In this document: piece by piece, positions 1-53,022 of the stretch
How the letters are laid out: each line of letters opens with the position of its first letter
Numbering within the stretch: the stretch's first letter is position 1
Source of the DNA: a virus
Reading direction: 5' to 3' (one strand)
Virus record (IMG/VR): IMGVR_UViG_3300044611_000205
Coordinates: 1-53,022 of that record
DNA length: 53,022 bases
Program-made: the position numbers and the translations under genes
The notes under the pieces: generated by a model
Told to the model about the DNA's origin: nothing
Database searches by the model: none
What the model saw: the letters and a program-made list of their open reading frames with translations, nothing else

Positions 1-78
1 CCAGATTGTCATCACTCTACGCCAGATCAAAAAATTATTCAAGAAATGAAATTAATCTTGAATAGTCACGCAAATGTA
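1..78 (+). pseudogene. Inverted fragment of DNA polymerase III alpha (PHP domain part)
   Basis: In plus-strand frame 1 the first bases encode PDCHHSTPDQKIIQEMK followed by LILNSHA. This resembles the late part of the DnaE PHP domain, where the family carries a metal-binding D-x-H motif just before the region leading into the polymerase palm. The neighbouring minus-strand gene (644 to 66) encodes the earlier part of the same domain and stops abruptly at 66. The two pieces are therefore consecutive parts of one protein in opposite orientations, meeting near 66 to 78. The open frame runs on to 228, but beyond the junction it is only the antisense of dnaE. Length and identity are inferred from motif recall, not a search. 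Confidence 0.6.
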
Positions 79-644
79 TTTTTAAACCAAGACAAATGTT
101 TTTTAGCAGCAGCATACTCATTATGCTCTAAGGCTTTGTTAATTAAACCAGAAGCACATCCTGATAAAACAATTAGTCCTTCTTTATATTTTTCTAATAT
201 TTCAAAATCAATTCTAGATTTTTTATAAAATCCTTCTGTCCATGCTATTTCGTTTAACCTATTTAAATTATCTAATCCTTGTTGATTTTTAGCAAGAATA
301 ATAATATGGTTATATGTAGTATCTAATGGATCTATTCTGTCTTTTTTGTCTCTTTGGTCAAATCTATCTTTTGTTATATACCCTTCAATTCCAAGTATTG
401 GCTTTATTCCATATTTTTTAACAGCCCTATACATTGGTCTATGTCCTGACAAAACTCCATGATCAGTAATTGCTATGGCTTTCATTCCTAGTTCACTTGC
501 ACGTTTAGCATACTCTTCTGGAGTCGCCACACCATCAAAAAGTGAATAGTGTGTATGAACGTGTAGTGGAACGTAACTCAAGCCATAGCCCTTCTTGTTG
601 CTCTTTTTACCACTCTGCTGCTGCAGATGTTGCTGGGTTGTCAA
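66..644 (-). CDS. dnaE: DNA polymerase III alpha subunit, N-terminal PHP domain (truncated)
   Basis: This is the beginning of a bacterial-type replicative DNA polymerase (family C). The 192 residues hold the first PHP metal-site motifs: HVHTHYSLFDG at 28 to 38, AITDHG at 58 to 63, GIEGYI at 85 to 90 and LSGCASG at 160 to 166. A complete DnaE has about 1000 to 1200 residues, so only the first sixth is present. The frame ends in TGA right after WFKNTFA, where the family normally continues with about 50 more PHP residues. The missing continuation appears inverted at bases 1 to 78, so the stop is probably created by a rearrangement or chimera rather than being a natural end. The start overlaps the upstream single-strand-binding gene by 38 bases. 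Residues 1 to 19 are a polar, Gln/Lys-rich leader. Confidence 0.88.
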   Translation of the reverse strand: MTTQQHLQQQSGKKSNKKGYGLSYVPLHVHTHYSLFDGVATPEEYAKRASELGMKAIAITDHGVLSGHRPMYRAVKKYGIKPILGIEGYITKDRFDQRDKKDRIDPLDTTYNHIIILAKNQQGLDNLNRLNEIAWTEGFYKKSRIDFEILEKYKEGLIVLSGCASGLINKALEHNEYAAAKKHLSWFKNTFA

Positions 645-1257
645 ATCCTAAATAGAATGCCTCTTGTTCTGCATAAGGAACTACCCTTAATGCATTTTCA
701 ATATTTGGAAATTCATATTTAGACCAATCAAATGGTTCTGCATCTTGTTTAAGTGGGATAAGGGTGTAAGTTGTTTCTGTACCCTTTCCATTACGCTTTA
801 ATTTCCAAGTCATGTTTGACAAACTTTGTGACTCAGATGCGTATTCTCTAATAGTATTAAATGTTGCTGACTTTGCAACACCCATACTCCAAATTGCAAC
901 ATGTGGATCATTTATTCCATCATCAACTAACACACTTGTATAAAATCTTAAACGTCCAGCCCAACCAGCCTTTGGATCTTTTCTGTGCATTTCTTCTGCC
1001 CAGTCTCTACCCTCGGTATCCATGGTATCTACTGCTTTACGCTTATAATCTTTTGGATTTGTGTGTTCTTTTACTACAAGTGCAAGACCACGCTTTTCTT
1101 CATAATGTGGTGAGTCTGCATCTAATTCTGCGACAAATCTTATTTGTACGCTTTGTCCATCGTCAAGTTTTAACCACTTTATTTTTGGACCATTGCTATC
1201 GTATTTTGGTTTATCGACTATTGCTTCGATATTTTTTAACCCTCTTATAATTGACAT
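607..1257 (-). CDS. Putative single-stranded DNA-binding protein
   Basis: A 216-residue protein lies between primase and dnaE, where a phage ssDNA-binding protein is expected. Visible features are a basic N-terminus, an OB-like run (KWLKLDDGQSVQIRFV near 28 to 43), a cluster of aromatic and basic residues (AGWAGRLRFYTSVLVDDG near 98 to 115), and a short tail ending SAAAEW. Tail ends of this kind in SSBs contact other replication proteins. It is not an obvious bacterial Ssb but resembles the gp32-like binding proteins of phages, as far as I can judge by eye. A Shine-Dalgarno AAGGAG precedes the ATG. The stop lies inside the dnaE start, suggesting translational coupling. An alternative is another replisome accessory protein. 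Confidence 0.6.
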   Translation of the reverse strand: MSIIRGLKNIEAIVDKPKYDSNGPKIKWLKLDDGQSVQIRFVAELDADSPHYEEKRGLALVVKEHTNPKDYKRKAVDTMDTEGRDWAEEMHRKDPKAGWAGRLRFYTSVLVDDGINDPHVAIWSMGVAKSATFNTIREYASESQSLSNMTWKLKRNGKGTETTYTLIPLKQDAEPFDWSKYEFPNIENALRVVPYAEQEAFYLGFDNPATSAAAEW

Positions 1258-1295
1258 ATTTCTCCTTAATGTTCTCCCTGTAAATGGGACTTACC

Positions 1296-2252
1296 CTATT
1301 GTAGCATTGTAGCGACTATATTGTCAAATTTTTTTATAAACTCTTTTAAATCATTATCAGACAAATCAGAAACATCTTTTACGTTGTTAGGCAACTTAGC
1401 AACAAAACATTTTCCTGGGCCTAGGTCTGTTATTAACTTATTAGACATGTTAGTTCCAGCCTCATCGTTATCTCCTAATGCTATGACTTGATTAAAATAC
1501 TGATTTAATAACTTTCTTTGTTCTTTTGATATTGTTGCACCTAAGGTAGCAACTGCATGAGCACCAACCTGTTCTAGTCTAATAGCATCAAATGATGATT
1601 CAACAACAAATATTTTATCTACTCTCTTATTTCTTGATAGGTTAAACAAGGTTTTGCTTTTTGGAAGGTCTGTTGAATTTTTAAATCTTTTACCTTCTAT
1701 TGATCTTCCAACAAAGCCCAAACATATTCCGTCTGGTGAATGTACTGGAATTGTAACCATGTCTTGAGAAGTAGAATATCCTAATCTATATCTATCTATG
1801 CTATCTTTATTTATACCTCTATCATCAAAATATTTCATAGCCCTAAAATTTTTAAATACATTTTCGTATAATTTTTCTATTAATTGTTCATCAAATTGAA
1901 AAAATGTTGCAGGCTTGTTTAGTGCTGAGTTTAATTTATCTACTAAATTTCTAGAATCAGATTTAGAATCAATTAATCTTATGGCTTCAAAATAAGATCG
2001 TCCAGAGATTTGCATAACTAACTCTTCAAGACTTTTAGATTCTTGACATGAAAAACACCAAAATATTCCTGTTTCTTTTGAAACTTCTCCTGCTGGAGAT
2101 CTATAGTTATTATGAAATGGACAAAAGATCATTAGATCGTTATCTAATTCATATTGTATATCTATTCCTGATGTGACGAGAATTCGCTTGACTTGTTCTT
2201 CTGAGTAGTATGTGACATCACTGGCTTGTTTTTTTCTAAGCCCATTATGCAT
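1296..2252 (-). CDS. DnaG-type DNA primase
   Basis: Makes RNA primers for replication. The N-terminus carries a zinc-binding domain of CHC2 type (C44, H47, C66, C69: CPFH then CFSC). The TOPRIM catalytic domain follows, with the conserved glutamate in FVVESSFDAIRL (E218) and the acidic motif ALGDNDEAG at 258 to 266. At 318 residues it is shorter than bacterial DnaG (about 580 to 600) and lacks the C-terminal helicase-interaction domain, as is common in phages. It lies directly downstream of the helicase block. The ATG overlaps the preceding small gene by 91 bases. No later methionine keeps the zinc domain intact, so this start is preferred. Family assignment is secure. Confidence 0.93.
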   Translation of the reverse strand: MHNGLRKKQASDVTYYSEEQVKRILVTSGIDIQYELDNDLMIFCPFHNNYRSPAGEVSKETGIFWCFSCQESKSLEELVMQISGRSYFEAIRLIDSKSDSRNLVDKLNSALNKPATFFQFDEQLIEKLYENVFKNFRAMKYFDDRGINKDSIDRYRLGYSTSQDMVTIPVHSPDGICLGFVGRSIEGKRFKNSTDLPKSKTLFNLSRNKRVDKIFVVESSFDAIRLEQVGAHAVATLGATISKEQRKLLNQYFNQVIALGDNDEAGTNMSNKLITDLGPGKCFVAKLPNNVKDVSDLSDNDLKEFIKKFDNIVATMLQ

Positions 2253-2485
2253 TGTGCCCTAGCCTTTCCAACATATACTCCGTATACTGATAAATTAAAA
2301 TTGAAAGTCTTACCATTATATCCTATTGTGAAGTCTGGGTCAATATCGTATCTTGGAACATATCCATTATTTCTCATTGAAGAAGTTAGCATAAAAATAT
2401 ATTGACTTTTTAATCTTACAATATAAGATTCGTCATATATCTCTCCAGATAAAGAAAATCTTTTTATAGGCTTATGGTTGTACAT
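2162..2485 (-). CDS. Conserved phage protein of unknown function, replication region
   Basis: A 107-residue protein between helicase and primase. I do not recognise a domain with a known role. Residues 43 to 82 look like a compact beta-rich core with glycines and aromatics (DFTIGYNGKTFNFNLSVYG). The C-terminal 30 residues are polar and come from DNA that also encodes the primase N-terminus in another frame (91-base overlap), so they are probably unconstrained. A TATAAT box ends only 6 bases before the ATG and there is no Shine-Dalgarno, so this gene may start a leaderless transcript that also carries primase. Confidence 0.65.
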   Translation of the reverse strand: MYNHKPIKRFSLSGEIYDESYIVRLKSQYIFMLTSSMRNNGYVPRYDIDPDFTIGYNGKTFNFNLSVYGVYVGKARAQCIMGLEKNKPVMSHTTQKNKSSEFSSHQE

Positions 2486-2491
2486 AGTACA

Positions 2492-2497
2492 ATTATA
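2492..2497 (-). promoter_or_regulatory. -10 box giving a leaderless start
   Basis: TATAAT on the minus strand lies 6 bases upstream of the ATG at 2485. Transcription would start at or next to the initiation codon. A possible -35 (TTGAAA at 2517 to 2522) has a long 19-base spacer. No Shine-Dalgarno is present. Confidence 0.5.
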
Positions 2498-2505
2498 TAG
2501 ACTAA

Positions 2506-3744
2506 TTATTGATTGTTTTCAAAATCTTTGTATATAAATCTTCCAGAATCAAAGTCAACATCTACCATAAATTCCCCTGAAAATCCGTGCCTATTTTTTC
2601 TAAAAGCACATTCTAAAATTGTACTGCCTTGTGCTCTTCCTAAAGCCAAAACCCAATCTGCATCATAGGCTAATTGCTTTGACCAAGCAACTTGACCAAG
2701 AGATGGAACGCTATTCATATCTGTTGCGTCGTCTGGAGTTGCTGAAGCAATTGCAACAATGGGAACTTGTGCAGATATAGCCAACACTTTTAACTCTCTT
2801 GAAATGCTTTTAATTTTTACTACTTCATTTTCTGTTGGAATATTTGATTGCATTAGTTGAATATAGTCTACAAATACTATATCTGGTGAGTATTGATCTA
2901 TCTTTCCTCTTAATACAGAAGTAGATAATTCTCCTACCCCGTCATTTGAGACAATGTGAAATGGTGGCATATTCTTTACATGTTGATCTGCCCAAAGTTT
3001 TAAAGACTCTGTGTCAATCTGTCCAGAACTTAATTTTCTATGTGAGAAAAAACCCTGGCCCATAATTGTATAGACACGATTTCTAACCTCTGTCTCTGTC
3101 ATTTCAAGAGATATTACTAACGGCTTTCTTCCATTTTTCCATGCCTGAACAGCCATAAAAAGTGCAAGCCAAGACTTACCAATAGCAGGATAAGCAAGAA
3201 GAATGCCAAACTGACCAGGAGTAATGCCTGCTGGAAGATAGTTGTCAAAACCAGCAAGATTTGTTTTAATACCATAATTGCCTTTTTCATTTAACTCCCT
3301 TATGTGTTTAAAATGTGTAATAGCATCTTCTATATCGGTAGCATCAATATCTCTAATGTTCGCAGTAATTTTTTTTAATTCCGAAGTTTTTCCAATTAAG
3401 TTATTTAAAGCATCATTTGGCTTATTGTCTTGAAGTTGCTTTGCTGTAGACATTAAAACATTGCTTAGACTATTTTGCAAAAAAGAGGTTCTTAATTCTT
3501 CTAAATGATACTTTGTATTTCCAATTTCTCCAACTGGATCAAAGTCTCTAAATTTTTCTACAACAAGTTGTATTGATGGAACTGTTGAGTTTTGCTCACT
3601 ATATTGTTTTATAAACTCCCAAACATCTTTATGTGTTCTAAACAAATCATCTGGGTTTGCTTGTAGTAGTACGTGTAGTTGCTTATCTTTTAGGACCGCT
3701 GAAAGAACTTTGGCTTCTAATTCTGTAGACATTACTTTAACCAT
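2506..3744 (-). CDS. Replicative DNA helicase, DnaB-like
   Basis: Ring helicase that unwinds the fork. Residues 1 to about 120 correspond to the small N-terminal helical domain (a typical DnaB opening, LEAKVLSAVLKD). Residues 155 to 412 form the RecA-like motor: Walker A AYPAIGKS at 184 to 191, catalytic glutamate in ISLEM (E214), Walker B FVDYIQLM (D293). An arginine/lysine-rich motif ending in KNRHG lies near the C-terminus. Length 412 is close to bacterial DnaB (about 450). The upstream gene's TAA overlaps an internal ATG at 3732 (TAATG), four codons later, which is an equally plausible coupled start. It stands in a helicase, primase, SSB, polymerase order. Confidence 0.93.
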   Translation of the reverse strand: MVKVMSTELEAKVLSAVLKDKQLHVLLQANPDDLFRTHKDVWEFIKQYSEQNSTVPSIQLVVEKFRDFDPVGEIGNTKYHLEELRTSFLQNSLSNVLMSTAKQLQDNKPNDALNNLIGKTSELKKITANIRDIDATDIEDAITHFKHIRELNEKGNYGIKTNLAGFDNYLPAGITPGQFGILLAYPAIGKSWLALFMAVQAWKNGRKPLVISLEMTETEVRNRVYTIMGQGFFSHRKLSSGQIDTESLKLWADQHVKNMPPFHIVSNDGVGELSTSVLRGKIDQYSPDIVFVDYIQLMQSNIPTENEVVKIKSISRELKVLAISAQVPIVAIASATPDDATDMNSVPSLGQVAWSKQLAYDADWVLALGRAQGSTILECAFRKNRHGFSGEFMVDVDFDSGRFIYKDFENNQ

Positions 3745-4034
3745 TCTTTTGCTTGTTGACGCATTATTGTACGTACTCTATCATCTTCTTCTTTTATTTT
3801 TTTTGCTGAATAAATCTTGTCTGCGTTATACGTAAACCATTTCCAACTAGGACTTGCACTAACATTAAAATAATACTCTATTAGATCGTAGCATCCTTCT
3901 AGGGTATAAGACTTTATTAAAGCGTCTGCAGCCCACTGTTCAGCATGCATATTCATAGTATCGTCTAAACCTTTTTCTTTTAAACGTTTCCTAAATTTAG
4001 TTATAAGTGCAAACTTTTGTTGCCTATTTGTCAC
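3732..4034 (-). CDS. Small helical protein upstream of helicase; possible helicase loader
   Basis: A 100-residue charged, helix-prone protein with a conserved-looking centre (HAEQWAADALIKSYTLEGC, about 30 to 48, then WKWFTYNADKIY). I do not recognise the family. It sits directly before the DnaB-like helicase and overlaps it, a place where phages often encode a helicase loader or replisome adaptor. That role is inference from position only. The start shares a base with the previous gene's stop, indicating coupling. Confidence 0.6.
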   Translation of the reverse strand: MTNRQQKFALITKFRKRLKEKGLDDTMNMHAEQWAADALIKSYTLEGCYDLIEYYFNVSASPSWKWFTYNADKIYSAKKIKEEDDRVRTIMRQQAKEWLK

Positions 4035-4234
4035 TACTCTAACTCTTTCTTAGCCTCGTCTACTTTTGCAATAACTGAGTCTTCAACAAATTTGTAAACT
4101 CTGTTTATTGCTTCATCGGAATTTTCTTCACTACGTACAAAATCTGTACAACCAATATCTATTCTTAAACTTTGAAAATTTCCAAGATTTAATGTATATC
4201 CAAGAGTAACGGATACGCTTGTTTTATCTGACAT
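4034..4234 (-). CDS. Small conserved phage protein of unknown function
   Basis: A 66-residue protein with the motif SVTLGYTLNLGNFQSLRIDIG at the N-terminus (beta-hairpin-like) and an acidic, helical C-terminus rich in Glu and Lys. Similar short proteins are common in replication regions of actinophages, as I recall, but none has a known role. It is tightly packed: the stop touches the next gene's start, and only 3 bases separate it from the upstream gene. Confidence 0.6.
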   Translation of the reverse strand: MSDKTSVSVTLGYTLNLGNFQSLRIDIGCTDFVRSEENSDEAINRVYKFVEDSVIAKVDEAKKELE

Positions 4235-4237
4235 ATT

Positions 4238-4783
4238 TCACCATGTTTCTTCGGCCCAGACAGGGATAAATTCCCCATCTTTATTCTTCGTATATAACAT
4301 TATAGCGTCTCCTAGAACAGAACGCAAGTCTTTTTCTGTAAGAACATCTTTTCTTGGAGTTATCTTTCCATCTTTTCTGGGTCTTCCAACGTGTACGTGA
4401 GCCATTGCATTTCTTATCGCAAATAAATCATCTTCTGAGTAATAAGATCTTTTTTGCCAGGTTCTGGTTCCATTTAAAACGGTTCCAGTTGGTTTTGGTA
4501 TGCTTTCAGAAGATATCATTCTTTCAAATTGCATTCTAGACCTATTAAATATTCTTAAAGTATTACTAAAAGTGTATGCTCTTTTTCTATGTTTTTTAAA
4601 ATCTGTCAAAAGCATGGTTTGCTCTTTTCCATTTATATAATTATAAAAACTACAAACATTGCTTGCCCTATTTGTGTGTAAAAGTTTAACCAAGTCTTTA
4701 CCAATAAAAAATACTAAATTGCTTGGTTTTATACCTGACTGCCTGACCTTTTCGCCAAGACTACTTCCGCTGACATTATCCAT
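4238..4783 (-). CDS. Helix-turn-helix / AT-hook DNA-binding protein
   Basis: A 181-residue protein. Residues 74 to 127 look like a MerR-type winged helix region (IFNRSRMQFERMI, then WQKRSYYSEDDLFAIRNAM). Residues 133 to 137 are GRPRK, an AT-hook core that binds the minor groove of AT-rich DNA. It probably regulates the replication operon or binds near an origin, which is inference. It overlaps the zinc-ribbon gene by 55 bases. The N-terminal 35 residues contain a short hydrophobic stretch of no clear meaning. Family assignment is by eye. Confidence 0.65.
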   Translation of the reverse strand: MDNVSGSSLGEKVRQSGIKPSNLVFFIGKDLVKLLHTNRASNVCSFYNYINGKEQTMLLTDFKKHRKRAYTFSNTLRIFNRSRMQFERMISSESIPKPTGTVLNGTRTWQKRSYYSEDDLFAIRNAMAHVHVGRPRKDGKITPRKDVLTEKDLRSVLGDAIMLYTKNKDGEFIPVWAEETW

Positions 4784-4938
4784 TTTACACGTTCACCAAA
4801 CTTACTTATATGATCAAAAATCTCTCTTTTTCCACATTTCATACAAAAAATTTCCAAATGATCTTTTGATGAATATGATCTATCTACAAACATTCTACCA
4901 AAACATTTAGTGCATGTCAATGCTTCTTGTCTATTCAT
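4729..4938 (-). CDS. Zinc-ribbon protein
   Basis: A 69-residue protein with two CxxC knuckles (C9/C12 and C32/C35), the pattern of a zinc ribbon. It is probably a small nucleic-acid-binding or regulatory protein at the head of the replication operon. The C-terminal 18 residues overlap the next gene. The ATG has no Shine-Dalgarno. An extended -10 box lies 9 bases upstream, so the mRNA may be leaderless or nearly so. Confidence 0.7.
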   Translation of the reverse strand: MNRQEALTCTKCFGRMFVDRSYSSKDHLEIFCMKCGKREIFDHISKFGERVKWIMSAEVVLAKRSGSQV

Positions 4939-4947
4939 AATAAAAAA

Positions 4948-4956
4948 ATTATATCA
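4948..4956 (-). promoter_or_regulatory. Extended -10 promoter of the replication operon
   Basis: TGATATAAT on the minus strand matches the extended -10 consensus TGnTATAAT. The ATG of the zinc-ribbon gene at 4938 is 9 bases downstream, leaving almost no leader. No good -35 is visible, as is usual for extended -10 promoters. Confidence 0.5.
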
Positions 4957-4960
4957 GATG

Positions 4961-5383
4961 TTAGGATATACCTATAGCGATTAGATTTATTTGCATAGTA
5001 ACAGAACCAGTAGATCCTGATGGAAACTTTATTACCCCATCAACTCTATCTTTAGTAACCGAAGTTAATACAGCGGTAGCAGCATTACCTCCAGCCACGG
5101 TGCTTGTAGTATTTGTTAGTCCAACTACTGCTACTGGGGTAGAAGTAAAATTTGGGTAGGTAAAGAAAAACTTTTCTTCTGGGGATGTAGTAATGTTATT
5201 TATAGTTACTGATCTATTTTCTGCGTAAAACTTTAAAGCACTAGTATTGGTTGCAGTAGAGTTTACTCTAGATTGAGTAGAGGTTAACTGAGAATTTTGT
5301 AGGTCACTAACTGCCTCTACTAAAGAGGAAATTAGTGTAACGTCTATTGGTTGCCCACGGCTTGGTGTTGTAGTAGTTGCCAT
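4961..5383 (-). CDS. Probable virion-associated tail protein
   Basis: A 140-residue, Ser/Thr-rich protein of unknown family at the end of the tail operon. Residues 1 to 55 are polar and helix-prone (ISSLVEAVSDLQNSQL), and residues 55 to 140 look like an all-beta domain ending in hydrophobic strands. This short-helix plus beta-domain plan is typical of small fibre or tip components that trimerise. The ATG follows a 17-base gap after the upstream gene. The function is inferred from position and composition. Confidence 0.55.
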   Translation of the reverse strand: MATTTTPSRGQPIDVTLISSLVEAVSDLQNSQLTSTQSRVNSTATNTSALKFYAENRSVTINNITTSPEEKFFFTYPNFTSTPVAVVGLTNTTSTVAGGNAATAVLTSVTKDRVDGVIKFPSGSTGSVTMQINLIAIGIS

Positions 5384-5400
5384 ATTAATCTATTATATCA

Positions 5401-5850
5401 CTAGAAAACTATTTCGTCAGTCTCTAAAATTTTAAAAACATCTTCTTGCTCTGGGGGTAGTGGATAAGAAGGAAGTTGAACTTTAAATGTTCCAGAACTT
5501 GCAGAAGATGGTATTCTTACGTTTGCAGAATTTCCTACAAATCTTCCCAAGTATTCAAAATTTTCTGAAGTACTCCATTGTGCAAAAATATCGTGAAGTG
5601 AATTATCCACATTATAATGAACATCTTCCCATGTCAAATTTATATTTTTGTTTCCAGATGTTGGGGTAATGACATTATAAGAAAATTGCGTACTTGAACT
5701 TGCTATCTGTCCAGTGCTTTCTAATAAGAACACTGGAGACCATTCTGAGATCTCGTTATAATCTTTTGTAGTTATTCTAAATCTTATTTTGTGTTTTCCT
5801 TCAGGACCTGGTACTGGGAGTTTATTTACAGGGATAGTTACTCTTGCCAT
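5401..5850 (-). CDS. Minor tail protein, Ig/fibronectin-like
   Basis: A 149-residue beta-rich protein. Residues 18 to 50 (HKIRFRITTKDYNEISEWSP) look like one fibronectin III strand set, and residues 60 to 110 like a second half. It may decorate the distal tail. The start overlaps the stop of the upstream tail gene by one base, so it belongs to the same operon. I do not recognise a specific family. Confidence 0.55.
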   Translation of the reverse strand: MARVTIPVNKLPVPGPEGKHKIRFRITTKDYNEISEWSPVFLLESTGQIASSSTQFSYNVITPTSGNKNINLTWEDVHYNVDNSLHDIFAQWSTSENFEYLGRFVGNSANVRIPSSASSGTFKVQLPSYPLPPEQEDVFKILETDEIVF

Positions 5851-6962
5851 TATAAAACACTAGTTCCAAATCTATATTCTATATAATTACTTGTATTTTC
5901 TTCTTTAGTTATAGGAGTACCACTATCTGTTGCAATAACGTTATACGCTACTAATGAATAAAGTGGATTGATTGCAGTAACATTATCAATTCTCATTCCA
6001 TCAAATAAAACATAAAAATCATCTGTAGGAATATTGTTTTCTAATGTAGAAGCATATATTCTAATTAAATTTATATTTGCCCAAGAAAATGTAGGGTCTG
6101 TGATAAATTGTGATATTGTTCTTGTTACTATTTGATACCTATTTGATCCTATGTCACCACTAGTTATGTCAAATCTTCCAACTGCTTTTGGAGATTCGGT
6201 AGAAATATTACTTAAGTTATTAACAAATTCAACAACAATTCTAACATTATCTGGAATAGCATTGTTATTGTTTGATTGACTTATAATGCTTACTGCTAAT
6301 TTTATTTTATCATTTGGAAGATTTTGACTTAAATCAAAATTTAAAGTAGAGTTTTTAATATACTTTGATTCTGGGTCTATAGAGTAACTTTGATTAATAT
6401 CTGATGAATCTCCAGCAACAAGCAAAGATCTATTCAAAAATCTTGGAGGCTCTTGTCTATTAAGTCTTTGTTGGCTATTAAAAATATTTTGCTCAGAATT
6501 AATAAATAAAAAGTCTGGAATATCTCCATCTATATTTGCATTTTCATTTCCTTGATCAATAGGTAAGTTTAAAAATTGAATAGACTCAACATTTTGATCT
6601 TCTACATAAGACCAATTTTCTGCAGGCGAAAAAGTAATTAAAACCTTGCTGTCATATTTTCCAGCAACAACATTGTTTGCTCCAGGATATAATCCTACTT
6701 CGCTAATTTTATATCTTTGATCATTAGGCATTTCTGCTTTTAAAACAATCTTTTCTTCATTACCTTCTTTTACTAAACCCCTAGAAAGAATGGGAACCCT
6801 AAATACTTCAAAGTCTAATGCATCTATGTCTGGAGAAATGGATGCAGATGCACCAGTAAATAATGGCTCTGCTCCAGCACCTACTGCAATGTGTGAGGCA
6901 AATGTAGGAACTTGTCCTAGTAAAAACTTTGCAACTATTTGTTTTCCGTCATTAGTAATCAT
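5850..6962 (-). CDS. Distal tail / baseplate-type structural protein
   Basis: A 370-residue protein. The N-terminus (MITNDGKQIVAKFLLGQVP, then ASHIAVGAG) resembles the opening domain of phage fibre and collar proteins, which attaches them to the tail tip. The rest is beta-rich with many Asn and Ile. It contains a carbohydrate-module-like stretch (about 180 to 330, with TSGDIGSNRYQIV and FYVLFDGMRIDNV) resembling a jelly-roll domain. It lies in the tail-tip cluster downstream of the 1438-residue protein. The role in host contact is inferred. Confidence 0.6.
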   Translation of the reverse strand: MITNDGKQIVAKFLLGQVPTFASHIAVGAGAEPLFTGASASISPDIDALDFEVFRVPILSRGLVKEGNEEKIVLKAEMPNDQRYKISEVGLYPGANNVVAGKYDSKVLITFSPAENWSYVEDQNVESIQFLNLPIDQGNENANIDGDIPDFLFINSEQNIFNSQQRLNRQEPPRFLNRSLLVAGDSSDINQSYSIDPESKYIKNSTLNFDLSQNLPNDKIKLAVSIISQSNNNNAIPDNVRIVVEFVNNLSNISTESPKAVGRFDITSGDIGSNRYQIVTRTISQFITDPTFSWANINLIRIYASTLENNIPTDDFYVLFDGMRIDNVTAINPLYSLVAYNVIATDSGTPITKEENTSNYIEYRFGTSVL

Positions 6963-7774
6963 TATCTCACCTCTACAATTGTACCATTTGTGTCTATTTC
7001 AATCTCTATAAGTTCGTCTGGGGTAATGTTTATCAATTCTATCACTAATGACCCATCGTTGTCTATAAAAATATAATCATCTAAAGACTTTTCTTCTAGG
7101 TAATTCTCATCTGGTATTTTTGTAGATAGTTTTATAGAAAAAGCGTTATATAAAGAGGTGTCTGATTTTTGTGATGAAATTAAGTTTGAAGGATCAAATT
7201 CTTTTCTAATAGATGATAAATTAGAAATTATATTATAGTATGGGTTGTTTCCCTCTACAGTATCTGTTCTTGTAAATTTAGTTAATTCTACCGCTCCAAG
7301 TTTTTCAAATACCAAAGCAGTTATTTCTGCTACATCTATATTTGAATTTGTTAAAGATAAAACATTATCCTTTTCAGGTATCTTGATAGATGGAAGTTCT
7401 TGATTTTGAATTACTGAAGAATGTTCTCCACTAGATCCAGGACTGCTGACTATATCTTCTACTGGATCAACAACTGAGGTATCTGCTGTTAAAACTTTTT
7501 CATGTTTACGTTTGTTTTTATTGTTTTTATTTTTTTCATTTTCTTTTTTCATTAGTTGTGCTCTTTGCATCATCTGTGCTTTATTAGATAATGCCTTTGG
7601 CCCAATAGGACTTGAATATTGTTGAACTGCTTTAGTTTTAGTAGGCAATGTTGATGGCTTAATACCTGAAGGAATTGTTTTTCCTGATGATGACTTTGCT
7701 GCAGTGCTAGAGCCTCCACCACTTGATTTAACGGGTCCACCTATTTTAAACTTCTTGTTATAATGACCTGGCAT
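6962..7774 (-). CDS. Tail-tip protein with low-complexity basic N-terminus
   Basis: A 270-residue protein. Residues 1 to 95 are low complexity: Gly/Ser/Lys-rich at first, then a strongly basic Lys/Asn stretch near 78 to 92. The remainder is acidic and beta-prone (ELINITPDELIEIEIDTNG at the C-terminus). It starts exactly at the stop of the 1438-residue gene and ends at the start of the next, so all three are translated together. I do not recognise the family. A structural role at the tail tip is likely from position. Confidence 0.5.
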   Translation of the reverse strand: MPGHYNKKFKIGGPVKSSGGGSSTAAKSSSGKTIPSGIKPSTLPTKTKAVQQYSSPIGPKALSNKAQMMQRAQLMKKENEKNKNNKNKRKHEKVLTADTSVVDPVEDIVSSPGSSGEHSSVIQNQELPSIKIPEKDNVLSLTNSNIDVAEITALVFEKLGAVELTKFTRTDTVEGNNPYYNIISNLSSIRKEFDPSNLISSQKSDTSLYNAFSIKLSTKIPDENYLEEKSLDDYIFIDNDGSLVIELINITPDELIEIEIDTNGTIVEVR

Positions 7775-10700
7775 TATACCTCCACTACCTTTATTATGCT
7801 TGACGGTCCAGAATCATCAAATCCATAATCTATTTGAGAAACTACAAATTTTGAATCCACATCTACGAACTTATCATCACTTGGTAAGGTATAATCAATT
7901 TTAACTATATCACCCAATTGTAAATGCGAAAGTCCAAAAACTTGTAGTAAAACAATTTTTCTTGGTCTTAAAGTTCTTGGTATTAACCATTCCATTAAAT
8001 TATTTGCTTGATCTTCACTTTGTATATATAGTGATTCTAAAACAAACTCTCTTCTTCCATATTTAAATCTACTGTTTTTTACACTTTGTAATACCTTTTC
8101 TCTTCTTAGTGGAGAATTTATTAAATCTGAAACAAGGTTTGACTCTGAAAAATTTGATCTTTCTTGAAAATATTTATCAACACTTAAAGAATTTGAAGTT
8201 GTTTGAGTAAAGGTGATTCCTATTATTTGTAAATAGTTTCCAGAAGTTTCGTCTAACACAATAAGTTTATCTGTGGCATTAAACACTAAAAATTCTGCAC
8301 CGTATGAGTCTGAATAAAATCCTGAAGTTGTATAAGTTTTTTCATTTCCAAATGTTGGTTTTAATATTGCTCTGAACGCAGGATATGCTTTGTCGTATTT
8401 AACATTAAAATAAGCACACTCTCTCATTATGGTTCCAAACTCTTCATAATACATTTTATATTTTGGTGCATTTTGAGCACCAATTTCTGACAAATAAGTT
8501 GCTTGAACAAATCCAGATATAGCATATTTTTTCAAGGCATCTGAAGAATTAATTTGTTTTTTTCCAAAGGTAGGAGATATTTGCTCTATTACGGTCTCGC
8601 TACTATCTTGAGAGTATTGATTTTTTAACGCATAAACATTTTCAAACATACATTTTGATCCACCCCTAATAAATAACCCCATGGTGTTATATTTTTCTTC
8701 AAGTGGAGAAGTGTCATCTACTGTAGCAATTTGTGTTCCGTTTAAGTATAAGTAAAACCTTCTAACTGTACCTATATCTTTATACTCTATAGCAAGGTCA
8801 TATACTGTAGGATTGTCTTCGTTTACTAATCTATCTTGCCCAACAAACTTTCCTTCATCAACTAATATTTTTGCTAGGCCTCCGTATAGTTTTACTGGTA
8901 CTGCTGCCTCAGCATCATTTTCTATATGTCTTTCAACTTTATAAAACAATACATTATGTAGTACTGAAAACTCTTCTCCAGTACCACTATCCACTAGATT
9001 ATAACTTTCTAAATTATCTGCAGTTAAAGAACATATTTCAAAATAGTATCCATTAATACCCTCTGGATCTAGCATAATAGCAATTCCCCCAGATCCCCCA
9101 CTTATAGCAGTAGTTTGTTCTCCAGTTGTTGAAGTTGTTATATAATACTCAGTTGCATTTGTTGGAGTTTGTAATCTTTCACTAGATTCTTTTTTACCAA
9201 TTATCCTCATTCTGGTTCCAAAATGTCTATAGTCTGAGTCCATTGTTTTTTTAACATGTGATATCAGTCCTTTTGTAGCACCCTTTGGTCCAGTAAAAGT
9301 AAGGGCAGAGGATTGAACAGTTCCTTTTGAAGTTGTTCTTAAATCCTTTACTATATCATCAGATGGTATATTCTCTCTTAAAAAATTTGCAATAATACTA
9401 TTTCTAGATGAATCTTGAGATTGTGCTTTTCCAGATATCCAAGCCTTTGTAGAACTAGTTCCTTTAGGAGGCCTTACAATTTTTGATGTTGGAGTTGTTG
9501 TAAATAAATAAGATGAAGCCATGGTGTACCCATCAACATTTTGTTTTTGTGTCCAAAAAGAATCTATTCCAGCATAGTGAGATGTGATAGAAGTACCAAA
9601 CTGTGCCCTACCACTTTTCTTTACAGCACCTTCTTTTAATACCGTAATGTAGGAGTTACTTGCACTTGTTAACTCTTCGTAAAAAGGTTCTGAATAAATT
9701 TTTATTAGACCAGTTGGATACATCTTTCCATTAAAAGGTAGATCAGAAAAATATTTTTGATAAGCAATTTCGTCAGTTATCCAAACATTACCAACATTAG
9801 CAACAGAATATTCAACTGCATCATATTTTATAACTTCTCCATTAGCATACAAAAATCCTTGAGTTCTTGGAAGCCAGTAAATGTTTTCTCCAACATCTAT
9901 AATGTTATTAACAACTTGTCCATTTTGTACAAAAGGGTCTAGATTGTTTAAATCAGAATTTAATGCTACTGCTCCTAAGGTAAAATTATTAGTTTTTGCT
10001 TTTTCATTTATTGTTTTGTAATTAACTTGTCCAGGAACTTCCCATAGAACCACTGGCTGATACCCATAAGATTTATCTTCGTCTACATAAATTGCTTGCT
10101 GTAATGACGCTGGTGCCCTTTGTACATACCTAGAAACATAGTTTATTATTCCATCATTTAAAACTCTTGTTTCTGCACTTTTAACTTCAATAATGTTTGG
10201 AAGATTCCCACCTTCTTGTTGTCCATACAGTGTTAAATCTTCATTTCTATCTACAGTATCTGGTAGTAAATATTCTTTACTCATTACTACAAAATTATTA
10301 TATTCATCAAAAAACATAGAAGTTTGTGTTGCTATAGCAATTCTATTTAATACCTCTGCAACATTTGCTTCTGGCTCAACAAACAAGTATGGAATAACTG
10401 GATCATTCTTTCCTTCTATATTTTTAAAAATATAATTACTGAATCCAATATTATCTAACAATACTGCAATTGCAAAAGTTAATGAGACATTTTGAAAAAA
10501 CATTGCAGGGCATGATTCATTTTCAAATCTAAAAAAATTATCTCTTAAAGTTACATCTACATTAAGAAGCCCACTTCCCATATTTGGAAATTCTTCAACA
10601 TACATACTTTTTAATGGTACAAATTTATCAAAACCGTTTACATTTTTTACTATTTCATAAAAATCAACTCTAGTATTTGGATTCAAAAGTTTTGCAATTA

Positions 10701-12090
10701 AACTTCCTTGATTATTTACAAAAATATTTTGTTCGCTAAATGCAAAGTCATAGTTCATCATTGTCATAGATCCGTTTGAAGCAACTACTCCTCCTACTGG
10801 AATACCTGTAACATCATTTGGAATTGACTTTGTAAAACTAAAACCTAAAACATAATCAGAAATATTAGCCCTAAGCCTTGGACTTAACTCAATTAAATCA
10901 AAAGTATTATCTGGGCCATATAAAGTCTCTATTTTTAGCCTTAATCCTTTTATAAAAGAGATATCCCTATATACAGTATTTCCTCCAGATATAAAATAAT
11001 CAGGATCGGTTAATTTATCAATTACCCCAATTTTTTGAGTATCATTATCTTCCAACAATTGGAACCTATAGTTTGCTTGAAAAATTTTCCATTCTTCATC
11101 TTGTGCATCCCATATGTGTATATTTCCAGCATTTTGAGTATCAGCGTCTAACAAATATGCTTCTCCAGTTATCACACCAGATATTGGTCTTTGGCTTATA
11201 TCAGAAAGTTTATCTACATAGTAAAAGTTTCCTTTATATTTTTCTGGTACTTCTATTCCATAAAATAATTCTACATACCCATCCCATTTTACAATGTCAG
11301 ATCCATCTCTTCTTAATGAGTCTTCATTAAAAGATATTGCATCTACCCAATTATTAAAATCATCTAAATATTGTATTGACCATCTTTTAGGAATACTTGA
11401 TTTATTTCTACTTCCCAAAGGGTCTAATTGAATATTATTATCTTTATCTTTTATAATAGATCCTTCTGTTTCTGCTAAGTTTGTTTGCATTTTTAAAACA
11501 ATTCTATTAGTTGGAACAGGGTTATTGTAAATTACAAATGGACATGAGTCTGAAATTTTATACCCTATGTTAGTTTGATCTAATTGTAAAGAAACACCTC
11601 TTTCAATACCGTTTTCGGTTCTAAAAGAATTCCAGTATTTAAATGTATCATACCTAGAAGCCATATAATATCTTGGTCTTCTTGCAGACTTAATATTATC
11701 TACAAATTTTCCATTGTTAAAATATAATGGTTTGTTTATACCAGACCTTGGTCTAAAAGGAAAAAAACATTGCTTTAAATCAAAATATAATTGTCTATCA
11801 ACTTCTGGGGTTGAAAAAATTAATGATGCATCATTTTCATCTATTAGTTTTTCAGACTCAATGCTAGATATTAAAGCATCTGTATAATAGTCTCCATTAT
11901 CAAGTTCATCATAAGAATTAGGAAGAGTTGTATAAATACTTCCCTGAGGATCATTTGGTCTATATCTATAATTACCAAATGTTTTTATATTGTCAAAATC
12001 ATTTAAATTCCATTCTGCAATAACAAATGGTTCTACTTCTATTGTATTTTTTGTTTTTAAATGTTCTTGTAAGTCATTATCTATAAACAT
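7774..12090 (-). CDS. Large minor tail protein (tip/hub-like) with LamG-like domain
   Basis: A 1438-residue structural protein in the usual place for the actinophage tail-tip protein, after the distal tail gene. Residues 1 to about 150 hold a WNLNDFDNI-type opening. Residues about 560 to 640 (VAEVLNRIAIATQTSMFFDE) resemble tail hub domains. About 955 to 1150 form a concanavalin/LamG-like jelly roll (FYLYLNGTQIATVDD, then MGLFIRGGSKCMFENVYAL), the kind of fold used to bind surface glycans. The last 120 residues (LRPRKIVLLQVFGLSHLQLG) look like the hub C-terminal domain seen in many minor tail proteins. No catalytic motif is seen. Glycan binding is inferred. Confidence 0.75.
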   Translation of the reverse strand: MFIDNDLQEHLKTKNTIEVEPFVIAEWNLNDFDNIKTFGNYRYRPNDPQGSIYTTLPNSYDELDNGDYYTDALISSIESEKLIDENDASLIFSTPEVDRQLYFDLKQCFFPFRPRSGINKPLYFNNGKFVDNIKSARRPRYYMASRYDTFKYWNSFRTENGIERGVSLQLDQTNIGYKISDSCPFVIYNNPVPTNRIVLKMQTNLAETEGSIIKDKDNNIQLDPLGSRNKSSIPKRWSIQYLDDFNNWVDAISFNEDSLRRDGSDIVKWDGYVELFYGIEVPEKYKGNFYYVDKLSDISQRPISGVITGEAYLLDADTQNAGNIHIWDAQDEEWKIFQANYRFQLLEDNDTQKIGVIDKLTDPDYFISGGNTVYRDISFIKGLRLKIETLYGPDNTFDLIELSPRLRANISDYVLGFSFTKSIPNDVTGIPVGGVVASNGSMTMMNYDFAFSEQNIFVNNQGSLIAKLLNPNTRVDFYEIVKNVNGFDKFVPLKSMYVEEFPNMGSGLLNVDVTLRDNFFRFENESCPAMFFQNVSLTFAIAVLLDNIGFSNYIFKNIEGKNDPVIPYLFVEPEANVAEVLNRIAIATQTSMFFDEYNNFVVMSKEYLLPDTVDRNEDLTLYGQQEGGNLPNIIEVKSAETRVLNDGIINYVSRYVQRAPASLQQAIYVDEDKSYGYQPVVLWEVPGQVNYKTINEKAKTNNFTLGAVALNSDLNNLDPFVQNGQVVNNIIDVGENIYWLPRTQGFLYANGEVIKYDAVEYSVANVGNVWITDEIAYQKYFSDLPFNGKMYPTGLIKIYSEPFYEELTSASNSYITVLKEGAVKKSGRAQFGTSITSHYAGIDSFWTQKQNVDGYTMASSYLFTTTPTSKIVRPPKGTSSTKAWISGKAQSQDSSRNSIIANFLRENIPSDDIVKDLRTTSKGTVQSSALTFTGPKGATKGLISHVKKTMDSDYRHFGTRMRIIGKKESSERLQTPTNATEYYITTSTTGEQTTAISGGSGGIAIMLDPEGINGYYFEICSLTADNLESYNLVDSGTGEEFSVLHNVLFYKVERHIENDAEAAVPVKLYGGLAKILVDEGKFVGQDRLVNEDNPTVYDLAIEYKDIGTVRRFYLYLNGTQIATVDDTSPLEEKYNTMGLFIRGGSKCMFENVYALKNQYSQDSSETVIEQISPTFGKKQINSSDALKKYAISGFVQATYLSEIGAQNAPKYKMYYEEFGTIMRECAYFNVKYDKAYPAFRAILKPTFGNEKTYTTSGFYSDSYGAEFLVFNATDKLIVLDETSGNYLQIIGITFTQTTSNSLSVDKYFQERSNFSESNLVSDLINSPLRREKVLQSVKNSRFKYGRREFVLESLYIQSEDQANNLMEWLIPRTLRPRKIVLLQVFGLSHLQLGDIVKIDYTLPSDDKFVDVDSKFVVSQIDYGFDDSGPSSIIKVVEV

Positions 12091-12681
12091 TTATACCTCC
12101 TCGAGTGAGAGGTCAATATTCCATAAGTCATGATTAGTTCCACCACGTTTTACAACATTAAAAGAAAATGAAGAAAAATAAACTTCTAATACATCGTTAT
12201 ATTGTTTTAAATGATCATACTCGTCATTTTGATCTGCAAACTTGTCATGTCTATCATAAGACATAAACATATAAAAAGAGCCAGGATGAGTTTCGTACCA
12301 TTTAACAAGATCAACACCGCCAGCACCTCCATCGGCAGTATATTCTGTTAGACCGTAGGCTGGCTTTCCGTTGGCATCAAAATTAGGTTTTCCGTCAAAA
12401 GATCTAGAGGGTATCATTTCCCATCCAAATGAAATATTCAACTTATCTGCTATGTGATAAGAACGCATAGTAGCGTTTATCATTCTTTGTCTATTTTCAA
12501 TTCTATTAGAAGAAAGGGATAACTCACCCCTGTTGTGATCTGACAGTATTATAAAATCTAGGCCCTCTATTCCTTCTGGAACCAAAAGTCCTTCGCTTAA
12601 AATACCTGAATTATTAGACCAAGCAATCGCCTGAGGCCTATTATAATTCCACCTATTCTGTATGTATGTTCTACTAGACAC
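12091..12681 (-). CDS. Distal tail-type minor tail protein
   Basis: A 196-residue protein between the tape measure and the tip protein, the position of the distal tail protein (Dit-like) in siphophages. It contains conserved-looking runs such as SFGWEMIPSRSFDGKPNFD, and a C-terminal beta strand set (VLEVYFSSFSFNVVKRGG) resembling the strand-rich ring domain of such proteins. Length is short for Dit (about 200 to 300), but the sequence is too diverged to be sure. The start touches the tape measure stop. Confidence 0.65.
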   Translation of the reverse strand: MSSRTYIQNRWNYNRPQAIAWSNNSGILSEGLLVPEGIEGLDFIILSDHNRGELSLSSNRIENRQRMINATMRSYHIADKLNISFGWEMIPSRSFDGKPNFDANGKPAYGLTEYTADGGAGGVDLVKWYETHPGSFYMFMSYDRHDKFADQNDEYDHLKQYNDVLEVYFSSFSFNVVKRGGTNHDLWNIDLSLEEV

Positions 12682-15600
12682 TATCTTCTAATACCCCTTA
12701 TTTGCCGTTGTTGGCCCATCCTAATACGGTTCATTACAGCATCAGCGATTTCATTTGGAGATGCATCTGTTCCTGCTACGTTTACATTAACACTATAATT
12801 ATTATACACTGGCGAAACCATTGTTGAAGTTGAATTATCAGAAATAACTGGTGCTAATCCTCCACCTTCAATGCTAGACATTTCTGGAAATACATTACTG
12901 TTTAAAGATTTTAAAAATGGAAGATTTGCTTGTGCAACTGATTTTCTGACTACAAACTCTCCAGGAGTTAATAATGCTGGAACCTTATCTGTTATTCCAG
13001 TACCTGGAACTTGCATTCCAAGATTTGCCCTAATTGCTGGAGGAGACTCTTTAGAACCCCTATAGTTAATCATTCCTCCATACGCTGCTCTAATAAATCC
13101 TCCAAAAGATTTTTTTTCTGTTTTTTTATTAGTACTGGTGCTACTTGCTTTTACGTATTCGTCTTTTAATACAGTTCCACCTTCGCCACGTTTAGCCTTC
13201 CAGTATTGATTCCATCTTAATATTGAAGCATTGATTCCATCCATCTCTGTTTTCCATTTATTATATTCGGCATCTTCTAAGTCTCTTGCCAACTGTAGTC
13301 TTTCTCCTTCTCTAGCAAAAACAGCATCTCTTATCGGCTCTAACTCTTGCTCTCTATTAAATATAATATCTTGTAAATTTTGAATTGATAGATTTCTTTG
13401 ATAAACTCTTTCATTAATGTCGTCTATTTGTTGTTCAATTTCTGCTCTAGTAAATAATTGACCATTAACTTCTGCTGTCAATGATGATAACTCTTTTTCT
13501 CTTTGGTTTTCTAAAGCAGCCTTAGTGTCTTCTACTTGACTAGATGCAAAGTTTGAAGACATTGTTTCTGCTGCAGATGCTGCTGCTCCAAAATCACCAC
13601 TAGTTAATGCACTAGCAAGAGCAATTCTATCCTGTCTTTGTCGTGATAGCCTATCATTTATTTGAGCAACTCTGTCAAGAGCCTTTGTTCGTAAATCATA
13701 TGCTGAATTTACATCTTTTTCTTTTTCAGCAAGAGTCTCTAGTGATTTATTTCTTATTGCAACTTGTCTACTATCTAATTCATTTTGTCTTTGAAGTTTA
13801 TCTATTCTTTGATTTTCTACTCTATTTAATCTTTCAACATCTTCAATTTGACGATTTAATGTAGATATTTCTTTATCTTTTACTTTTACTGCATTTTGTT
13901 GTAATCTAATTCTTTGTTCTTCATCGCTCAAAAGCATTACCGAAAGCATTTTTTGAACATCTTGTTGTTCTTTCATCATATTAATTGCTTTCTTTCTTTC
14001 AAAGGTAGACATTTCTAGAAGACTTGCTTGATCTACTAATGCAATATTTTCTCCAGATACCCCCTGTTTTGTAAGTTGTACTATTGCTTTTTGATATTTT
14101 ATTGTTTCTTCAAAACTTTTTTTAGTTTTTTGAAAAGCAGATTCTTGACCCTTATCGCCTTCTCCAGCACCAGCAACTCTAGCAGAGGACGCTGTTGATG
14201 CTAGGTCTTTTTCTAATTTTTCTTTTTCGCTAGCAAGTTGTGCCAGTTTTCTTAACTCTTCATCTGTTGCAACACCCCTGTCTTTAAGTGCTTGAAGTGC
14301 AGAAATCTCTATACCCTTAGCATCTATTTGTGAATCTATTTCAATTAATTTAGATTGGGTTGCTGCATCAAAATCATCAAATCCTTTAATATCTTTTTTA
14401 AGTTGGTTTAGATTTTCTTGTACTGCTGGATCACTTACATCTTTTCCATTATACAAAGCAGTTAACTCTAATTGTGCTTTTCTTTTTTCTTCTTTTGTTC
14501 CACTTGATAAATCTGCCATTGCTTTATTAAGTCTTATAGCATCTTTTTCTATTTCCTCAGCAGTTTTAGGATTTCCATTTGCATCTACTGCAATTAAAGA
14601 AAATACAAACTCTTTATCTAATTGTGGATTTAAAGAATCTAACATATTCCAATTTCTATTTAAATCCTCTGCTAGTGGACCAAATTTATTTACTACATCA
14701 GGATTTGTTATATCTATTTTTAAAGATTTTGTTATTTCTGGGCTAAGTCCCTCTAACATTTTATAATTTTCTGCTACTTTTTCTACAGTTCCTAGGTTAC
14801 CACTAACTGAGGCTCTTTGTGCCATTTCTTGCATTAATTCTGGATTTGATGATAATGGGCTGAACGCTGAAGTTGTTGCCTCAAGTCCATTTTTTTCTAC
14901 AAGGTTTGCAAAATCTGTGTTTGTTTTTGACATTTCTTGAACAAATGTTAGTGCTGCCAAACTCATTTTTCCAGACAGAATATCTCCAAAAAATATTGCT
15001 TGATCTGCTAAATTACCACCAAACTCATCTGTAACAAACTTTAATATTTCTTGTTGCTCTGCCTCATCAATCCCTACGTTCGTCATTTCTTCATTAAATT
15101 GTCTAGTTACTTTGTTTGCCAAATCTTCTGCTGCTTTTACGTTAACATCTTTACCAGCCAGATTAAGTGCCATGGGTCCAGCACCAGTTAGTCTAGCAAC
15201 TGGGTCACGGAAAAGTCCAAGATTACCAGTTCCAAATGCACCTGCCGCTGCATTAAATGATAAATTTTTTGCGTTTAATGCATCAAGTTGTTTTTCAATA
15301 CCTAGTGACCCACCAGCAGTATTTAACTGCTCAGTTTGATTGGCAAATTCTTCATAACTTATAGCACCCTTAACATACTCTTCCCTTAAAGATGCTCTTA
15401 CTTCTTTTTCTTTTAATGCATTTTCAATAATATTGTTTTGCAAAGTTTCAATTTTCATTTGTGCTGCCAACACATCATTTGGAACAAGCACTTTTACTAT
15501 TTGTTGCATTGCTAATCCAAAATCATATTGCTTACTAAATACATTCCAAAATGGTGCATCGTCTATTCTTTTCAATTCTTTATTAACTTGCTCTGTTATT

Positions 15601-18600
15601 TCTTCTGGATTTGTAGGTGCTGCAATTTGAGAAAGAATTTCTATTCTATTGCCCTTAATTAATTCTCCTTCGGGACCTATCAATTGTGTAATTTGTGCAA
15701 CTGCATTTATTCCAACAGTTTCATTTTTTAATGCAATGCCTATGTCTGTAGCAACTTGTCTTGCTTCAGAGGGTGTTAACACTCCAGACATAACTGCTTG
15801 AGTTAATTGATTTCTTAATGCGGATGCTTGATCTCCTCCCATTTTTTTAACAGTTTGCAAATCTTGAAGCATTGACTGACCTTGTTCTGATTGCATTAAC
15901 TGAGAAGACATTGCTTTTTCTTCTTCTGTTGCTCTTTGGCCAGATATCAATTCTGAAGTTCTTTGTGCTTCTCTTTGGCCAGGAGTAGTTCTTCCCATTG
16001 CCTTTGCTATATTTTCTAATGACTCAGAAGTTCCATATAAAGCATTGTTATATTTAGAAACTGCCTGTTTCATATTGTTATGAAGTTTTGTAAATCCTAC
16101 AACTGCTGCTGTTGCAGCAACAACTGCTAATACATATGGATTTGACATTTTAAAGAATTGCATATATTTTCGCATTTGTACAAATTGTTTTTGTATTGCT
16201 TGCCCACCTTTTCCAACTATACCCAAACCTTTTGCTCCAGCCTGAGCGTTTTTTGATAATGTAATAAATGATTTTGTTACTAAACTTCGTGCTGCTTCAA
16301 AGGCAATAAAACTTGCAACCATTGATCCTGTCATACCAAATTGTTCTTGAGAACCTTCTCCCATAAATGGAAGACTTGCTGCAACACCAGCAGCCATTCC
16401 AGCGGCACCAGCACCTCTTGGTCTTACTGCTTTTGTTGTATTTCCAGTTTGAATTCCTAATGCTCTAACGGCTTGTGGGGTTGTTGCTCCAGGGTTTTCT
16501 CTTTTATATTTTTCAATCTCTTTTACTTGAGCGACTAGATCTCCATTATTTAAATATTGAATTCCACCTTTAACTTTGCCACCAACGTTTAATTTTTGAG
16601 CATTTATAGCGTGCAGCAATCCTAAGTTTTTTTGTGTTGCGTCTTTATTAACTACAAATTCTCCTGGGGTAAGCATGGCTGGAACTGTATCTGTGTTTCC
16701 TAAGCCTGGAACTATATTTCCTCTATTAAATTTTTGTATAGCACTTTTTTCACTAAATATTTCTAAGATATCATCAGGATTTAATTCTTCCCAAACTTTA
16801 TAATCTCTTACAGGGTAGCCACCATCATTTTTAATTACTTCTTTTTTTATTTTTCCATTTTCTTTTTTTAATTTCATAAATGATGCTATTCTTTGATCAC
16901 CTATTTTAACCATATAGCGTTTTTCTTCTGAAGATATCAAATCTAATAAATCTTTTGGTTTTCCTTTTCCTAATGCTTTTGAACCAGTTCTTGTTCCTAA
17001 ACTTATTCCAAATAAAGATAATGCATTTGCTGAATCTGTTCCAAATATTTCTTCTACAGCATTTTTTGTACTTTTTATTTTTCCTGAAGGACCTCCACCG
17101 TTTAAATATTTAACACCTGGAATCATTCCTCCTTTATTAAATCCTTCTCCAATTCCTCTTATGTATGCCTCTTTAAAACCTTTTGATTTTTCTACTTGTA
17201 AAGTGTTAAGAAGACTTCTTTTTTCTAAAGCGTTGTTAGGGTCAACATCATATTGTCCTATAGTTTTTTTAGTTATTGGATCATATATTTCAACATTAAG
17301 TGGTCGTGTTCCACTAGTTCTTCTACCAGCAGTCATTCCTGACTTAAGAGTTTGTATTGGAAATTTATCAAAATCATATTTCCTTCTTGTAGTAATACCA
17401 GCCATTGCTGCTTCCCACAATCCTGTTGCAACTCGACCACCACCGTTTAAATACTGAACACCTGGAACCTGTCCGCCTTTATTAAAGGCAGTTCTTACAA
17501 CGGTTGCTATATTTCCAGAACCTCTAAATACTAGTTTTGAAATTAAATTTTTAGCACGCTCAGATAACTTAACAAATGCTTTATCATTTGGATCAAAACT
17601 ATTTGCTGATGTATATTGTTTTTGATCAAAAACTTCTTCTCCTGTTGATTTAGATATTTTTGTAATACTTTTTATAAAACTTGCATATGGTTCTTCTTTT
17701 ATATCTATGTTTTGTGCTTTATAAGTTTCTTTAATTAATTCTAACTTGCTCATTTTTGCAAATTGATTAACATTTCCTGTTTTACCTTTAAGTTCATATA
17801 AGTCATTTGCTATTTCTTGCATTGGAGCAATTCTAACATTTGTATTTTGAGACAAAGCCTCATTAAATAATTGTAATTGTCTTTTAGATCTAGTTTTAGA
17901 TCCAAATTCTGAAAATGCTACATCTGAAATATCTCCTAATTTTATCGTGCCAACGCCATCAACTGGAAGTCCATGGTCAGTTATTCTTGCGTTTTGAGGT
18001 AGTTTTGAAAGTATATCTTGATATGATGCCCTAACCTTATTTTTTGATTGTAAAAAGTCTGCCATAAAAGTTTGTCTTGCCTTACCTGTTATTCTAAGTT
18101 CATCCGCATATCTTTCTGCTTGAAAGTTCATTGTTTGAAATATATCTTCTGCTATTTCGGCTTGCATTTCAGCAACCGTTGCACCACCTTTAGAAAGTTT
18201 TTTATTTAGTTTATCTGAAAAATCTAATACCCTATTATTTAAAAATTGAACTTTTGTACCTTTTGGAATAGTTCTTCCATCTGCAACTAACAAATCTTTT
18301 TCTAATGTATGAATGACTGAGTTTATATGAGATTTTTCTGTTGCTTTTACTACACTTGATGGATCTACTGCAAATCTTGTCATAGCACTATTTAAAGAAG
18401 TAGTATTAATATTAAATTGTTTTCCTTCTACTCTATTTCTTGTTAATCTTTTTACTTCATTTGCAAAGGCCTCTAAATCATTTGGTTTATCTTGTAAAAA
18501 CTCTATTGCAGATGCAGCCTTTTCTCTTGCTTTTTCACTTGAAAAAATGTATCCTCTAAAATGTTGACTTACAAGTGTATTAATTTGTTCAGGATTTTGA

Positions 18601-20945
18601 ATATTACTTGAAATTCTAGATGGTCTTATAAAATCTGGACCTCTTGTATTATTTGATTGGCTTGGTGGTATAAAATCTTGATTTTGAACAACTCTTTGTG
18701 TATTTTCTTTTGCAAAATATTGCATACCAGGAACTTTTCCACCTTTATTAAAACCAGAAACCTGTTTATTATTAATCGCAGTTAATAAATCATAATTTTG
18801 TTTAGTAGATTCTTTATTTACAACAAATTCTCCAGGGGTAAGCATTGCTGGAACAGTATCTGTATTTCCCACTCCAGGAACAATGTTTCCTTTATTAAAA
18901 AATCCAACTCCTTTTATTCTTGTCTTTGGTCTTGCTTTTGCTATCTCTGAAGCATTTTTTCCTGCACTAAAAGCAAGTGGTTGAGTTGATCCTGCTTGAA
19001 GTTGTTGTGCAATAAGCATTTGATAACTAGTTGTAAGTTGTTTTATTGCTATATTTGCGGATGTTGCTGCACCTACTTGTTGTAATAAAGCAGCATTGGC
19101 AATTCCAGTAGCAGATCCTAATTGTCTTGCTGAATTTGCTGCATCTATTTCTGCAAGACTTAAATACTTGGTTGATTGACTTAAAGTTTTTAGTGCTGCT
19201 ATAGGACCCTTTTTTAGTAAGGTTGCTCCAAAAATTGCTGCCCCTTGACTCATTTTTGCAAGAGTTCCAATTAAGTTCATAAACAAACCAAACATCATAG
19301 TTGCTGCTGGCACTACAAGTCCAGTAATAACCGTGGCTATTGCTGCAATATTTTTTACACCTTCAGGCAATGAGTTAAACCAGTTTGCTAATTTTGTTAT
19401 AAATTGAACTATTGGAATTGCCATTTTAACAAACAAAGATCCTATAGGGGCTATTGCTAATTTAAATTTTTCTATAGCGGCTATTAGTTGTACCCCAAAA
19501 GATTGAGAAATTGTATTTAATTCTTTTTCTGCAGTTAGTCTTAATTCTTCTGTAGAATATTCCATTGTTTCTAAAACTTGACTTGCTTGTGACCCATCTC
19601 TAACTATGTTTTCAAACAAAGCACCTAAACGAGCATATTGAAACTTTCCAAATACTTTTTCTAATGATTGTTGTTTTGAAAACTCATCTAATTTTTCAAG
19701 TGCAGTTGCAAATGTTGTAACTGTGCCCATTAAGTCTCCACGATTAACATCAACTATCTCTTGTAAATTAATTCCAAATCCAGAAAGTGTTTCTTTTGCT
19801 GCTTTAGTAGGATTGATTAACGATGCAAGACCAGACTTAAGTGCGTTTGCACCTTGTTCTGCAGTTACCCCACCTTCTTGCATTGCTGCTAAAAATACAG
19901 TTAAATCTCTAACATCTCCACCCAAGCCTTTAATTACTGGTGCCACACGAGGAATTGCTGCTGCAATATCTTGTAGGCTTACTACAGTTTGGTTTTCTAC
20001 CATGTTTAGATAGTTAATGGTATCTGCAAGTTCTTCACCACCAATCTGGAATGCACTTTGTAGGGCTATAGTGGCATCTAATGCAGCGTTTTGATCCATC
20101 TGACCTAGTGTTGCTAGCCTAGTTGCTGCAGTAACTGCATCTGTTAATTCTGCACCTTGACGACCAGCCGCTGCAGCCTGTGCTGCCAAACTAATAGTAT
20201 CTTTAACCGCTATACCATATTTTGTATATTCAGCAGCAAGACCTTTTACTGCTTCTAAATTCTCATTCAATTCTGCTGGAGTTGTAAATAAATCTCCATA
20301 CACTTTTTTGAATGAAACAACTTGCTTTTCTAAATCCATGAATATTTTTCCTGCAGTTGTTCCAAAAATAGTTAATGGCACTGTAAAACCAACCATAAGT
20401 TGTCTACCAGCCCATTGTACGTTTTTACCAAAATTAATAAGTTGAGTTGTTCCTTGCTTAAACATTGAGTTTAGTATTTGCATTCTTTGTCCTGCTATTG
20501 AAGACTCTGAAATAAATGCGGTTAGTGGCCTAATTGCCAAAGCATCTTGCATTCCTTTTGATGCTTTTCCAGTTGCAATAAACTGAGTTTGCATTGTTCT
20601 TGCACGTTCTGCAGCCAATGCAAAAGTTTCTGCAGCCATTGCACTACGTTTGTTAAAGGCTGCACTAAAAAATTGACCTAATGTTCCTTGACCTTTTCTT
20701 AATGTAGAATCAAGTGCAGCAGCAGCAGTCTGCATTTTAACTGTTTCTGCTCTAAAAAATTTACTACTATTTACGGCATTAGATAATTCGTTAGCAAAAA
20801 ATTTTGCTGCTTGGCCTTGTGTAACTTGATTTTTATTAAGGGTTAGATTAAAAGAGTTAATTTGTTGCTGTAAACTTCTTAGTTGAGAAGCAAATTGTCC
20901 AGAATTGAGTTCTACGTCAATTACCGTTTTAATAACTTCAGCCAC
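12681..20945 (-). CDS. Tail tape measure protein
   Basis: Sets tail length and fills the tail tube. At 2754 residues it is the longest gene here. Residues about 195 to 430 match the conserved core of phage tape measure proteins (KVYGDLFTTPAELNENLEA, then LAAQAAAAGRQGAELTDAV). Hydrophobic segments lie near 530 to 565 and 1605 to 1620. Near 703, 1428 and 2661 the motif VPGxGnTDxVPAxLTPGEFVVnK recurs, and FNKGGxVPG / YLNGGG tags recur near 1168, 1280 and 1463. A long coiled coil lies about 2335 to 2440. The region 790 to 1160 holds a globular-looking segment of unknown function. The GTG start overlaps the chaperone stop. If helical throughout it would imply a tail near 400 nm, though inserted domains would shorten that. 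Confidence 0.95.
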   Translation of the reverse strand: MAEVIKTVIDVELNSGQFASQLRSLQQQINSFNLTLNKNQVTQGQAAKFFANELSNAVNSSKFFRAETVKMQTAAAALDSTLRKGQGTLGQFFSAAFNKRSAMAAETFALAAERARTMQTQFIATGKASKGMQDALAIRPLTAFISESSIAGQRMQILNSMFKQGTTQLINFGKNVQWAGRQLMVGFTVPLTIFGTTAGKIFMDLEKQVVSFKKVYGDLFTTPAELNENLEAVKGLAAEYTKYGIAVKDTISLAAQAAAAGRQGAELTDAVTAATRLATLGQMDQNAALDATIALQSAFQIGGEELADTINYLNMVENQTVVSLQDIAAAIPRVAPVIKGLGGDVRDLTVFLAAMQEGGVTAEQGANALKSGLASLINPTKAAKETLSGFGINLQEIVDVNRGDLMGTVTTFATALEKLDEFSKQQSLEKVFGKFQYARLGALFENIVRDGSQASQVLETMEYSTEELRLTAEKELNTISQSFGVQLIAAIEKFKLAIAPIGSLFVKMAIPIVQFITKLANWFNSLPEGVKNIAAIATVITGLVVPAATMMFGLFMNLIGTLAKMSQGAAIFGATLLKKGPIAALKTLSQSTKYLSLAEIDAANSARQLGSATGIANAALLQQVGAATSANIAIKQLTTSYQMLIAQQLQAGSTQPLAFSAGKNASEIAKARPKTRIKGVGFFNKGNIVPGVGNTDTVPAMLTPGEFVVNKESTKQNYDLLTAINNKQVSGFNKGGKVPGMQYFAKENTQRVVQNQDFIPPSQSNNTRGPDFIRPSRISSNIQNPEQINTLVSQHFRGYIFSSEKAREKAASAIEFLQDKPNDLEAFANEVKRLTRNRVEGKQFNINTTSLNSAMTRFAVDPSSVVKATEKSHINSVIHTLEKDLLVADGRTIPKGTKVQFLNNRVLDFSDKLNKKLSKGGATVAEMQAEIAEDIFQTMNFQAERYADELRITGKARQTFMADFLQSKNKVRASYQDILSKLPQNARITDHGLPVDGVGTIKLGDISDVAFSEFGSKTRSKRQLQLFNEALSQNTNVRIAPMQEIANDLYELKGKTGNVNQFAKMSKLELIKETYKAQNIDIKEEPYASFIKSITKISKSTGEEVFDQKQYTSANSFDPNDKAFVKLSERAKNLISKLVFRGSGNIATVVRTAFNKGGQVPGVQYLNGGGRVATGLWEAAMAGITTRRKYDFDKFPIQTLKSGMTAGRRTSGTRPLNVEIYDPITKKTIGQYDVDPNNALEKRSLLNTLQVEKSKGFKEAYIRGIGEGFNKGGMIPGVKYLNGGGPSGKIKSTKNAVEEIFGTDSANALSLFGISLGTRTGSKALGKGKPKDLLDLISSEEKRYMVKIGDQRIASFMKLKKENGKIKKEVIKNDGGYPVRDYKVWEELNPDDILEIFSEKSAIQKFNRGNIVPGLGNTDTVPAMLTPGEFVVNKDATQKNLGLLHAINAQKLNVGGKVKGGIQYLNNGDLVAQVKEIEKYKRENPGATTPQAVRALGIQTGNTTKAVRPRGAGAAGMAAGVAASLPFMGEGSQEQFGMTGSMVASFIAFEAARSLVTKSFITLSKNAQAGAKGLGIVGKGGQAIQKQFVQMRKYMQFFKMSNPYVLAVVAATAAVVGFTKLHNNMKQAVSKYNNALYGTSESLENIAKAMGRTTPGQREAQRTSELISGQRATEEEKAMSSQLMQSEQGQSMLQDLQTVKKMGGDQASALRNQLTQAVMSGVLTPSEARQVATDIGIALKNETVGINAVAQITQLIGPEGELIKGNRIEILSQIAAPTNPEEITEQVNKELKRIDDAPFWNVFSKQYDFGLAMQQIVKVLVPNDVLAAQMKIETLQNNIIENALKEKEVRASLREEYVKGAISYEEFANQTEQLNTAGGSLGIEKQLDALNAKNLSFNAAAGAFGTGNLGLFRDPVARLTGAGPMALNLAGKDVNVKAAEDLANKVTRQFNEEMTNVGIDEAEQQEILKFVTDEFGGNLADQAIFFGDILSGKMSLAALTFVQEMSKTNTDFANLVEKNGLEATTSAFSPLSSNPELMQEMAQRASVSGNLGTVEKVAENYKMLEGLSPEITKSLKIDITNPDVVNKFGPLAEDLNRNWNMLDSLNPQLDKEFVFSLIAVDANGNPKTAEEIEKDAIRLNKAMADLSSGTKEEKRKAQLELTALYNGKDVSDPAVQENLNQLKKDIKGFDDFDAATQSKLIEIDSQIDAKGIEISALQALKDRGVATDEELRKLAQLASEKEKLEKDLASTASSARVAGAGEGDKGQESAFQKTKKSFEETIKYQKAIVQLTKQGVSGENIALVDQASLLEMSTFERKKAINMMKEQQDVQKMLSVMLLSDEEQRIRLQQNAVKVKDKEISTLNRQIEDVERLNRVENQRIDKLQRQNELDSRQVAIRNKSLETLAEKEKDVNSAYDLRTKALDRVAQINDRLSRQRQDRIALASALTSGDFGAAASAAETMSSNFASSQVEDTKAALENQREKELSSLTAEVNGQLFTRAEIEQQIDDINERVYQRNLSIQNLQDIIFNREQELEPIRDAVFAREGERLQLARDLEDAEYNKWKTEMDGINASILRWNQYWKAKRGEGGTVLKDEYVKASSTSTNKKTEKKSFGGFIRAAYGGMINYRGSKESPPAIRANLGMQVPGTGITDKVPALLTPGEFVVRKSVAQANLPFLKSLNSNVFPEMSSIEGGGLAPVISDNSTSTMVSPVYNNYSVNVNVAGTDASPNEIADAVMNRIRMGQQRQIRGIRR

Positions 20946-21322
20946 TATTCAATCACCTCGTAATCTAACCCTTCACCTATACCAAATCCTGCTTTTTTTG
21001 CGGCATGACCTGATAGTGAAACTATGTCGTTAGGATTAGTTATTTTCCCACCATTAAAGGCTTTAGCCTTTATTCTTTCCCATGCATCTTGACCTTCAGA
21101 TGAAGATGTGTTATCTTTATCCAAATCTACACCTTGCATTGCTGCGAGAAATTTTTTATTATCATAATCTCTCTTTGAGTCAGCCTGCAATATTGCAATC
21201 AGTTCTTGCATTGATAGGCTATCCTCCAGTTCCTCGTAATTCTTCCAAAAACCAAGAAGAAAAACTCGGGATTCTAGGTCGGCGAGATCTAGTTCGCTCC
21301 AACTAGAGCCGCCGCTAGTGCG
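20945..21322 (-). CDS. Tail assembly chaperone, frameshifted C-terminal extension (T part of G-T)
   Basis: This -1 frame continues the chaperone gene upstream. A ribosome slipping at CCCAAAC (21328 to 21322) moves from the 0 frame into an open frame encoding RTSGGSSWSELDLADLESRV and onwards, to a stop at the tape measure start. The product would be 101 residues of G plus 125 of T, 226 in all. The joined SWSELDLADL-GFWKNYEEL region is characteristic of actinophage chaperone extensions. Reading the T part as a separate gene from the internal ATG at 21211 would discard this conserved stretch, so the fusion is preferred. G and G-T chaperone the tape measure during tail assembly, as known for lambda and related phages. 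Confidence 0.85.
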   Translation of the reverse strand, partial: RTSGGSSWSELDLADLESRVFLLGFWKNYEELEDSLSMQELIAILQADSKRDYDNKKFLAAMQGVDLDKDNTSSSEGQDAWERIKAKAFNGGKITNPNDIVSLSGHAAKKAGFGIGEGLDYEVIE

Positions 21323-21624
21323 TTTGGGTCGTTCAACTTAATCCCAGCAGCCACTTCAATAACTTTATAGATAGTTGGTAAATCAACAATATCTTCTAAC
21401 TTTTCTTTATCTGCTAATTCTGGTTTGTATTGTTTCATTGCAATAACTGCACAATCTAACAATAAGTCCATAGACTTAATATTATCTTCTGATATTTTTT
21501 CATCAGAAATCTTTTGAAACTCTTTCATAAATTCCCTTAAAATTTTAATTTTAAGTGGTTTCATTTCTAGTTTAGTTCCGTCTTGTAACTCAATTTCTAC
21601 TGTTTCGTAAATCGATGTTGCCAT
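21289..21624 (-). CDS. Tail assembly chaperone G
   Basis: A 111-residue product of the 0 frame, ending NALAAALVGAN. It is acidic and helical (LREFMKEFQKISDEKISED), with a beta start (VEIELQDGTKLEMKPLKIK), the usual plan of the siphophage G-type chaperone. It lies between the major tail protein and the tape measure, exactly where this gene is expected. The ATG is preceded by AAGGAGGC 6 bases away. A fraction of ribosomes shift frame at 21322 to 21328 to make G-T. A terminator lies just upstream. Confidence 0.88.
   Translation of the reverse strand: MATSIYETVEIELQDGTKLEMKPLKIKILREFMKEFQKISDEKISEDNIKSMDLLLDCAVIAMKQYKPELADKEKLEDIVDLPTIYKVIEVAAGIKLNDPNALAAALVGAN
21322..21328 (-). promoter_or_regulatory. 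Programmed -1 frameshift site CCCAAAC
   Basis: The heptamer reads C CCA AAC in the 0 frame, an exact fit to the X XXY YYZ pattern: both tRNAs re-pair after slipping back one base (CCC and AAA). It lies 30 bases before the 0-frame stop and after the last -1 stop (TAA upstream), so it is inside the only window where slipping can produce the fusion. Confidence 0.85.
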
Positions 21625-21651
21625 TAATAAGCCTCCTTAAGACTCTATAAA

Positions 21652-21660
21652 ATTATAGCA
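21652..21660 (-). promoter_or_regulatory. Extended -10 promoter before the chaperone and tape measure genes
   Basis: TGCTATAAT on the minus strand fits TGnTATAAT. It lies just after the terminator that follows the major tail gene and about 28 bases before the chaperone ATG. No -35 is evident. Confidence 0.45.
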
Positions 21661-21690
21661 CAAAACCCACCCTTAAATATTAAGAGTGGG
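21661..21690 (-). terminator. Rho-independent terminator after the major tail protein
   Basis: On the minus strand an 11-bp stem (CCCACTCTTAA with TTAAGGGTGGG, one G-T pair) has a 3-base loop and is followed by TTTT. It would reduce read-through from the major tail gene into the chaperone and tape measure genes, matching the large difference in copy number needed. Confidence 0.8.
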
Positions 21691-21705
21691 CTAAGTGTTA
21701 ATGAT

Positions 21706-22365
21706 TTAGAGCGTACGATCTACGATCTTACCATATGATCCATTAGATGCTGAAAGTAAACGGAATGTTACTTCAAACATAGAAGGTGTATCACGTTTTG
21801 CAGAAACTGTAACATTCTCAATTGAGAGTGCACGGTTTGCTACGTAAACACGTTCTTTAGTGACTTGTGGGTCACCTGTTCCTGGGCCAACGGCAGCGAG
21901 AGCACGTTCTACAGGAACATCACCAATGTCACCAGATTTTAGTTCTAGTGTTTCGTTTGATCCTGAAGTTGTCAAATCAGCGTCCTTAGCAGCAATTGCT
22001 GTTACTAAGTTGTCAAGTGTTGCTTCAGCGAATGCTGTTACAAGACTTACTGACATGCCTTGTTTGTAGAGACGAGCAACGTCTAGTAATTGGTCAACTT
22101 GAACTTCACCAAAGTCTGGTTGGAATTGTAATTCCAAGCCATTCATTGTGTATCCAACGTTTGTCCAATATGATGCGTCTCCTGAGTCTCCGCTCAGTGT
22201 TTCTTTGAATGCTGTTCCATTTGAAAATGCTGGTAAACCGTTTGCACTTGCATTTGAAAATCTATAAGCAGAAGCACTTGAGTAGTAGTCTAAGGAATCA
22301 TCAGCGATAAATAATGCTGCTGCACCTACGATAATTTGTTTTGAATTACCTCTTGTATATGCCAT
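21706..22365 (-). CDS. Major tail protein
   Basis: Tail tube subunit of 219 residues. It lies between the head-tail connectors and the chaperone pair, is followed by a strong terminator, and has a strong Shine-Dalgarno (GAGGAGGTAAG), as expected for a highly expressed protein. The sequence is beta-rich with a run typical of tube proteins (MNGLELQFQPDFGEVQVDQL). The C-terminus FEVTFRLLSASNGSYGKIV forms the last strands. Codon use is more GC-rich than the neighbours, another sign of high expression. The assignment rests on position and style rather than a recognised motif. Confidence 0.85.
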   Translation of the reverse strand: MAYTRGNSKQIIVGAAALFIADDSLDYYSSASAYRFSNASANGLPAFSNGTAFKETLSGDSGDASYWTNVGYTMNGLELQFQPDFGEVQVDQLLDVARLYKQGMSVSLVTAFAEATLDNLVTAIAAKDADLTTSGSNETLELKSGDIGDVPVERALAAVGPGTGDPQVTKERVYVANRALSIENVTVSAKRDTPSMFEVTFRLLSASNGSYGKIVDRTL

Positions 22366-22430
22366 ATTGTCTTACCTCCTCTATATATTTTTTAGTGGGG
22401 GCGTATCCTCAATACTATTATATATGGTGT

Positions 22431-23087
22431 TTAAGTAAGGTTCCAGTTTTCAATAGGTACCACTTGTTGGTTTGATGGGTGCCATATTTTTGGCTCTACC
22501 AAATGATAGTCTGCTTTAATGATAATATCTTGAGAAAATACGTTTCTTTGATCATCTAAGTTTGTAGCATCTTTCATATAACTTGTTTGATAAGCATTTA
22601 CACAATGAATTTTAAATCTTTGCCTACCCCCGTAAAAAGTTCTGCACCAATTATTTATATCTTCGGCAGCAGCATCTTCTCTATCTATAATTTCTACCAT
22701 TCTATTTGTAATCATTCTCGTTATAGAATAATCATCTGTAGTTACTTTAAATCTAGATTGTATTGATTTCATTGGATAAAAGTATCTAGTGTTTCCTGAT
22801 CTTTGTTTAATAAAATCATCGTAAATAATAGTAAGAAAGTTAGGTGCTGATTCAACAGCAGGAAGTTCTGTTCCAGCATTTGTTACTGGATAAACTGGAA
22901 TAATTCTTCTTCCATACTCATCACCAATATAAGACCATTCTGTAAATCCAGGCATATCAACCATGGTTTCATAAGCATATCTTAAAATATTATATGTAAC
23001 ATTTTCTAAAGCAGCACTTGCTGACACATCATAAACACCAGCACTTGCTCCAGGATAACTAAATCTTAACTCATCCATTAATATCAT
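22431..23087 (-). CDS. Head-tail connector or tail terminator
   Basis: A 218-residue protein just upstream of the major tail gene, where siphophages encode the tail terminator. It has mixed alpha/beta character and many aromatics. The start ATG at 23087 has AGGAAGAG just before it and overlaps the upstream gene by 17 bases. An ATG three codons later has poorer spacing. I do not recognise a domain, so the role comes from synteny. Confidence 0.6.
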   Translation of the reverse strand: MILMDELRFSYPGASAGVYDVSASAALENVTYNILRYAYETMVDMPGFTEWSYIGDEYGRRIIPVYPVTNAGTELPAVESAPNFLTIIYDDFIKQRSGNTRYFYPMKSIQSRFKVTTDDYSITRMITNRMVEIIDREDAAAEDINNWCRTFYGGRQRFKIHCVNAYQTSYMKDATNLDDQRNVFSQDIIIKADYHLVEPKIWHPSNQQVVPIENWNLT

Positions 23088-23766
23088 CTCTTCCTATAGA
23101 GTTAATCCATTGATTTGCTGCATTGGTTCCTAAAGTTCTTGAGTTTTTACTTTTTGATGCTGCTCTAATTCCAGTTTTATATGGTCTTATTTCTTCAATA
23201 GTTTTGTAAAATCTTATTGATTTAAGATATATCTGTGAAAAATATACTTGATAAAATTCATTAAATGCTTCAACAAAGGAGCCTCTGACTCCTTCTCCTC
23301 CAGGGTTTTCAATAGTTATAGGTCCTTTTACAAAAATTTCTTGTCCCTCGACTTCAAAAAACAATGCTTGTGCATTAACTTCAGAAACTATAATGGTTTC
23401 TCCTAATTCCATAACCATTGCCTTATCATAAAATGGTTCATTTGATTTTTGAGATACCGAAGTAGATTGTAAAAAATCTGCAGAAATTGTAACCCCGTTT
23501 CCAGATATAGATTTACTTAATTCAAAAAGTCTTCCAAATGGATCTCCTACTTCTCCCCACTCATAAACATGATGCAGTATTCCAGGATGCATCCTAGCAA
23601 GTCCATCTAAATAATCATAAAAAGCATCTATTCCAATGTCTGCCATTTTTTCAGATAATACTTTTTTTTGTACTCTTGCTTGTTGTATAAATCCTTCTGA
23701 GTAATTGGCAATATTTTTTACAGTATCGGTAAATTGTTTAGCATTAAATTTTGCAGAAATCATCAA
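23071..23766 (-). CDS. Head-tail connector / neck protein
   Basis: A 231-residue protein in the connector cluster between capsid and tail tube. Residues 1 to 65 are helical (FTDTVKNIANYSEGFIQQAR), the middle is beta-rich (EPFYDKAMVMELGETIIVS), and the C-terminus is basic (IRAASKSKNSRTLG). This layout recalls HK97 gp10-like neck proteins, which are longer here than usual (about 130). It overlaps genes on both sides by a few bases. Confidence 0.55.
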   Translation of the reverse strand: MMISAKFNAKQFTDTVKNIANYSEGFIQQARVQKKVLSEKMADIGIDAFYDYLDGLARMHPGILHHVYEWGEVGDPFGRLFELSKSISGNGVTISADFLQSTSVSQKSNEPFYDKAMVMELGETIIVSEVNAQALFFEVEGQEIFVKGPITIENPGGEGVRGSFVEAFNEFYQVYFSQIYLKSIRFYKTIEEIRPYKTGIRAASKSKNSRTLGTNAANQWINSIGRDDING

Positions 23767-24218
23767 TATACCACCTCATATTGTTTTTTAGATCTAGCAA
23801 TATAGGCACGATAGTATTTAACATTATGACTTGACTCATACCCCGAAATAAAAGACTTTACTTCAAACTGAACACTTTTATTAAGAACTGTTTCCCATAC
23901 CAATGTTCCTTTTGGGTCTTTTATATTTGTAATTAAAATTTCAGTTATTGGCATAAATGTTCCATTTTTCTTTTTTTGTATATTATGGTTTGTTCTAAAT
24001 ATCGCATCAGAGTTTAATTCAAAATAAGCATTGGTTTGTTTTAATTCTGCTGTAAGTGTTGACCTGTCTGCAGCGGTAGATATTACAGAACATTTTATAA
24101 CTCTATCAAATATCCAAGTTTTCTTTGGAACTCCAAGGTCATCTTGCCTACTTTGTGCATAATAAACTTCAGCAGTCATTGGATAAAATATGTTTGAAAA
24201 ATTTGAAGAAGGAAGCAT
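23763..24218 (-). CDS. Head-tail connector / stopper-type protein
   Basis: A 151-residue protein with beta-rich sequence, starting YPMTAEVYYAQSRQDDLG, a typical opening for head-closure (stopper) proteins. It lies third after the capsid gene, matching head-closure order in other siphophages. It overlaps the next gene by 4 bases (ATGA) and abuts the previous one. Confidence 0.55.
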   Translation of the reverse strand: MLPSSNFSNIFYPMTAEVYYAQSRQDDLGVPKKTWIFDRVIKCSVISTAADRSTLTAELKQTNAYFELNSDAIFRTNHNIQKKKNGTFMPITEILITNIKDPKGTLVWETVLNKSVQFEVKSFISGYESSHNVKYYRAYIARSKKQYEVVY

Positions 24219-25091
24219 TTACAACACTCCAACACGTATTGTCTTTTGATACTTTTCTAATATTATGTCTACAATTTTATTTCCAGTTCCAGCACTAAAG
24301 TTTTTAACAAATTTAATTTTAAAGTCATCATTATCAAAAGATTCAATATACTTATTTACATACTTTAGATTGTCTTCAACTATATCTTGTACTAGGATTG
24401 CAGATGCTTCTTTAATATCTTCTGGAATCACCTTCCATCCATAATCGGCATCTACTAAATATTCATATCCTTCATAAAAATCTGTGTCTAAAAATCTATC
24501 TCTCCATACCTTTTTATAGTTCATTCTATTAGATTCTGGGATATCTAAAATTATAGAATTTAACTGTCTATTTATCTTGTATTCAGACTCGTTATTTTCA
24601 GAATCTACATCATACAATAATTCTCCATTTTCGTATATTTTGTATAGTTTATATATAGGCTCATCTATTAATAATTGATCATACCCAGGACCTATAAATT
24701 CTTTTTCTTTTCTAATAAAGTTAAAACCACCAGTATGTGAATCAATTATATATCTTGCTAATTTTTCATATTCTATAGCCTCAGAAACCTTTATAGAAAA
24801 AACTGAGGCTAAAGAACTGGGATTAGAATATGGCCTAATAATATCTATATTTGTCATATTCACTATATCGCTATCCTGGTTTTTAACAGATGCTGCTAAA
24901 GATCCTGTATAAGATAAGTAATGGTTTGGTAATGCAAAAATTGCTACTGATCCTGATGTTGAGGTTGTGCTTGCGGAATAAGATGTTCCAGTAATTAAAT
25001 CGTCTAACTCTAAGGTATAAAAGGAACTTGCAGTTGGTACTGAAAAAGATGCTGATAAACTTGTTGCATTTTCTAATCTTAATATTTCCAT
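24219..25091 (-). CDS. Head-tail adaptor-type protein
   Basis: A 290-residue protein immediately after the capsid gene, the place of the adaptor that sits under the portal. Residues 1 to 90 are Ser/Thr-rich and beta-like. Residues 100 to 290 are alpha-rich and charged (AILVQDIVEDNLKYVNKYIE), the style of gp6-type adaptors. The unusual Ser-rich N-terminal domain makes it longer than typical adaptors (100 to 200). Assignment is by synteny. Confidence 0.5.
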   Translation of the reverse strand: MEILRLENATSLSASFSVPTASSFYTLELDDLITGTSYSASTTSTSGSVAIFALPNHYLSYTGSLAASVKNQDSDIVNMTNIDIIRPYSNPSSLASVFSIKVSEAIEYEKLARYIIDSHTGGFNFIRKEKEFIGPGYDQLLIDEPIYKLYKIYENGELLYDVDSENNESEYKINRQLNSIILDIPESNRMNYKKVWRDRFLDTDFYEGYEYLVDADYGWKVIPEDIKEASAILVQDIVEDNLKYVNKYIESFDNDDFKIKFVKNFSAGTGNKIVDIILEKYQKTIRVGVL

Positions 25092-25123
25092 TTAAACCTC
25101 TAAATAATTATATCATCTATAAA

Positions 25124-25159
25124 AAATAAGAGGGGAGTATTTCTACCCCCCTCTTTTTT
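25124..25159 (-). terminator. Rho-independent terminator after the capsid gene
   Basis: The stem AAGAGGGG (minus strand; with GTA extension) pairs with CCCCTCTT across 25128 to 25155, and a T-run follows on the minus strand. The plus strand also ends in T's, so it could act in both directions. It isolates the highly expressed capsid gene from the connector genes. Confidence 0.8.
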
Positions 25160-25170
25160 GTTTTAAGGTA

Positions 25171-26154
25171 TTATCCTTGTGCGACTGCGATTGCGTCAGT
25201 TTCTTCGATTTGAACTCCAAAGCGTAAGAATACTGTATATTCTACAGTGTCTTTCTTTGGTTGGAACTCACGATGAACTGTAATGTCTCTTTGGAAACCC
25301 CAAATACGGTTTTCAGGGAATGTCAAAGTTACACGGTCTGCAGGCATCAAAGGAACTTCCAATAGAGGAAGTCCAAGTACACGATACTGAAGTGGTGCAC
25401 CTAGTATTTGTGGTTCTTGACCAGCAACAACTCTTTCAACAATTCTTTCGCTGTTCAGGTTACCTGAAGAGCCAAGTCCGTTGATGATTTTAGATACAGT
25501 TTCTGTATCTGCATAGAATTTCATTGCTGAACGTGAAGCACGATATTTACGAGGCATTGCAAGCACAAGTGCTTGTAAGTCTTCGATATCTGTACCGAAT
25601 GTTGCAGTGTTTGTTGAAGTGTTTTCTTTTGCAACAAAACCTTGCATAATGTTCAAGAATGGATTTGATCCAGTTCCTGTACCATTGATTGCTAGATCTT
25701 CAAGATCGTTTGCGAACGCACGAGTCATTGTGCGAACTAAATGATCTTCTAATCCTGCACCTTCTAAGTTATCTTCGAGTGCTTCAGTTGATACTTCCCA
25801 GTCAAGGCGAATTTTCTTTGTAGAAATTTCTACCTTGGTAAAGACTACACCAGCGTTAGTGTAACTTGCATCTGCTTGTGCAGCGGCACGAATTACACGT
25901 TCTCCGACATTCAACTTCTCAAGTTCAGCAGCGTTGGTACGCATTGTTACACGACGACCATCACGAGCCAAAACTTGTTGTTCGAAAATATATTCAATAA
26001 ATTGGCGTGATTGCTCAGGAGATAAGATACCACCATCGTCTGATGTGCTACCTACTACGCCTAGATCACCAGCGGCTGGGGATGTTACTCCACCAATACC
26101 TCCAGATACTACGGCACCTGCTGCAGCCGCCTTTTCTAAAATTTCGTCTGCCAT
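25171..26154 (-). CDS. Major capsid protein, HK97 fold
   Basis: Main shell subunit of 327 residues. It lies after the protease/scaffold gene and is followed by a terminator. It has the signature of HK97-type capsids: a flexible Gly/Ala-rich N-terminal arm (1 to 40), a long helix (LSPEQSRQFIEYIFEQQVLA), an E-loop region (RVTMRTNAAELEKL), then the A/P-domain core (LDWEVSTEALEDNL, then AFANDLEDLAINGTGTG). The C-terminal strands read VEYTVFLRFGVQIEETDA. Strong Shine-Dalgarno GGGAGGTG precedes the ATG. Whether the arm is cleaved by the neighbouring protease is not visible from sequence. Confidence 0.93.
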   Translation of the reverse strand: MADEILEKAAAAGAVVSGGIGGVTSPAAGDLGVVGSTSDDGGILSPEQSRQFIEYIFEQQVLARDGRRVTMRTNAAELEKLNVGERVIRAAAQADASYTNAGVVFTKVEISTKKIRLDWEVSTEALEDNLEGAGLEDHLVRTMTRAFANDLEDLAINGTGTGSNPFLNIMQGFVAKENTSTNTATFGTDIEDLQALVLAMPRKYRASRSAMKFYADTETVSKIINGLGSSGNLNSERIVERVVAGQEPQILGAPLQYRVLGLPLLEVPLMPADRVTLTFPENRIWGFQRDITVHREFQPKKDTVEYTVFLRFGVQIEETDAIAVAQG

Positions 26155-26177
26155 TTTTTTTTCACCTCCCAGTGAAT

Positions 26178-26828
26178 TTAGCGATATAGGTCAGCGGAAT
26201 TGAGGAAACGCCCGCCCCACATGCCTTTTCTTGTTTTTTGTGTTTCCTGTACGAACCCGCCAAGGTCGCCAGACTTACGGACAGCGGTTTCATCTTCTAA
26301 AGAATCTACTCGCTTTCCAAACTCTTCTATACTACTTTTAACTCCTGCAACTTCCTCTTTTGCAGTAGAAATACTTTTTTGTAATTCAATCATCTTTTCA
26401 TTAAGTGATTTTATTGTTACCACCAAGTCTCCAAGTGCTGCAGAAACTGTATTTTGAATCTCATCTATAGATTCTTGTACTGTATCTACGGCATTTGCTA
26501 AGTCAGCATCTGTGCTTTCTTTAGCAGGAGTGTCAGTGGCTTCTAAAGACTCGGCCTTTTCTACAGATTCTTCAACTTTTTTAGTTGTGGTTTTTTCTAC
26601 AGAATCTTCTTCAGTAGGTACTGCTTCTTCAACAGGTGCTGCTTCTTCAGCAGGTGCTGTTTCTTCAGTAGGTACTACTTCTTCAGTAGGTGCTGCTTCT
26701 TCAGCAGGTGCTGCTTCTTCAGCAGGTGCTACTTCTTCAGCAACGACTTCTACATCTTTAGAGTTCACAATGCTTTCTTCAGTTACAACTTCGTCAGACT
26801 TTGTAACTTGTACATTTTTCTTTGCCAT
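26178..26828 (-). CDS. Nested scaffold protein from an internal in-frame start
   Basis: In frame with the protease gene, an ATG at 26828 has a very strong Shine-Dalgarno (AAGGAGGGG) 6 bases upstream, followed by MAKKNVQVTKSDEVVTEES. The product of 216 residues would hold the acidic repeats and coiled coil only. Lambda makes its scaffold (Nu3) from an in-frame internal start in the protease gene C, so this layout is known for this function. The internal Shine-Dalgarno is unlikely by chance in this AT-rich DNA. Expression is inferred. Confidence 0.7.
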   Translation of the reverse strand: MAKKNVQVTKSDEVVTEESIVNSKDVEVVAEEVAPAEEAAPAEEAAPTEEVVPTEETAPAEEAAPVEEAVPTEEDSVEKTTTKKVEESVEKAESLEATDTPAKESTDADLANAVDTVQESIDEIQNTVSAALGDLVVTIKSLNEKMIELQKSISTAKEEVAGVKSSIEEFGKRVDSLEDETAVRKSGDLGGFVQETQKTRKGMWGGRFLNSADLYR

Positions 26829-27611
26829 TTTATTCCCCTCCTTGTCAGGATTTTTATTCTTGGTCAATTCTTCACCAAGTCTAATTTTCTGCGATTTAAT
26901 TAAAGTTTGTATCACAGAATTCTTATCTATGTCATTAGATTCTACAAATCCTATATTGTTCATAGATTTGTCACAAGATGGGCAACTAGATGCTTCTTCT
27001 TCAGACAATCTAATGATGGAATCTGATTCACACCAATATACATTTTCTAAATCTACCTTACTAATCATACCATCTATTTTGTTCTTTCCATTAGACGTCT
27101 TTTCTATAGAAATAATATTTGCAAATTGATTTGCTGGATTGTCTACAAGTGAGAGTTCGTGGAGGTCATAGTCCTTAATAACACGAATTGCTTTATCCAT
27201 CTCGTCATCATAGACCTGTTCAGAATCTTTAATGCTACCGCCAATAGAAAAGCCAGAAAGAGTGCCATCAAGAACCTTTTCCCAAGTATCTTGAGCACCT
27301 TTAGAAATATATGCATTTACGAATACCCCATTATAAAATTTGTCTTCTTCTGGATTGTAGTATTTTTCTGATTTAAAAGCAACCATTCTTCCGACTGCTA
27401 TAGGCATATGCATTTCTCTAATATTTCCCTTAAATCTTTCAAACGCTTTTACGCTAACATCAGTTGGAACAATGTCTGACTGCTTGTCAACATTGTCTAG
27501 GGTAGCAAACCCAGAAACCATTCTTTTTTCTTTGTCTACCTTATCAATAGGCATAGACAGCGTTAAACTATCTTTGTCTGAATGCCAAAAGGCTTTATAA
27601 AAATTAGTCAT
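26178..27611 (-). CDS. Prohead protease fused to scaffold-like region
   Basis: A 477-residue protein in the slot before the capsid gene. Residues 1 to about 165 are the prohead serine protease: catalytic histidine in REMHMP (H68), serine in LSGFSIGG (S122), and an acidic third site in LHELSLVDNP (near 152 to 157). Residues about 186 to 215 hold a small Cys cluster (WCESDS, SSCPSCDKS), like a zinc knuckle. Residues 262 to 477 are scaffold-like: charged, with Ala-Pro-Glu-Glu repeats near 300 to 340 and a coiled coil near 370 to 450. An internal strong start at 26828 would give the scaffold alone. Family S78 assignment is secure. Scaffold is inferred from layout. Confidence 0.88.
   Translation of the reverse strand: MTNFYKAFWHSDKDSLTLSMPIDKVDKEKRMVSGFATLDNVDKQSDIVPTDVSVKAFERFKGNIREMHMPIAVGRMVAFKSEKYYNPEEDKFYNGVFVNAYISKGAQDTWEKVLDGTLSGFSIGGSIKDSEQVYDDEMDKAIRVIKDYDLHELSLVDNPANQFANIISIEKTSNGKNKIDGMISKVDLENVYWCESDSIIRLSEEEASSCPSCDKSMNNIGFVESNDIDKNSVIQTLIKSQKIRLGEELTKNKNPDKEGNKMAKKNVQVTKSDEVVTEESIVNSKDVEVVAEEVAPAEEAAPAEEAAPTEEVVPTEETAPAEEAAPVEEAVPTEEDSVEKTTTKKVEESVEKAESLEATDTPAKESTDADLANAVDTVQESIDEIQNTVSAALGDLVVTIKSLNEKMIELQKSISTAKEEVAGVKSSIEEFGKRVDSLEDETAVRKSGDLGGFVQETQKTRKGMWGGRFLNSADLYR
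26625..26745 (-). repeat. 18-bp tandem repeats encoding AAPAEE-like hexapeptides
   Basis: About seven imperfect copies of a six-residue unit (A-A-P-A/T-E-E, variants V-V-P-T-E-E) in the scaffold-like part of the protease gene. They predict an extended, acidic, flexible linker. Confidence 0.85.
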
Positions 27612-27625
27612 GCTACCTCTATTAT

Positions 27626-27666
27626 AATAAGTGTTTATAGCACTTTATTTTATTATAACACTTATT
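27626..27666 (-). other. Inverted repeat between portal and protease genes
   Basis: The arms AATAAGTGTT (27626 to 27635) and AACACTTATT (27657 to 27666) are perfect 10-bp complements, with partial extension through TATA. The RNA would form a hairpin right after the portal stop. No T-run follows on the minus strand, so it is more likely an RNA-processing or stability hairpin than a terminator. Confidence 0.55.
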
Positions 27667-29220
27667 TTATTCTTGTGATCTACCTTCACCCTGCGGACCT
27701 CTTCCAGTAGTCGTAGAGGATGAGTCTGAAGCATTGGCAGTTCTTTCTTGATCCCTCATCCTATTTCCACCAGACTGGGCTATTTGCTCTGCCCTGGCTT
27801 GTGCTCCTAGAACTATTGGATCCATTCCACCTGGCCTTGCTGGATATCCTAATCTTTCTCGAACTTCGTTTGGAACCAATACCTGCATTCTTAAGTATCT
27901 TTCATCTATTTGACTTTGGGTCTGTTCGTCCGTTAAGGTTAACTCATTAAACTTAAAAACAAGGAGATCAGTTTTTTCTTTAATAATCTTGTTAATTGTT
28001 TTTTCTAAGTTTCTTTGTGCTGGTCTAGCAACTTGCTCTTTAAATGTTCTATCTGCAACAAGAGCGGAGGCTATTGATACTCCAGCACCTCCACCAACTT
28101 TTGAATAAGGTACTTGATGTGCCATCAAGACATCATCACGATTTGCTTTTCTATATCTATCAAAAGAACCATCTTGAATACCGTTCTCAATAGGCTCTAA
28201 TTTAAATTCTACCTTGTTGTCTGGTCCATCTCCAGGAAGTGGTATATATAGGGTTCTATGGTTTTGACCTTTAAGTCCCGATTGCATAAATCTAAAAAAC
28301 TTGTCTTCTGCATCAGGGCTTAATTTTGCACCCTTTATTAATGCTAAATATCTTGGGACTGCCTTATTTTCAAAATAGTCAACATTATACTTTGCTGCTA
28401 ATTCGTTTCCTACCATAGAAGTTGCTGAAGCAACTGTGTCTGGAACTCCATAGTATGAATTTTTTGGAGAATATTTCTTTATGTGAACTAGTTCATTAGG
28501 TCTTGAATCACTAGTAACAGGATTAACATTTGTACCTTGAAAATTTCTAAAGTAAACAACTTTTTGATTTACTATCTGTATATACCCGTCACGCATACGA
28601 CGAACACGAATTGTTGTTGCTGGAATATGACCAATGTACCCTATGTCTCCATTAATCTTTCTTCCTATTTCTAGATATCCATTACCAGTTGACTCTACGT
28701 CTGTATAAACCTTTTCTAAAACATGGGTAAATGTGTCTTCGTCATTTAGGCTTTCAAGCCATTCACTTAGTGCTGCCTTTGCTCTTTGAATTTTACGTTG
28801 AGCACGCATTAGTTGTTCATCAGACTCTGCTTCTTCTAATCTGGCAAGAGTTGAGTCTGTCATTTCAAATCCATATCCTAGTCCTACAATGTTTGAAACT
28901 TTTGCAGAAATTGCTGCGTGGTTAGAAAAAGAATTCTCGTAAAAATAAGCCAATTCATCTAGGTTGTACGGAGGAATAACTACATCAAAAAGTCCATATG
29001 CTGTAACCATGTCCATTTCTGGAAATAGTTGTTTTGATCTTGCGTCTTCAACTCCCTGAAATGCTTTATTTAAAGTTCTATTTACTTTTCTTTTAAAATT
29101 ATTTGTTAGTCCATAGTATGACTTAACTATTTCTGCACTAGTAATAAATGGATCATTGCCTTCTTTTTTTTCTACTCTGTCAAGATTGTCTATTCTTGCT
29201 CTTGATTCATTATCTTCCAT
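27667..29220 (-). CDS. Portal protein, HK97-like
   Basis: The DNA-entry ring of the head, 517 residues. Position before the protease and capsid genes, and length, fit. Sequence signs are FYENSFSNHAAISAKVSNIVGLGYGFEM near 91 to 118, TDVESTGNGYLEIGR (wing), NELVHIKKYSPKNSYYGVP (typical portal motif), and the long crown helix near 370 to 450. The C-terminus (NRMRDQERTANASDSSSTT, then QGEGRSQE) is polar and probably flexible. The ATG overlaps the previous gene by 11 bases. An adjacent terminase gene is not found. Confidence 0.93.
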   Translation of the reverse strand: MEDNESRARIDNLDRVEKKEGNDPFITSAEIVKSYYGLTNNFKRKVNRTLNKAFQGVEDARSKQLFPEMDMVTAYGLFDVVIPPYNLDELAYFYENSFSNHAAISAKVSNIVGLGYGFEMTDSTLARLEEAESDEQLMRAQRKIQRAKAALSEWLESLNDEDTFTHVLEKVYTDVESTGNGYLEIGRKINGDIGYIGHIPATTIRVRRMRDGYIQIVNQKVVYFRNFQGTNVNPVTSDSRPNELVHIKKYSPKNSYYGVPDTVASATSMVGNELAAKYNVDYFENKAVPRYLALIKGAKLSPDAEDKFFRFMQSGLKGQNHRTLYIPLPGDGPDNKVEFKLEPIENGIQDGSFDRYRKANRDDVLMAHQVPYSKVGGGAGVSIASALVADRTFKEQVARPAQRNLEKTINKIIKEKTDLLVFKFNELTLTDEQTQSQIDERYLRMQVLVPNEVRERLGYPARPGGMDPIVLGAQARAEQIAQSGGNRMRDQERTANASDSSSTTTGRGPQGEGRSQE

Positions 29221-29581
29221 TTTTATTCATACCCTTTTCTGCTAGCATCCAAGCACCGATATCTGTTTCACTTGGAATAAGTCCGTTTTTCATTCTATCA
29301 ATTTGGTTTTGATGCTCTTCGTCAGATACTCTATTTACACCAGCCATAAAATAAACCTTTCCTACTGGTGCATTATAGTGTTCTGCGGCTTGTCTTATTT
29401 TTGACATTTTTTCTAAATCGTATGGTCTTCCAGGGATATTCATAATATTTCCGTTACCATCACCAAATGGCTTACTATCATAGTCACAAAGCCAAACATA
29501 TACTCCCCAGTCTGACTGTTTTTCTATGACTGTTAGTTTAGGCTTACCATTATTCTTTAATTTTTTTTGATTCATGCACAC
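29210..29581 (-). CDS. Small conserved protein of unknown function before portal
   Basis: A 123-residue protein. I do not recognise the family. It has a basic N-terminus (KKLKNNGKPK), an aromatic patch (WGVYVWLCDYDSKPFGDGNG), then a helical region. The start could be GTG at 29581 or ATG at 29575. The ATG is preferred because a -10 box 7 bases upstream would make it the first codon of a leaderless mRNA. Being first in the head operon, it might act in DNA packaging or portal assembly, but nothing in the sequence shows that. Confidence 0.55.
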   Translation of the reverse strand: MCMNQKKLKNNGKPKLTVIEKQSDWGVYVWLCDYDSKPFGDGNGNIMNIPGRPYDLEKMSKIRQAAEHYNAPVGKVYFMAGVNRVSDEEHQNQIDRMKNGLIPSETDIGAWMLAEKGMNKNGR

Positions 29582-29582
29582 A

Positions 29583-29611
29583 AGTATACCATATTAAACT
29601 GGTTTAGCAAA
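29583..29611 (-). promoter_or_regulatory. Promoter of the head operon
   Basis: TTTGCT at 29606 to 29611 and TATACT at 29583 to 29588 are separated by 17 bases on the minus strand. Transcription would begin at about 29576, next to the ATG at 29575, with no Shine-Dalgarno. It reads into portal and probably the whole head block. Confidence 0.5.
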
Positions 29612-32600
29612 ACTTGTGTCCCATATTACGTCAGAAATGACATCTACGCCTTCATATGAAATTATAATTGATGAAGGATCGTTAATTGTTATGCTAGAAG
29701 TTCCTAAATAAGAAGATGTTAGCCTTTTTCCATCTAAATTAGAAACAATAGGACTCCTTACGGAGGTTGGAGAGTATACTCCTTCCCACTCAAATGGTGT
29801 CCAATCTACCCATTCGTGATCAAGGGTAACTATTTCTCCATCAACAATGGCCTGATAATTTCTTACTTCTTGCCATAGCCTTGCTTGTATATCCTGGCTA
29901 AACAAGAATGAAGTTTTTTGAAAAGTTGCAAAATTGTTATATAAAAATCCTTCATAAAATTCTAATTGTCCTACTGCTGAAGTAAACTCAATTTCTTCTC
30001 CAAATGCTACAACTATTGAAGTCCATTTCATTGGGGTTATTATTGGATACTTTATTCTTTCTCCGTTTTGATAAAATACTATTGGATCATTTACAACGTT
30101 GACCAAATCAGTTGCTAATCCAGTGATTCCATCAAATGACTTTATTACTCCCCTTTTTCCACCATCTATAGGTTCTAAATAAAAATCATATATCTTGCTT
30201 TCACTTATAAATCTTCCTATTTTTTTAGTTTCTAATATCAAAGAGTCTTTATTGTACATACCCCAGAATTGAAAACCTGCTGCCGTGTATGAGTTTGATC
30301 TATTTGAATTGAATAATATTGAGAACCCTCTTTCAAGTTCTGTATCGTATGGAAGAAGTGATACTCCAGAATCTCCTGTTAAATATAGGTATGGAGTAGA
30401 CTCTTTATATATTCTAAAAGGATTTTTATCTTTATATAAATATACATTGTCATATTTTGATATAGGATATATAGATTCCCCAGAACTTGTATTTATAAAA
30501 AATAATTCTTTTTCGTCTTTACATACTGAAGCAATAGACATTTTTTTTAATGAAACTGATCTATCGTTTACCCTTTCGGATTTTATTTCTATGTGTATTG
30601 TAATATAATAATCTTCAAAATTAACAAGTTCTTTTGGTGGAAATATTATAGTTCCGTCTGTTACTTCAAACTTTGTTTCGATAACGTCTTCGGTATTATC
30701 AAAATCTAAAACCCTAGTATTGCTAAGAAATTCTGTATTAGAGTATTGAGAATATGGAACCTTTCCTACAGAAAATTTATCTTGAAGAGTTATGTATGTT
30801 TGTATATTTTCATTAATAAAATATTGAGCACTTGATGATGGGTTTGTTAAAACTGAAGAAGGGTATTCTATATTAAATTGAATCATATCTAAATCATAGT
30901 ATTTAGTACCATATTCTGTAGTTATTAGTTTTCCAAAATATGATAGTGGTATAGAGTCTTCCCAATATCCTGAGGAGCATATGTCCAATACAAAAGATGA
31001 GTCATCTTTTAAGGCTTTAAACGTATAACTTCCAACTATATCAAAATCTTCTTCTGTAGTAATTGAGTTGATAAACCCATCTTGAGATAATTTTGATTCT
31101 ATATTTTTAATAGTATAAAAAGTATTTTCAAAAGTTAGATAATAAAATTTTCCTAAAAATTGATTATTTTCTGTATTCAAAAGACTTATTGATAGATTCT
31201 GTGTATTAGAAAAAAAGTTTTTAACTATATCTTGCTTATACTTTACTACTCTATCAATGTTAAAACCTACAAAAAATGGATCATTTAAATTATAAGAATC
31301 TTCATGCAAAACCTCTCCATTGTAAATATACTTTATACCCTCTGAATCTATTGTTATGTCAAAATAACTATTGTTTGTTGAGTTATAGATATGAACTAAC
31401 ATCTGTGGTGACTCTGGCAACTCCTCACACTCAAATAGTCCATATATAGAAGATACCTTGTCAGATATTAATCCTATTTTTTCAAATTCTATAGATATTG
31501 AAACATCTGAATATCCTTCGTTTGGTCTAACTTTAAAAAATGCTGGAGAACCAGATTCTTGTATAAAAAAGTTATCAACAAAAATATTTGCATCTCTGGG
31601 TGCCTGAGTTCCTTGCCAAGTATAGTTTAGCCACTCTAACCAAGTCCTTAATTGAAATTCAGACCAGTCTCTAATATCAACTGAAGCAATAAAACTTTCT
31701 GCTTCTCCAGTTAGTTTTAACTCAGGTTTAATAAATTGTTTAAAACCTAAGAATTTTGAATTGGCATTAAGATTGTTAAAACTTCCAGCATTCCAAGGAT
31801 TCATATCTGGATAGTTTATTGTTGCAGAATAGTTTGCAAAGGGAAAATCTATAGCCATTGACTTTCCTCCAAAATTTTCTGATACTGAGTTTGATGGCAA
31901 AACTCCTTGAGCGTAAATAAATCTTTTCTTGGCTATTTGTTCAGAAACTGAATAAGGATAGATTGCAACACAATCTATTTCATAAGGACTAAGGTTTTCG
32001 TCACCATAAAATCCTATCCAATCCAAAGTAAAAGAAGGAAGTTCTATATTGTCTACATCTATATCTATACTTATTACGGGATCTCCATTTATAAGTAAAG
32101 ATATAACTCTTTGTGTATACCTTATGTCTATTAACATTGGTCTATACCATTTTCCTATAAAGTAAGACTTATTGTATTGTCCAACCTTTAAGGTTAAAAA
32201 TTCTTTATCTATGTATAAACCGTCTTTTGAAGATATTGGACCCATTATTCTTTTTTGTGTTAATTTTATAGGGTTTATTCTAATCCAAAATTCAAATGTT
32301 TGCTCTAAATATTTTCCTGACTCATTTAAAAATCCTTTTCCAGGCAATGCAATAGATGGAAGATTATCAGTTATCGGAGCATGTATTTCTGTAATATTAT
32401 CTGATCCATACAACATAGACATTCCGCTATTTGTAGCAAGTAATTTGTTTTGATCAATAAAAACATATCCGATATCAGAATCATCAAATCCGTATGGGTC
32501 TAACTGCAAAACCTTGTACCCTGAATCTGGAATGTAAAATTGAAAAAATTCTCCAGACAATTCTTGAGGTATAGATCCTTGTGAATAATTTAAATGTTGT

Positions 32601-33163
32601 TCTGACCATTGTCCTACAGCAATAGAGTTAATCATAACATCATAGTCTAAAGAGGATCCACCACTTATATAATTTATTTTAATAAATGGCATAATACTTA
32701 CTTCTTCATTTGGAATTGTAGATGTATATTGTATTTTTTGCCAAGGACCATTTCCTAAAGAATTTGTTATTATGCTATCTTTGTTTCCATTAGAGTATAA
32801 AAATCCAATTTCATACCCGTTTATAAGAGAACCATATTCCCAAACATAAGCAGAAATACTTATACTGTCTTTAGTTGTATCCAATTCTGAGTACTGTATG
32901 GAGGCCGAATGAATTTGTGAATAAGAAATGCTTCCAGACTGACTTCCTCTAATAACTGCACTTGGGCTCGTTTTAACTGGAAGATTTAGTGGAGTAAAAT
33001 ATTCGTTTAAAAATTCTGCTGAGTCATTTTCTATAATCCAATTTTGTGGATCAAGTTGACTTAAAGATAATAGGGATTTAAAATAGATAGGATCGTCTAG
33101 ACTCCATAATGCTAGTGGATGTTCTGCAAATACTCTTGAAGCATATAAATTAGATGTAGCCAT
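29594..33163 (-). CDS. Giant LamG-like structural protein
   Basis: A 1189-residue protein rich in Ser, Ile, Tyr and Asn, with no signal peptide. Residues about 275 to 410 look like a concanavalin/LamG jelly roll (LEQTFEFWIRINPIKLTQKR, then VISLLINGDPVISIDID). A second similar region seems to lie near 580 to 700. The beginning (VFAEHPLALWSLDDP) is a typical opening of phage proteins that carry such domains. It is probably a virion surface or fibre protein that binds a host glycan. It lies outside the tail-tip cluster, between ribonucleotide reductase and portal. A Shine-Dalgarno GAGG precedes the ATG. Confidence 0.65.
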   Translation of the reverse strand: MATSNLYASRVFAEHPLALWSLDDPIYFKSLLSLSQLDPQNWIIENDSAEFLNEYFTPLNLPVKTSPSAVIRGSQSGSISYSQIHSASIQYSELDTTKDSISISAYVWEYGSLINGYEIGFLYSNGNKDSIITNSLGNGPWQKIQYTSTIPNEEVSIMPFIKINYISGGSSLDYDVMINSIAVGQWSEQHLNYSQGSIPQELSGEFFQFYIPDSGYKVLQLDPYGFDDSDIGYVFIDQNKLLATNSGMSMLYGSDNITEIHAPITDNLPSIALPGKGFLNESGKYLEQTFEFWIRINPIKLTQKRIMGPISSKDGLYIDKEFLTLKVGQYNKSYFIGKWYRPMLIDIRYTQRVISLLINGDPVISIDIDVDNIELPSFTLDWIGFYGDENLSPYEIDCVAIYPYSVSEQIAKKRFIYAQGVLPSNSVSENFGGKSMAIDFPFANYSATINYPDMNPWNAGSFNNLNANSKFLGFKQFIKPELKLTGEAESFIASVDIRDWSEFQLRTWLEWLNYTWQGTQAPRDANIFVDNFFIQESGSPAFFKVRPNEGYSDVSISIEFEKIGLISDKVSSIYGLFECEELPESPQMLVHIYNSTNNSYFDITIDSEGIKYIYNGEVLHEDSYNLNDPFFVGFNIDRVVKYKQDIVKNFFSNTQNLSISLLNTENNQFLGKFYYLTFENTFYTIKNIESKLSQDGFINSITTEEDFDIVGSYTFKALKDDSSFVLDICSSGYWEDSIPLSYFGKLITTEYGTKYYDLDMIQFNIEYPSSVLTNPSSSAQYFINENIQTYITLQDKFSVGKVPYSQYSNTEFLSNTRVLDFDNTEDVIETKFEVTDGTIIFPPKELVNFEDYYITIHIEIKSERVNDRSVSLKKMSIASVCKDEKELFFINTSSGESIYPISKYDNVYLYKDKNPFRIYKESTPYLYLTGDSGVSLLPYDTELERGFSILFNSNRSNSYTAAGFQFWGMYNKDSLILETKKIGRFISESKIYDFYLEPIDGGKRGVIKSFDGITGLATDLVNVVNDPIVFYQNGERIKYPIITPMKWTSIVVAFGEEIEFTSAVGQLEFYEGFLYNNFATFQKTSFLFSQDIQARLWQEVRNYQAIVDGEIVTLDHEWVDWTPFEWEGVYSPTSVRSPIVSNLDGKRLTSSYLGTSSITINDPSSIIISYEGVDVISDVIWDTSFAKPV

Positions 33164-33188
33164 TAGACCTCTACTCTATTTTATCATG

Positions 33189-35132
33189 CTAAGACTTTAC
33201 AATGTCAACTATTTCGCATTCTCCTGCAACACACGATAATTCTTGAGTTCCAGTAGTCCCATCTTCTTTTTCGTAAACCGATAGCATTTCCCACTGAATA
33301 TTAGAAGGAGACTTTTTAACCCAATCTTCATATTCTTCTTTAGAAATTTCTTGATATGGGGCTTGCTTGTAGGTGTGTTCACTTGCTGGTAAAAACGATA
33401 CCCCACCAATTGAGTCAAAGTTATCAAATACCCATGCACCTACTCTTAGCCATTCATCTTCGTGAACATTGATTGTAACGCTAGGGTTGTGCTCTGTCCA
33501 ATAGGTTCTATATGTTTTCCACATTTCTAGATGATCTATGGCTGTTAAGTCTTTTGTTATTGTTGCATTTTTTGGAGCCTTTTGAGGAAAATAAAATACT
33601 GTAGTTTCATCAGGCTTCATAACATCTGGCTCATTTGGAATTCCAGAATCTTTTAAGAATTGTGTTAATGGATCATTATTTGAACCACGAACACTTCTAA
33701 TGTAATACTCTGAATACCACGGATGAATTCCGCTAGACACCCCGACCAGTTGACTTACAGTGCCAGAAGGCTTAACACAAGTAATTGATACAGAAGGGTT
33801 GATGTTTAATTTCTTTGCTTCATCATTATTAACCTTAACTGATTCTAATCTCATGTCAGTCAACAACTGCTCTAATGCTTTTCCTGCTGTTGAAGTTATT
33901 TTATTGCCATATATTCCAGTTAAAGAAACTCCCAGCAATCTTTCTTCTTCGCAATTATCTTTCCATGCTTTACGAAGATATTTAAAATTAGTTAATGTTG
34001 ATTGCCAAGTTCCAAGAATTGTAGCAAGTCTAACTTTTTCTAGTAAATCTTCCTTAGTATCTTCTGCTGATATAACTACCTCTGTTAAGTTACAAAACTC
34101 ATTTGCACGAAGAATAATTTCTCCACATGGATTTGTTCCAGCAATTTGAGTTATGTCTCTACGTCCAAATGACTCTACGTGTTTACGTACTGAGTCCATG
34201 TTGTAGATACCTCTTTCTCCTGACTTTGATTCATAAAGATTTCTCCACTCACGTAAGAACTGTGCAGTATTTGGCTTTGAGTTGTAAACAGCAGAATTGT
34301 TTGCCAAAGATCTTTGTGTTTGTGTTTCCCACCAAGATCCACTTTTTGCTTTTGCCATTTCAAAATCATCAAGGTTTGAAAGACTAATTAAAGCACTTCT
34401 TCGTACTCCACCAACTACGACAACTTCTCCAACCTTACACATTAAGTCGTGTGCTTCAATTGGTTTTAGTCTACGTCCAGCAGCATTTTTAAATGTATCT
34501 GTTGTAAATGTAAACAATGCACTAAGAGGTCCTGGACCAGAAGCACGCCCACCAAAAGTTTTTAATCTTGCTCCAGATGGTCTAACTTTGGACATGTCCC
34601 ATTTTGGAATTTGTCCTTGAGATAAAAGTGCTATTAATTCTTTAAATGCTTTTGCCCATCCAAGTTTAGAGTCTTCTACAACTATTGTTGTCTCGGTTTG
34701 ATTAAAAGATTCTGAGATTGTAGGAAGTTCGTCTACGTATTTTGACTCTACTGAAAATCCCACTCCTGTTCCATTCATTAAAACATACATTGCTTCATCA
34801 AATGCACGTAGGCTATCTACGGCGATAAATGAGCAGTTATAGGCTGCAATATGATCACGTTCTAATGCTGGTCCAGCAGTCATCAATGCTCTCATTGAAG
34901 GCATGATTCTGTGGTTTAAAATAGCGTCTTTGACTTCATCAAAAATTTTAGCATTTGGGCTATATCCATAATTTAATACTAGGTGATCTTTCATAAAATT
35001 GATATATCGACTAACTGTTTCTACCCAAGTTTCTCTTCTATTCTTTTCTTCTATCCACCTTGCATACCTTGAAATATGTATAAAATTTTTATAAGAATCT
35101 GCTATAGACCCATTTTCATTAATAAATGACAT
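33189..35132 (-). CDS. nrdJ: Adenosylcobalamin-dependent ribonucleoside-triphosphate reductase (class II)
   Basis: Makes deoxyribonucleotides using a B12-derived thiyl radical. Key residues: C100 (YNCSF) and C347 as the redox pair, C336 in NPCGE (334 to 338) as the radical cysteine with its glutamate, and the C-terminal relay C634-x4-C639. This matches the monomeric Lactobacillus-type enzyme (about 740 residues). At 647 it is somewhat shorter, so an allosteric insertion may be missing. No oxygen or separate activating enzyme is needed, but the host must supply cobalamin. The enzyme works upstream of the replication block. It has its own near-consensus promoter and the Shine-Dalgarno AGGAG. 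Confidence 0.92.
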   Translation of the reverse strand: MSFINENGSIADSYKNFIHISRYARWIEEKNRRETWVETVSRYINFMKDHLVLNYGYSPNAKIFDEVKDAILNHRIMPSMRALMTAGPALERDHIAAYNCSFIAVDSLRAFDEAMYVLMNGTGVGFSVESKYVDELPTISESFNQTETTIVVEDSKLGWAKAFKELIALLSQGQIPKWDMSKVRPSGARLKTFGGRASGPGPLSALFTFTTDTFKNAAGRRLKPIEAHDLMCKVGEVVVVGGVRRSALISLSNLDDFEMAKAKSGSWWETQTQRSLANNSAVYNSKPNTAQFLREWRNLYESKSGERGIYNMDSVRKHVESFGRRDITQIAGTNPCGEIILRANEFCNLTEVVISAEDTKEDLLEKVRLATILGTWQSTLTNFKYLRKAWKDNCEEERLLGVSLTGIYGNKITSTAGKALEQLLTDMRLESVKVNNDEAKKLNINPSVSITCVKPSGTVSQLVGVSSGIHPWYSEYYIRSVRGSNNDPLTQFLKDSGIPNEPDVMKPDETTVFYFPQKAPKNATITKDLTAIDHLEMWKTYRTYWTEHNPSVTINVHEDEWLRVGAWVFDNFDSIGGVSFLPASEHTYKQAPYQEISKEEYEDWVKKSPSNIQWEMLSVYEKEDGTTGTQELSCVAGECEIVDIVKS

Positions 35133-35173
35133 TAAATTACAACTCCTGATTTTTTTATTTGTGAGATAATAGT

Positions 35174-35202
35174 ATTGTACACTACTTTACAAGAGGGGTC
35201 AA
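35174..35202 (-). promoter_or_regulatory. Sigma-70-type promoter of the reductase gene
   Basis: TTGACC (35197 to 35202) and TACAAT (35174 to 35179) with a 17-base spacer on the minus strand. Only two of twelve positions differ from consensus. The -35 overlaps the Shine-Dalgarno of the divergent small gene, so the two genes share one short control region. Confidence 0.75.
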
Positions 35203-35427
35203 ATGGACTTATCGGTACAAGAAATAAATTTTTATAACAGCCTATGTGATCTGGGAATAGCACAAAAAATAGAATGTGTCTTTGATACCAATGACATTAT
35301 AATTACAAAAATTGATGAAAACAATAATCCTTATTTTTACTGTATCACCTGTAATACCAAATATGATATAGGAACAAATACTATAGAAAAAATAAAAAAA
35401 ACTATTGACAACTATTTATCCAGATGA
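35203..35427 (+). CDS. Small CxxC protein of unknown function, plus strand
   Basis: A 74-residue protein, one of only two plus-strand genes. It contains CITCNTKYD (CxxC, about 48 to 51) and two more cysteines (C15, C25), and may bind zinc or be redox active. The Shine-Dalgarno AGAGGGG lies 5 bases before the ATG. It is transcribed divergently from ribonucleotide reductase. I do not recognise the family. Confidence 0.65.
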   Translation: MDLSVQEINFYNSLCDLGIAQKIECVFDTNDIIITKIDENNNPYFYCITCNTKYDIGTNTIEKIKKTIDNYLSR

Positions 35428-35570
35428 TAACATTAATGGGTGGTAGGGTGGGAATAGATTAAATATATATAATAATAATATATATAATATTAAATATATT
35501 AAAGATATATATATATTTATCAATAGCACATAATTTAATAAATGTCAAATATAACAATTAGTTATAAATA
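35428..35570. other. AT-rich intergenic patch with a G-rich motif
   Basis: Right after the small gene stands GGGTGGTAGGGTGGG (35438 to 35452), able to form a two-tetrad G-quadruplex. It is followed by about 60 bases of almost pure A/T alternations (35462 to 35520). This is the longest gap without a gene (213 bases to the next start). It could be a replication origin or a promoter-rich spacer. No repeat set or protein-binding box is seen to decide. Confidence 0.45.
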
Positions 35571-35571
35571 G

Positions 35572-35600
35572 TTGATTTTGTATAATAAAAGGGTTATACT
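35572..35600 (+). promoter_or_regulatory. Sigma-70-type promoter of the transglycosylase gene
   Basis: TTGATT (35572 to 35577) and TATACT (35595 to 35600), 17 bases apart on the plus strand. It leads to the strong Shine-Dalgarno AAGGAGG before the ATG at 35641. Confidence 0.7.
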
Positions 35601-35640
35601 AGTAAGGTATCTAAAAATCTCTTCTTCAAGGAGGTAACTT

Positions 35641-36150
35641 ATGAAGAAAGTATTATTAGCATTAATTGTTTTTATTATTTCAGGAACATACTCAAATTAT
35701 ATAGATAGACATAGTCCAATTTATACCGCCGAACCTTTGGTGGCTGTCCAAGAAGGACAAGCCACCTTTAGTCCTTTAAAAGGGGTTTTAGAGGCTCGTG
35801 AGAGCAATGCTGAGGTTGCTGCTAGGTCTAAGGCTAAATTTAGTGATCCTAGGTCTCAGAAAGCCATATTGGCTTATCAGCATTATATGAAAGAAAATGT
35901 TCCAGCCCAAGAACTCTCATGTTATTTTAATATTGTAGACAAAGAATCAAGATGGAATCCTATTGCACAAAACCCTAAATCAACTGCATTTGGAATTGGT
36001 CAATTTTTAAATAGCACTTGGGGATTGGTCGATAGTAAAAAAACTGAAAATCCATATGCTCAAATTGATGCAATGATAAAATATGTTAATTTAATATATG
36101 GTGATGGATGTCAAGCATGGGACTTTAAAAAACATAAAGGCTGGTATTAA
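35641..36150 (+). CDS. Secreted lytic transglycosylase (SLT domain)
   Basis: Cleaves peptidoglycan glycan strands; probably the phage lysis enzyme. Residues 4 to 17 are a hydrophobic segment after MKK, a signal peptide or signal anchor. Residues about 90 to 169 form the soluble lytic transglycosylase domain: catalytic glutamate in DKESRWNP (E102), then AFGIGQFLNSTWG (116 to 128), and the ending CQAWDFKKHKGWY. The same arrangement is common in actinobacterial cell-wall hydrolases. It runs opposite to nearly all other genes, has its own promoter and AAGGAGG, and converges on the glycosyltransferase with a 4-base overlap. Confidence 0.85.
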   Translation: MKKVLLALIVFIISGTYSNYIDRHSPIYTAEPLVAVQEGQATFSPLKGVLEARESNAEVAARSKAKFSDPRSQKAILAYQHYMKENVPAQELSCYFNIVDKESRWNPIAQNPKSTAFGIGQFLNSTWGLVDSKKTENPYAQIDAMIKYVNLIYGDGCQAWDFKKHKGWY

Positions 36151-37238
36151 AGTTCTTTAATTTGTTTAAAAACCTTATCCCATTCAGGACCTCTTGCTTC
36201 TAATGAATGATATTGTTTTACTAATTGATAATTTTTTTGTCTTTCAATATTTCTAACTTTTTGATTTCTTAATTCTTCTAAATGACCTAACCATTCATCT
36301 TCAGTATTTGCTACTCTACCAATTCCATATTCTTCATATAAAAACTTATACTCTTCTATATTTTCAGATATAAAAGGAATACCAGATGCAGCATATTCTA
36401 ATCCTTTTATAAAAGATTTTGCTCTATTAAATTCAACATGTCTTAATGGAACTAACCCAATATCTATTTTTTTAAATAAATCTTTATAGTCTAATATTGG
36501 TTTCATTGGTTGAGAAGTAAATAGTTTTTCAGGAATTCCCATTTGTTGTTGAACAGTAGGTGCATTTTTAATTGCCCCAGAATGATGAAATCTCCATTTA
36601 TTTTTTTCTAAAAATTTTCCTATAAATGGGTTTAAAGTCTCAAGATCGCCAGAACGCCATAATGTTGCACCAACCCATCCAAGAGTTGGGTGATATCCAG
36701 ATTTATCTTTTCTCATAGAAAAATGTTGCATATCTACTGAATTTCTTACTAAGAATATAGGTTTTCCAGGATACTTATTTTCATAAAATTGTTTTAAGAA
36801 TGGACTAGATACTATCAAAGCATCTGCTAATTCCATACCCTTAAAATAATGATCTCTATTATTCTTAGGGTTAGTAGCAGGATCTGTTGACTTATATGCC
36901 ATATTCGTGACCTCTAAGCCTTCATGAAAATCATCTACATCTATTACTATTTTTTGACCCTTTTCTTTTGCTTCTGGTATATGATTTACAATCTTTTCAA
37001 GCATCATTAATTTTAATACAACTATGTCCCAACCGTGAATTGCTTTTTTGTCTGGAACTAATAATCCAAATTTATAATCTTTATGAAATGCTGGAAAGCC
37101 CATTCCAACTTCCCAACCATGTTTTTTTAATTCTTGCATAGGAAGAAAACATCTATACCAAGCACACCCATTAGGTTGTAAAGGTCTTGTTCCCCAAGAC
37201 CAATCATAAGTTAAAAAAGTAACTGTAGGTTTTGCCAT
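36147..37238 (-). CDS. Glycosyltransferase, GT-B type
   Basis: Transfers a sugar from a nucleotide donor. It has 363 residues. The N-terminal lobe starts TVTFLTYDWSWGTRPLQP, and the donor-binding C-terminal lobe holds LGWVGATLWRSGDLETL, then DIGLVPLRHVEFNRAKSFIKGLEYAASGIPF and its glutamate, the pattern of GT4-type enzymes. Similar genes are frequent in cyanophage and actinophage genomes. The target is unknown: host surface glycans (superinfection exclusion), phage DNA or a virion protein are all possible. It begins after a terminator and lacks a strong Shine-Dalgarno. Confidence 0.82.
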   Translation of the reverse strand: MAKPTVTFLTYDWSWGTRPLQPNGCAWYRCFLPMQELKKHGWEVGMGFPAFHKDYKFGLLVPDKKAIHGWDIVVLKLMMLEKIVNHIPEAKEKGQKIVIDVDDFHEGLEVTNMAYKSTDPATNPKNNRDHYFKGMELADALIVSSPFLKQFYENKYPGKPIFLVRNSVDMQHFSMRKDKSGYHPTLGWVGATLWRSGDLETLNPFIGKFLEKNKWRFHHSGAIKNAPTVQQQMGIPEKLFTSQPMKPILDYKDLFKKIDIGLVPLRHVEFNRAKSFIKGLEYAASGIPFISENIEEYKFLYEEYGIGRVANTEDEWLGHLEELRNQKVRNIERQKNYQLVKQYHSLEARGPEWDKVFKQIKEL

Positions 37239-37254
37239 TTTATCTTTTCATTAA

Positions 37255-37281
37255 GAAAGTGGGCGGAAATAAACCGCCCAC
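37255..37281 (-). terminator. Hairpin terminator after the holin-like gene
   Basis: A perfect 8-bp GC-rich stem, GTGGGCGG with CCGCCCAC, has a 7-base loop and is followed on the minus strand by TTTCTT. It is one of the most GC-rich spots in this AT-rich window. Confidence 0.75.
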
Positions 37282-37295
37282 CAACTGCGTAATAC

Positions 37296-37529
37296 TTATT
37301 TTTTCTTTTTGGCTACTTCTTGATTGATGCCAAATTTTGTATCTCTTGGATTAACTGCACGAATAACTACCCATGCTGCTGCAGATAGTGCTGAATTGAG
37401 AATTGTTCCCAATGCGTCTCCAGTTAGTGTAGATACGTCTGCACCTGAAGCAGTAAATTGTGTAATCAAAGCGATTACAAAAGCGTTAAGTGCTGACTCT
37501 AACACTTTTTTATTTAGTAATGATTCCAT
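37296..37529 (-). CDS. Holin-like membrane protein
   Basis: Small protein with two probable membrane helices (about 9 to 26, ALNAFVIALITQF, and about 43 to 60, ILNSALSAAAWVVIRA) and a lysine-rich tail (VAKKKK), the usual plan of a holin that opens the membrane for lysis enzymes. The start is placed at the ATG at 37529, preceded by AAAGGAGGAC. An upstream in-frame ATG at 37571 would add 14 residues lying inside the promoter and Shine-Dalgarno region and is less likely. Close to the transglycosylase gene, though on the other strand. Confidence 0.7.
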   Translation of the reverse strand: MESLLNKKVLESALNAFVIALITQFTASGADVSTLTGDALGTILNSALSAAAWVVIRAVNPRDTKFGINQEVAKKKK

Positions 37530-37562
37530 TGATTGTCCTCCTTTAAGAACATCGATTATATT

Positions 37563-37592
37563 ATTGTACACCCTAAGAACAACCTATGTCAA
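37563..37592 (-). promoter_or_regulatory. Near-consensus promoter of the holin-like gene
   Basis: TTGACA (37587 to 37592, perfect -35) and TACAAT (37563 to 37568), 18 bases apart on the minus strand. It overlaps the end of the oxygenase gene. The core GTGTACAATA is identical to the reductase promoter, suggesting the same sigma factor and timing. Confidence 0.75.
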
Positions 37593-38174
37593 CTGTTTAT
37601 ACCAAAACCCTGGAGACATATATTTTATTCCTTTTGTGACAATCTTAGATTGATGAAAATATGGTGCTACTGAAGGAAATACCGCAATGCTTCCAGCAGA
37701 TGGTTTTATATTGATATTTTGTTGGGGAAAAAATAAATTTCCTCCTTCATAATCATCATTTAGATACAATACTACTGACAATACTGGAGATCTATCATCT
37801 CCATATGAATCAATATGAGGACCCATTTCTTTTCCAGTAGAATACTTACTAATAGATATTGGAGTTAAATATCCTATATCTATATTGTGAAATAAAGAAT
37901 AGTCTTTAGATGCTGTTAAAATTGCATTTTTTATTTTATTATTTATAGATGTTAATTCTTTATTTACCTCATTATCTATTGAAGGATTTATAGATTTTTG
38001 ATATCCAAAATCATAGGAATCATCACTAGCAGTCCATTTTTTCCATTTTGTGATGCTAGTATTTTCATTTAACAAAGAATCAGTTTCTTCTATGTTTTTA
38101 ATAAGTTCATAAGGATCTTCTATAACATTTTCATAAAAATGTATATTTTCATAAGTAGTTAATTTATAATTCAT
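37584..38174 (-). CDS. 2-oxoglutarate/Fe(II) oxygenase, prolyl-4-hydroxylase type (copy 1)
   Basis: Expected to hydroxylate a substrate using O2, 2-oxoglutarate and iron. It is 196 residues long and the catalytic domain fills about 95 to 196. The iron ligands are H120 and D122 (GPHIDSYGD) and H174 (YFHQS); the 2-oxoglutarate lysine is K184 (GIKY). The core VVLYLNDDYEGGNLFFPQ is shared with the other six copies. It is closest to copy 2. An extended -10 (TGATACAAT) lies 9 bases before the ATG. Substrate unknown; proline in a phage protein is one option. Confidence 0.88.
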   Translation of the reverse strand: MNYKLTTYENIHFYENVIEDPYELIKNIEETDSLLNENTSITKWKKWTASDDSYDFGYQKSINPSIDNEVNKELTSINNKIKNAILTASKDYSLFHNIDIGYLTPISISKYSTGKEMGPHIDSYGDDRSPVLSVVLYLNDDYEGGNLFFPQQNINIKPSAGSIAVFPSVAPYFHQSKIVTKGIKYMSPGFWYKQLT

Positions 38175-38183
38175 AATAGTCCA

Positions 38184-38192
38184 ATTGTATCA
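38184..38192 (-). promoter_or_regulatory. Extended -10 box before oxygenase copy 1
   Basis: TGATACAAT on the minus strand, 9 bases upstream of the ATG at 38174, implies an almost leaderless mRNA. It would let copy 1 be expressed apart from copies 2 to 6. Confidence 0.4.
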
Positions 38193-38804
38193 AAACCAGT
38201 ACCCAGTTACTACGTACTTTATTCCAGATCTTATTAGATTTGGTTGATGATAAAATGGCTCTGTAGATGGGTATATTAATATGCTACCAGACAATGGTTT
38301 TATTAATACCTTTTGCTTTCTAAACAACATTTCTCCACCCTCAAAATTGTCATTTAAAAATACAACTACTGAAAATTTTGCAGAGTCTTTTAATCCGTGT
38401 GAGTCTACGTGAGGACCAGTATGTTTTCCTGGATAGCACTTGCTTATTAGTAGATCTTTTAAATTATTTATTGAAACATTGTGTGTATTTGAATAGTGTT
38501 CTGATGATTTTAAAATTAAATCATATAGTTTGTTTTTAACATAGTTAATTTCTTTATTATCACTATTAATATTTTTTATAGTCTTTTCTTCACTAAATTC
38601 GTATGTTGGATAGGTATTAGGCTCTTGGGTTAAATCATGACCTAAGGTACTAGACCAAGACCATTTAGTTACAACATCATTTTCTATAGAATTATTGTCT
38701 TCTATAATATCAATAATTTTTTGTGAATCATTAATTATATTTTTATAATAATGAATTCTTTCATTTTGAACAAGACAATCTTTTATATCTATAATTGATT
38801 CCAT
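38190..38804 (-). CDS. 2-oxoglutarate/Fe(II) oxygenase, prolyl-4-hydroxylase type (copy 2)
   Basis: A paralogue of copy 1, 204 residues. The iron ligands are H132 and D134 (GPHVDSHG) and H186 (FYHQP); the 2-oxoglutarate lysine is K196 (GIKY). The core reads VVVFLNDNFEGGEMLF. N-terminal residues 1 to 115 are helical and diverged, perhaps the substrate-recognition half. It overlaps copy 3 by 16 bases, so the two are coupled. All active-site residues are kept, so it is not a decaying duplicate. Confidence 0.88.
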   Translation of the reverse strand: MESIIDIKDCLVQNERIHYYKNIINDSQKIIDIIEDNNSIENDVVTKWSWSSTLGHDLTQEPNTYPTYEFSEEKTIKNINSDNKEINYVKNKLYDLILKSSEHYSNTHNVSINNLKDLLISKCYPGKHTGPHVDSHGLKDSAKFSVVVFLNDNFEGGEMLFRKQKVLIKPLSGSILIYPSTEPFYHQPNLIRSGIKYVVTGYWF

Positions 38805-39397
38805 ATTAACTCTTCTTCCTCATTAACCTCATAACTTTTAATATCCCACCAAGAAACTATAGTATATCTAGTTTTGCTGTTTACTCTTGAAACTCCATGT
38901 ATATTTTCATGATTTCCTGGAAATGTAACTATTGATCCAGTTTTTGGTTTTATTTCAATACCATGCTGCGTAAAATAAAGATTTCCCCCGTCGTAGTCAT
39001 CATTTAAATATAATATAACAGTATATTTATTTGAACTATTTTCATTCTCATTACCATATAAGTCACTAGTATCAGAATGTGGCTCTACCATTCCACCCAC
39101 ATCCCACTTTTGAGCATGATAAGTAACACCTATAAAGTTTTCATTAAAACTTTCTTCAACAACTTTTTTAAATTTATGATGTAATTGTTGAAAAAAATCT
39201 TTTGATAAGTTAAAAGATTCTAAATTTTTATCATATAAAGATATAGGCATTCCATAGCATTCTGTAAAACTACTATTAAATATAGACCACCTTTCAGATT
39301 GAAAGTCTAAATATTTAATTATGTTTTTACATTCATCTTTAGAGATAAAGTTTTTTACCTCTAAAACATCTTTTTTATGATAAAAATAATCTTTCAC
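38789..39397 (-). CDS. 2-oxoglutarate/Fe(II) oxygenase, prolyl-4-hydroxylase type (copy 3)
   Basis: A 202-residue paralogue, closest to copy 4. Both carry HAQKWDVGG before the iron site and ENIHGVS around the distal histidine. Iron ligands H107 and D109 (EPHSDTSD) and H167; arginine R177 (KTRY) replaces the lysine as 2-oxoglutarate anchor. Core ILYLNDDYDGGNLYF. Starts with GTG, preceded by AGGA. No signal peptide, so it acts in the cytoplasm. Confidence 0.88.
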   Translation of the reverse strand: MKDYFYHKKDVLEVKNFISKDECKNIIKYLDFQSERWSIFNSSFTECYGMPISLYDKNLESFNLSKDFFQQLHHKFKKVVEESFNENFIGVTYHAQKWDVGGMVEPHSDTSDLYGNENENSSNKYTVILYLNDDYDGGNLYFTQHGIEIKPKTGSIVTFPGNHENIHGVSRVNSKTRYTIVSWWDIKSYEVNEEEELIWNQL

Positions 39398-39404
39398 TAT
39401 TTTC

Positions 39405-40088
39405 CTATGCGTATTTATTACCCTTTAGCCATTCTTCTCTTTGTTTTTCTTGTTGTTTTCTAATTTCTGTTTCTTCATCTTTCCATTTTTTAATTGTTTC
39501 TTCATCATATTGAGCATCTGCATAATCCCAGAAAGATACCATAGTATATCTAGTTCCTTTTGTAATTTCAGATACTCCGTGAATATTTTCATGTCCCCCA
39601 GGAAACATTATAAATTGTCCTGCTTGTGGTTTAAATTTAACTCCATGTTTTGGAAAATATAACTCTCCACCTTCATAATCATTATTTAAGTATAAAATTC
39701 CTACGTACTTATTAATTTCAAAAGCATTAGGATTTCCATCATGATCTGAGTTATCTGAGTGTGGTGCAGCAAAACCTCCAACATCCCACTTTTGTGCGTG
39801 TGAGGTATTTGGTTTTAGTTCTCTTTCAAAAAACATTTCACAAGTTTCTTTAAACCTATCTCTAAGATTCTCAAAAAAATTGGGTTCTAAGCCTAGTTTT
39901 TCAAGGGTAGGGTCAGTTGGTGCCAAACCCATGCCAAGAGAGCCGTAGAAGGCTATAGGGCCCCATATACCAGCCTGCTGTTCAAAGTACTTAATCATTG
40001 CCTTTGCCGTATCTTCTGATACAAAGTCATTGGCAGAAGCAATATCATGTTTATAATATTGCAATTCATCTTTTTTATATTTATTCAT
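39405..40088 (-). CDS. 2-oxoglutarate/Fe(II) oxygenase, prolyl-4-hydroxylase type (copy 4)
   Basis: A 227-residue paralogue. Iron ligands H110 and D112 (APHSDNSD) and H170 (ENIHGVS); R180 (GTRY) for 2-oxoglutarate. Core ILYLNNDYEGGELYFPKHG. The C-terminal 35 residues are a charged helix (EEETIKKW, then EKQREEW) absent from the other copies; it may mediate partner binding. It overlaps copy 5 by 8 bases. Confidence 0.88.
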   Translation of the reverse strand: MNKYKKDELQYYKHDIASANDFVSEDTAKAMIKYFEQQAGIWGPIAFYGSLGMGLAPTDPTLEKLGLEPNFFENLRDRFKETCEMFFERELKPNTSHAQKWDVGGFAAPHSDNSDHDGNPNAFEINKYVGILYLNNDYEGGELYFPKHGVKFKPQAGQFIMFPGGHENIHGVSEITKGTRYTMVSFWDYADAQYDEETIKKWKDEETEIRKQQEKQREEWLKGNKYA

Positions 40089-40857
40089 CTTGTCCTCTTT
40101 CTGTTAACTCTTTTTTCATTGCTTCATTGGGAATTTGATAAAATATTCTAATAAAGTATTTTATACCACTAGTTATTTTTTTTACCCCATGAACACAAAC
40201 ATTTTCTTCAGACAATAAATCTGGATGACCTGATGGAAAAACCATTACGTCTCCAGCCTGTGGTTTATATACATAGTCATCTTTGCCTACCCTAAAGGCA
40301 ACGTCCCCACCTTCATAATTGTCATTTATATACATTGTACAAGTTAATGCAAAATCTGGTTGTGCATCATCATATCCAACATAATCTGTATGATATGCCA
40401 TTACAAGACCATTATCTTCTAAATGCTTTTCTTGAACCCCACTAGTCTCGTACTTACAAAATGATGGACCCATAATTGTCCAATCTTTTTTAACCTCAAC
40501 ATTATGATGAGACAAGTAGTGCTTGGTTGTTGCTTGAAATATTTGATTTGTTGCTTCTATAAAAAATTTTTCTTTTAAATATTTAGGGGTTTGATTAAAC
40601 TCATCTTTAGGGCTAAATGTCCACTTTACTACATATGATCCAAATCTAGACCATTGTTCCCAATTTTTAAATAAAAAACTTTTTTCAGGTTTTATTTGTG
40701 ATTCATTTAAAACTGCATTAAAAGTTTTTGTAGCAGGAAATATATTTTTATACAAAAATACTTTAGGAATAATTTCTTCATATTGTAAATTATTTAAATC
40801 TGGAATAATTAAATCTTCAGTTAAATAATTATCATTTTCTACAATATCGTCTATCAT
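40081..40857 (-). CDS. 2-oxoglutarate/Fe(II) oxygenase, prolyl-4-hydroxylase type (copy 5)
   Basis: The longest copy, 258 residues from the start chosen here. The ATG at 40857 overlaps the stop of copy 6 as ATGA and has AGGAG 7 bases upstream. An ATG 10 codons earlier lacks a good ribosome site. Iron ligands H156 and D158 (AYHTDYVGYDD) and H223 (CVHGV); K233 for 2-oxoglutarate (GIKY). Core CTMYINDNYEGGDVAF. The N-terminal half is long and diverged, so it may recognise a different substrate. Confidence 0.85.
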   Translation of the reverse strand: MIDDIVENDNYLTEDLIIPDLNNLQYEEIIPKVFLYKNIFPATKTFNAVLNESQIKPEKSFLFKNWEQWSRFGSYVVKWTFSPKDEFNQTPKYLKEKFFIEATNQIFQATTKHYLSHHNVEVKKDWTIMGPSFCKYETSGVQEKHLEDNGLVMAYHTDYVGYDDAQPDFALTCTMYINDNYEGGDVAFRVGKDDYVYKPQAGDVMVFPSGHPDLLSEENVCVHGVKKITSGIKYFIRIFYQIPNEAMKKELTERGQDE

Positions 40858-41531
40858 TTTTTTTCTCCTAATTCTACAATGGTCCAAAAAAATGGAATAG
40901 TATATCTAATTCCACTAATTATTGGCTTTACACCGTGTAAATAATTTTTATCACCTGGAAAAAAGTATGCTGCTCCAGCCTTAGGTTTAAATTCAATATC
41001 ATGTTGTGGAAAGTATAATTCTCCACCTTCATAATCGTCATTAATGTAAAATAGTCCCGCTAAGTCATAATAAGGAAAGTCATTAGGACCCTCTGCTCCA
41101 TTTTCATGCAATTCTTTATCAGCATGAGGCATTTGTAATTGTCCAGGAAGCCATCTAACCATTGCTGGGTTAGTAGGTATTGCCTTTACATTAAAAAATG
41201 AATCTACTTCTTTTTTAAGTCTATCAACAAGGTTTTGTATTGTTGGAATTACTATGTTTTCAGGATCTTGTTTTAAAATTGTGGGGTAGTTAGCAACTCT
41301 ATCTTTCCAATAATCAGCATCATAGATTATAGTTCCATCTTCATTATAATGTGTTTCACTTTCATCCCATATTGTTATTTTTTTAGCAAAATTAGAAAGA
41401 ATATTCAGTTCTTCTTCTGTCATAAAATTTTCTTTTGCTTGAATCATGTCTGGAGAGTTTCCAAAATAACCTGAAGGGGTTATTGAATATCTGTGAGACT
41501 TATTTACGTTTGAGTATTTTTTTTGTTCCAT
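40854..41531 (-). CDS. 2-oxoglutarate/Fe(II) oxygenase, prolyl-4-hydroxylase type (copy 6)
   Basis: A 225-residue paralogue at the head of the five-gene run. Iron ligands H136 and D138 (MPHADKEL) and H199 (YLHGV); R209 for 2-oxoglutarate (GIRY). Core LFYINDDYEGGELYFPQHD. The extended -10 TGGTAGAAT lies 6 bases before the ATG with no Shine-Dalgarno, so the run of copies 6 to 2 may come from a leaderless mRNA. Confidence 0.88.
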   Translation of the reverse strand: MEQKKYSNVNKSHRYSITPSGYFGNSPDMIQAKENFMTEEELNILSNFAKKITIWDESETHYNEDGTIIYDADYWKDRVANYPTILKQDPENIVIPTIQNLVDRLKKEVDSFFNVKAIPTNPAMVRWLPGQLQMPHADKELHENGAEGPNDFPYYDLAGLFYINDDYEGGELYFPQHDIEFKPKAGAAYFFPGDKNYLHGVKPIISGIRYTIPFFWTIVELGEKK

Positions 41532-41537
41532 ATTTAT

Positions 41538-41546
41538 ATTCTACCA
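41538..41546 (-). promoter_or_regulatory. Extended -10 promoter of the oxygenase run
   Basis: TGGTAGAAT on the minus strand, ending 6 bases before the ATG at 41531. The spacing is the same as at 2485 and 51808, again pointing to a leaderless start. Confidence 0.45.
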
Positions 41547-41552
41547 TCTTCT

Positions 41553-42284
41553 TTATTCATAAGATCTTTTTTCCCATACCTCATTTTTATATACCCCTCC
41601 GTTTGGTATTCTATATTTTAAACTATTTTCATGATTTTTTTTAGGAAGTATCATTGGATTTTCTACCACTATCTCTGACTCCCAATTCTCTCTTTTAAAT
41701 GGTATTACTTGACAAAATGGAGTTCCCTTAGGCAATATTCCAGTCCATCCTTCTCTTAGAAAAAATGGTAAGTTTCCAGATATGTGAACCTTGTCGTTAT
41801 CTATTATCCCAGTGGTATTTATAAATGGCAAATCAAACCTATTGCTTGGAGTTAGATATATTGCACTATATCCTTCAGGTAAAACTATACCCCAATCAAC
41901 TAACCACGAAAAATGGTCCTTATAGTACCCTTCTGGGTGATGAAATTGTGGCATTGGAGATCTAGGAGTACAAAAACTTTGATTTTTTCTATCTTTTGTT
42001 TTACAACTAATTACATTTTGATCGGTTAAATAAAACTCAACATCACATGGAGTTACTAACATATATCCAGTTATCATAATGTCCATAAATGAATGACAGG
42101 CTTTCCATGTAGGAAGTCTACCGTTATCATTTCCTATAAAATAAGTTCCATCTTCATTTTTAAAAAATCTATCACCCTTTGAATACCAATCAGGAATAAA
42201 TCTACCTGCTGGCTGTGGTTTAGAAGCACTATTTTTTCCTAACCAAAATCTATTTGTAACAAAATTTATTTTTTTATTTTCCAC
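41553..42284 (-). CDS. Protein of unknown function in the oxygenase cluster (member 1 of a pair)
   Basis: A 243-residue protein inserted between oxygenase copies 6 and 7. Related in plan to its neighbour: an N-terminal Trp/Lys/His motif (TWKACHSFMDIMITGYML), a hydrophobic beta core, then GTPFCQVIPFKRENW near the end. From memory it resembles DUF6065, a family of unknown role found in phages and bacteria; this needs a search. The pattern of strands suggests a cupin-like fold but no metal site is clear. It overlaps its partner by 11 bases, so they are translated together. Confidence 0.6.
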   Translation of the reverse strand: MENKKINFVTNRFWLGKNSASKPQPAGRFIPDWYSKGDRFFKNEDGTYFIGNDNGRLPTWKACHSFMDIMITGYMLVTPCDVEFYLTDQNVISCKTKDRKNQSFCTPRSPMPQFHHPEGYYKDHFSWLVDWGIVLPEGYSAIYLTPSNRFDLPFINTTGIIDNDKVHISGNLPFFLREGWTGILPKGTPFCQVIPFKRENWESEIVVENPMILPKKNHENSLKYRIPNGGVYKNEVWEKRSYE

Positions 42285-42990
42285 GTTTTTTACTTCTGTT
42301 ATCTGTTATTTTCATTTTTAATTGTTTAACTTCGTGTTTACCAAAAACATTTCCTTCAAAATCTGTTGCGTTTCTGTACCAATCAGTCCATTTATTTTCT
42401 TTTCTAATTTCTTCAAATGCCTTGTTTCTTCTTGAGTTATACTCAGCATCTCTTTCAGTGTATACATAATCTTTTAATTCTAATTCCATATCTTGTAGTT
42501 TACTTAAAGATATAGGTATAAGGGTTGCATATGGCTCTCCTGCTTTTATAACTATGTCTTTATTAAATGATAAAATCCTTATTGCCGATGGGATCTCTTG
42601 ATAATACCAAGAAGTACTTATTAAAGTTGTAAAGGCTTGATAGTCTGGATTAAAAAAGTTTGGTGCTGGTATTTGTAACATAGTTATGTTTTCTGGAGTA
42701 CTAAATGTTATACCAGTCTTTATACTTATTGTTGCATGTCCTCTTGTAGTGTATACATACTTTCTACCACTTAAAACTTCTACATTATCTCCAGATTCAC
42801 TAAATACACCATTCCATCTAAATTTTAAGTCTACTGGCAAAGATAGTTGATATCCTATAGTATTTCCTAGTTGAAGGGGAAAACATCTATAAGCATGCTG
42901 TTGCCAGGTTTCGTCCATCCAGTCACGTCTTAAAGAAGTGGGTTCAATATTTATAGCATTTCTATTACAAAATGCTTCTATCTTTGTCAA
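42274..42990 (-). CDS. Protein of unknown function in the oxygenase cluster (member 2 of a pair)
   Basis: A 238-residue relative of the next gene. Shared landmarks in order: CFPLQLGNTIGYQLSLPVDL (about 36 to 55), ending of a core with PAPNFFNPDYQAFTTLIST, and a near-terminal GEPYATLIPISL matching the partner's GTPFCQVIPF. The C-terminal 40 residues are basic (MKITDNRSKKRGK). Placed directly after oxygenase copy 7 with a 2-base gap. Function unknown; as a pair with the oxygenases it may bind the same substrate. Confidence 0.6.
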   Translation of the reverse strand: MTKIEAFCNRNAINIEPTSLRRDWMDETWQQHAYRCFPLQLGNTIGYQLSLPVDLKFRWNGVFSESGDNVEVLSGRKYVYTTRGHATISIKTGITFSTPENITMLQIPAPNFFNPDYQAFTTLISTSWYYQEIPSAIRILSFNKDIVIKAGEPYATLIPISLSKLQDMELELKDYVYTERDAEYNSRRNKAFEEIRKENKWTDWYRNATDFEGNVFGKHEVKQLKMKITDNRSKKRGK

Positions 42991-42992
42991 TA

Positions 42993-43667
42993 TTAATCTC
43001 CACTTTCACTATAAAATTTCTTAGTATGATACTTAGAACTATAATCAAGCATAGTTACAAGAGAATACTTTATTCCCGAGGTTACTTTTTCAGCAACATG
43101 TGGATACATAAAATTAGAAGGAAAAATATAAAGGTCTCCTGCTTTAGGCTTTATCTTTAGCCCTTGAAGTCTAAAAGACAACTCCCCACCTTCGTAGTTA
43201 TCATTTAAATACCCCACTAATGAAACTGTACAGTTGTATGAATAGCCATGGTCATGGTGCTCCATAAAATGTTGTCCTTCTCCATATCTAATAAAATTAA
43301 AGGCTTCCCAATATCTTAATTCTGCTATATTAAACATAGATCTATAATTTTCTACTGCAGAAAACTTTCTATCATAACATTGTTGCCATATACTTGCTAA
43401 TTCGTTGTACTCTTTACTTCCATCTGGAACAAGATCACTTTTTTTATATTTAAAATCAACACAATCACGGTAATCTTTCATTACCTGGTTATATCCAACT
43501 TTTGCTTGAATCCAATTAAAATGCTTACTATCTTTTCCCAAAACATCCTCTAGTCTGTTTACGATATTTAAAGATTCTGGGAACACATCTCTATATACAA
43601 AAATTCCAGGTCCACATTCTTCCATGCTTGACCAGGATTTTTCTATTACTTCTTCTCTTTCTACCAT
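42993..43667 (-). CDS. 2-oxoglutarate/Fe(II) oxygenase, prolyl-4-hydroxylase type (copy 7)
   Basis: A 224-residue paralogue, first of the modification block. Iron ligands H137 and D139 (MEHHDHGY) and H190 (YPHVAEK); K200 for 2-oxoglutarate (GIKY). Core LVGYLNDNYEGGELSF, then KIKPKAGDLYIFPS. The N-terminal half (to about 120) is unlike the others. It lies 36 bases from the Hint-domain gene at 43704, the nearest of the seven to the Pro-rich substrates suggested below. Shine-Dalgarno AAGAAGGGC. Confidence 0.88.
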   Translation of the reverse strand: MVEREEVIEKSWSSMEECGPGIFVYRDVFPESLNIVNRLEDVLGKDSKHFNWIQAKVGYNQVMKDYRDCVDFKYKKSDLVPDGSKEYNELASIWQQCYDRKFSAVENYRSMFNIAELRYWEAFNFIRYGEGQHFMEHHDHGYSYNCTVSLVGYLNDNYEGGELSFRLQGLKIKPKAGDLYIFPSNFMYPHVAEKVTSGIKYSLVTMLDYSSKYHTKKFYSESGD

Positions 43668-43692
43668 TTGTTGCCCTTCTTTTGTTATCTAT

Positions 43693-43720
43693 AGTATATC
43701 AAATTATTTGTTATGCACAA
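43693..43720 (-). promoter_or_regulatory. Promoter of oxygenase copy 7 and following genes
   Basis: TTGTGC (43715 to 43720) and TATACT (43693 to 43698), 16 bases apart on the minus strand, at the very end of the Hint gene. Moderately good match. Confidence 0.45.
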
Positions 43721-44534
43721 GTATGCCGCCAGCCAAAAATAGGTCTGTGTCTTCGACGGTAATTGCAAATGTTAAACTAGGTTCATCATCTTCATTTATA
43801 GTTATAACTTCAACTGGTATAAATTCTTTTTTATCAAAGTCATACTTCATATAATAGTCTCCTATGTTTATTTGAGATGAATATACATACTGCCAATCTT
43901 GATCTTTTGGCTTTATAAATATTAATTGTTCAAGAGACATTCTACTAGATTCATCATTATTTAAATACATAGTATGTTTAATTATTGGAAAAGAACTTAC
44001 AACTTTTGTATCTATAATTTTTATATTTTTTATATTTGTAGATTCATTATAATCTATTCCCCAAACCCTATCTCCAACTACCAAATCTTCTGCTTTTTTA
44101 TAAACTACTAAATCATTTTCTTGAACACAAGAGATCAATGTTTGAGAATGTATGCATCCATAAAAAGATGGTGGGAAAAATGGTGGAAAGAATGGTGGAA
44201 AGAAAGGTGGAAAAAAGGGTGGAGCAATAGCAGTTATTGGATTGCTTGCAGAAGAAGGTGGTGAAGTAGACACTGTATTATTTAAAGTAACCGTAAATGT
44301 ATAAGTTGTTCCTGGAACTAAATTACTTACAGTTATAGGAGAAGTTGCAGATGTTCCAGTCAATCCTCCAGGATTTGAAGTTGCAGTATAAGTTGTACCA
44401 GTTGGTTTTCCAAGAAAAGATGGTGGAGTAAAAGATATTGTTGCTTGATATGGAGCACTATTAACAGCAGTTCCAATAGTTGGGGCTCCTGGTTGCCTGC
44501 CTCCAGAAGAATTAGCAGTAATCAAGAGCCCCAT
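43704..44534 (-). CDS. Fibronectin-III / PPFF-repeat / Hint domain protein B
   Basis: A 276-residue protein. Residues about 17 to 103 are a fibronectin III-like domain (beta strands, TYTFTVTLNN). Residues 105 to 122 are PPFF repeats. C127 to the end is a Hint (intein-like) domain: first cysteine in YGCIHSQTLI, KAEDLVVGDRVWGID as the early conserved block, and the final block AITVEDTDLFLAGG ending HNK (274 to 276). In inteins the Asn of the terminal HN cyclises; here only a Lys follows, as in bacterial intein-like (BIL) domains. The usual TxxH block reads SLEQ (200 to 203). It may therefore be a self-cleaving or self-attaching virion protein, or a non-catalytic Hint fold. Confidence 0.75.
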   Translation of the reverse strand: MGLLITANSSGGRQPGAPTIGTAVNSAPYQATISFTPPSFLGKPTGTTYTATSNPGGLTGTSATSPITVSNLVPGTTYTFTVTLNNTVSTSPPSSASNPITAIAPPFFPPFFPPFFPPFFPPSFYGCIHSQTLISCVQENDLVVYKKAEDLVVGDRVWGIDYNESTNIKNIKIIDTKVVSSFPIIKHTMYLNNDESSRMSLEQLIFIKPKDQDWQYVYSSQINIGDYYMKYDFDKKEFIPVEVITINEDDEPSLTFAITVEDTDLFLAGGILVHNK

Positions 44535-44545
44535 AGTAACCTACT

Positions 44546-45442
44546 TTATTTGTTGTGAGAAAGGATGCCGCCAGCAATAAATAGATCAGCGTCTTCTACT
44601 GTTATAGCAAATGTTAGTCTAGTATTTTCTTCTTCTGTATGAATAGAACTAATTTCTACAATTTCAAAAGAATCATTTTCAGAACTATAATTTACTAAAG
44701 AATCGCCTTCTGATAATTGTGATGTATATAAATAACCCCATTTATTATCTGTTTTTGCAAGAACTAATTGTTCTAAAGACATTCTTGTAGATTCGTCATT
44801 GTTAAAATATAAAGTATGTTTCATCAATGGGAAAGAAGATACAACATGTGTTTTAATTTTTGACATGTTTGCAAACATTTCTTGCTCTTCGTCTTCAATT
44901 GAATCAAAACCTTCATAGTCATATTTTGAATAAGTTGAAGCCCAGACTTCATCTCCTACTACCAAGTCTTCTGCTTTCTTATAAGTAACAGAATCTTCTT
45001 CTCCAACAACTGCAATTAGAGTTTGAGAGTCAATGCATCCATAAAACCCTGGTGGGAAAAATGGACCGAATCCTGGTGGGAAAAACGGTGGGAAAAACGG
45101 TGGAAAGAATGGTGGGAAAAATGGTGGAGCAACAGCAGTAACAGCGTTACTTGAGCCAGATTTTGGACCATACCCTACAGCGTTTGTTAAGTCAACTTGA
45201 AATGTATAGGATGTACCTGCGGTTAGTCCAGTGATTGTTATTGGAGAACTTCCACCTGTAGCGGTTACACCACCTGGTGTTGATGTTACTCTATATGTAG
45301 TACCTGTTGGTTTTCCTAAGTGTGATGGTGCTGTAAATGAAACTGTAGCCGAATTTGCACCTGGCAAAGTGGCTGTTCCTATTGTTGGAGCACTTGGCAG
45401 TTTACCGCCAGAAGATGCTTCAACTCCTTGATTTATTGGCAT
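44546..45442 (-). CDS. Fibronectin-III / PPFF-repeat / Hint domain protein A
   Basis: A 298-residue paralogue of the next gene. Fibronectin III-like domain about 17 to 104. Residues 106 to 133 are a longer Pro/Phe stretch with two extra Gly-Phe units. Hint domain from C136 (YGCIDSQTLI) to HNK (296 to 298), with SLEQ at 222 to 225 in place of TxxH. A 20-residue acidic insertion (about 176 to 192) distinguishes it. Same order of domains and the same ending GGIL-S/V-HNK, so both come from a duplication and both keep the Cys and Asn. The AGGAGGGCG Shine-Dalgarno and TATAAT box upstream suggest strong expression. Confidence 0.75.
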   Translation of the reverse strand: MPINQGVEASSGGKLPSAPTIGTATLPGANSATVSFTAPSHLGKPTGTTYRVTSTPGGVTATGGSSPITITGLTAGTSYTFQVDLTNAVGYGPKSGSSNAVTAVAPPFFPPFFPPFFPPFFPPGFGPFFPPGFYGCIDSQTLIAVVGEEDSVTYKKAEDLVVGDEVWASTYSKYDYEGFDSIEDEEQEMFANMSKIKTHVVSSFPLMKHTLYFNNDESTRMSLEQLVLAKTDNKWGYLYTSQLSEGDSLVNYSSENDSFEIVEISSIHTEEENTRLTFAITVEDADLFIAGGILSHNK

Positions 45443-45472
45443 AATTACGCCCTCCTATTAATATATTATACA

Positions 45473-46456
45473 CTAAGATATTAAGTCTCCGAATGCAATC
45501 CATGAGTTTGCTGCTCTTTTTATTAAAGAGGCCGAAGACCATTGTGCTCTTAGTTTTAAGCCTGGAGTTCCATTTAATGAAACACCAGAACCTGGTGTTA
45601 ATGTTGTTTGACCAACACTAGTTTGCACAACTACTATTTGAGATCCTATTGGAAAGTTAGTAGTAGAATCTGGTGGAACTGTCAAAGTGTTTGCAGTTGC
45701 TACTCCCATTTCTACCATCTTTCCAACATCCGACAATATTAAAACATATGATGATGTTTTTTGATTTGAAGGAATTCTTATATCACTTACTCCAGTAACA
45801 GTTATATTTTCTGTATCTAAAGATCCTACTTTAAATGGATCATAGTTTACAGAAGAAAAATCAACAACAGTGGATACAGAAGCACTTAATCCAGAAAATA
45901 ATTTCCAAGTACCATCTGAAGCATCTTTTGCTAGTCCAGTATACTTTGTAGTTCCATCATTATAAGTTCCAACTAAACCAATGTCTACCACATTAGATGA
46001 ATTATTTGTTGCTAAAAATATTATTGGATCAGTTACTGAAAGGTTTTCTGTATTTACAAACTCTGTTGATCCAGAAACAACTAAGTTTCCACCAACTTCT
46101 AAATTACCCAAGATTACAGCAGATGCGTTTACGGTTAAATTGTTAGGGACGGTAACATCGTCAGAAAGACTTATCGTTACATTTCCAACTGAAGCAGATA
46201 CATTTATTTGATTTGGAGTTCCCCCAAGTGTTACTTGTTGTATTCCTTCTATCGCTTCTAATCTTCCATCTAAGTCTAGAAAATGACTATGGACACTATT
46301 ATTTGCAGGAGATTCAGAACCAGTATAGTTATCTAAACCATAATGATAAAGTTTAAAAGCCTCAACAATATTTGCTTGATCACTTAAAGATGGTATTTTA
46401 GTGTCAAACTCAGTTTCTTGATAACCAGAGGCATCGCTAATTAATTGGCCAGCCAT
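45473..46456 (-). CDS. Tail fibre protein with shared C-terminal domain
   Basis: A 327-residue fibre protein. N-terminus (TEFDTKIPSLSDQANIVEAF) is likely the tail-attachment end. The middle is beta-helix-like (LGNLEVGGNLVVSGSTEFVN). The last about 85 residues (VGKMVEMGVATANTLTVP, ending AANSWIAFGDL) recur in the fibres at 46506 and 48072 and form a shared tip or trimerisation domain. Genes before and after are also fibres. Shine-Dalgarno AAAGGTG. Confidence 0.7.
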   Translation of the reverse strand: MAGQLISDASGYQETEFDTKIPSLSDQANIVEAFKLYHYGLDNYTGSESPANNSVHSHFLDLDGRLEAIEGIQQVTLGGTPNQINVSASVGNVTISLSDDVTVPNNLTVNASAVILGNLEVGGNLVVSGSTEFVNTENLSVTDPIIFLATNNSSNVVDIGLVGTYNDGTTKYTGLAKDASDGTWKLFSGLSASVSTVVDFSSVNYDPFKVGSLDTENITVTGVSDIRIPSNQKTSSYVLILSDVGKMVEMGVATANTLTVPPDSTTNFPIGSQIVVVQTSVGQTTLTPGSGVSLNGTPGLKLRAQWSSASLIKRAANSWIAFGDLIS

Positions 46457-46505
46457 TTATTTCACCTTTCTAAATTATACCATGTGTATTTTTTTATAGT
46501 TATCA

Positions 46506-47621
46506 TTATGTTCCTAAGTCTCCTACTAAAAGCCAGTCATTAGTTCCAACTTTAGTTAAAGAAGCAGCAGAATATTGTGCTCTTAAATTAGCACTAGGAG
46601 TAGCATAAATATTAACTCCAGCACTTCCAGCAATTGAAGTTTGTCCAGTTCCAAATTGAACTACGTCTATTTTTGTGCCTATACTAAATGCAACAATATC
46701 ATTATTTGGAACAGTCAATGTGTTACTATAAGAAACATTCATCTTTATTAAAGTTTCTTGATCTGACAGTTGAACAGTGTATGGCTCTGTTTTCTCAGTA
46801 ATTGTTATTTTTTTAGAAGAATAAGATGTTGAAGCATTTGCTTGAGTAAGATAAGTAGAGGACGCATTTGCCTGAGTAAGATAAGTAGAGGACGCATTTG
46901 CCTGAGTAAGATAGGTAGACGTTGCATTTGCTTGAGTAAGATAGGTAGACGTTGCATTTGTTTGAGTTAAATAAGAAGAAGAAGCACTTGATTGAGTAAG
47001 ATAAGTAGAGGATGCGTTTGCCTGAGTTAGATATGTAGAAGATGCGGAGCCCTGTGTCAAATATACACTTGCTATTGTAGTTGCTAAGTTAGGGTCATTT
47101 CCTAGTGCTGATGCTAATTCAGTTAAAGTGTTTAAAGTTGATGGTGCAGCCCCAACAAGATTTGCTACTGCAGAGTCTGTATAAGAAGCAGCCGTAGCAG
47201 ATGCTGAAGAAAGCAATTGAACAGATGAACTATTTGGTATATAGTTTGTAGAAGCAGAAAAAGCAGCCTGCTCTGCTAGTTCATAATAATAAATAGCACT
47301 TGCAGATTCAATTTGTGCTTCCAATAATAGTTCTGATGATTCTTCAATGCCAGGATTAAAATTTACAATTACTTGCCACTGATCTCCACCAGGTACAGAA
47401 AAATATTGATACAAAGTATTGTTAGAAGTTCTTAAAAACAAATCACCAATTTTTTGTGGATTATTTTGAAACAATAAAGGATTGCTATTGGGATCTACAG
47501 ATCCAGAGTATATATAACTTCCTCTTTCTCCAGTTGCACCAATATCCAATCCTATTTCTATAACATCTGGGGGACCAAATACTGTGATAGACTCTGTTTG
47601 AACTATAGAGTTTATAGCCAT
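46506..47621 (-). CDS. Tail fibre protein with ten-residue repeats
   Basis: A 371-residue fibre. N-terminus (ESITVFGPPDVIEIGLDIG) resembles the attachment domains of T4-like fibre proteins. Residues about 190 to 265 are eight tandem TYLTQANASS decapeptides (consensus), a beta or coiled-coil shaft. The last 85 residues are the domain shared with 45473 and 48072 (NTLTVPNNDIVAFSIGTKI, then LLVGDLGT). Repeats favour copy-number change, which is a means to alter shaft length. Confidence 0.75.
   Translation of the reverse strand: MAINSIVQTESITVFGPPDVIEIGLDIGATGERGSYIYSGSVDPNSNPLLFQNNPQKIGDLFLRTSNNTLYQYFSVPGGDQWQVIVNFNPGIEESSELLLEAQIESASAIYYYELAEQAAFSASTNYIPNSSSVQLLSSASATAASYTDSAVANLVGAAPSTLNTLTELASALGNDPNLATTIASVYLTQGSASSTYLTQANASSTYLTQSSASSSYLTQTNATSTYLTQANATSTYLTQANASSTYLTQANASSTYLTQANASTSYSSKKITITEKTEPYTVQLSDQETLIKMNVSYSNTLTVPNNDIVAFSIGTKIDVVQFGTGQTSIAGSAGVNIYATPSANLRAQYSAASLTKVGTNDWLLVGDLGT
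46825..47070 (-). repeat. 30-bp tandem repeats (TYLTQANASS) in the fibre gene
   Basis: About eight imperfect copies of a 30-base unit encoding the decapeptide T-Y-L-T-Q-A-N-A-S-S and variants (SYLTQTNATS, TYLTQSSASS). Confidence 0.85.
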
Positions 47622-47971
47622 TAACTAGTCCTACCACTTATATCTTGTGTAACATTTATTGTTCCAGTTAATAAAGTATATTTAGTGCTGGAACTAGTAT
47701 TTTCAATTTGAATATCATATACATATGAATTGTTTTCTAATATATCCCCTAGTGTTGTAGGAATTGTACATATTAAACTTGTAGAAGCATTTGTTATTCC
47801 ACCAAGACCTACGAATACCCCAGCCTCTCCTCTTTCAGTAGCAACTGTAAATAAAGTTGAGTCATAAGTTCCAGTATTAAAAATTTCCCCATTAGAATTT
47901 TTGGGGTAAATAATAAATTCGTAAGAATCTCCACGATAATAGTTAAAATTGTATGTAGCAGGAAATGCCAT
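47621..47971 (-). CDS. Fibre-associated Ig-like protein
   Basis: A 116-residue, beta-rich protein beginning YNFNYYRGDSYEFIIYPK, similar in style to the small Ig-like proteins that attach fibres to baseplates in other phages. Stop and start of the neighbour overlap by one base. A Shine-Dalgarno AGGTGAT precedes the ATG, and a TGATATAAT box lies 16 bases upstream. Confidence 0.55.
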   Translation of the reverse strand: MAFPATYNFNYYRGDSYEFIIYPKNSNGEIFNTGTYDSTLFTVATERGEAGVFVGLGGITNASTSLICTIPTTLGDILENNSYVYDIQIENTSSSTKYTLLTGTINVTQDISGRTS

Positions 47972-47987
47972 TTATATCACCTACTTT

Positions 47988-47996
47988 ATTATATCA
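47988..47996 (-). promoter_or_regulatory. Extended -10 box before the fibre block
   Basis: TGATATAAT on the minus strand, 16 bases before the ATG at 47971 and just after the terminator at 48021. It restarts transcription for the next fibre genes. Confidence 0.45.
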
Positions 47997-48020
47997 GAAT
48001 ATAGACTATTTGTTTGAAAA

Positions 48021-48058
48021 TGAAAAACTTGCCGATATTATACATACCGACAAGTTTA
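48021..48058 (-). terminator. Rho-independent terminator after the 450-residue fibre gene
   Basis: AACTTG with CAAGTT (48026 to 48031 and 48051 to 48056) starts a 13-bp stem with two G-T pairs, and TTTTT follows on the minus strand. Confidence 0.8.
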
Positions 48059-48071
48059 TCAATGTTGTAAA

Positions 48072-49424
48072 CTAGGCTGAAAGGTCACCTATTGCAACCC
48101 AAACGTTTGTTGAACGTTTGATAATTGTTGCAGATGCCCATTGTGCTCTTAGTTTTAAACCAGGTGTAGCGTTAATTGTTACACCAAGTGCTGGAGTCAA
48201 GGTAACTTGTCCAGCACCAGTTTGTAGAATTGTAATTTCAGTTCCAACTGGGTAAGCAACAGTATCATTATTTGGTACTGTCAAGGTGTTTCCACCTGCT
48301 ACTGACATTTCTACAATCTTATCAGCGTCTCCCAATACTAGTACATAAGATGCTACTCGAGCATTAAATGAATTTAACTTATCTTTTTTAACTGACAAGT
48401 TAATTCCAGTTAATCCAGAACCATCTCCAACAAATGCTGAAGCAGATACTGTTCCAGTAACGCTTGCAGAGCCAAGAGTGATTGCATCATAGTTTGCACT
48501 TGAGAAATCAACCTCGTTAGTTGTAGGATGTGGGAAGTTACTTGCTAATTTCCATGTATTTGCAGAGTTATCATATACTAAACCTCTGTGTAAATGGCTT
48601 TCGCCAGTATTTACACCTTCACCGTATGCGGTTGTAAATCCACTGTCTAAAGCATCTGTTTCAGTATTATTTTGAGCCAAGTAGATTAGTGGGTCGTCAA
48701 CCAATAGGTTTTCTGTATTTAGGTATGCTACCGAACCAGAGAATGTTACATCTGATGTAAAATCTACTGGACCAGTTACAGTTCCACCAGCAACTGGTAG
48801 ATAGTCTAAAGCAGCGGCTGATTGAGTTAGGTATGTTGCAGATCCTGAATCAATAGCACGTTGACTTGTAAAGTATAAATTAGTTCCTTCTGCAACGTTT
48901 GTTGTTACGATTGATCCAATTTCTGAATCTGTGTAACCATTAGCAGAAGTTACTGCAGCACCAGAAGCAGTTGCTATGGTGCCTATTAGTGAAGATTCTA
49001 GAGTGTTAATTTCTCCATCAGTGTAAGAATTTGCTGCTGTTTGGGCTCCAACTGAAGCGGTATTTATTAGTCCGCTTAAAGTAGATCCAAGTTCACCAAA
49101 TGAACTATCTGTGTATAGAAGTAAATTTGTACTTGCTGTTGTTAAATTAGTTCCAATTGTTGTAGCAAAATTTGCGTCATCACCAATTGCTGCTGCTAAT
49201 TCATTTAAAGTATTTAGCAATCCTGGTGCTGAATCTACAAGGTTTGTAACTGCTGTATCAATGTAGGCTTGTGTTACACCATCTGATACTAAAGCCCACT
49301 CAGAGCCATCCCATCTATAAATCTTATTATTGTCCGTATCAATCCATAAGTCTGTTTCTTTTGGATCTAACGGAGTTGTTGGACCAACAATTATTGGTCT
49401 TCTTTTATTACTTGTTAATGCCAT
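48072..49424 (-). CDS. Tail fibre protein with hairpin-controlled start
   Basis: A 450-residue fibre. The N-terminus (PIIVGPTTPLDPKETDLWID, then YRWDGSEWALVSDG) is a WD-like attachment module common in cyanophage fibres. Residues 60 to 220 are alternating helix/beta repeats with a YTDSE motif also present in the last gene of the window. Residues 365 to 450 are the C-terminal domain shared with the genes at 45473 and 46506 (LKLRAQWASATIIKRSTN). The strong Shine-Dalgarno lies 36 bases from the ATG, and an RNA hairpin fills that gap. Confidence 0.75.
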   Translation of the reverse strand: MALTSNKRRPIIVGPTTPLDPKETDLWIDTDNNKIYRWDGSEWALVSDGVTQAYIDTAVTNLVDSAPGLLNTLNELAAAIGDDANFATTIGTNLTTASTNLLLYTDSSFGELGSTLSGLINTASVGAQTAANSYTDGEINTLESSLIGTIATASGAAVTSANGYTDSEIGSIVTTNVAEGTNLYFTSQRAIDSGSATYLTQSAAALDYLPVAGGTVTGPVDFTSDVTFSGSVAYLNTENLLVDDPLIYLAQNNTETDALDSGFTTAYGEGVNTGESHLHRGLVYDNSANTWKLASNFPHPTTNEVDFSSANYDAITLGSASVTGTVSASAFVGDGSGLTGINLSVKKDKLNSFNARVASYVLVLGDADKIVEMSVAGGNTLTVPNNDTVAYPVGTEITILQTGAGQVTLTPALGVTINATPGLKLRAQWASATIIKRSTNVWVAIGDLSA

Positions 49425-49468
49425 ATTTATGTTCTAAATAATTTTTGTTATTATTTAGATCCTCCTTT
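49425..49468 (-). promoter_or_regulatory. Ribosome-binding region bridged by an RNA hairpin
   Basis: AAAGGAGG (49461 to 49468) is 36 bases from the ATG at 49424, too far for normal use. Between them the RNA can form a 10-bp hairpin (TCTAAATAAT arms, 49433 to 49459, 7-base loop). Removing it leaves 1 + 8 = 9 bases, ideal spacing. Hairpins that bring a Shine-Dalgarno to its start are known from T4 genes 25 and 38. Confidence 0.7.
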
Positions 49469-49514
49469 GTTTTTTAACATACCCAAAAAGATGGGTAAAT
49501 GTCCTAACTTTTCT

Positions 49515-49520
49515 ATTATA
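49515..49520 (-). promoter_or_regulatory. Probable -10 box of the fibre gene at 49424
   Basis: TATAAT in the context GGTGTATAATA on the minus strand. The resulting leader of about 84 bases would hold a short ACCCA/TGGGT hairpin and the bridged ribosome site. The -35 is unclear. Confidence 0.4.
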
Positions 49521-49569
49521 CACCATTAATTTATTCAATTATAAATATAAATTATGAAATCTTGTTTAC

Positions 49570-49602
49570 ATACCTTTATATTTATTGTATAAATATGGGT
49601 AT
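49570..49602 (-). other. Hairpin after the 125-residue fibre-region gene
   Basis: ATACC/GGTAT outer arms and ATATTTA/TAAATAT inner arms (perfect 7 bp) around a 5-base loop. No T-run, so it may be an RNA end or processing signal rather than a terminator. Confidence 0.45.
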
Positions 49603-49979
49603 TATGTAACTAATTCTTCCCATACCCCTTTATTATCATTCCATACATATTGATTTTCATCATCTGGGTATGGAACTGGGGACTCCCATCTACAAGTATC
49701 TTCATTTAAAACCCATCTATTAAAAGGTTTTGGGGGTATAAAAGCATCTCTTTCTTCATCATATTTATAACCTATTCCAGCATAGTTTTTACGATAGTTA
49801 CCATTATAAGATGTTCTTTTACATACTTGATTTCTAATGTTACCATAAAATAATTCCCAAGCCTCTGATGATCCACCAACTTGAGTTCCATCTAAATCTG
49901 TTTGTATAATTTCTTCGTCAACACCTGTTATGACTTCTGTAACAATATTATTTAAATCTAAAAATGCGTAATGTGCCAT
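49602..49979 (-). CDS. Conserved virion-type protein, cyanophage-like
   Basis: A 125-residue protein with the signature NGNYRKNYAGIGYKYDEERDAF, then IPPKPFNRWVLNEDTC and W-rich end. This family is very common in cyanophages and pelagiphages, usually among structural genes, with no proven role. The sequence starts MAHYAFLDLNNIVTEVI as in those. Unusual here in an otherwise actinophage-like genome. It overlaps the next gene by one base. Confidence 0.75.
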   Translation of the reverse strand: MAHYAFLDLNNIVTEVITGVDEEIIQTDLDGTQVGGSSEAWELFYGNIRNQVCKRTSYNGNYRKNYAGIGYKYDEERDAFIPPKPFNRWVLNEDTCRWESPVPYPDDENQYVWNDNKGVWEELVT

Positions 49980-50893
49980 TATGAAAAAGTCACCGTTCCT
50001 GTTCCTGCCGTGAATGTGTAAATTTTAAATCCACCAGATGTTATGTTTGTTGAGGTTAAACCTGCACCTACTGTAAGTGTTGCTGTCTCTAAAAATTTTA
50101 TTATTACTACCCCTGAGCCACCAGTTCCTCCAGTAGCAGTTGATGCAAAAGAACCACCACCTCCACCACCAGTATTTACAGTGCCTGCGGTACCTGTAGC
50201 ACCACCAGCAGCACCACCGCCGCCAGTTCCTCCTACTCCACCTGAACCTTGGTAGTTGCCACCACCACCACCGCCTGCTCTTGTAACTGATGATCCTGTA
50301 ATTGAAGTTGCTACACCATTACCACCTACACCACCAGTTCCTGAAGCACCAGCACTACCACTTGTACCTTCACCACCAGCACCACCGCCTCCGCCACCAG
50401 AATTTCCAGTTCCTATCTTTCCATTATAACCTTGTGCAGAAGTTCCAGAACCCCCATCTAATGCAGCAGTACCAGAACCACCACCAGAACCACCTGATCC
50501 ACCACCACTACCTTCTCTTGAGCCAAATCCACCACCAATAGATGTAATATTTGCAAAAACAGAATTATTACCAGATGTACCATTTGCATTACTTACTCCA
50601 GATCCACCAGAGCCAACTGTAATTGTGTAATTACTTCCTATAATTAAATTTAAAGGAGATTCTAAACTTGCACCACCTCCAGTTGCTGTAACAGTTGAGC
50701 GAAGTCCACCTGCACCACCGCCACCACCTCCTGCAGCACCGCTATTAGCACCCCCTCCACCTCCACCACCAGCAATAACAAGATAATCAACAGATAAACT
50801 ATTAACAATAGACGTATAACTAGCAGCCAAACCAAAACGATTAAATTTTTGTTTTCCAAATATATTAGAAGTACTAAATTTAGTAACAGCCAT
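49979..50893 (-). CDS. Glycine-rich tail fibre
   Basis: A 304-residue protein. Residues 35 to 260 are Gly-rich (runs such as GGGGGGGANS), beginning YLVIAGGGGGG, the pattern of the polyglycine sandwich domains used by tailed phages as adhesin tips. Residues 265 to 304 form a beta ending (TITSGGFKIYTFTAGTG-like). Its antisense strand gives long open frames, which are only artefacts of GGN codons. The domain varies rapidly in known phages and sets host receptor choice, so it is a candidate receptor-binding tip. Confidence 0.75.
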   Translation of the reverse strand: MAVTKFSTSNIFGKQKFNRFGLAASYTSIVNSLSVDYLVIAGGGGGGGANSGAAGGGGGGAGGLRSTVTATGGGASLESPLNLIIGSNYTITVGSGGSGVSNANGTSGNNSVFANITSIGGGFGSREGSGGGSGGSGGGSGTAALDGGSGTSAQGYNGKIGTGNSGGGGGGAGGEGTSGSAGASGTGGVGGNGVATSITGSSVTRAGGGGGGNYQGSGGVGGTGGGGAAGGATGTAGTVNTGGGGGGSFASTATGGTGGSGVVIIKFLETATLTVGAGLTSTNITSGGFKIYTFTAGTGTVTFS

Positions 50894-51222
50894 TAAACAA
50901 TTTCACTTCCAAATACCCCAAAACTTACAGAAGCGGTAGAAGCATAAACTGTTATAACGTCTGCAGCATCTGCAGTTAATCCCAAAGTAAGTGCAATAGT
51001 ATCATTTGCTGGAACCGTTGCTCCATAAGCAATATAATGCTTGTTTTCTAATGTTTCACCATTTGGTCTCATTGCTATTCTGTATGTAGCAGCAGTTGCT
51101 GCACGATTACAAATTGTAATACTAGAAATAACAATTTCAGTATCACTTGGAACAGTATACAAAGTTGTATCAGTAGTAGCAGCAGGAGAGTTCTGTGCAA
51201 TTATTTTATAACTTTTTGCCAT
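50893..51222 (-). CDS. Small virion protein, beta-sandwich type
   Basis: A 109-residue protein (TTDTTLYTVPSDTEIVISSI, then LTADAADVITVYASTASVSF). This plan, a small all-beta domain, is common among cyanophage structural genes. Shine-Dalgarno GGGAGGAT before the ATG. It sits between the Gly-rich fibre and the next fibre, suggesting a spacer or attachment role. Confidence 0.6.
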   Translation of the reverse strand: MAKSYKIIAQNSPAATTDTTLYTVPSDTEIVISSITICNRAATAATYRIAMRPNGETLENKHYIAYGATVPANDTIALTLGLTADAADVITVYASTASVSFGVFGSEIV

Positions 51223-51223
51223 A

Positions 51224-51808
51224 TTATCCTCCCATCATTAAAAATGTATCTGGTAGATTATCTACATCTATTATAGCAACTTCTGCTTTTGTTGCATATA
51301 CTGAAGATGCAGAAGATTGTGTTAAATAAGTTGTACTTGCATTAGATTGTGAAAGATATACTGATTGAATAGTTGTATAAAAATTAGGATCATCATTTAA
51401 TGCCGCCGATAATTCATTAAGAGTATTAAGAGTTTCTGGTGCAGAATCAATCAAAAAGTTTACTGCTGCAGCACTTGCTGTAATAATTGTATTTGTTAAA
51501 TCTATTGTAGACAATTCTGAATCTGTGTATGAGTTTGCTGAAGCAACAGCAGCAGTTGAGGCTGTCACTATAGTGCTTGTTAAATCTATTGTAGACAGTT
51601 CTGAGTCTGTGTATGAATTTGCTGATGCTACTGCTGCTGCACTTGCTGTTGATATTGCTTCATAGTCTACACCAACACCAGTTAGACCAGATCCATCTCC
51701 AACAAATGTAGAGGCGGACACGGTACCATTAACAGTTATAGAATCATTAAATTGAGAATCTTCTAATACCAATAAACCATTTTGAATTTTAAAATTCTTT
51801 TCAGCCAT
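51224..51808 (-). CDS. Tail fibre protein with tandem helical repeats
   Basis: A 194-residue fibre. Residues 1 to 48 are an attachment strand set including STFVGDGSGLTGVG, a motif found in many phage fibres. Residues 50 to 110 hold repeats of STIDLTSTIVTASTAAVASA type with YTDSE, the same motif seen in the 53-residue repeats of the gene at the right edge. The start lies 6 bases after a TATAAT box, with a leaderless or weak Shine-Dalgarno (AAGG) start. Confidence 0.7.
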   Translation of the reverse strand: MAEKNFKIQNGLLVLEDSQFNDSITVNGTVSASTFVGDGSGLTGVGVDYEAISTASAAAVASANSYTDSELSTIDLTSTIVTASTAAVASANSYTDSELSTIDLTNTIITASAAAVNFLIDSAPETLNTLNELSAALNDDPNFYTTIQSVYLSQSNASTTYLTQSSASSVYATKAEVAIIDVDNLPDTFLMMGG

Positions 51809-51814
51809 ATAGTA

Positions 51815-51820
51815 ATTATA
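51815..51820 (-). promoter_or_regulatory. -10 box giving a leaderless start of the fibre gene
   Basis: TATAAT on the minus strand, 6 bases before the ATG at 51808. Same geometry as at 2492 and 41538. Confidence 0.45.
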
Positions 51821-51861
51821 CCTTAAAGTTTATTTTATAAGGAATAATTTATACCCCCTAT

Positions 51862-53022
51862 TTAGAATGATAAGGTTTCTGACTTAACTATGGCTCTTAA
51901 TGGCCCTGTAGAGACAGATACAGCCCCTATTGCAGCGTCTGTAGCCTTTACTGACACTACAAGGTTTGTTGATACCTTTTCGACCTTTACGTCAGCACCA
52001 GTTATAGCACTTGCACCATCTATAATGCCATACTCGTTATAACTTGGTGTTGATTCGGCAGTTGAGATAATTCTTGAAATTCTTACTTTACCAAATACTT
52101 CCATGTGAATAGTTAGTTCAACAGCATCAGTACTTTCTACTGGTATAGTTGCTACTGATACCCAAGTGTTAGAGGATGTAGTTGATCCAGTGTGAACTTT
52201 AGTTTTTAGACTTGTTCCAACTGTGTTTGCTGAAGCCGTTCCGTCGTATTGAACAGTAGCGTTGTATTGATCAACTGCTAAATTGTTACCAATTACAACC
52301 AATCCATCTCCCACAAGAGTGCTTGCGTCAACACTAGCACTTGCTATTGCGGTAGAAATTGATGCGGATATTGCTTCAATATCTACTTCATTGTCAAATA
52401 TTAAATCATATACATCGTCAATTATTGAGTCAACATATGATAATGGAGCAACAGATGCTGTTACTTGGTCAATATATGCACTTGCAGCGTTAAATGCGGC
52501 AACTGATGCAGATGCAATTGTGTCTGACACTGCATCTTCAGCACGTTGATCTGTAAAGTATAGATTTGTTCCTTCAGAGATATCCGTTGTTGTTAAGGCA
52601 TTAATTTCTTGGTCTGTGTATCCTTCAGCAGAGGTTACAGCAGCACCTGAGGCTGTTGCAATCGTTGTGATTAAGGATGATTCTAGTGTACCAATCTCTT
52701 CATCTGTGTAGGCATTTGCAGAGGTTACTGCGGCAACAGAAGCGGATACTATTCCAGATAGTACTTCACCATCGGTGTAGCCGTTAGCAGAGGTTACAGC
52801 AGCACCTGAGGCTGTTGCAATCGTTGTAATTAAGGATGATTCTAGTGTATTAATCTCTCCATCTGTATAAGCATTTGCAGAGGTTACTGCGGCAACAGAA
52901 GCGGATACTATTCCAGATAGTACTTCACCATCGGTGTAGCCATTAGCAGATGTTACAGCAGCACCTGAGGCTGTTGCAATCGTTGTGATTAAGGATGATT
53001 CTAGTGAACCAATTTCTTGATC
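51862..53022 (-). CDS. Repeat-rich tail fibre, 5' end beyond the window
   Basis: The frame is open to the right edge, so the gene starts outside. The visible part is about 386 residues. The C-terminal 220 residues (from 52530) include DGLVVIGNNLAVDQYNAT and a beta end (VSVSTGPLRAIVKSETLSF), a likely tip. Upstream lie 53-residue repeats in tandem, each with TTIATASGAAVTSANGYTDGE and SASVAAVTSANAYTDEE-type halves, a coiled or beta shaft. Not a start at the internal GTG at 52530: the frame continues through clear repeat sequence. Confidence 0.8.
   Translation of the reverse strand, partial: DQEIGSLESSLITTIATASGAAVTSANGYTDGEVLSGIVSASVAAVTSANAYTDGEINTLESSLITTIATASGAAVTSANGYTDGEVLSGIVSASVAAVTSANAYTDEEIGTLESSLITTIATASGAAVTSAEGYTDQEINALTTTDISEGTNLYFTDQRAEDAVSDTIASASVAAFNAASAYIDQVTASVAPLSYVDSIIDDVYDLIFDNEVDIEAISASISTAIASASVDASTLVGDGLVVIGNNLAVDQYNATVQYDGTASANTVGTSLKTKVHTGSTTSSNTWVSVATIPVESTDAVELTIHMEVFGKVRISRIISTAESTPSYNEYGIIDGASAITGADVKVEKVSTNLVVSVKATDAAIGAVSVSTGPLRAIVKSETLSF
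52634..53022 (-). repeat. 159-bp tandem repeat (53 residues) in the fibre gene
   Basis: GTTACAGCAGCACCTGAGG starts at 52634, 52793 and 52952, exactly 159 bases apart, and the sequence between is nearly identical. At least 2.4 copies are seen before the window ends inside the array. Confidence 0.9.

Follow-up and report, generated by a model that had tools for sequence, protein, structure and literature searches.

In many uncultured phages, genes for tail proteins with long PPFF runs nearly always have a row of 2OG-Fe(II) oxygenase genes behind them, and for this reason these prolyl-hydroxylase-like enzymes, whose role in phages has hitherto been puzzling, probably modify that stretch chemically, as judged from gene sequence and order. 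A functional link between the oxygenases and the PPxF-repeat proteins is very likely in view of which genes are present, their direction, the specificity of the association and the absence of both together.

The accessible portions of three earlier papers provide the setting. 2OG-Fe(II) oxygenases are described there in many aquatic phages, with nine copies in one cyanophage, for which a part in DNA repair was guessed (PMC9146016); the use of viral prolyl 4-hydroxylases is termed cryptic (PMC9301287); and the phage family PHROG 61 is reported to be structurally like human EGLN3 (PMC12774648). No fibre substrate for phage 2OG enzymes is named in those portions of the three papers, and in a full-text search of the open-licence literature no paper was found that connects 2OG oxygenases of phages with PPFF-type repeats. 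Because the genomic link points strongly, specifically and with a fixed direction to a single repeat protein, the role of the phage enzymes becomes testable with two recombinant proteins. If the proposal is correct, the tail fibres of these phages are hydroxylated by phage enzymes. PPxF would then be a new hydroxylated structural polymer, its repeat unrelated to collagen or extensin, and phage 2OG oxygenases would have their first known class of substrate.

Gene content and layout of the cassette

The window spans an entire IMG/VR virus record (53,022 bases) and contains a run of eleven genes on the minus strand, reading from 45442 to 37584 (Table 1), in which neighbouring ORFs are, by their coordinates, either separated by 36 bp or less or show short overlaps. 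In the 5' to 3' direction the order is two Fn3-(PPFF)n-Hint genes, oxyA, two DUF6065-type genes, and then oxyB to oxyG. Because these genes share one strand and are so closely spaced, the arrangement is operon-like, and we infer that they are co-transcribed. An earlier note on this DNA had described a PPFF-Hint pair beside seven hydroxylases, and Pfam matches and an alignment of the catalytic triad bear this out; that description did not include the two genes of DUF6065 type that the block also contains. A second phage fragment, L001, carries the same genes in identical order at about 76% protein identity, so the layout is not the product of chance. Three of the four tail-fibre-like genes upstream match tail or minor tail PHROGs, and the one starting at 47621 matches phrog_1084, of unknown function.

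Table 1. Coordinates of the cassette genes and adjoining features in the window
Feature	Coordinates	Strand	Description	Basis
Upstream tail-fibre-like genes	45473..49424	-	Starts at 45473, 46506, 47621, 48072	PHROG matches
Hint1	44546..45442	-	Fn3, (PPFF)4...PFFPP linker, C-terminal Hint ending HNK	Pfam; AlphaFold2 model
Hint2	43704..44534	-	Paralogue of Hint1, 61% identical, same domain layout	
oxyA	42993..43667	-	2OG-Fe(II) oxygenase adjoining the PPFF genes	PF13640 E 4e-14; triad; tree
DUF6065 protein	42274..42990	-	Predicted dUTPase-like fold	PF19541 E 5e-26
Second DUF6065-type protein	41553..42284	-		phrog_7084
oxyB	40854..41531	-	2OG-Fe(II) oxygenase	PF13640; triad
oxyC	40081..40887	-	2OG-Fe(II) oxygenase	PF13640; triad
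oxyD	39405..40088	-	2OG-Fe(II) oxygenase	PF13640; triad
oxyE	38789..39397	-	2OG-Fe(II) oxygenase	PF13640; triad
oxyF	38190..38804	-	2OG-Fe(II) oxygenase	PF13640; triad
oxyG	37584..38174	-	2OG-Fe(II) oxygenase; final gene of the cassette	PF13640; triad
Glycosyltransferase	36147..37238	-	Adjoins the cassette, not part of it	phrog_7162

The oxygenases and DUF6065 proteins

All seven oxygenase ORFs match PF13640 (2OG-FeII_Oxy_3), with E-values from 5e-7 to 9e-15 and scores of more than 27 bits, above the curated cut-off for that family, and six of the seven also match PHROG 61. The pattern HxD...H...(K/R) is kept in every one of them and in their seven L001 counterparts: the iron residues H137, D139 and H190 (oxyA numbering) are invariant in the 14 sequences, and the K/R expected to hold 2-oxoglutarate lies just before an invariant Tyr in the alignment. 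Among solved structures, the oxygenase profile matches human prolyl 3-hydroxylase 1 best; bacterial prolyl 4-hydroxylases and PiuC-type hydroxylases come next.

The window enzymes thus have in common with prolyl 4- and 3-hydroxylases the 2OG-Fe(II) fold class and the catalytic triad. A virus-encoded example of these is the prolyl 4-hydroxylase of the chlorovirus PBCV-1, for which, according to PMC9301287, a proline-rich viral protein has been proposed as target (Eriksson et al. 1999). The present case differs in that 5–15 divergent enzymes of predicted activity stand in operon-like association with a phage tail protein, and in that the candidate substrate is PPxF rather than collagen-like. The catalytic His is conserved in the PHROG 61 oxygenases of cyanophages as it is in the window, but those copies have no assigned substrate, whereas the PPFF-linked enzymes are accompanied by DUF6065 proteins and cluster by label in a tree. 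In that tree, which was built quickly, is long-branched and includes no more than 22 non-PPFF rows, the labels PPFF-linked and non-PPFF required 13 changes against a mean of 20.4 for shuffled labels, and none of 500 shuffles gave a value as low. The set containing oxyA, where the tree is strongly biased towards PPFF, comprised 26 PPFF-linked sequences to 1 other, and the oxyB set 20 to 1.

The first DUF6065 protein gave an AlphaFold2 model of mean pLDDT 83, for which the top Foldseek and VIA-align matches were all dUTPases (Z about 10), and it is predicted to be dUTPase-like in fold. The second has no Pfam match and matches phrog_7084. Of the 190 PPFF loci, 113 contain DUF6065-type genes, in every case together with a 2OG oxygenase.

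The PPxF repeat

Hint1 and Hint2 each consist of an Fn3 domain (PF00041; E 1e-8 and 1e-6, respectively), the repeat region APPFFPPFFPPFFPPFFPP and a C-terminal Hint domain. The codons of the PPFF units differ from one unit to the next (CCA/CCC/CCT/CCG and TTT/TTC) while the protein repeat is kept, so the repeat is conserved as protein, and an artefact of DNA-level repetition was rejected. Across 173 PPFF genes the unit proved to be PPXF, in which PP and the final F are invariant and X varies, being F in 69%, Y in 14%, S in 5%, H in 4% and G in 2%. PPFF proteins resemble the collagen-like fibres of phages in bearing a proline-containing repeat in a tail fibre protein, but the repeat in the window is PPxF and does not follow the Gly-X-Y pattern of collagen, and the two also differ in their association with oxygenases, as described below.

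Co-occurrence of PPFF genes and oxygenases

Contigs containing PPFF were gathered by a PPFF DNA pattern or by similarity to a PPFF protein, the presence of oxygenases never being a criterion. A 2OG oxygenase was found within the short retrieved stretch in 150 of 193 PPFF loci. Among 50 whole IMG/VR records selected for PPFF (24–156 kb, some perhaps incomplete; pattern verified in all 50), 47 encode 2OG oxygenases, mostly in 5–15 copies, and the three that encode none (G024, G050 and G058) are 31–38 kb long and possibly fragments. In a random control, for which records no shorter than about 20 kb were chosen from the same collection by an arbitrary 15-mer, only 3 of 33 encode oxygenases, with one or two matches each (Fisher p 7e-16). 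The corresponding figure for records with collagen-like (GPT)n repeats is 4 of 39, and one of these four (L241) was already in the oxygenase sample. Since both controls contrast so sharply with the PPFF records, the oxygenase link is specific to PPFF and is not general to repeat-rich fibres; the collagen-like control, being at background, rules out that any proline-containing repeat fibre will serve as the partner. PPFF itself was found in none of the 39 collagen-type records and in none of 104 random loci (0.92 Mb).

The association between oxygenases and PPFF that the earlier note had put forward is upheld by this difference (47 of 50 against about 9–10% in the two control sets). That note had named the common occurrence of PPFF-Hint genes without any oxygenase as grounds for abandoning the idea; of the 50 records, 11 have PPFF-Hint, and every one of these carries oxygenases. 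The converse association is weaker: among 28 records chosen by a 2OG motif, PPFF is present in 10 (in one by a single match), against none in the collagen-type records and random loci, and missing from 18, and because so many phage 2OG enzymes occur without PPFF the oxygenase superfamily must have other uses too.

A BLAST search of the cultured-phage collection, in which low-complexity filtering may mask repeats, gave no significant match to Hint1, Hint2, another PPFF protein or DUF6065; cultured phages, cyanophages included, gave only distant 2OG matches. Long PPxF arrays were found at only four loci across 84,980 genomes of bacteria and archaea; three of the four have 2OG genes in the stretch examined, while none of 22 short chance matches has them. 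The nearest cultured relatives of the portal protein infect Streptomyces, which hints at a possible actinobacterial host.

Position and direction of the linked genes

After removal of redundancy, 105 PPFF genes had 3 kb or more of sequence downstream, and 85 of them are followed by a 2OG gene on the same strand starting within 3 kb, while an oxygenase lies within 3 kb upstream of only 1 of the 83 with that much upstream sequence. This asymmetry indicates that PPFF genes head the oxygenase rows. A control for tight spacing within the loci gave 33 of 105 for PPFF genes and 43 of 616 for other ORFs, a comparison that is supportive only, the ORFs having been called mechanically.

The link was present in 12 of 14 cases where Fn3 and Hint accompany the repeat and in 57 of 63 with Fn3 alone, and was weaker (13 of 23) with neither. 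Hint is fused in only a minority of PPFF loci (36 of 190), and the link is equally strong without it, so Hint was discarded as the partner of the oxygenases. The feature shared by the linked proteins is the PPxF repeat, not Hint; the earlier note, which had paired oxygenases with PPFF-Hint proteins, is supported as to the repeat, but the specificity for Hint falls away.

Relatives of the phage and the neighbouring glycosyltransferase

Relatives were gathered by their portal protein, 73–86% identical to that of the window. With or without the cassette they have a common neighbourhood of glycosyltransferase, transglycosylase, ribonucleotide reductase, a 1189-aa protein and portal. Four of the 21 relatives of at least 20 kb contain PPFF and 17 do not. 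The four carry 6–7 oxygenases, and as they are near-copies of one phage, this control rests on few independent cases and Fisher tests applied to it overstate independence. Three PPFF-negative relatives (G011, G014 and G016) have oxygenases at or near a contig edge, and a PPFF gene could lie past the end. By their contig ranges, seven of the other fourteen cover the region, and no oxygenase is present in any of the seven; in five of these seven, fibre or tip proteins were inspected and contain 2–4% proline and no PPFF. Relatives without PPFF thus lack oxygenases as well wherever the region is covered.

The glycosyltransferase gene at 36147, for which the earlier note had suggested hydroxyproline in the linker as a possible site, is real by its PHROG match and lies close to the cassette. 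The proposed step fared badly: an enzyme 68–74% identical occupies the same place in relatives that have neither PPFF nor oxygenases, and of the 28 families that most often neighbour PPFF genes, none was recognised as a glycosyltransferase. Because it is found both with and without the cassette, the enzyme was rejected as a cassette member and is placed outside the proposed system, and its action on the linker is hardly credible.

Proposed role of the oxygenases

We consider it reasonably probable that the eleven genes constitute a cassette for tail-fibre maturation and that the PPxF stalk is hydroxylated, most likely on its prolines, by some or all of the oxygenases. Substrate, residue, timing and physical effect are all things that we infer from the genomic pattern. 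The small fibre or tip proteins would have an Fn3 head, a PPxF stalk and a variable end domain, here Hint; the seven prolyl-hydroxylase-like oxygenases would act on them in the infected cell, before virion assembly, and hydroxylation would alter the stiffness and solubility of the very hydrophobic stalk. The DUF6065 proteins would be accessory parts. Proline is the likeliest target because PP and the last F are constant in the PPXF unit, and its hydroxylation within the repeat is, on sequence grounds, the best candidate explanation. Seven enzymes exceed the need of one short repeat, and most may have other substrates. More broadly, the balance tips slightly towards a widespread system of uncultured phages, undescribed before, in which 2OG arrays with DUF6065 partners mature PPxF-repeat tail polymers by hydroxylation.

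An alternative that deserves serious attention, though we judge it unlikely, is that PPFF fibres and oxygenases together form a host-range module whose enzymes have a different target, such as a small molecule, other fibre proteins, or glycans or peptides on the host surface. The cassette is swapped whole among close relatives, arrays of 2OG and DUF6065 genes also adjoin collagen-like fibres in two loci (L241 and L234), and sulfotransferase-like and glutathione-peroxidase-like enzymes, so named by sequence reading only, lie near some loci. Nevertheless, collagen-like records as a class show oxygenases at background frequency, the tight position just downstream of the PPFF gene points to the repeat, and the link persists across differing N- and C-terminal domains. 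A shared host or the exchange of modules could also yield co-occurrence without an enzyme-substrate relation.

If hydroxylation of the repeat is accepted, its site might be Phe, Tyr or His instead of proline. Elsewhere, His, Asn, Asp and Arg residues of proteins are known targets of 2OG oxygenases, and X of PPXF is mostly F, Y or H; but the profile resembles prolyl hydroxylases first, and X tolerates S and G while PP stays, which renders this choice of residue improbable. A general role for the oxygenases in auxiliary metabolism or DNA repair, with their adjacency to the fibre genes incidental, is very improbable. Such a role was indeed proposed for cyanophage copies beside uvsX/uvsY/uvsW (PMC9146016), but the cassette block contains no repair genes, and neither the excess in PPFF over random records nor the downstream-only position would be expected of such genes.

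The Hint domain

In the AlphaFold2 model of Hint1 both Fn3 and Hint are confidently predicted, and the linker between them (115–132) is disordered, with pLDDT below 50. The folds nearest to its Hint domain, by Foldseek on the model, are BIL2 (6y75), DnaB inteins and the hedgehog autoprocessing domain. The domain has the nucleophile, Cys136, at position 1, and so resembles BIL and hedgehog Hint domains both in fold and in its conserved first Cys. It differs from them in being C-terminal without a real C-extein, in having Gln for the block-B His (SLEQ in place of TxxH in the window proteins, although some homologues retain TETH), and in that the terminal HN is missing from many homologues. In Hint1 the HN precedes only Lys and the stop, not the Ser, Thr or Cys of a C-extein that marks a protein-splicing intein. 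By manual count, 36 of the 39 homologues whose start of the domain is present keep the first Cys, and 18 of the 37 whose C-terminal end is present have the final His-Asn, and for this reason N-side thioester cleavage or transfer appears to fit the domain better than splicing. Covalent attachment through the putative Hint activity is possible, the first Cys being conserved: Hint may release or transfer part of the fibre via a thioester at Cys136, as an extra that the oxygenase link does not need.

End domains and neighbouring genes

Many PPFF proteins of differing build share a terminal lysine, the chain closing in PPxFK or HNK immediately before the stop codon. Judged by eye, some others carry a C-terminal domain resembling the S74-type chaperone, with a start of the form SDERDK, and the PPxF-repeat stalk therefore appears to connect to several kinds of end domain.

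Genes resembling sulfotransferases, as judged solely from sequence motifs, lie close to the PPFF/2OG-Fe(II) oxygenase rows at 17 loci, and glutathione-peroxidase-like genes do so at 24. In two comparison contigs (L241 and L234), rows of oxygenase and DUF6065 genes lacking PPFF adjoin collagen-like fibre genes, and such fibres are possibly a second class of substrate, although in collagen-like records taken as a class, oxygenase frequency is at background. For DUF6065 (PF19541) itself a dUTPase-like fold is predicted (model m161f6720fbe9, Z about 10), and a full-text search of open-licence papers found no mention of the family.

The portal of the window is approximately 54% identical to those of Streptomyces phages, a likeness that contrasts with the window's G+C content of approximately 33%.

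Coordinates of features in the window and in comparison contigs (L-numbers)
Feature	Location	Basis
Lys-ending PPFF proteins	window 43704 and 44546 (C-termini); L004, L066, L109, L165, others	
S74-type-looking ends	L127:10818-11534; L128:6834-7538; L050; L123	by eye
Sulfotransferase-like/glutathione-peroxidase-like neighbours	L277:468-1172 and 2431-3198; L059:2903-3682; other PPFF loci	
Collagen-like fibre genes by oxygenase/DUF6065 rows	L241:1-1338; L234:2-1192	
DUF6065, predicted fold	window 41553-42990	model
Portal	window 27667-29220
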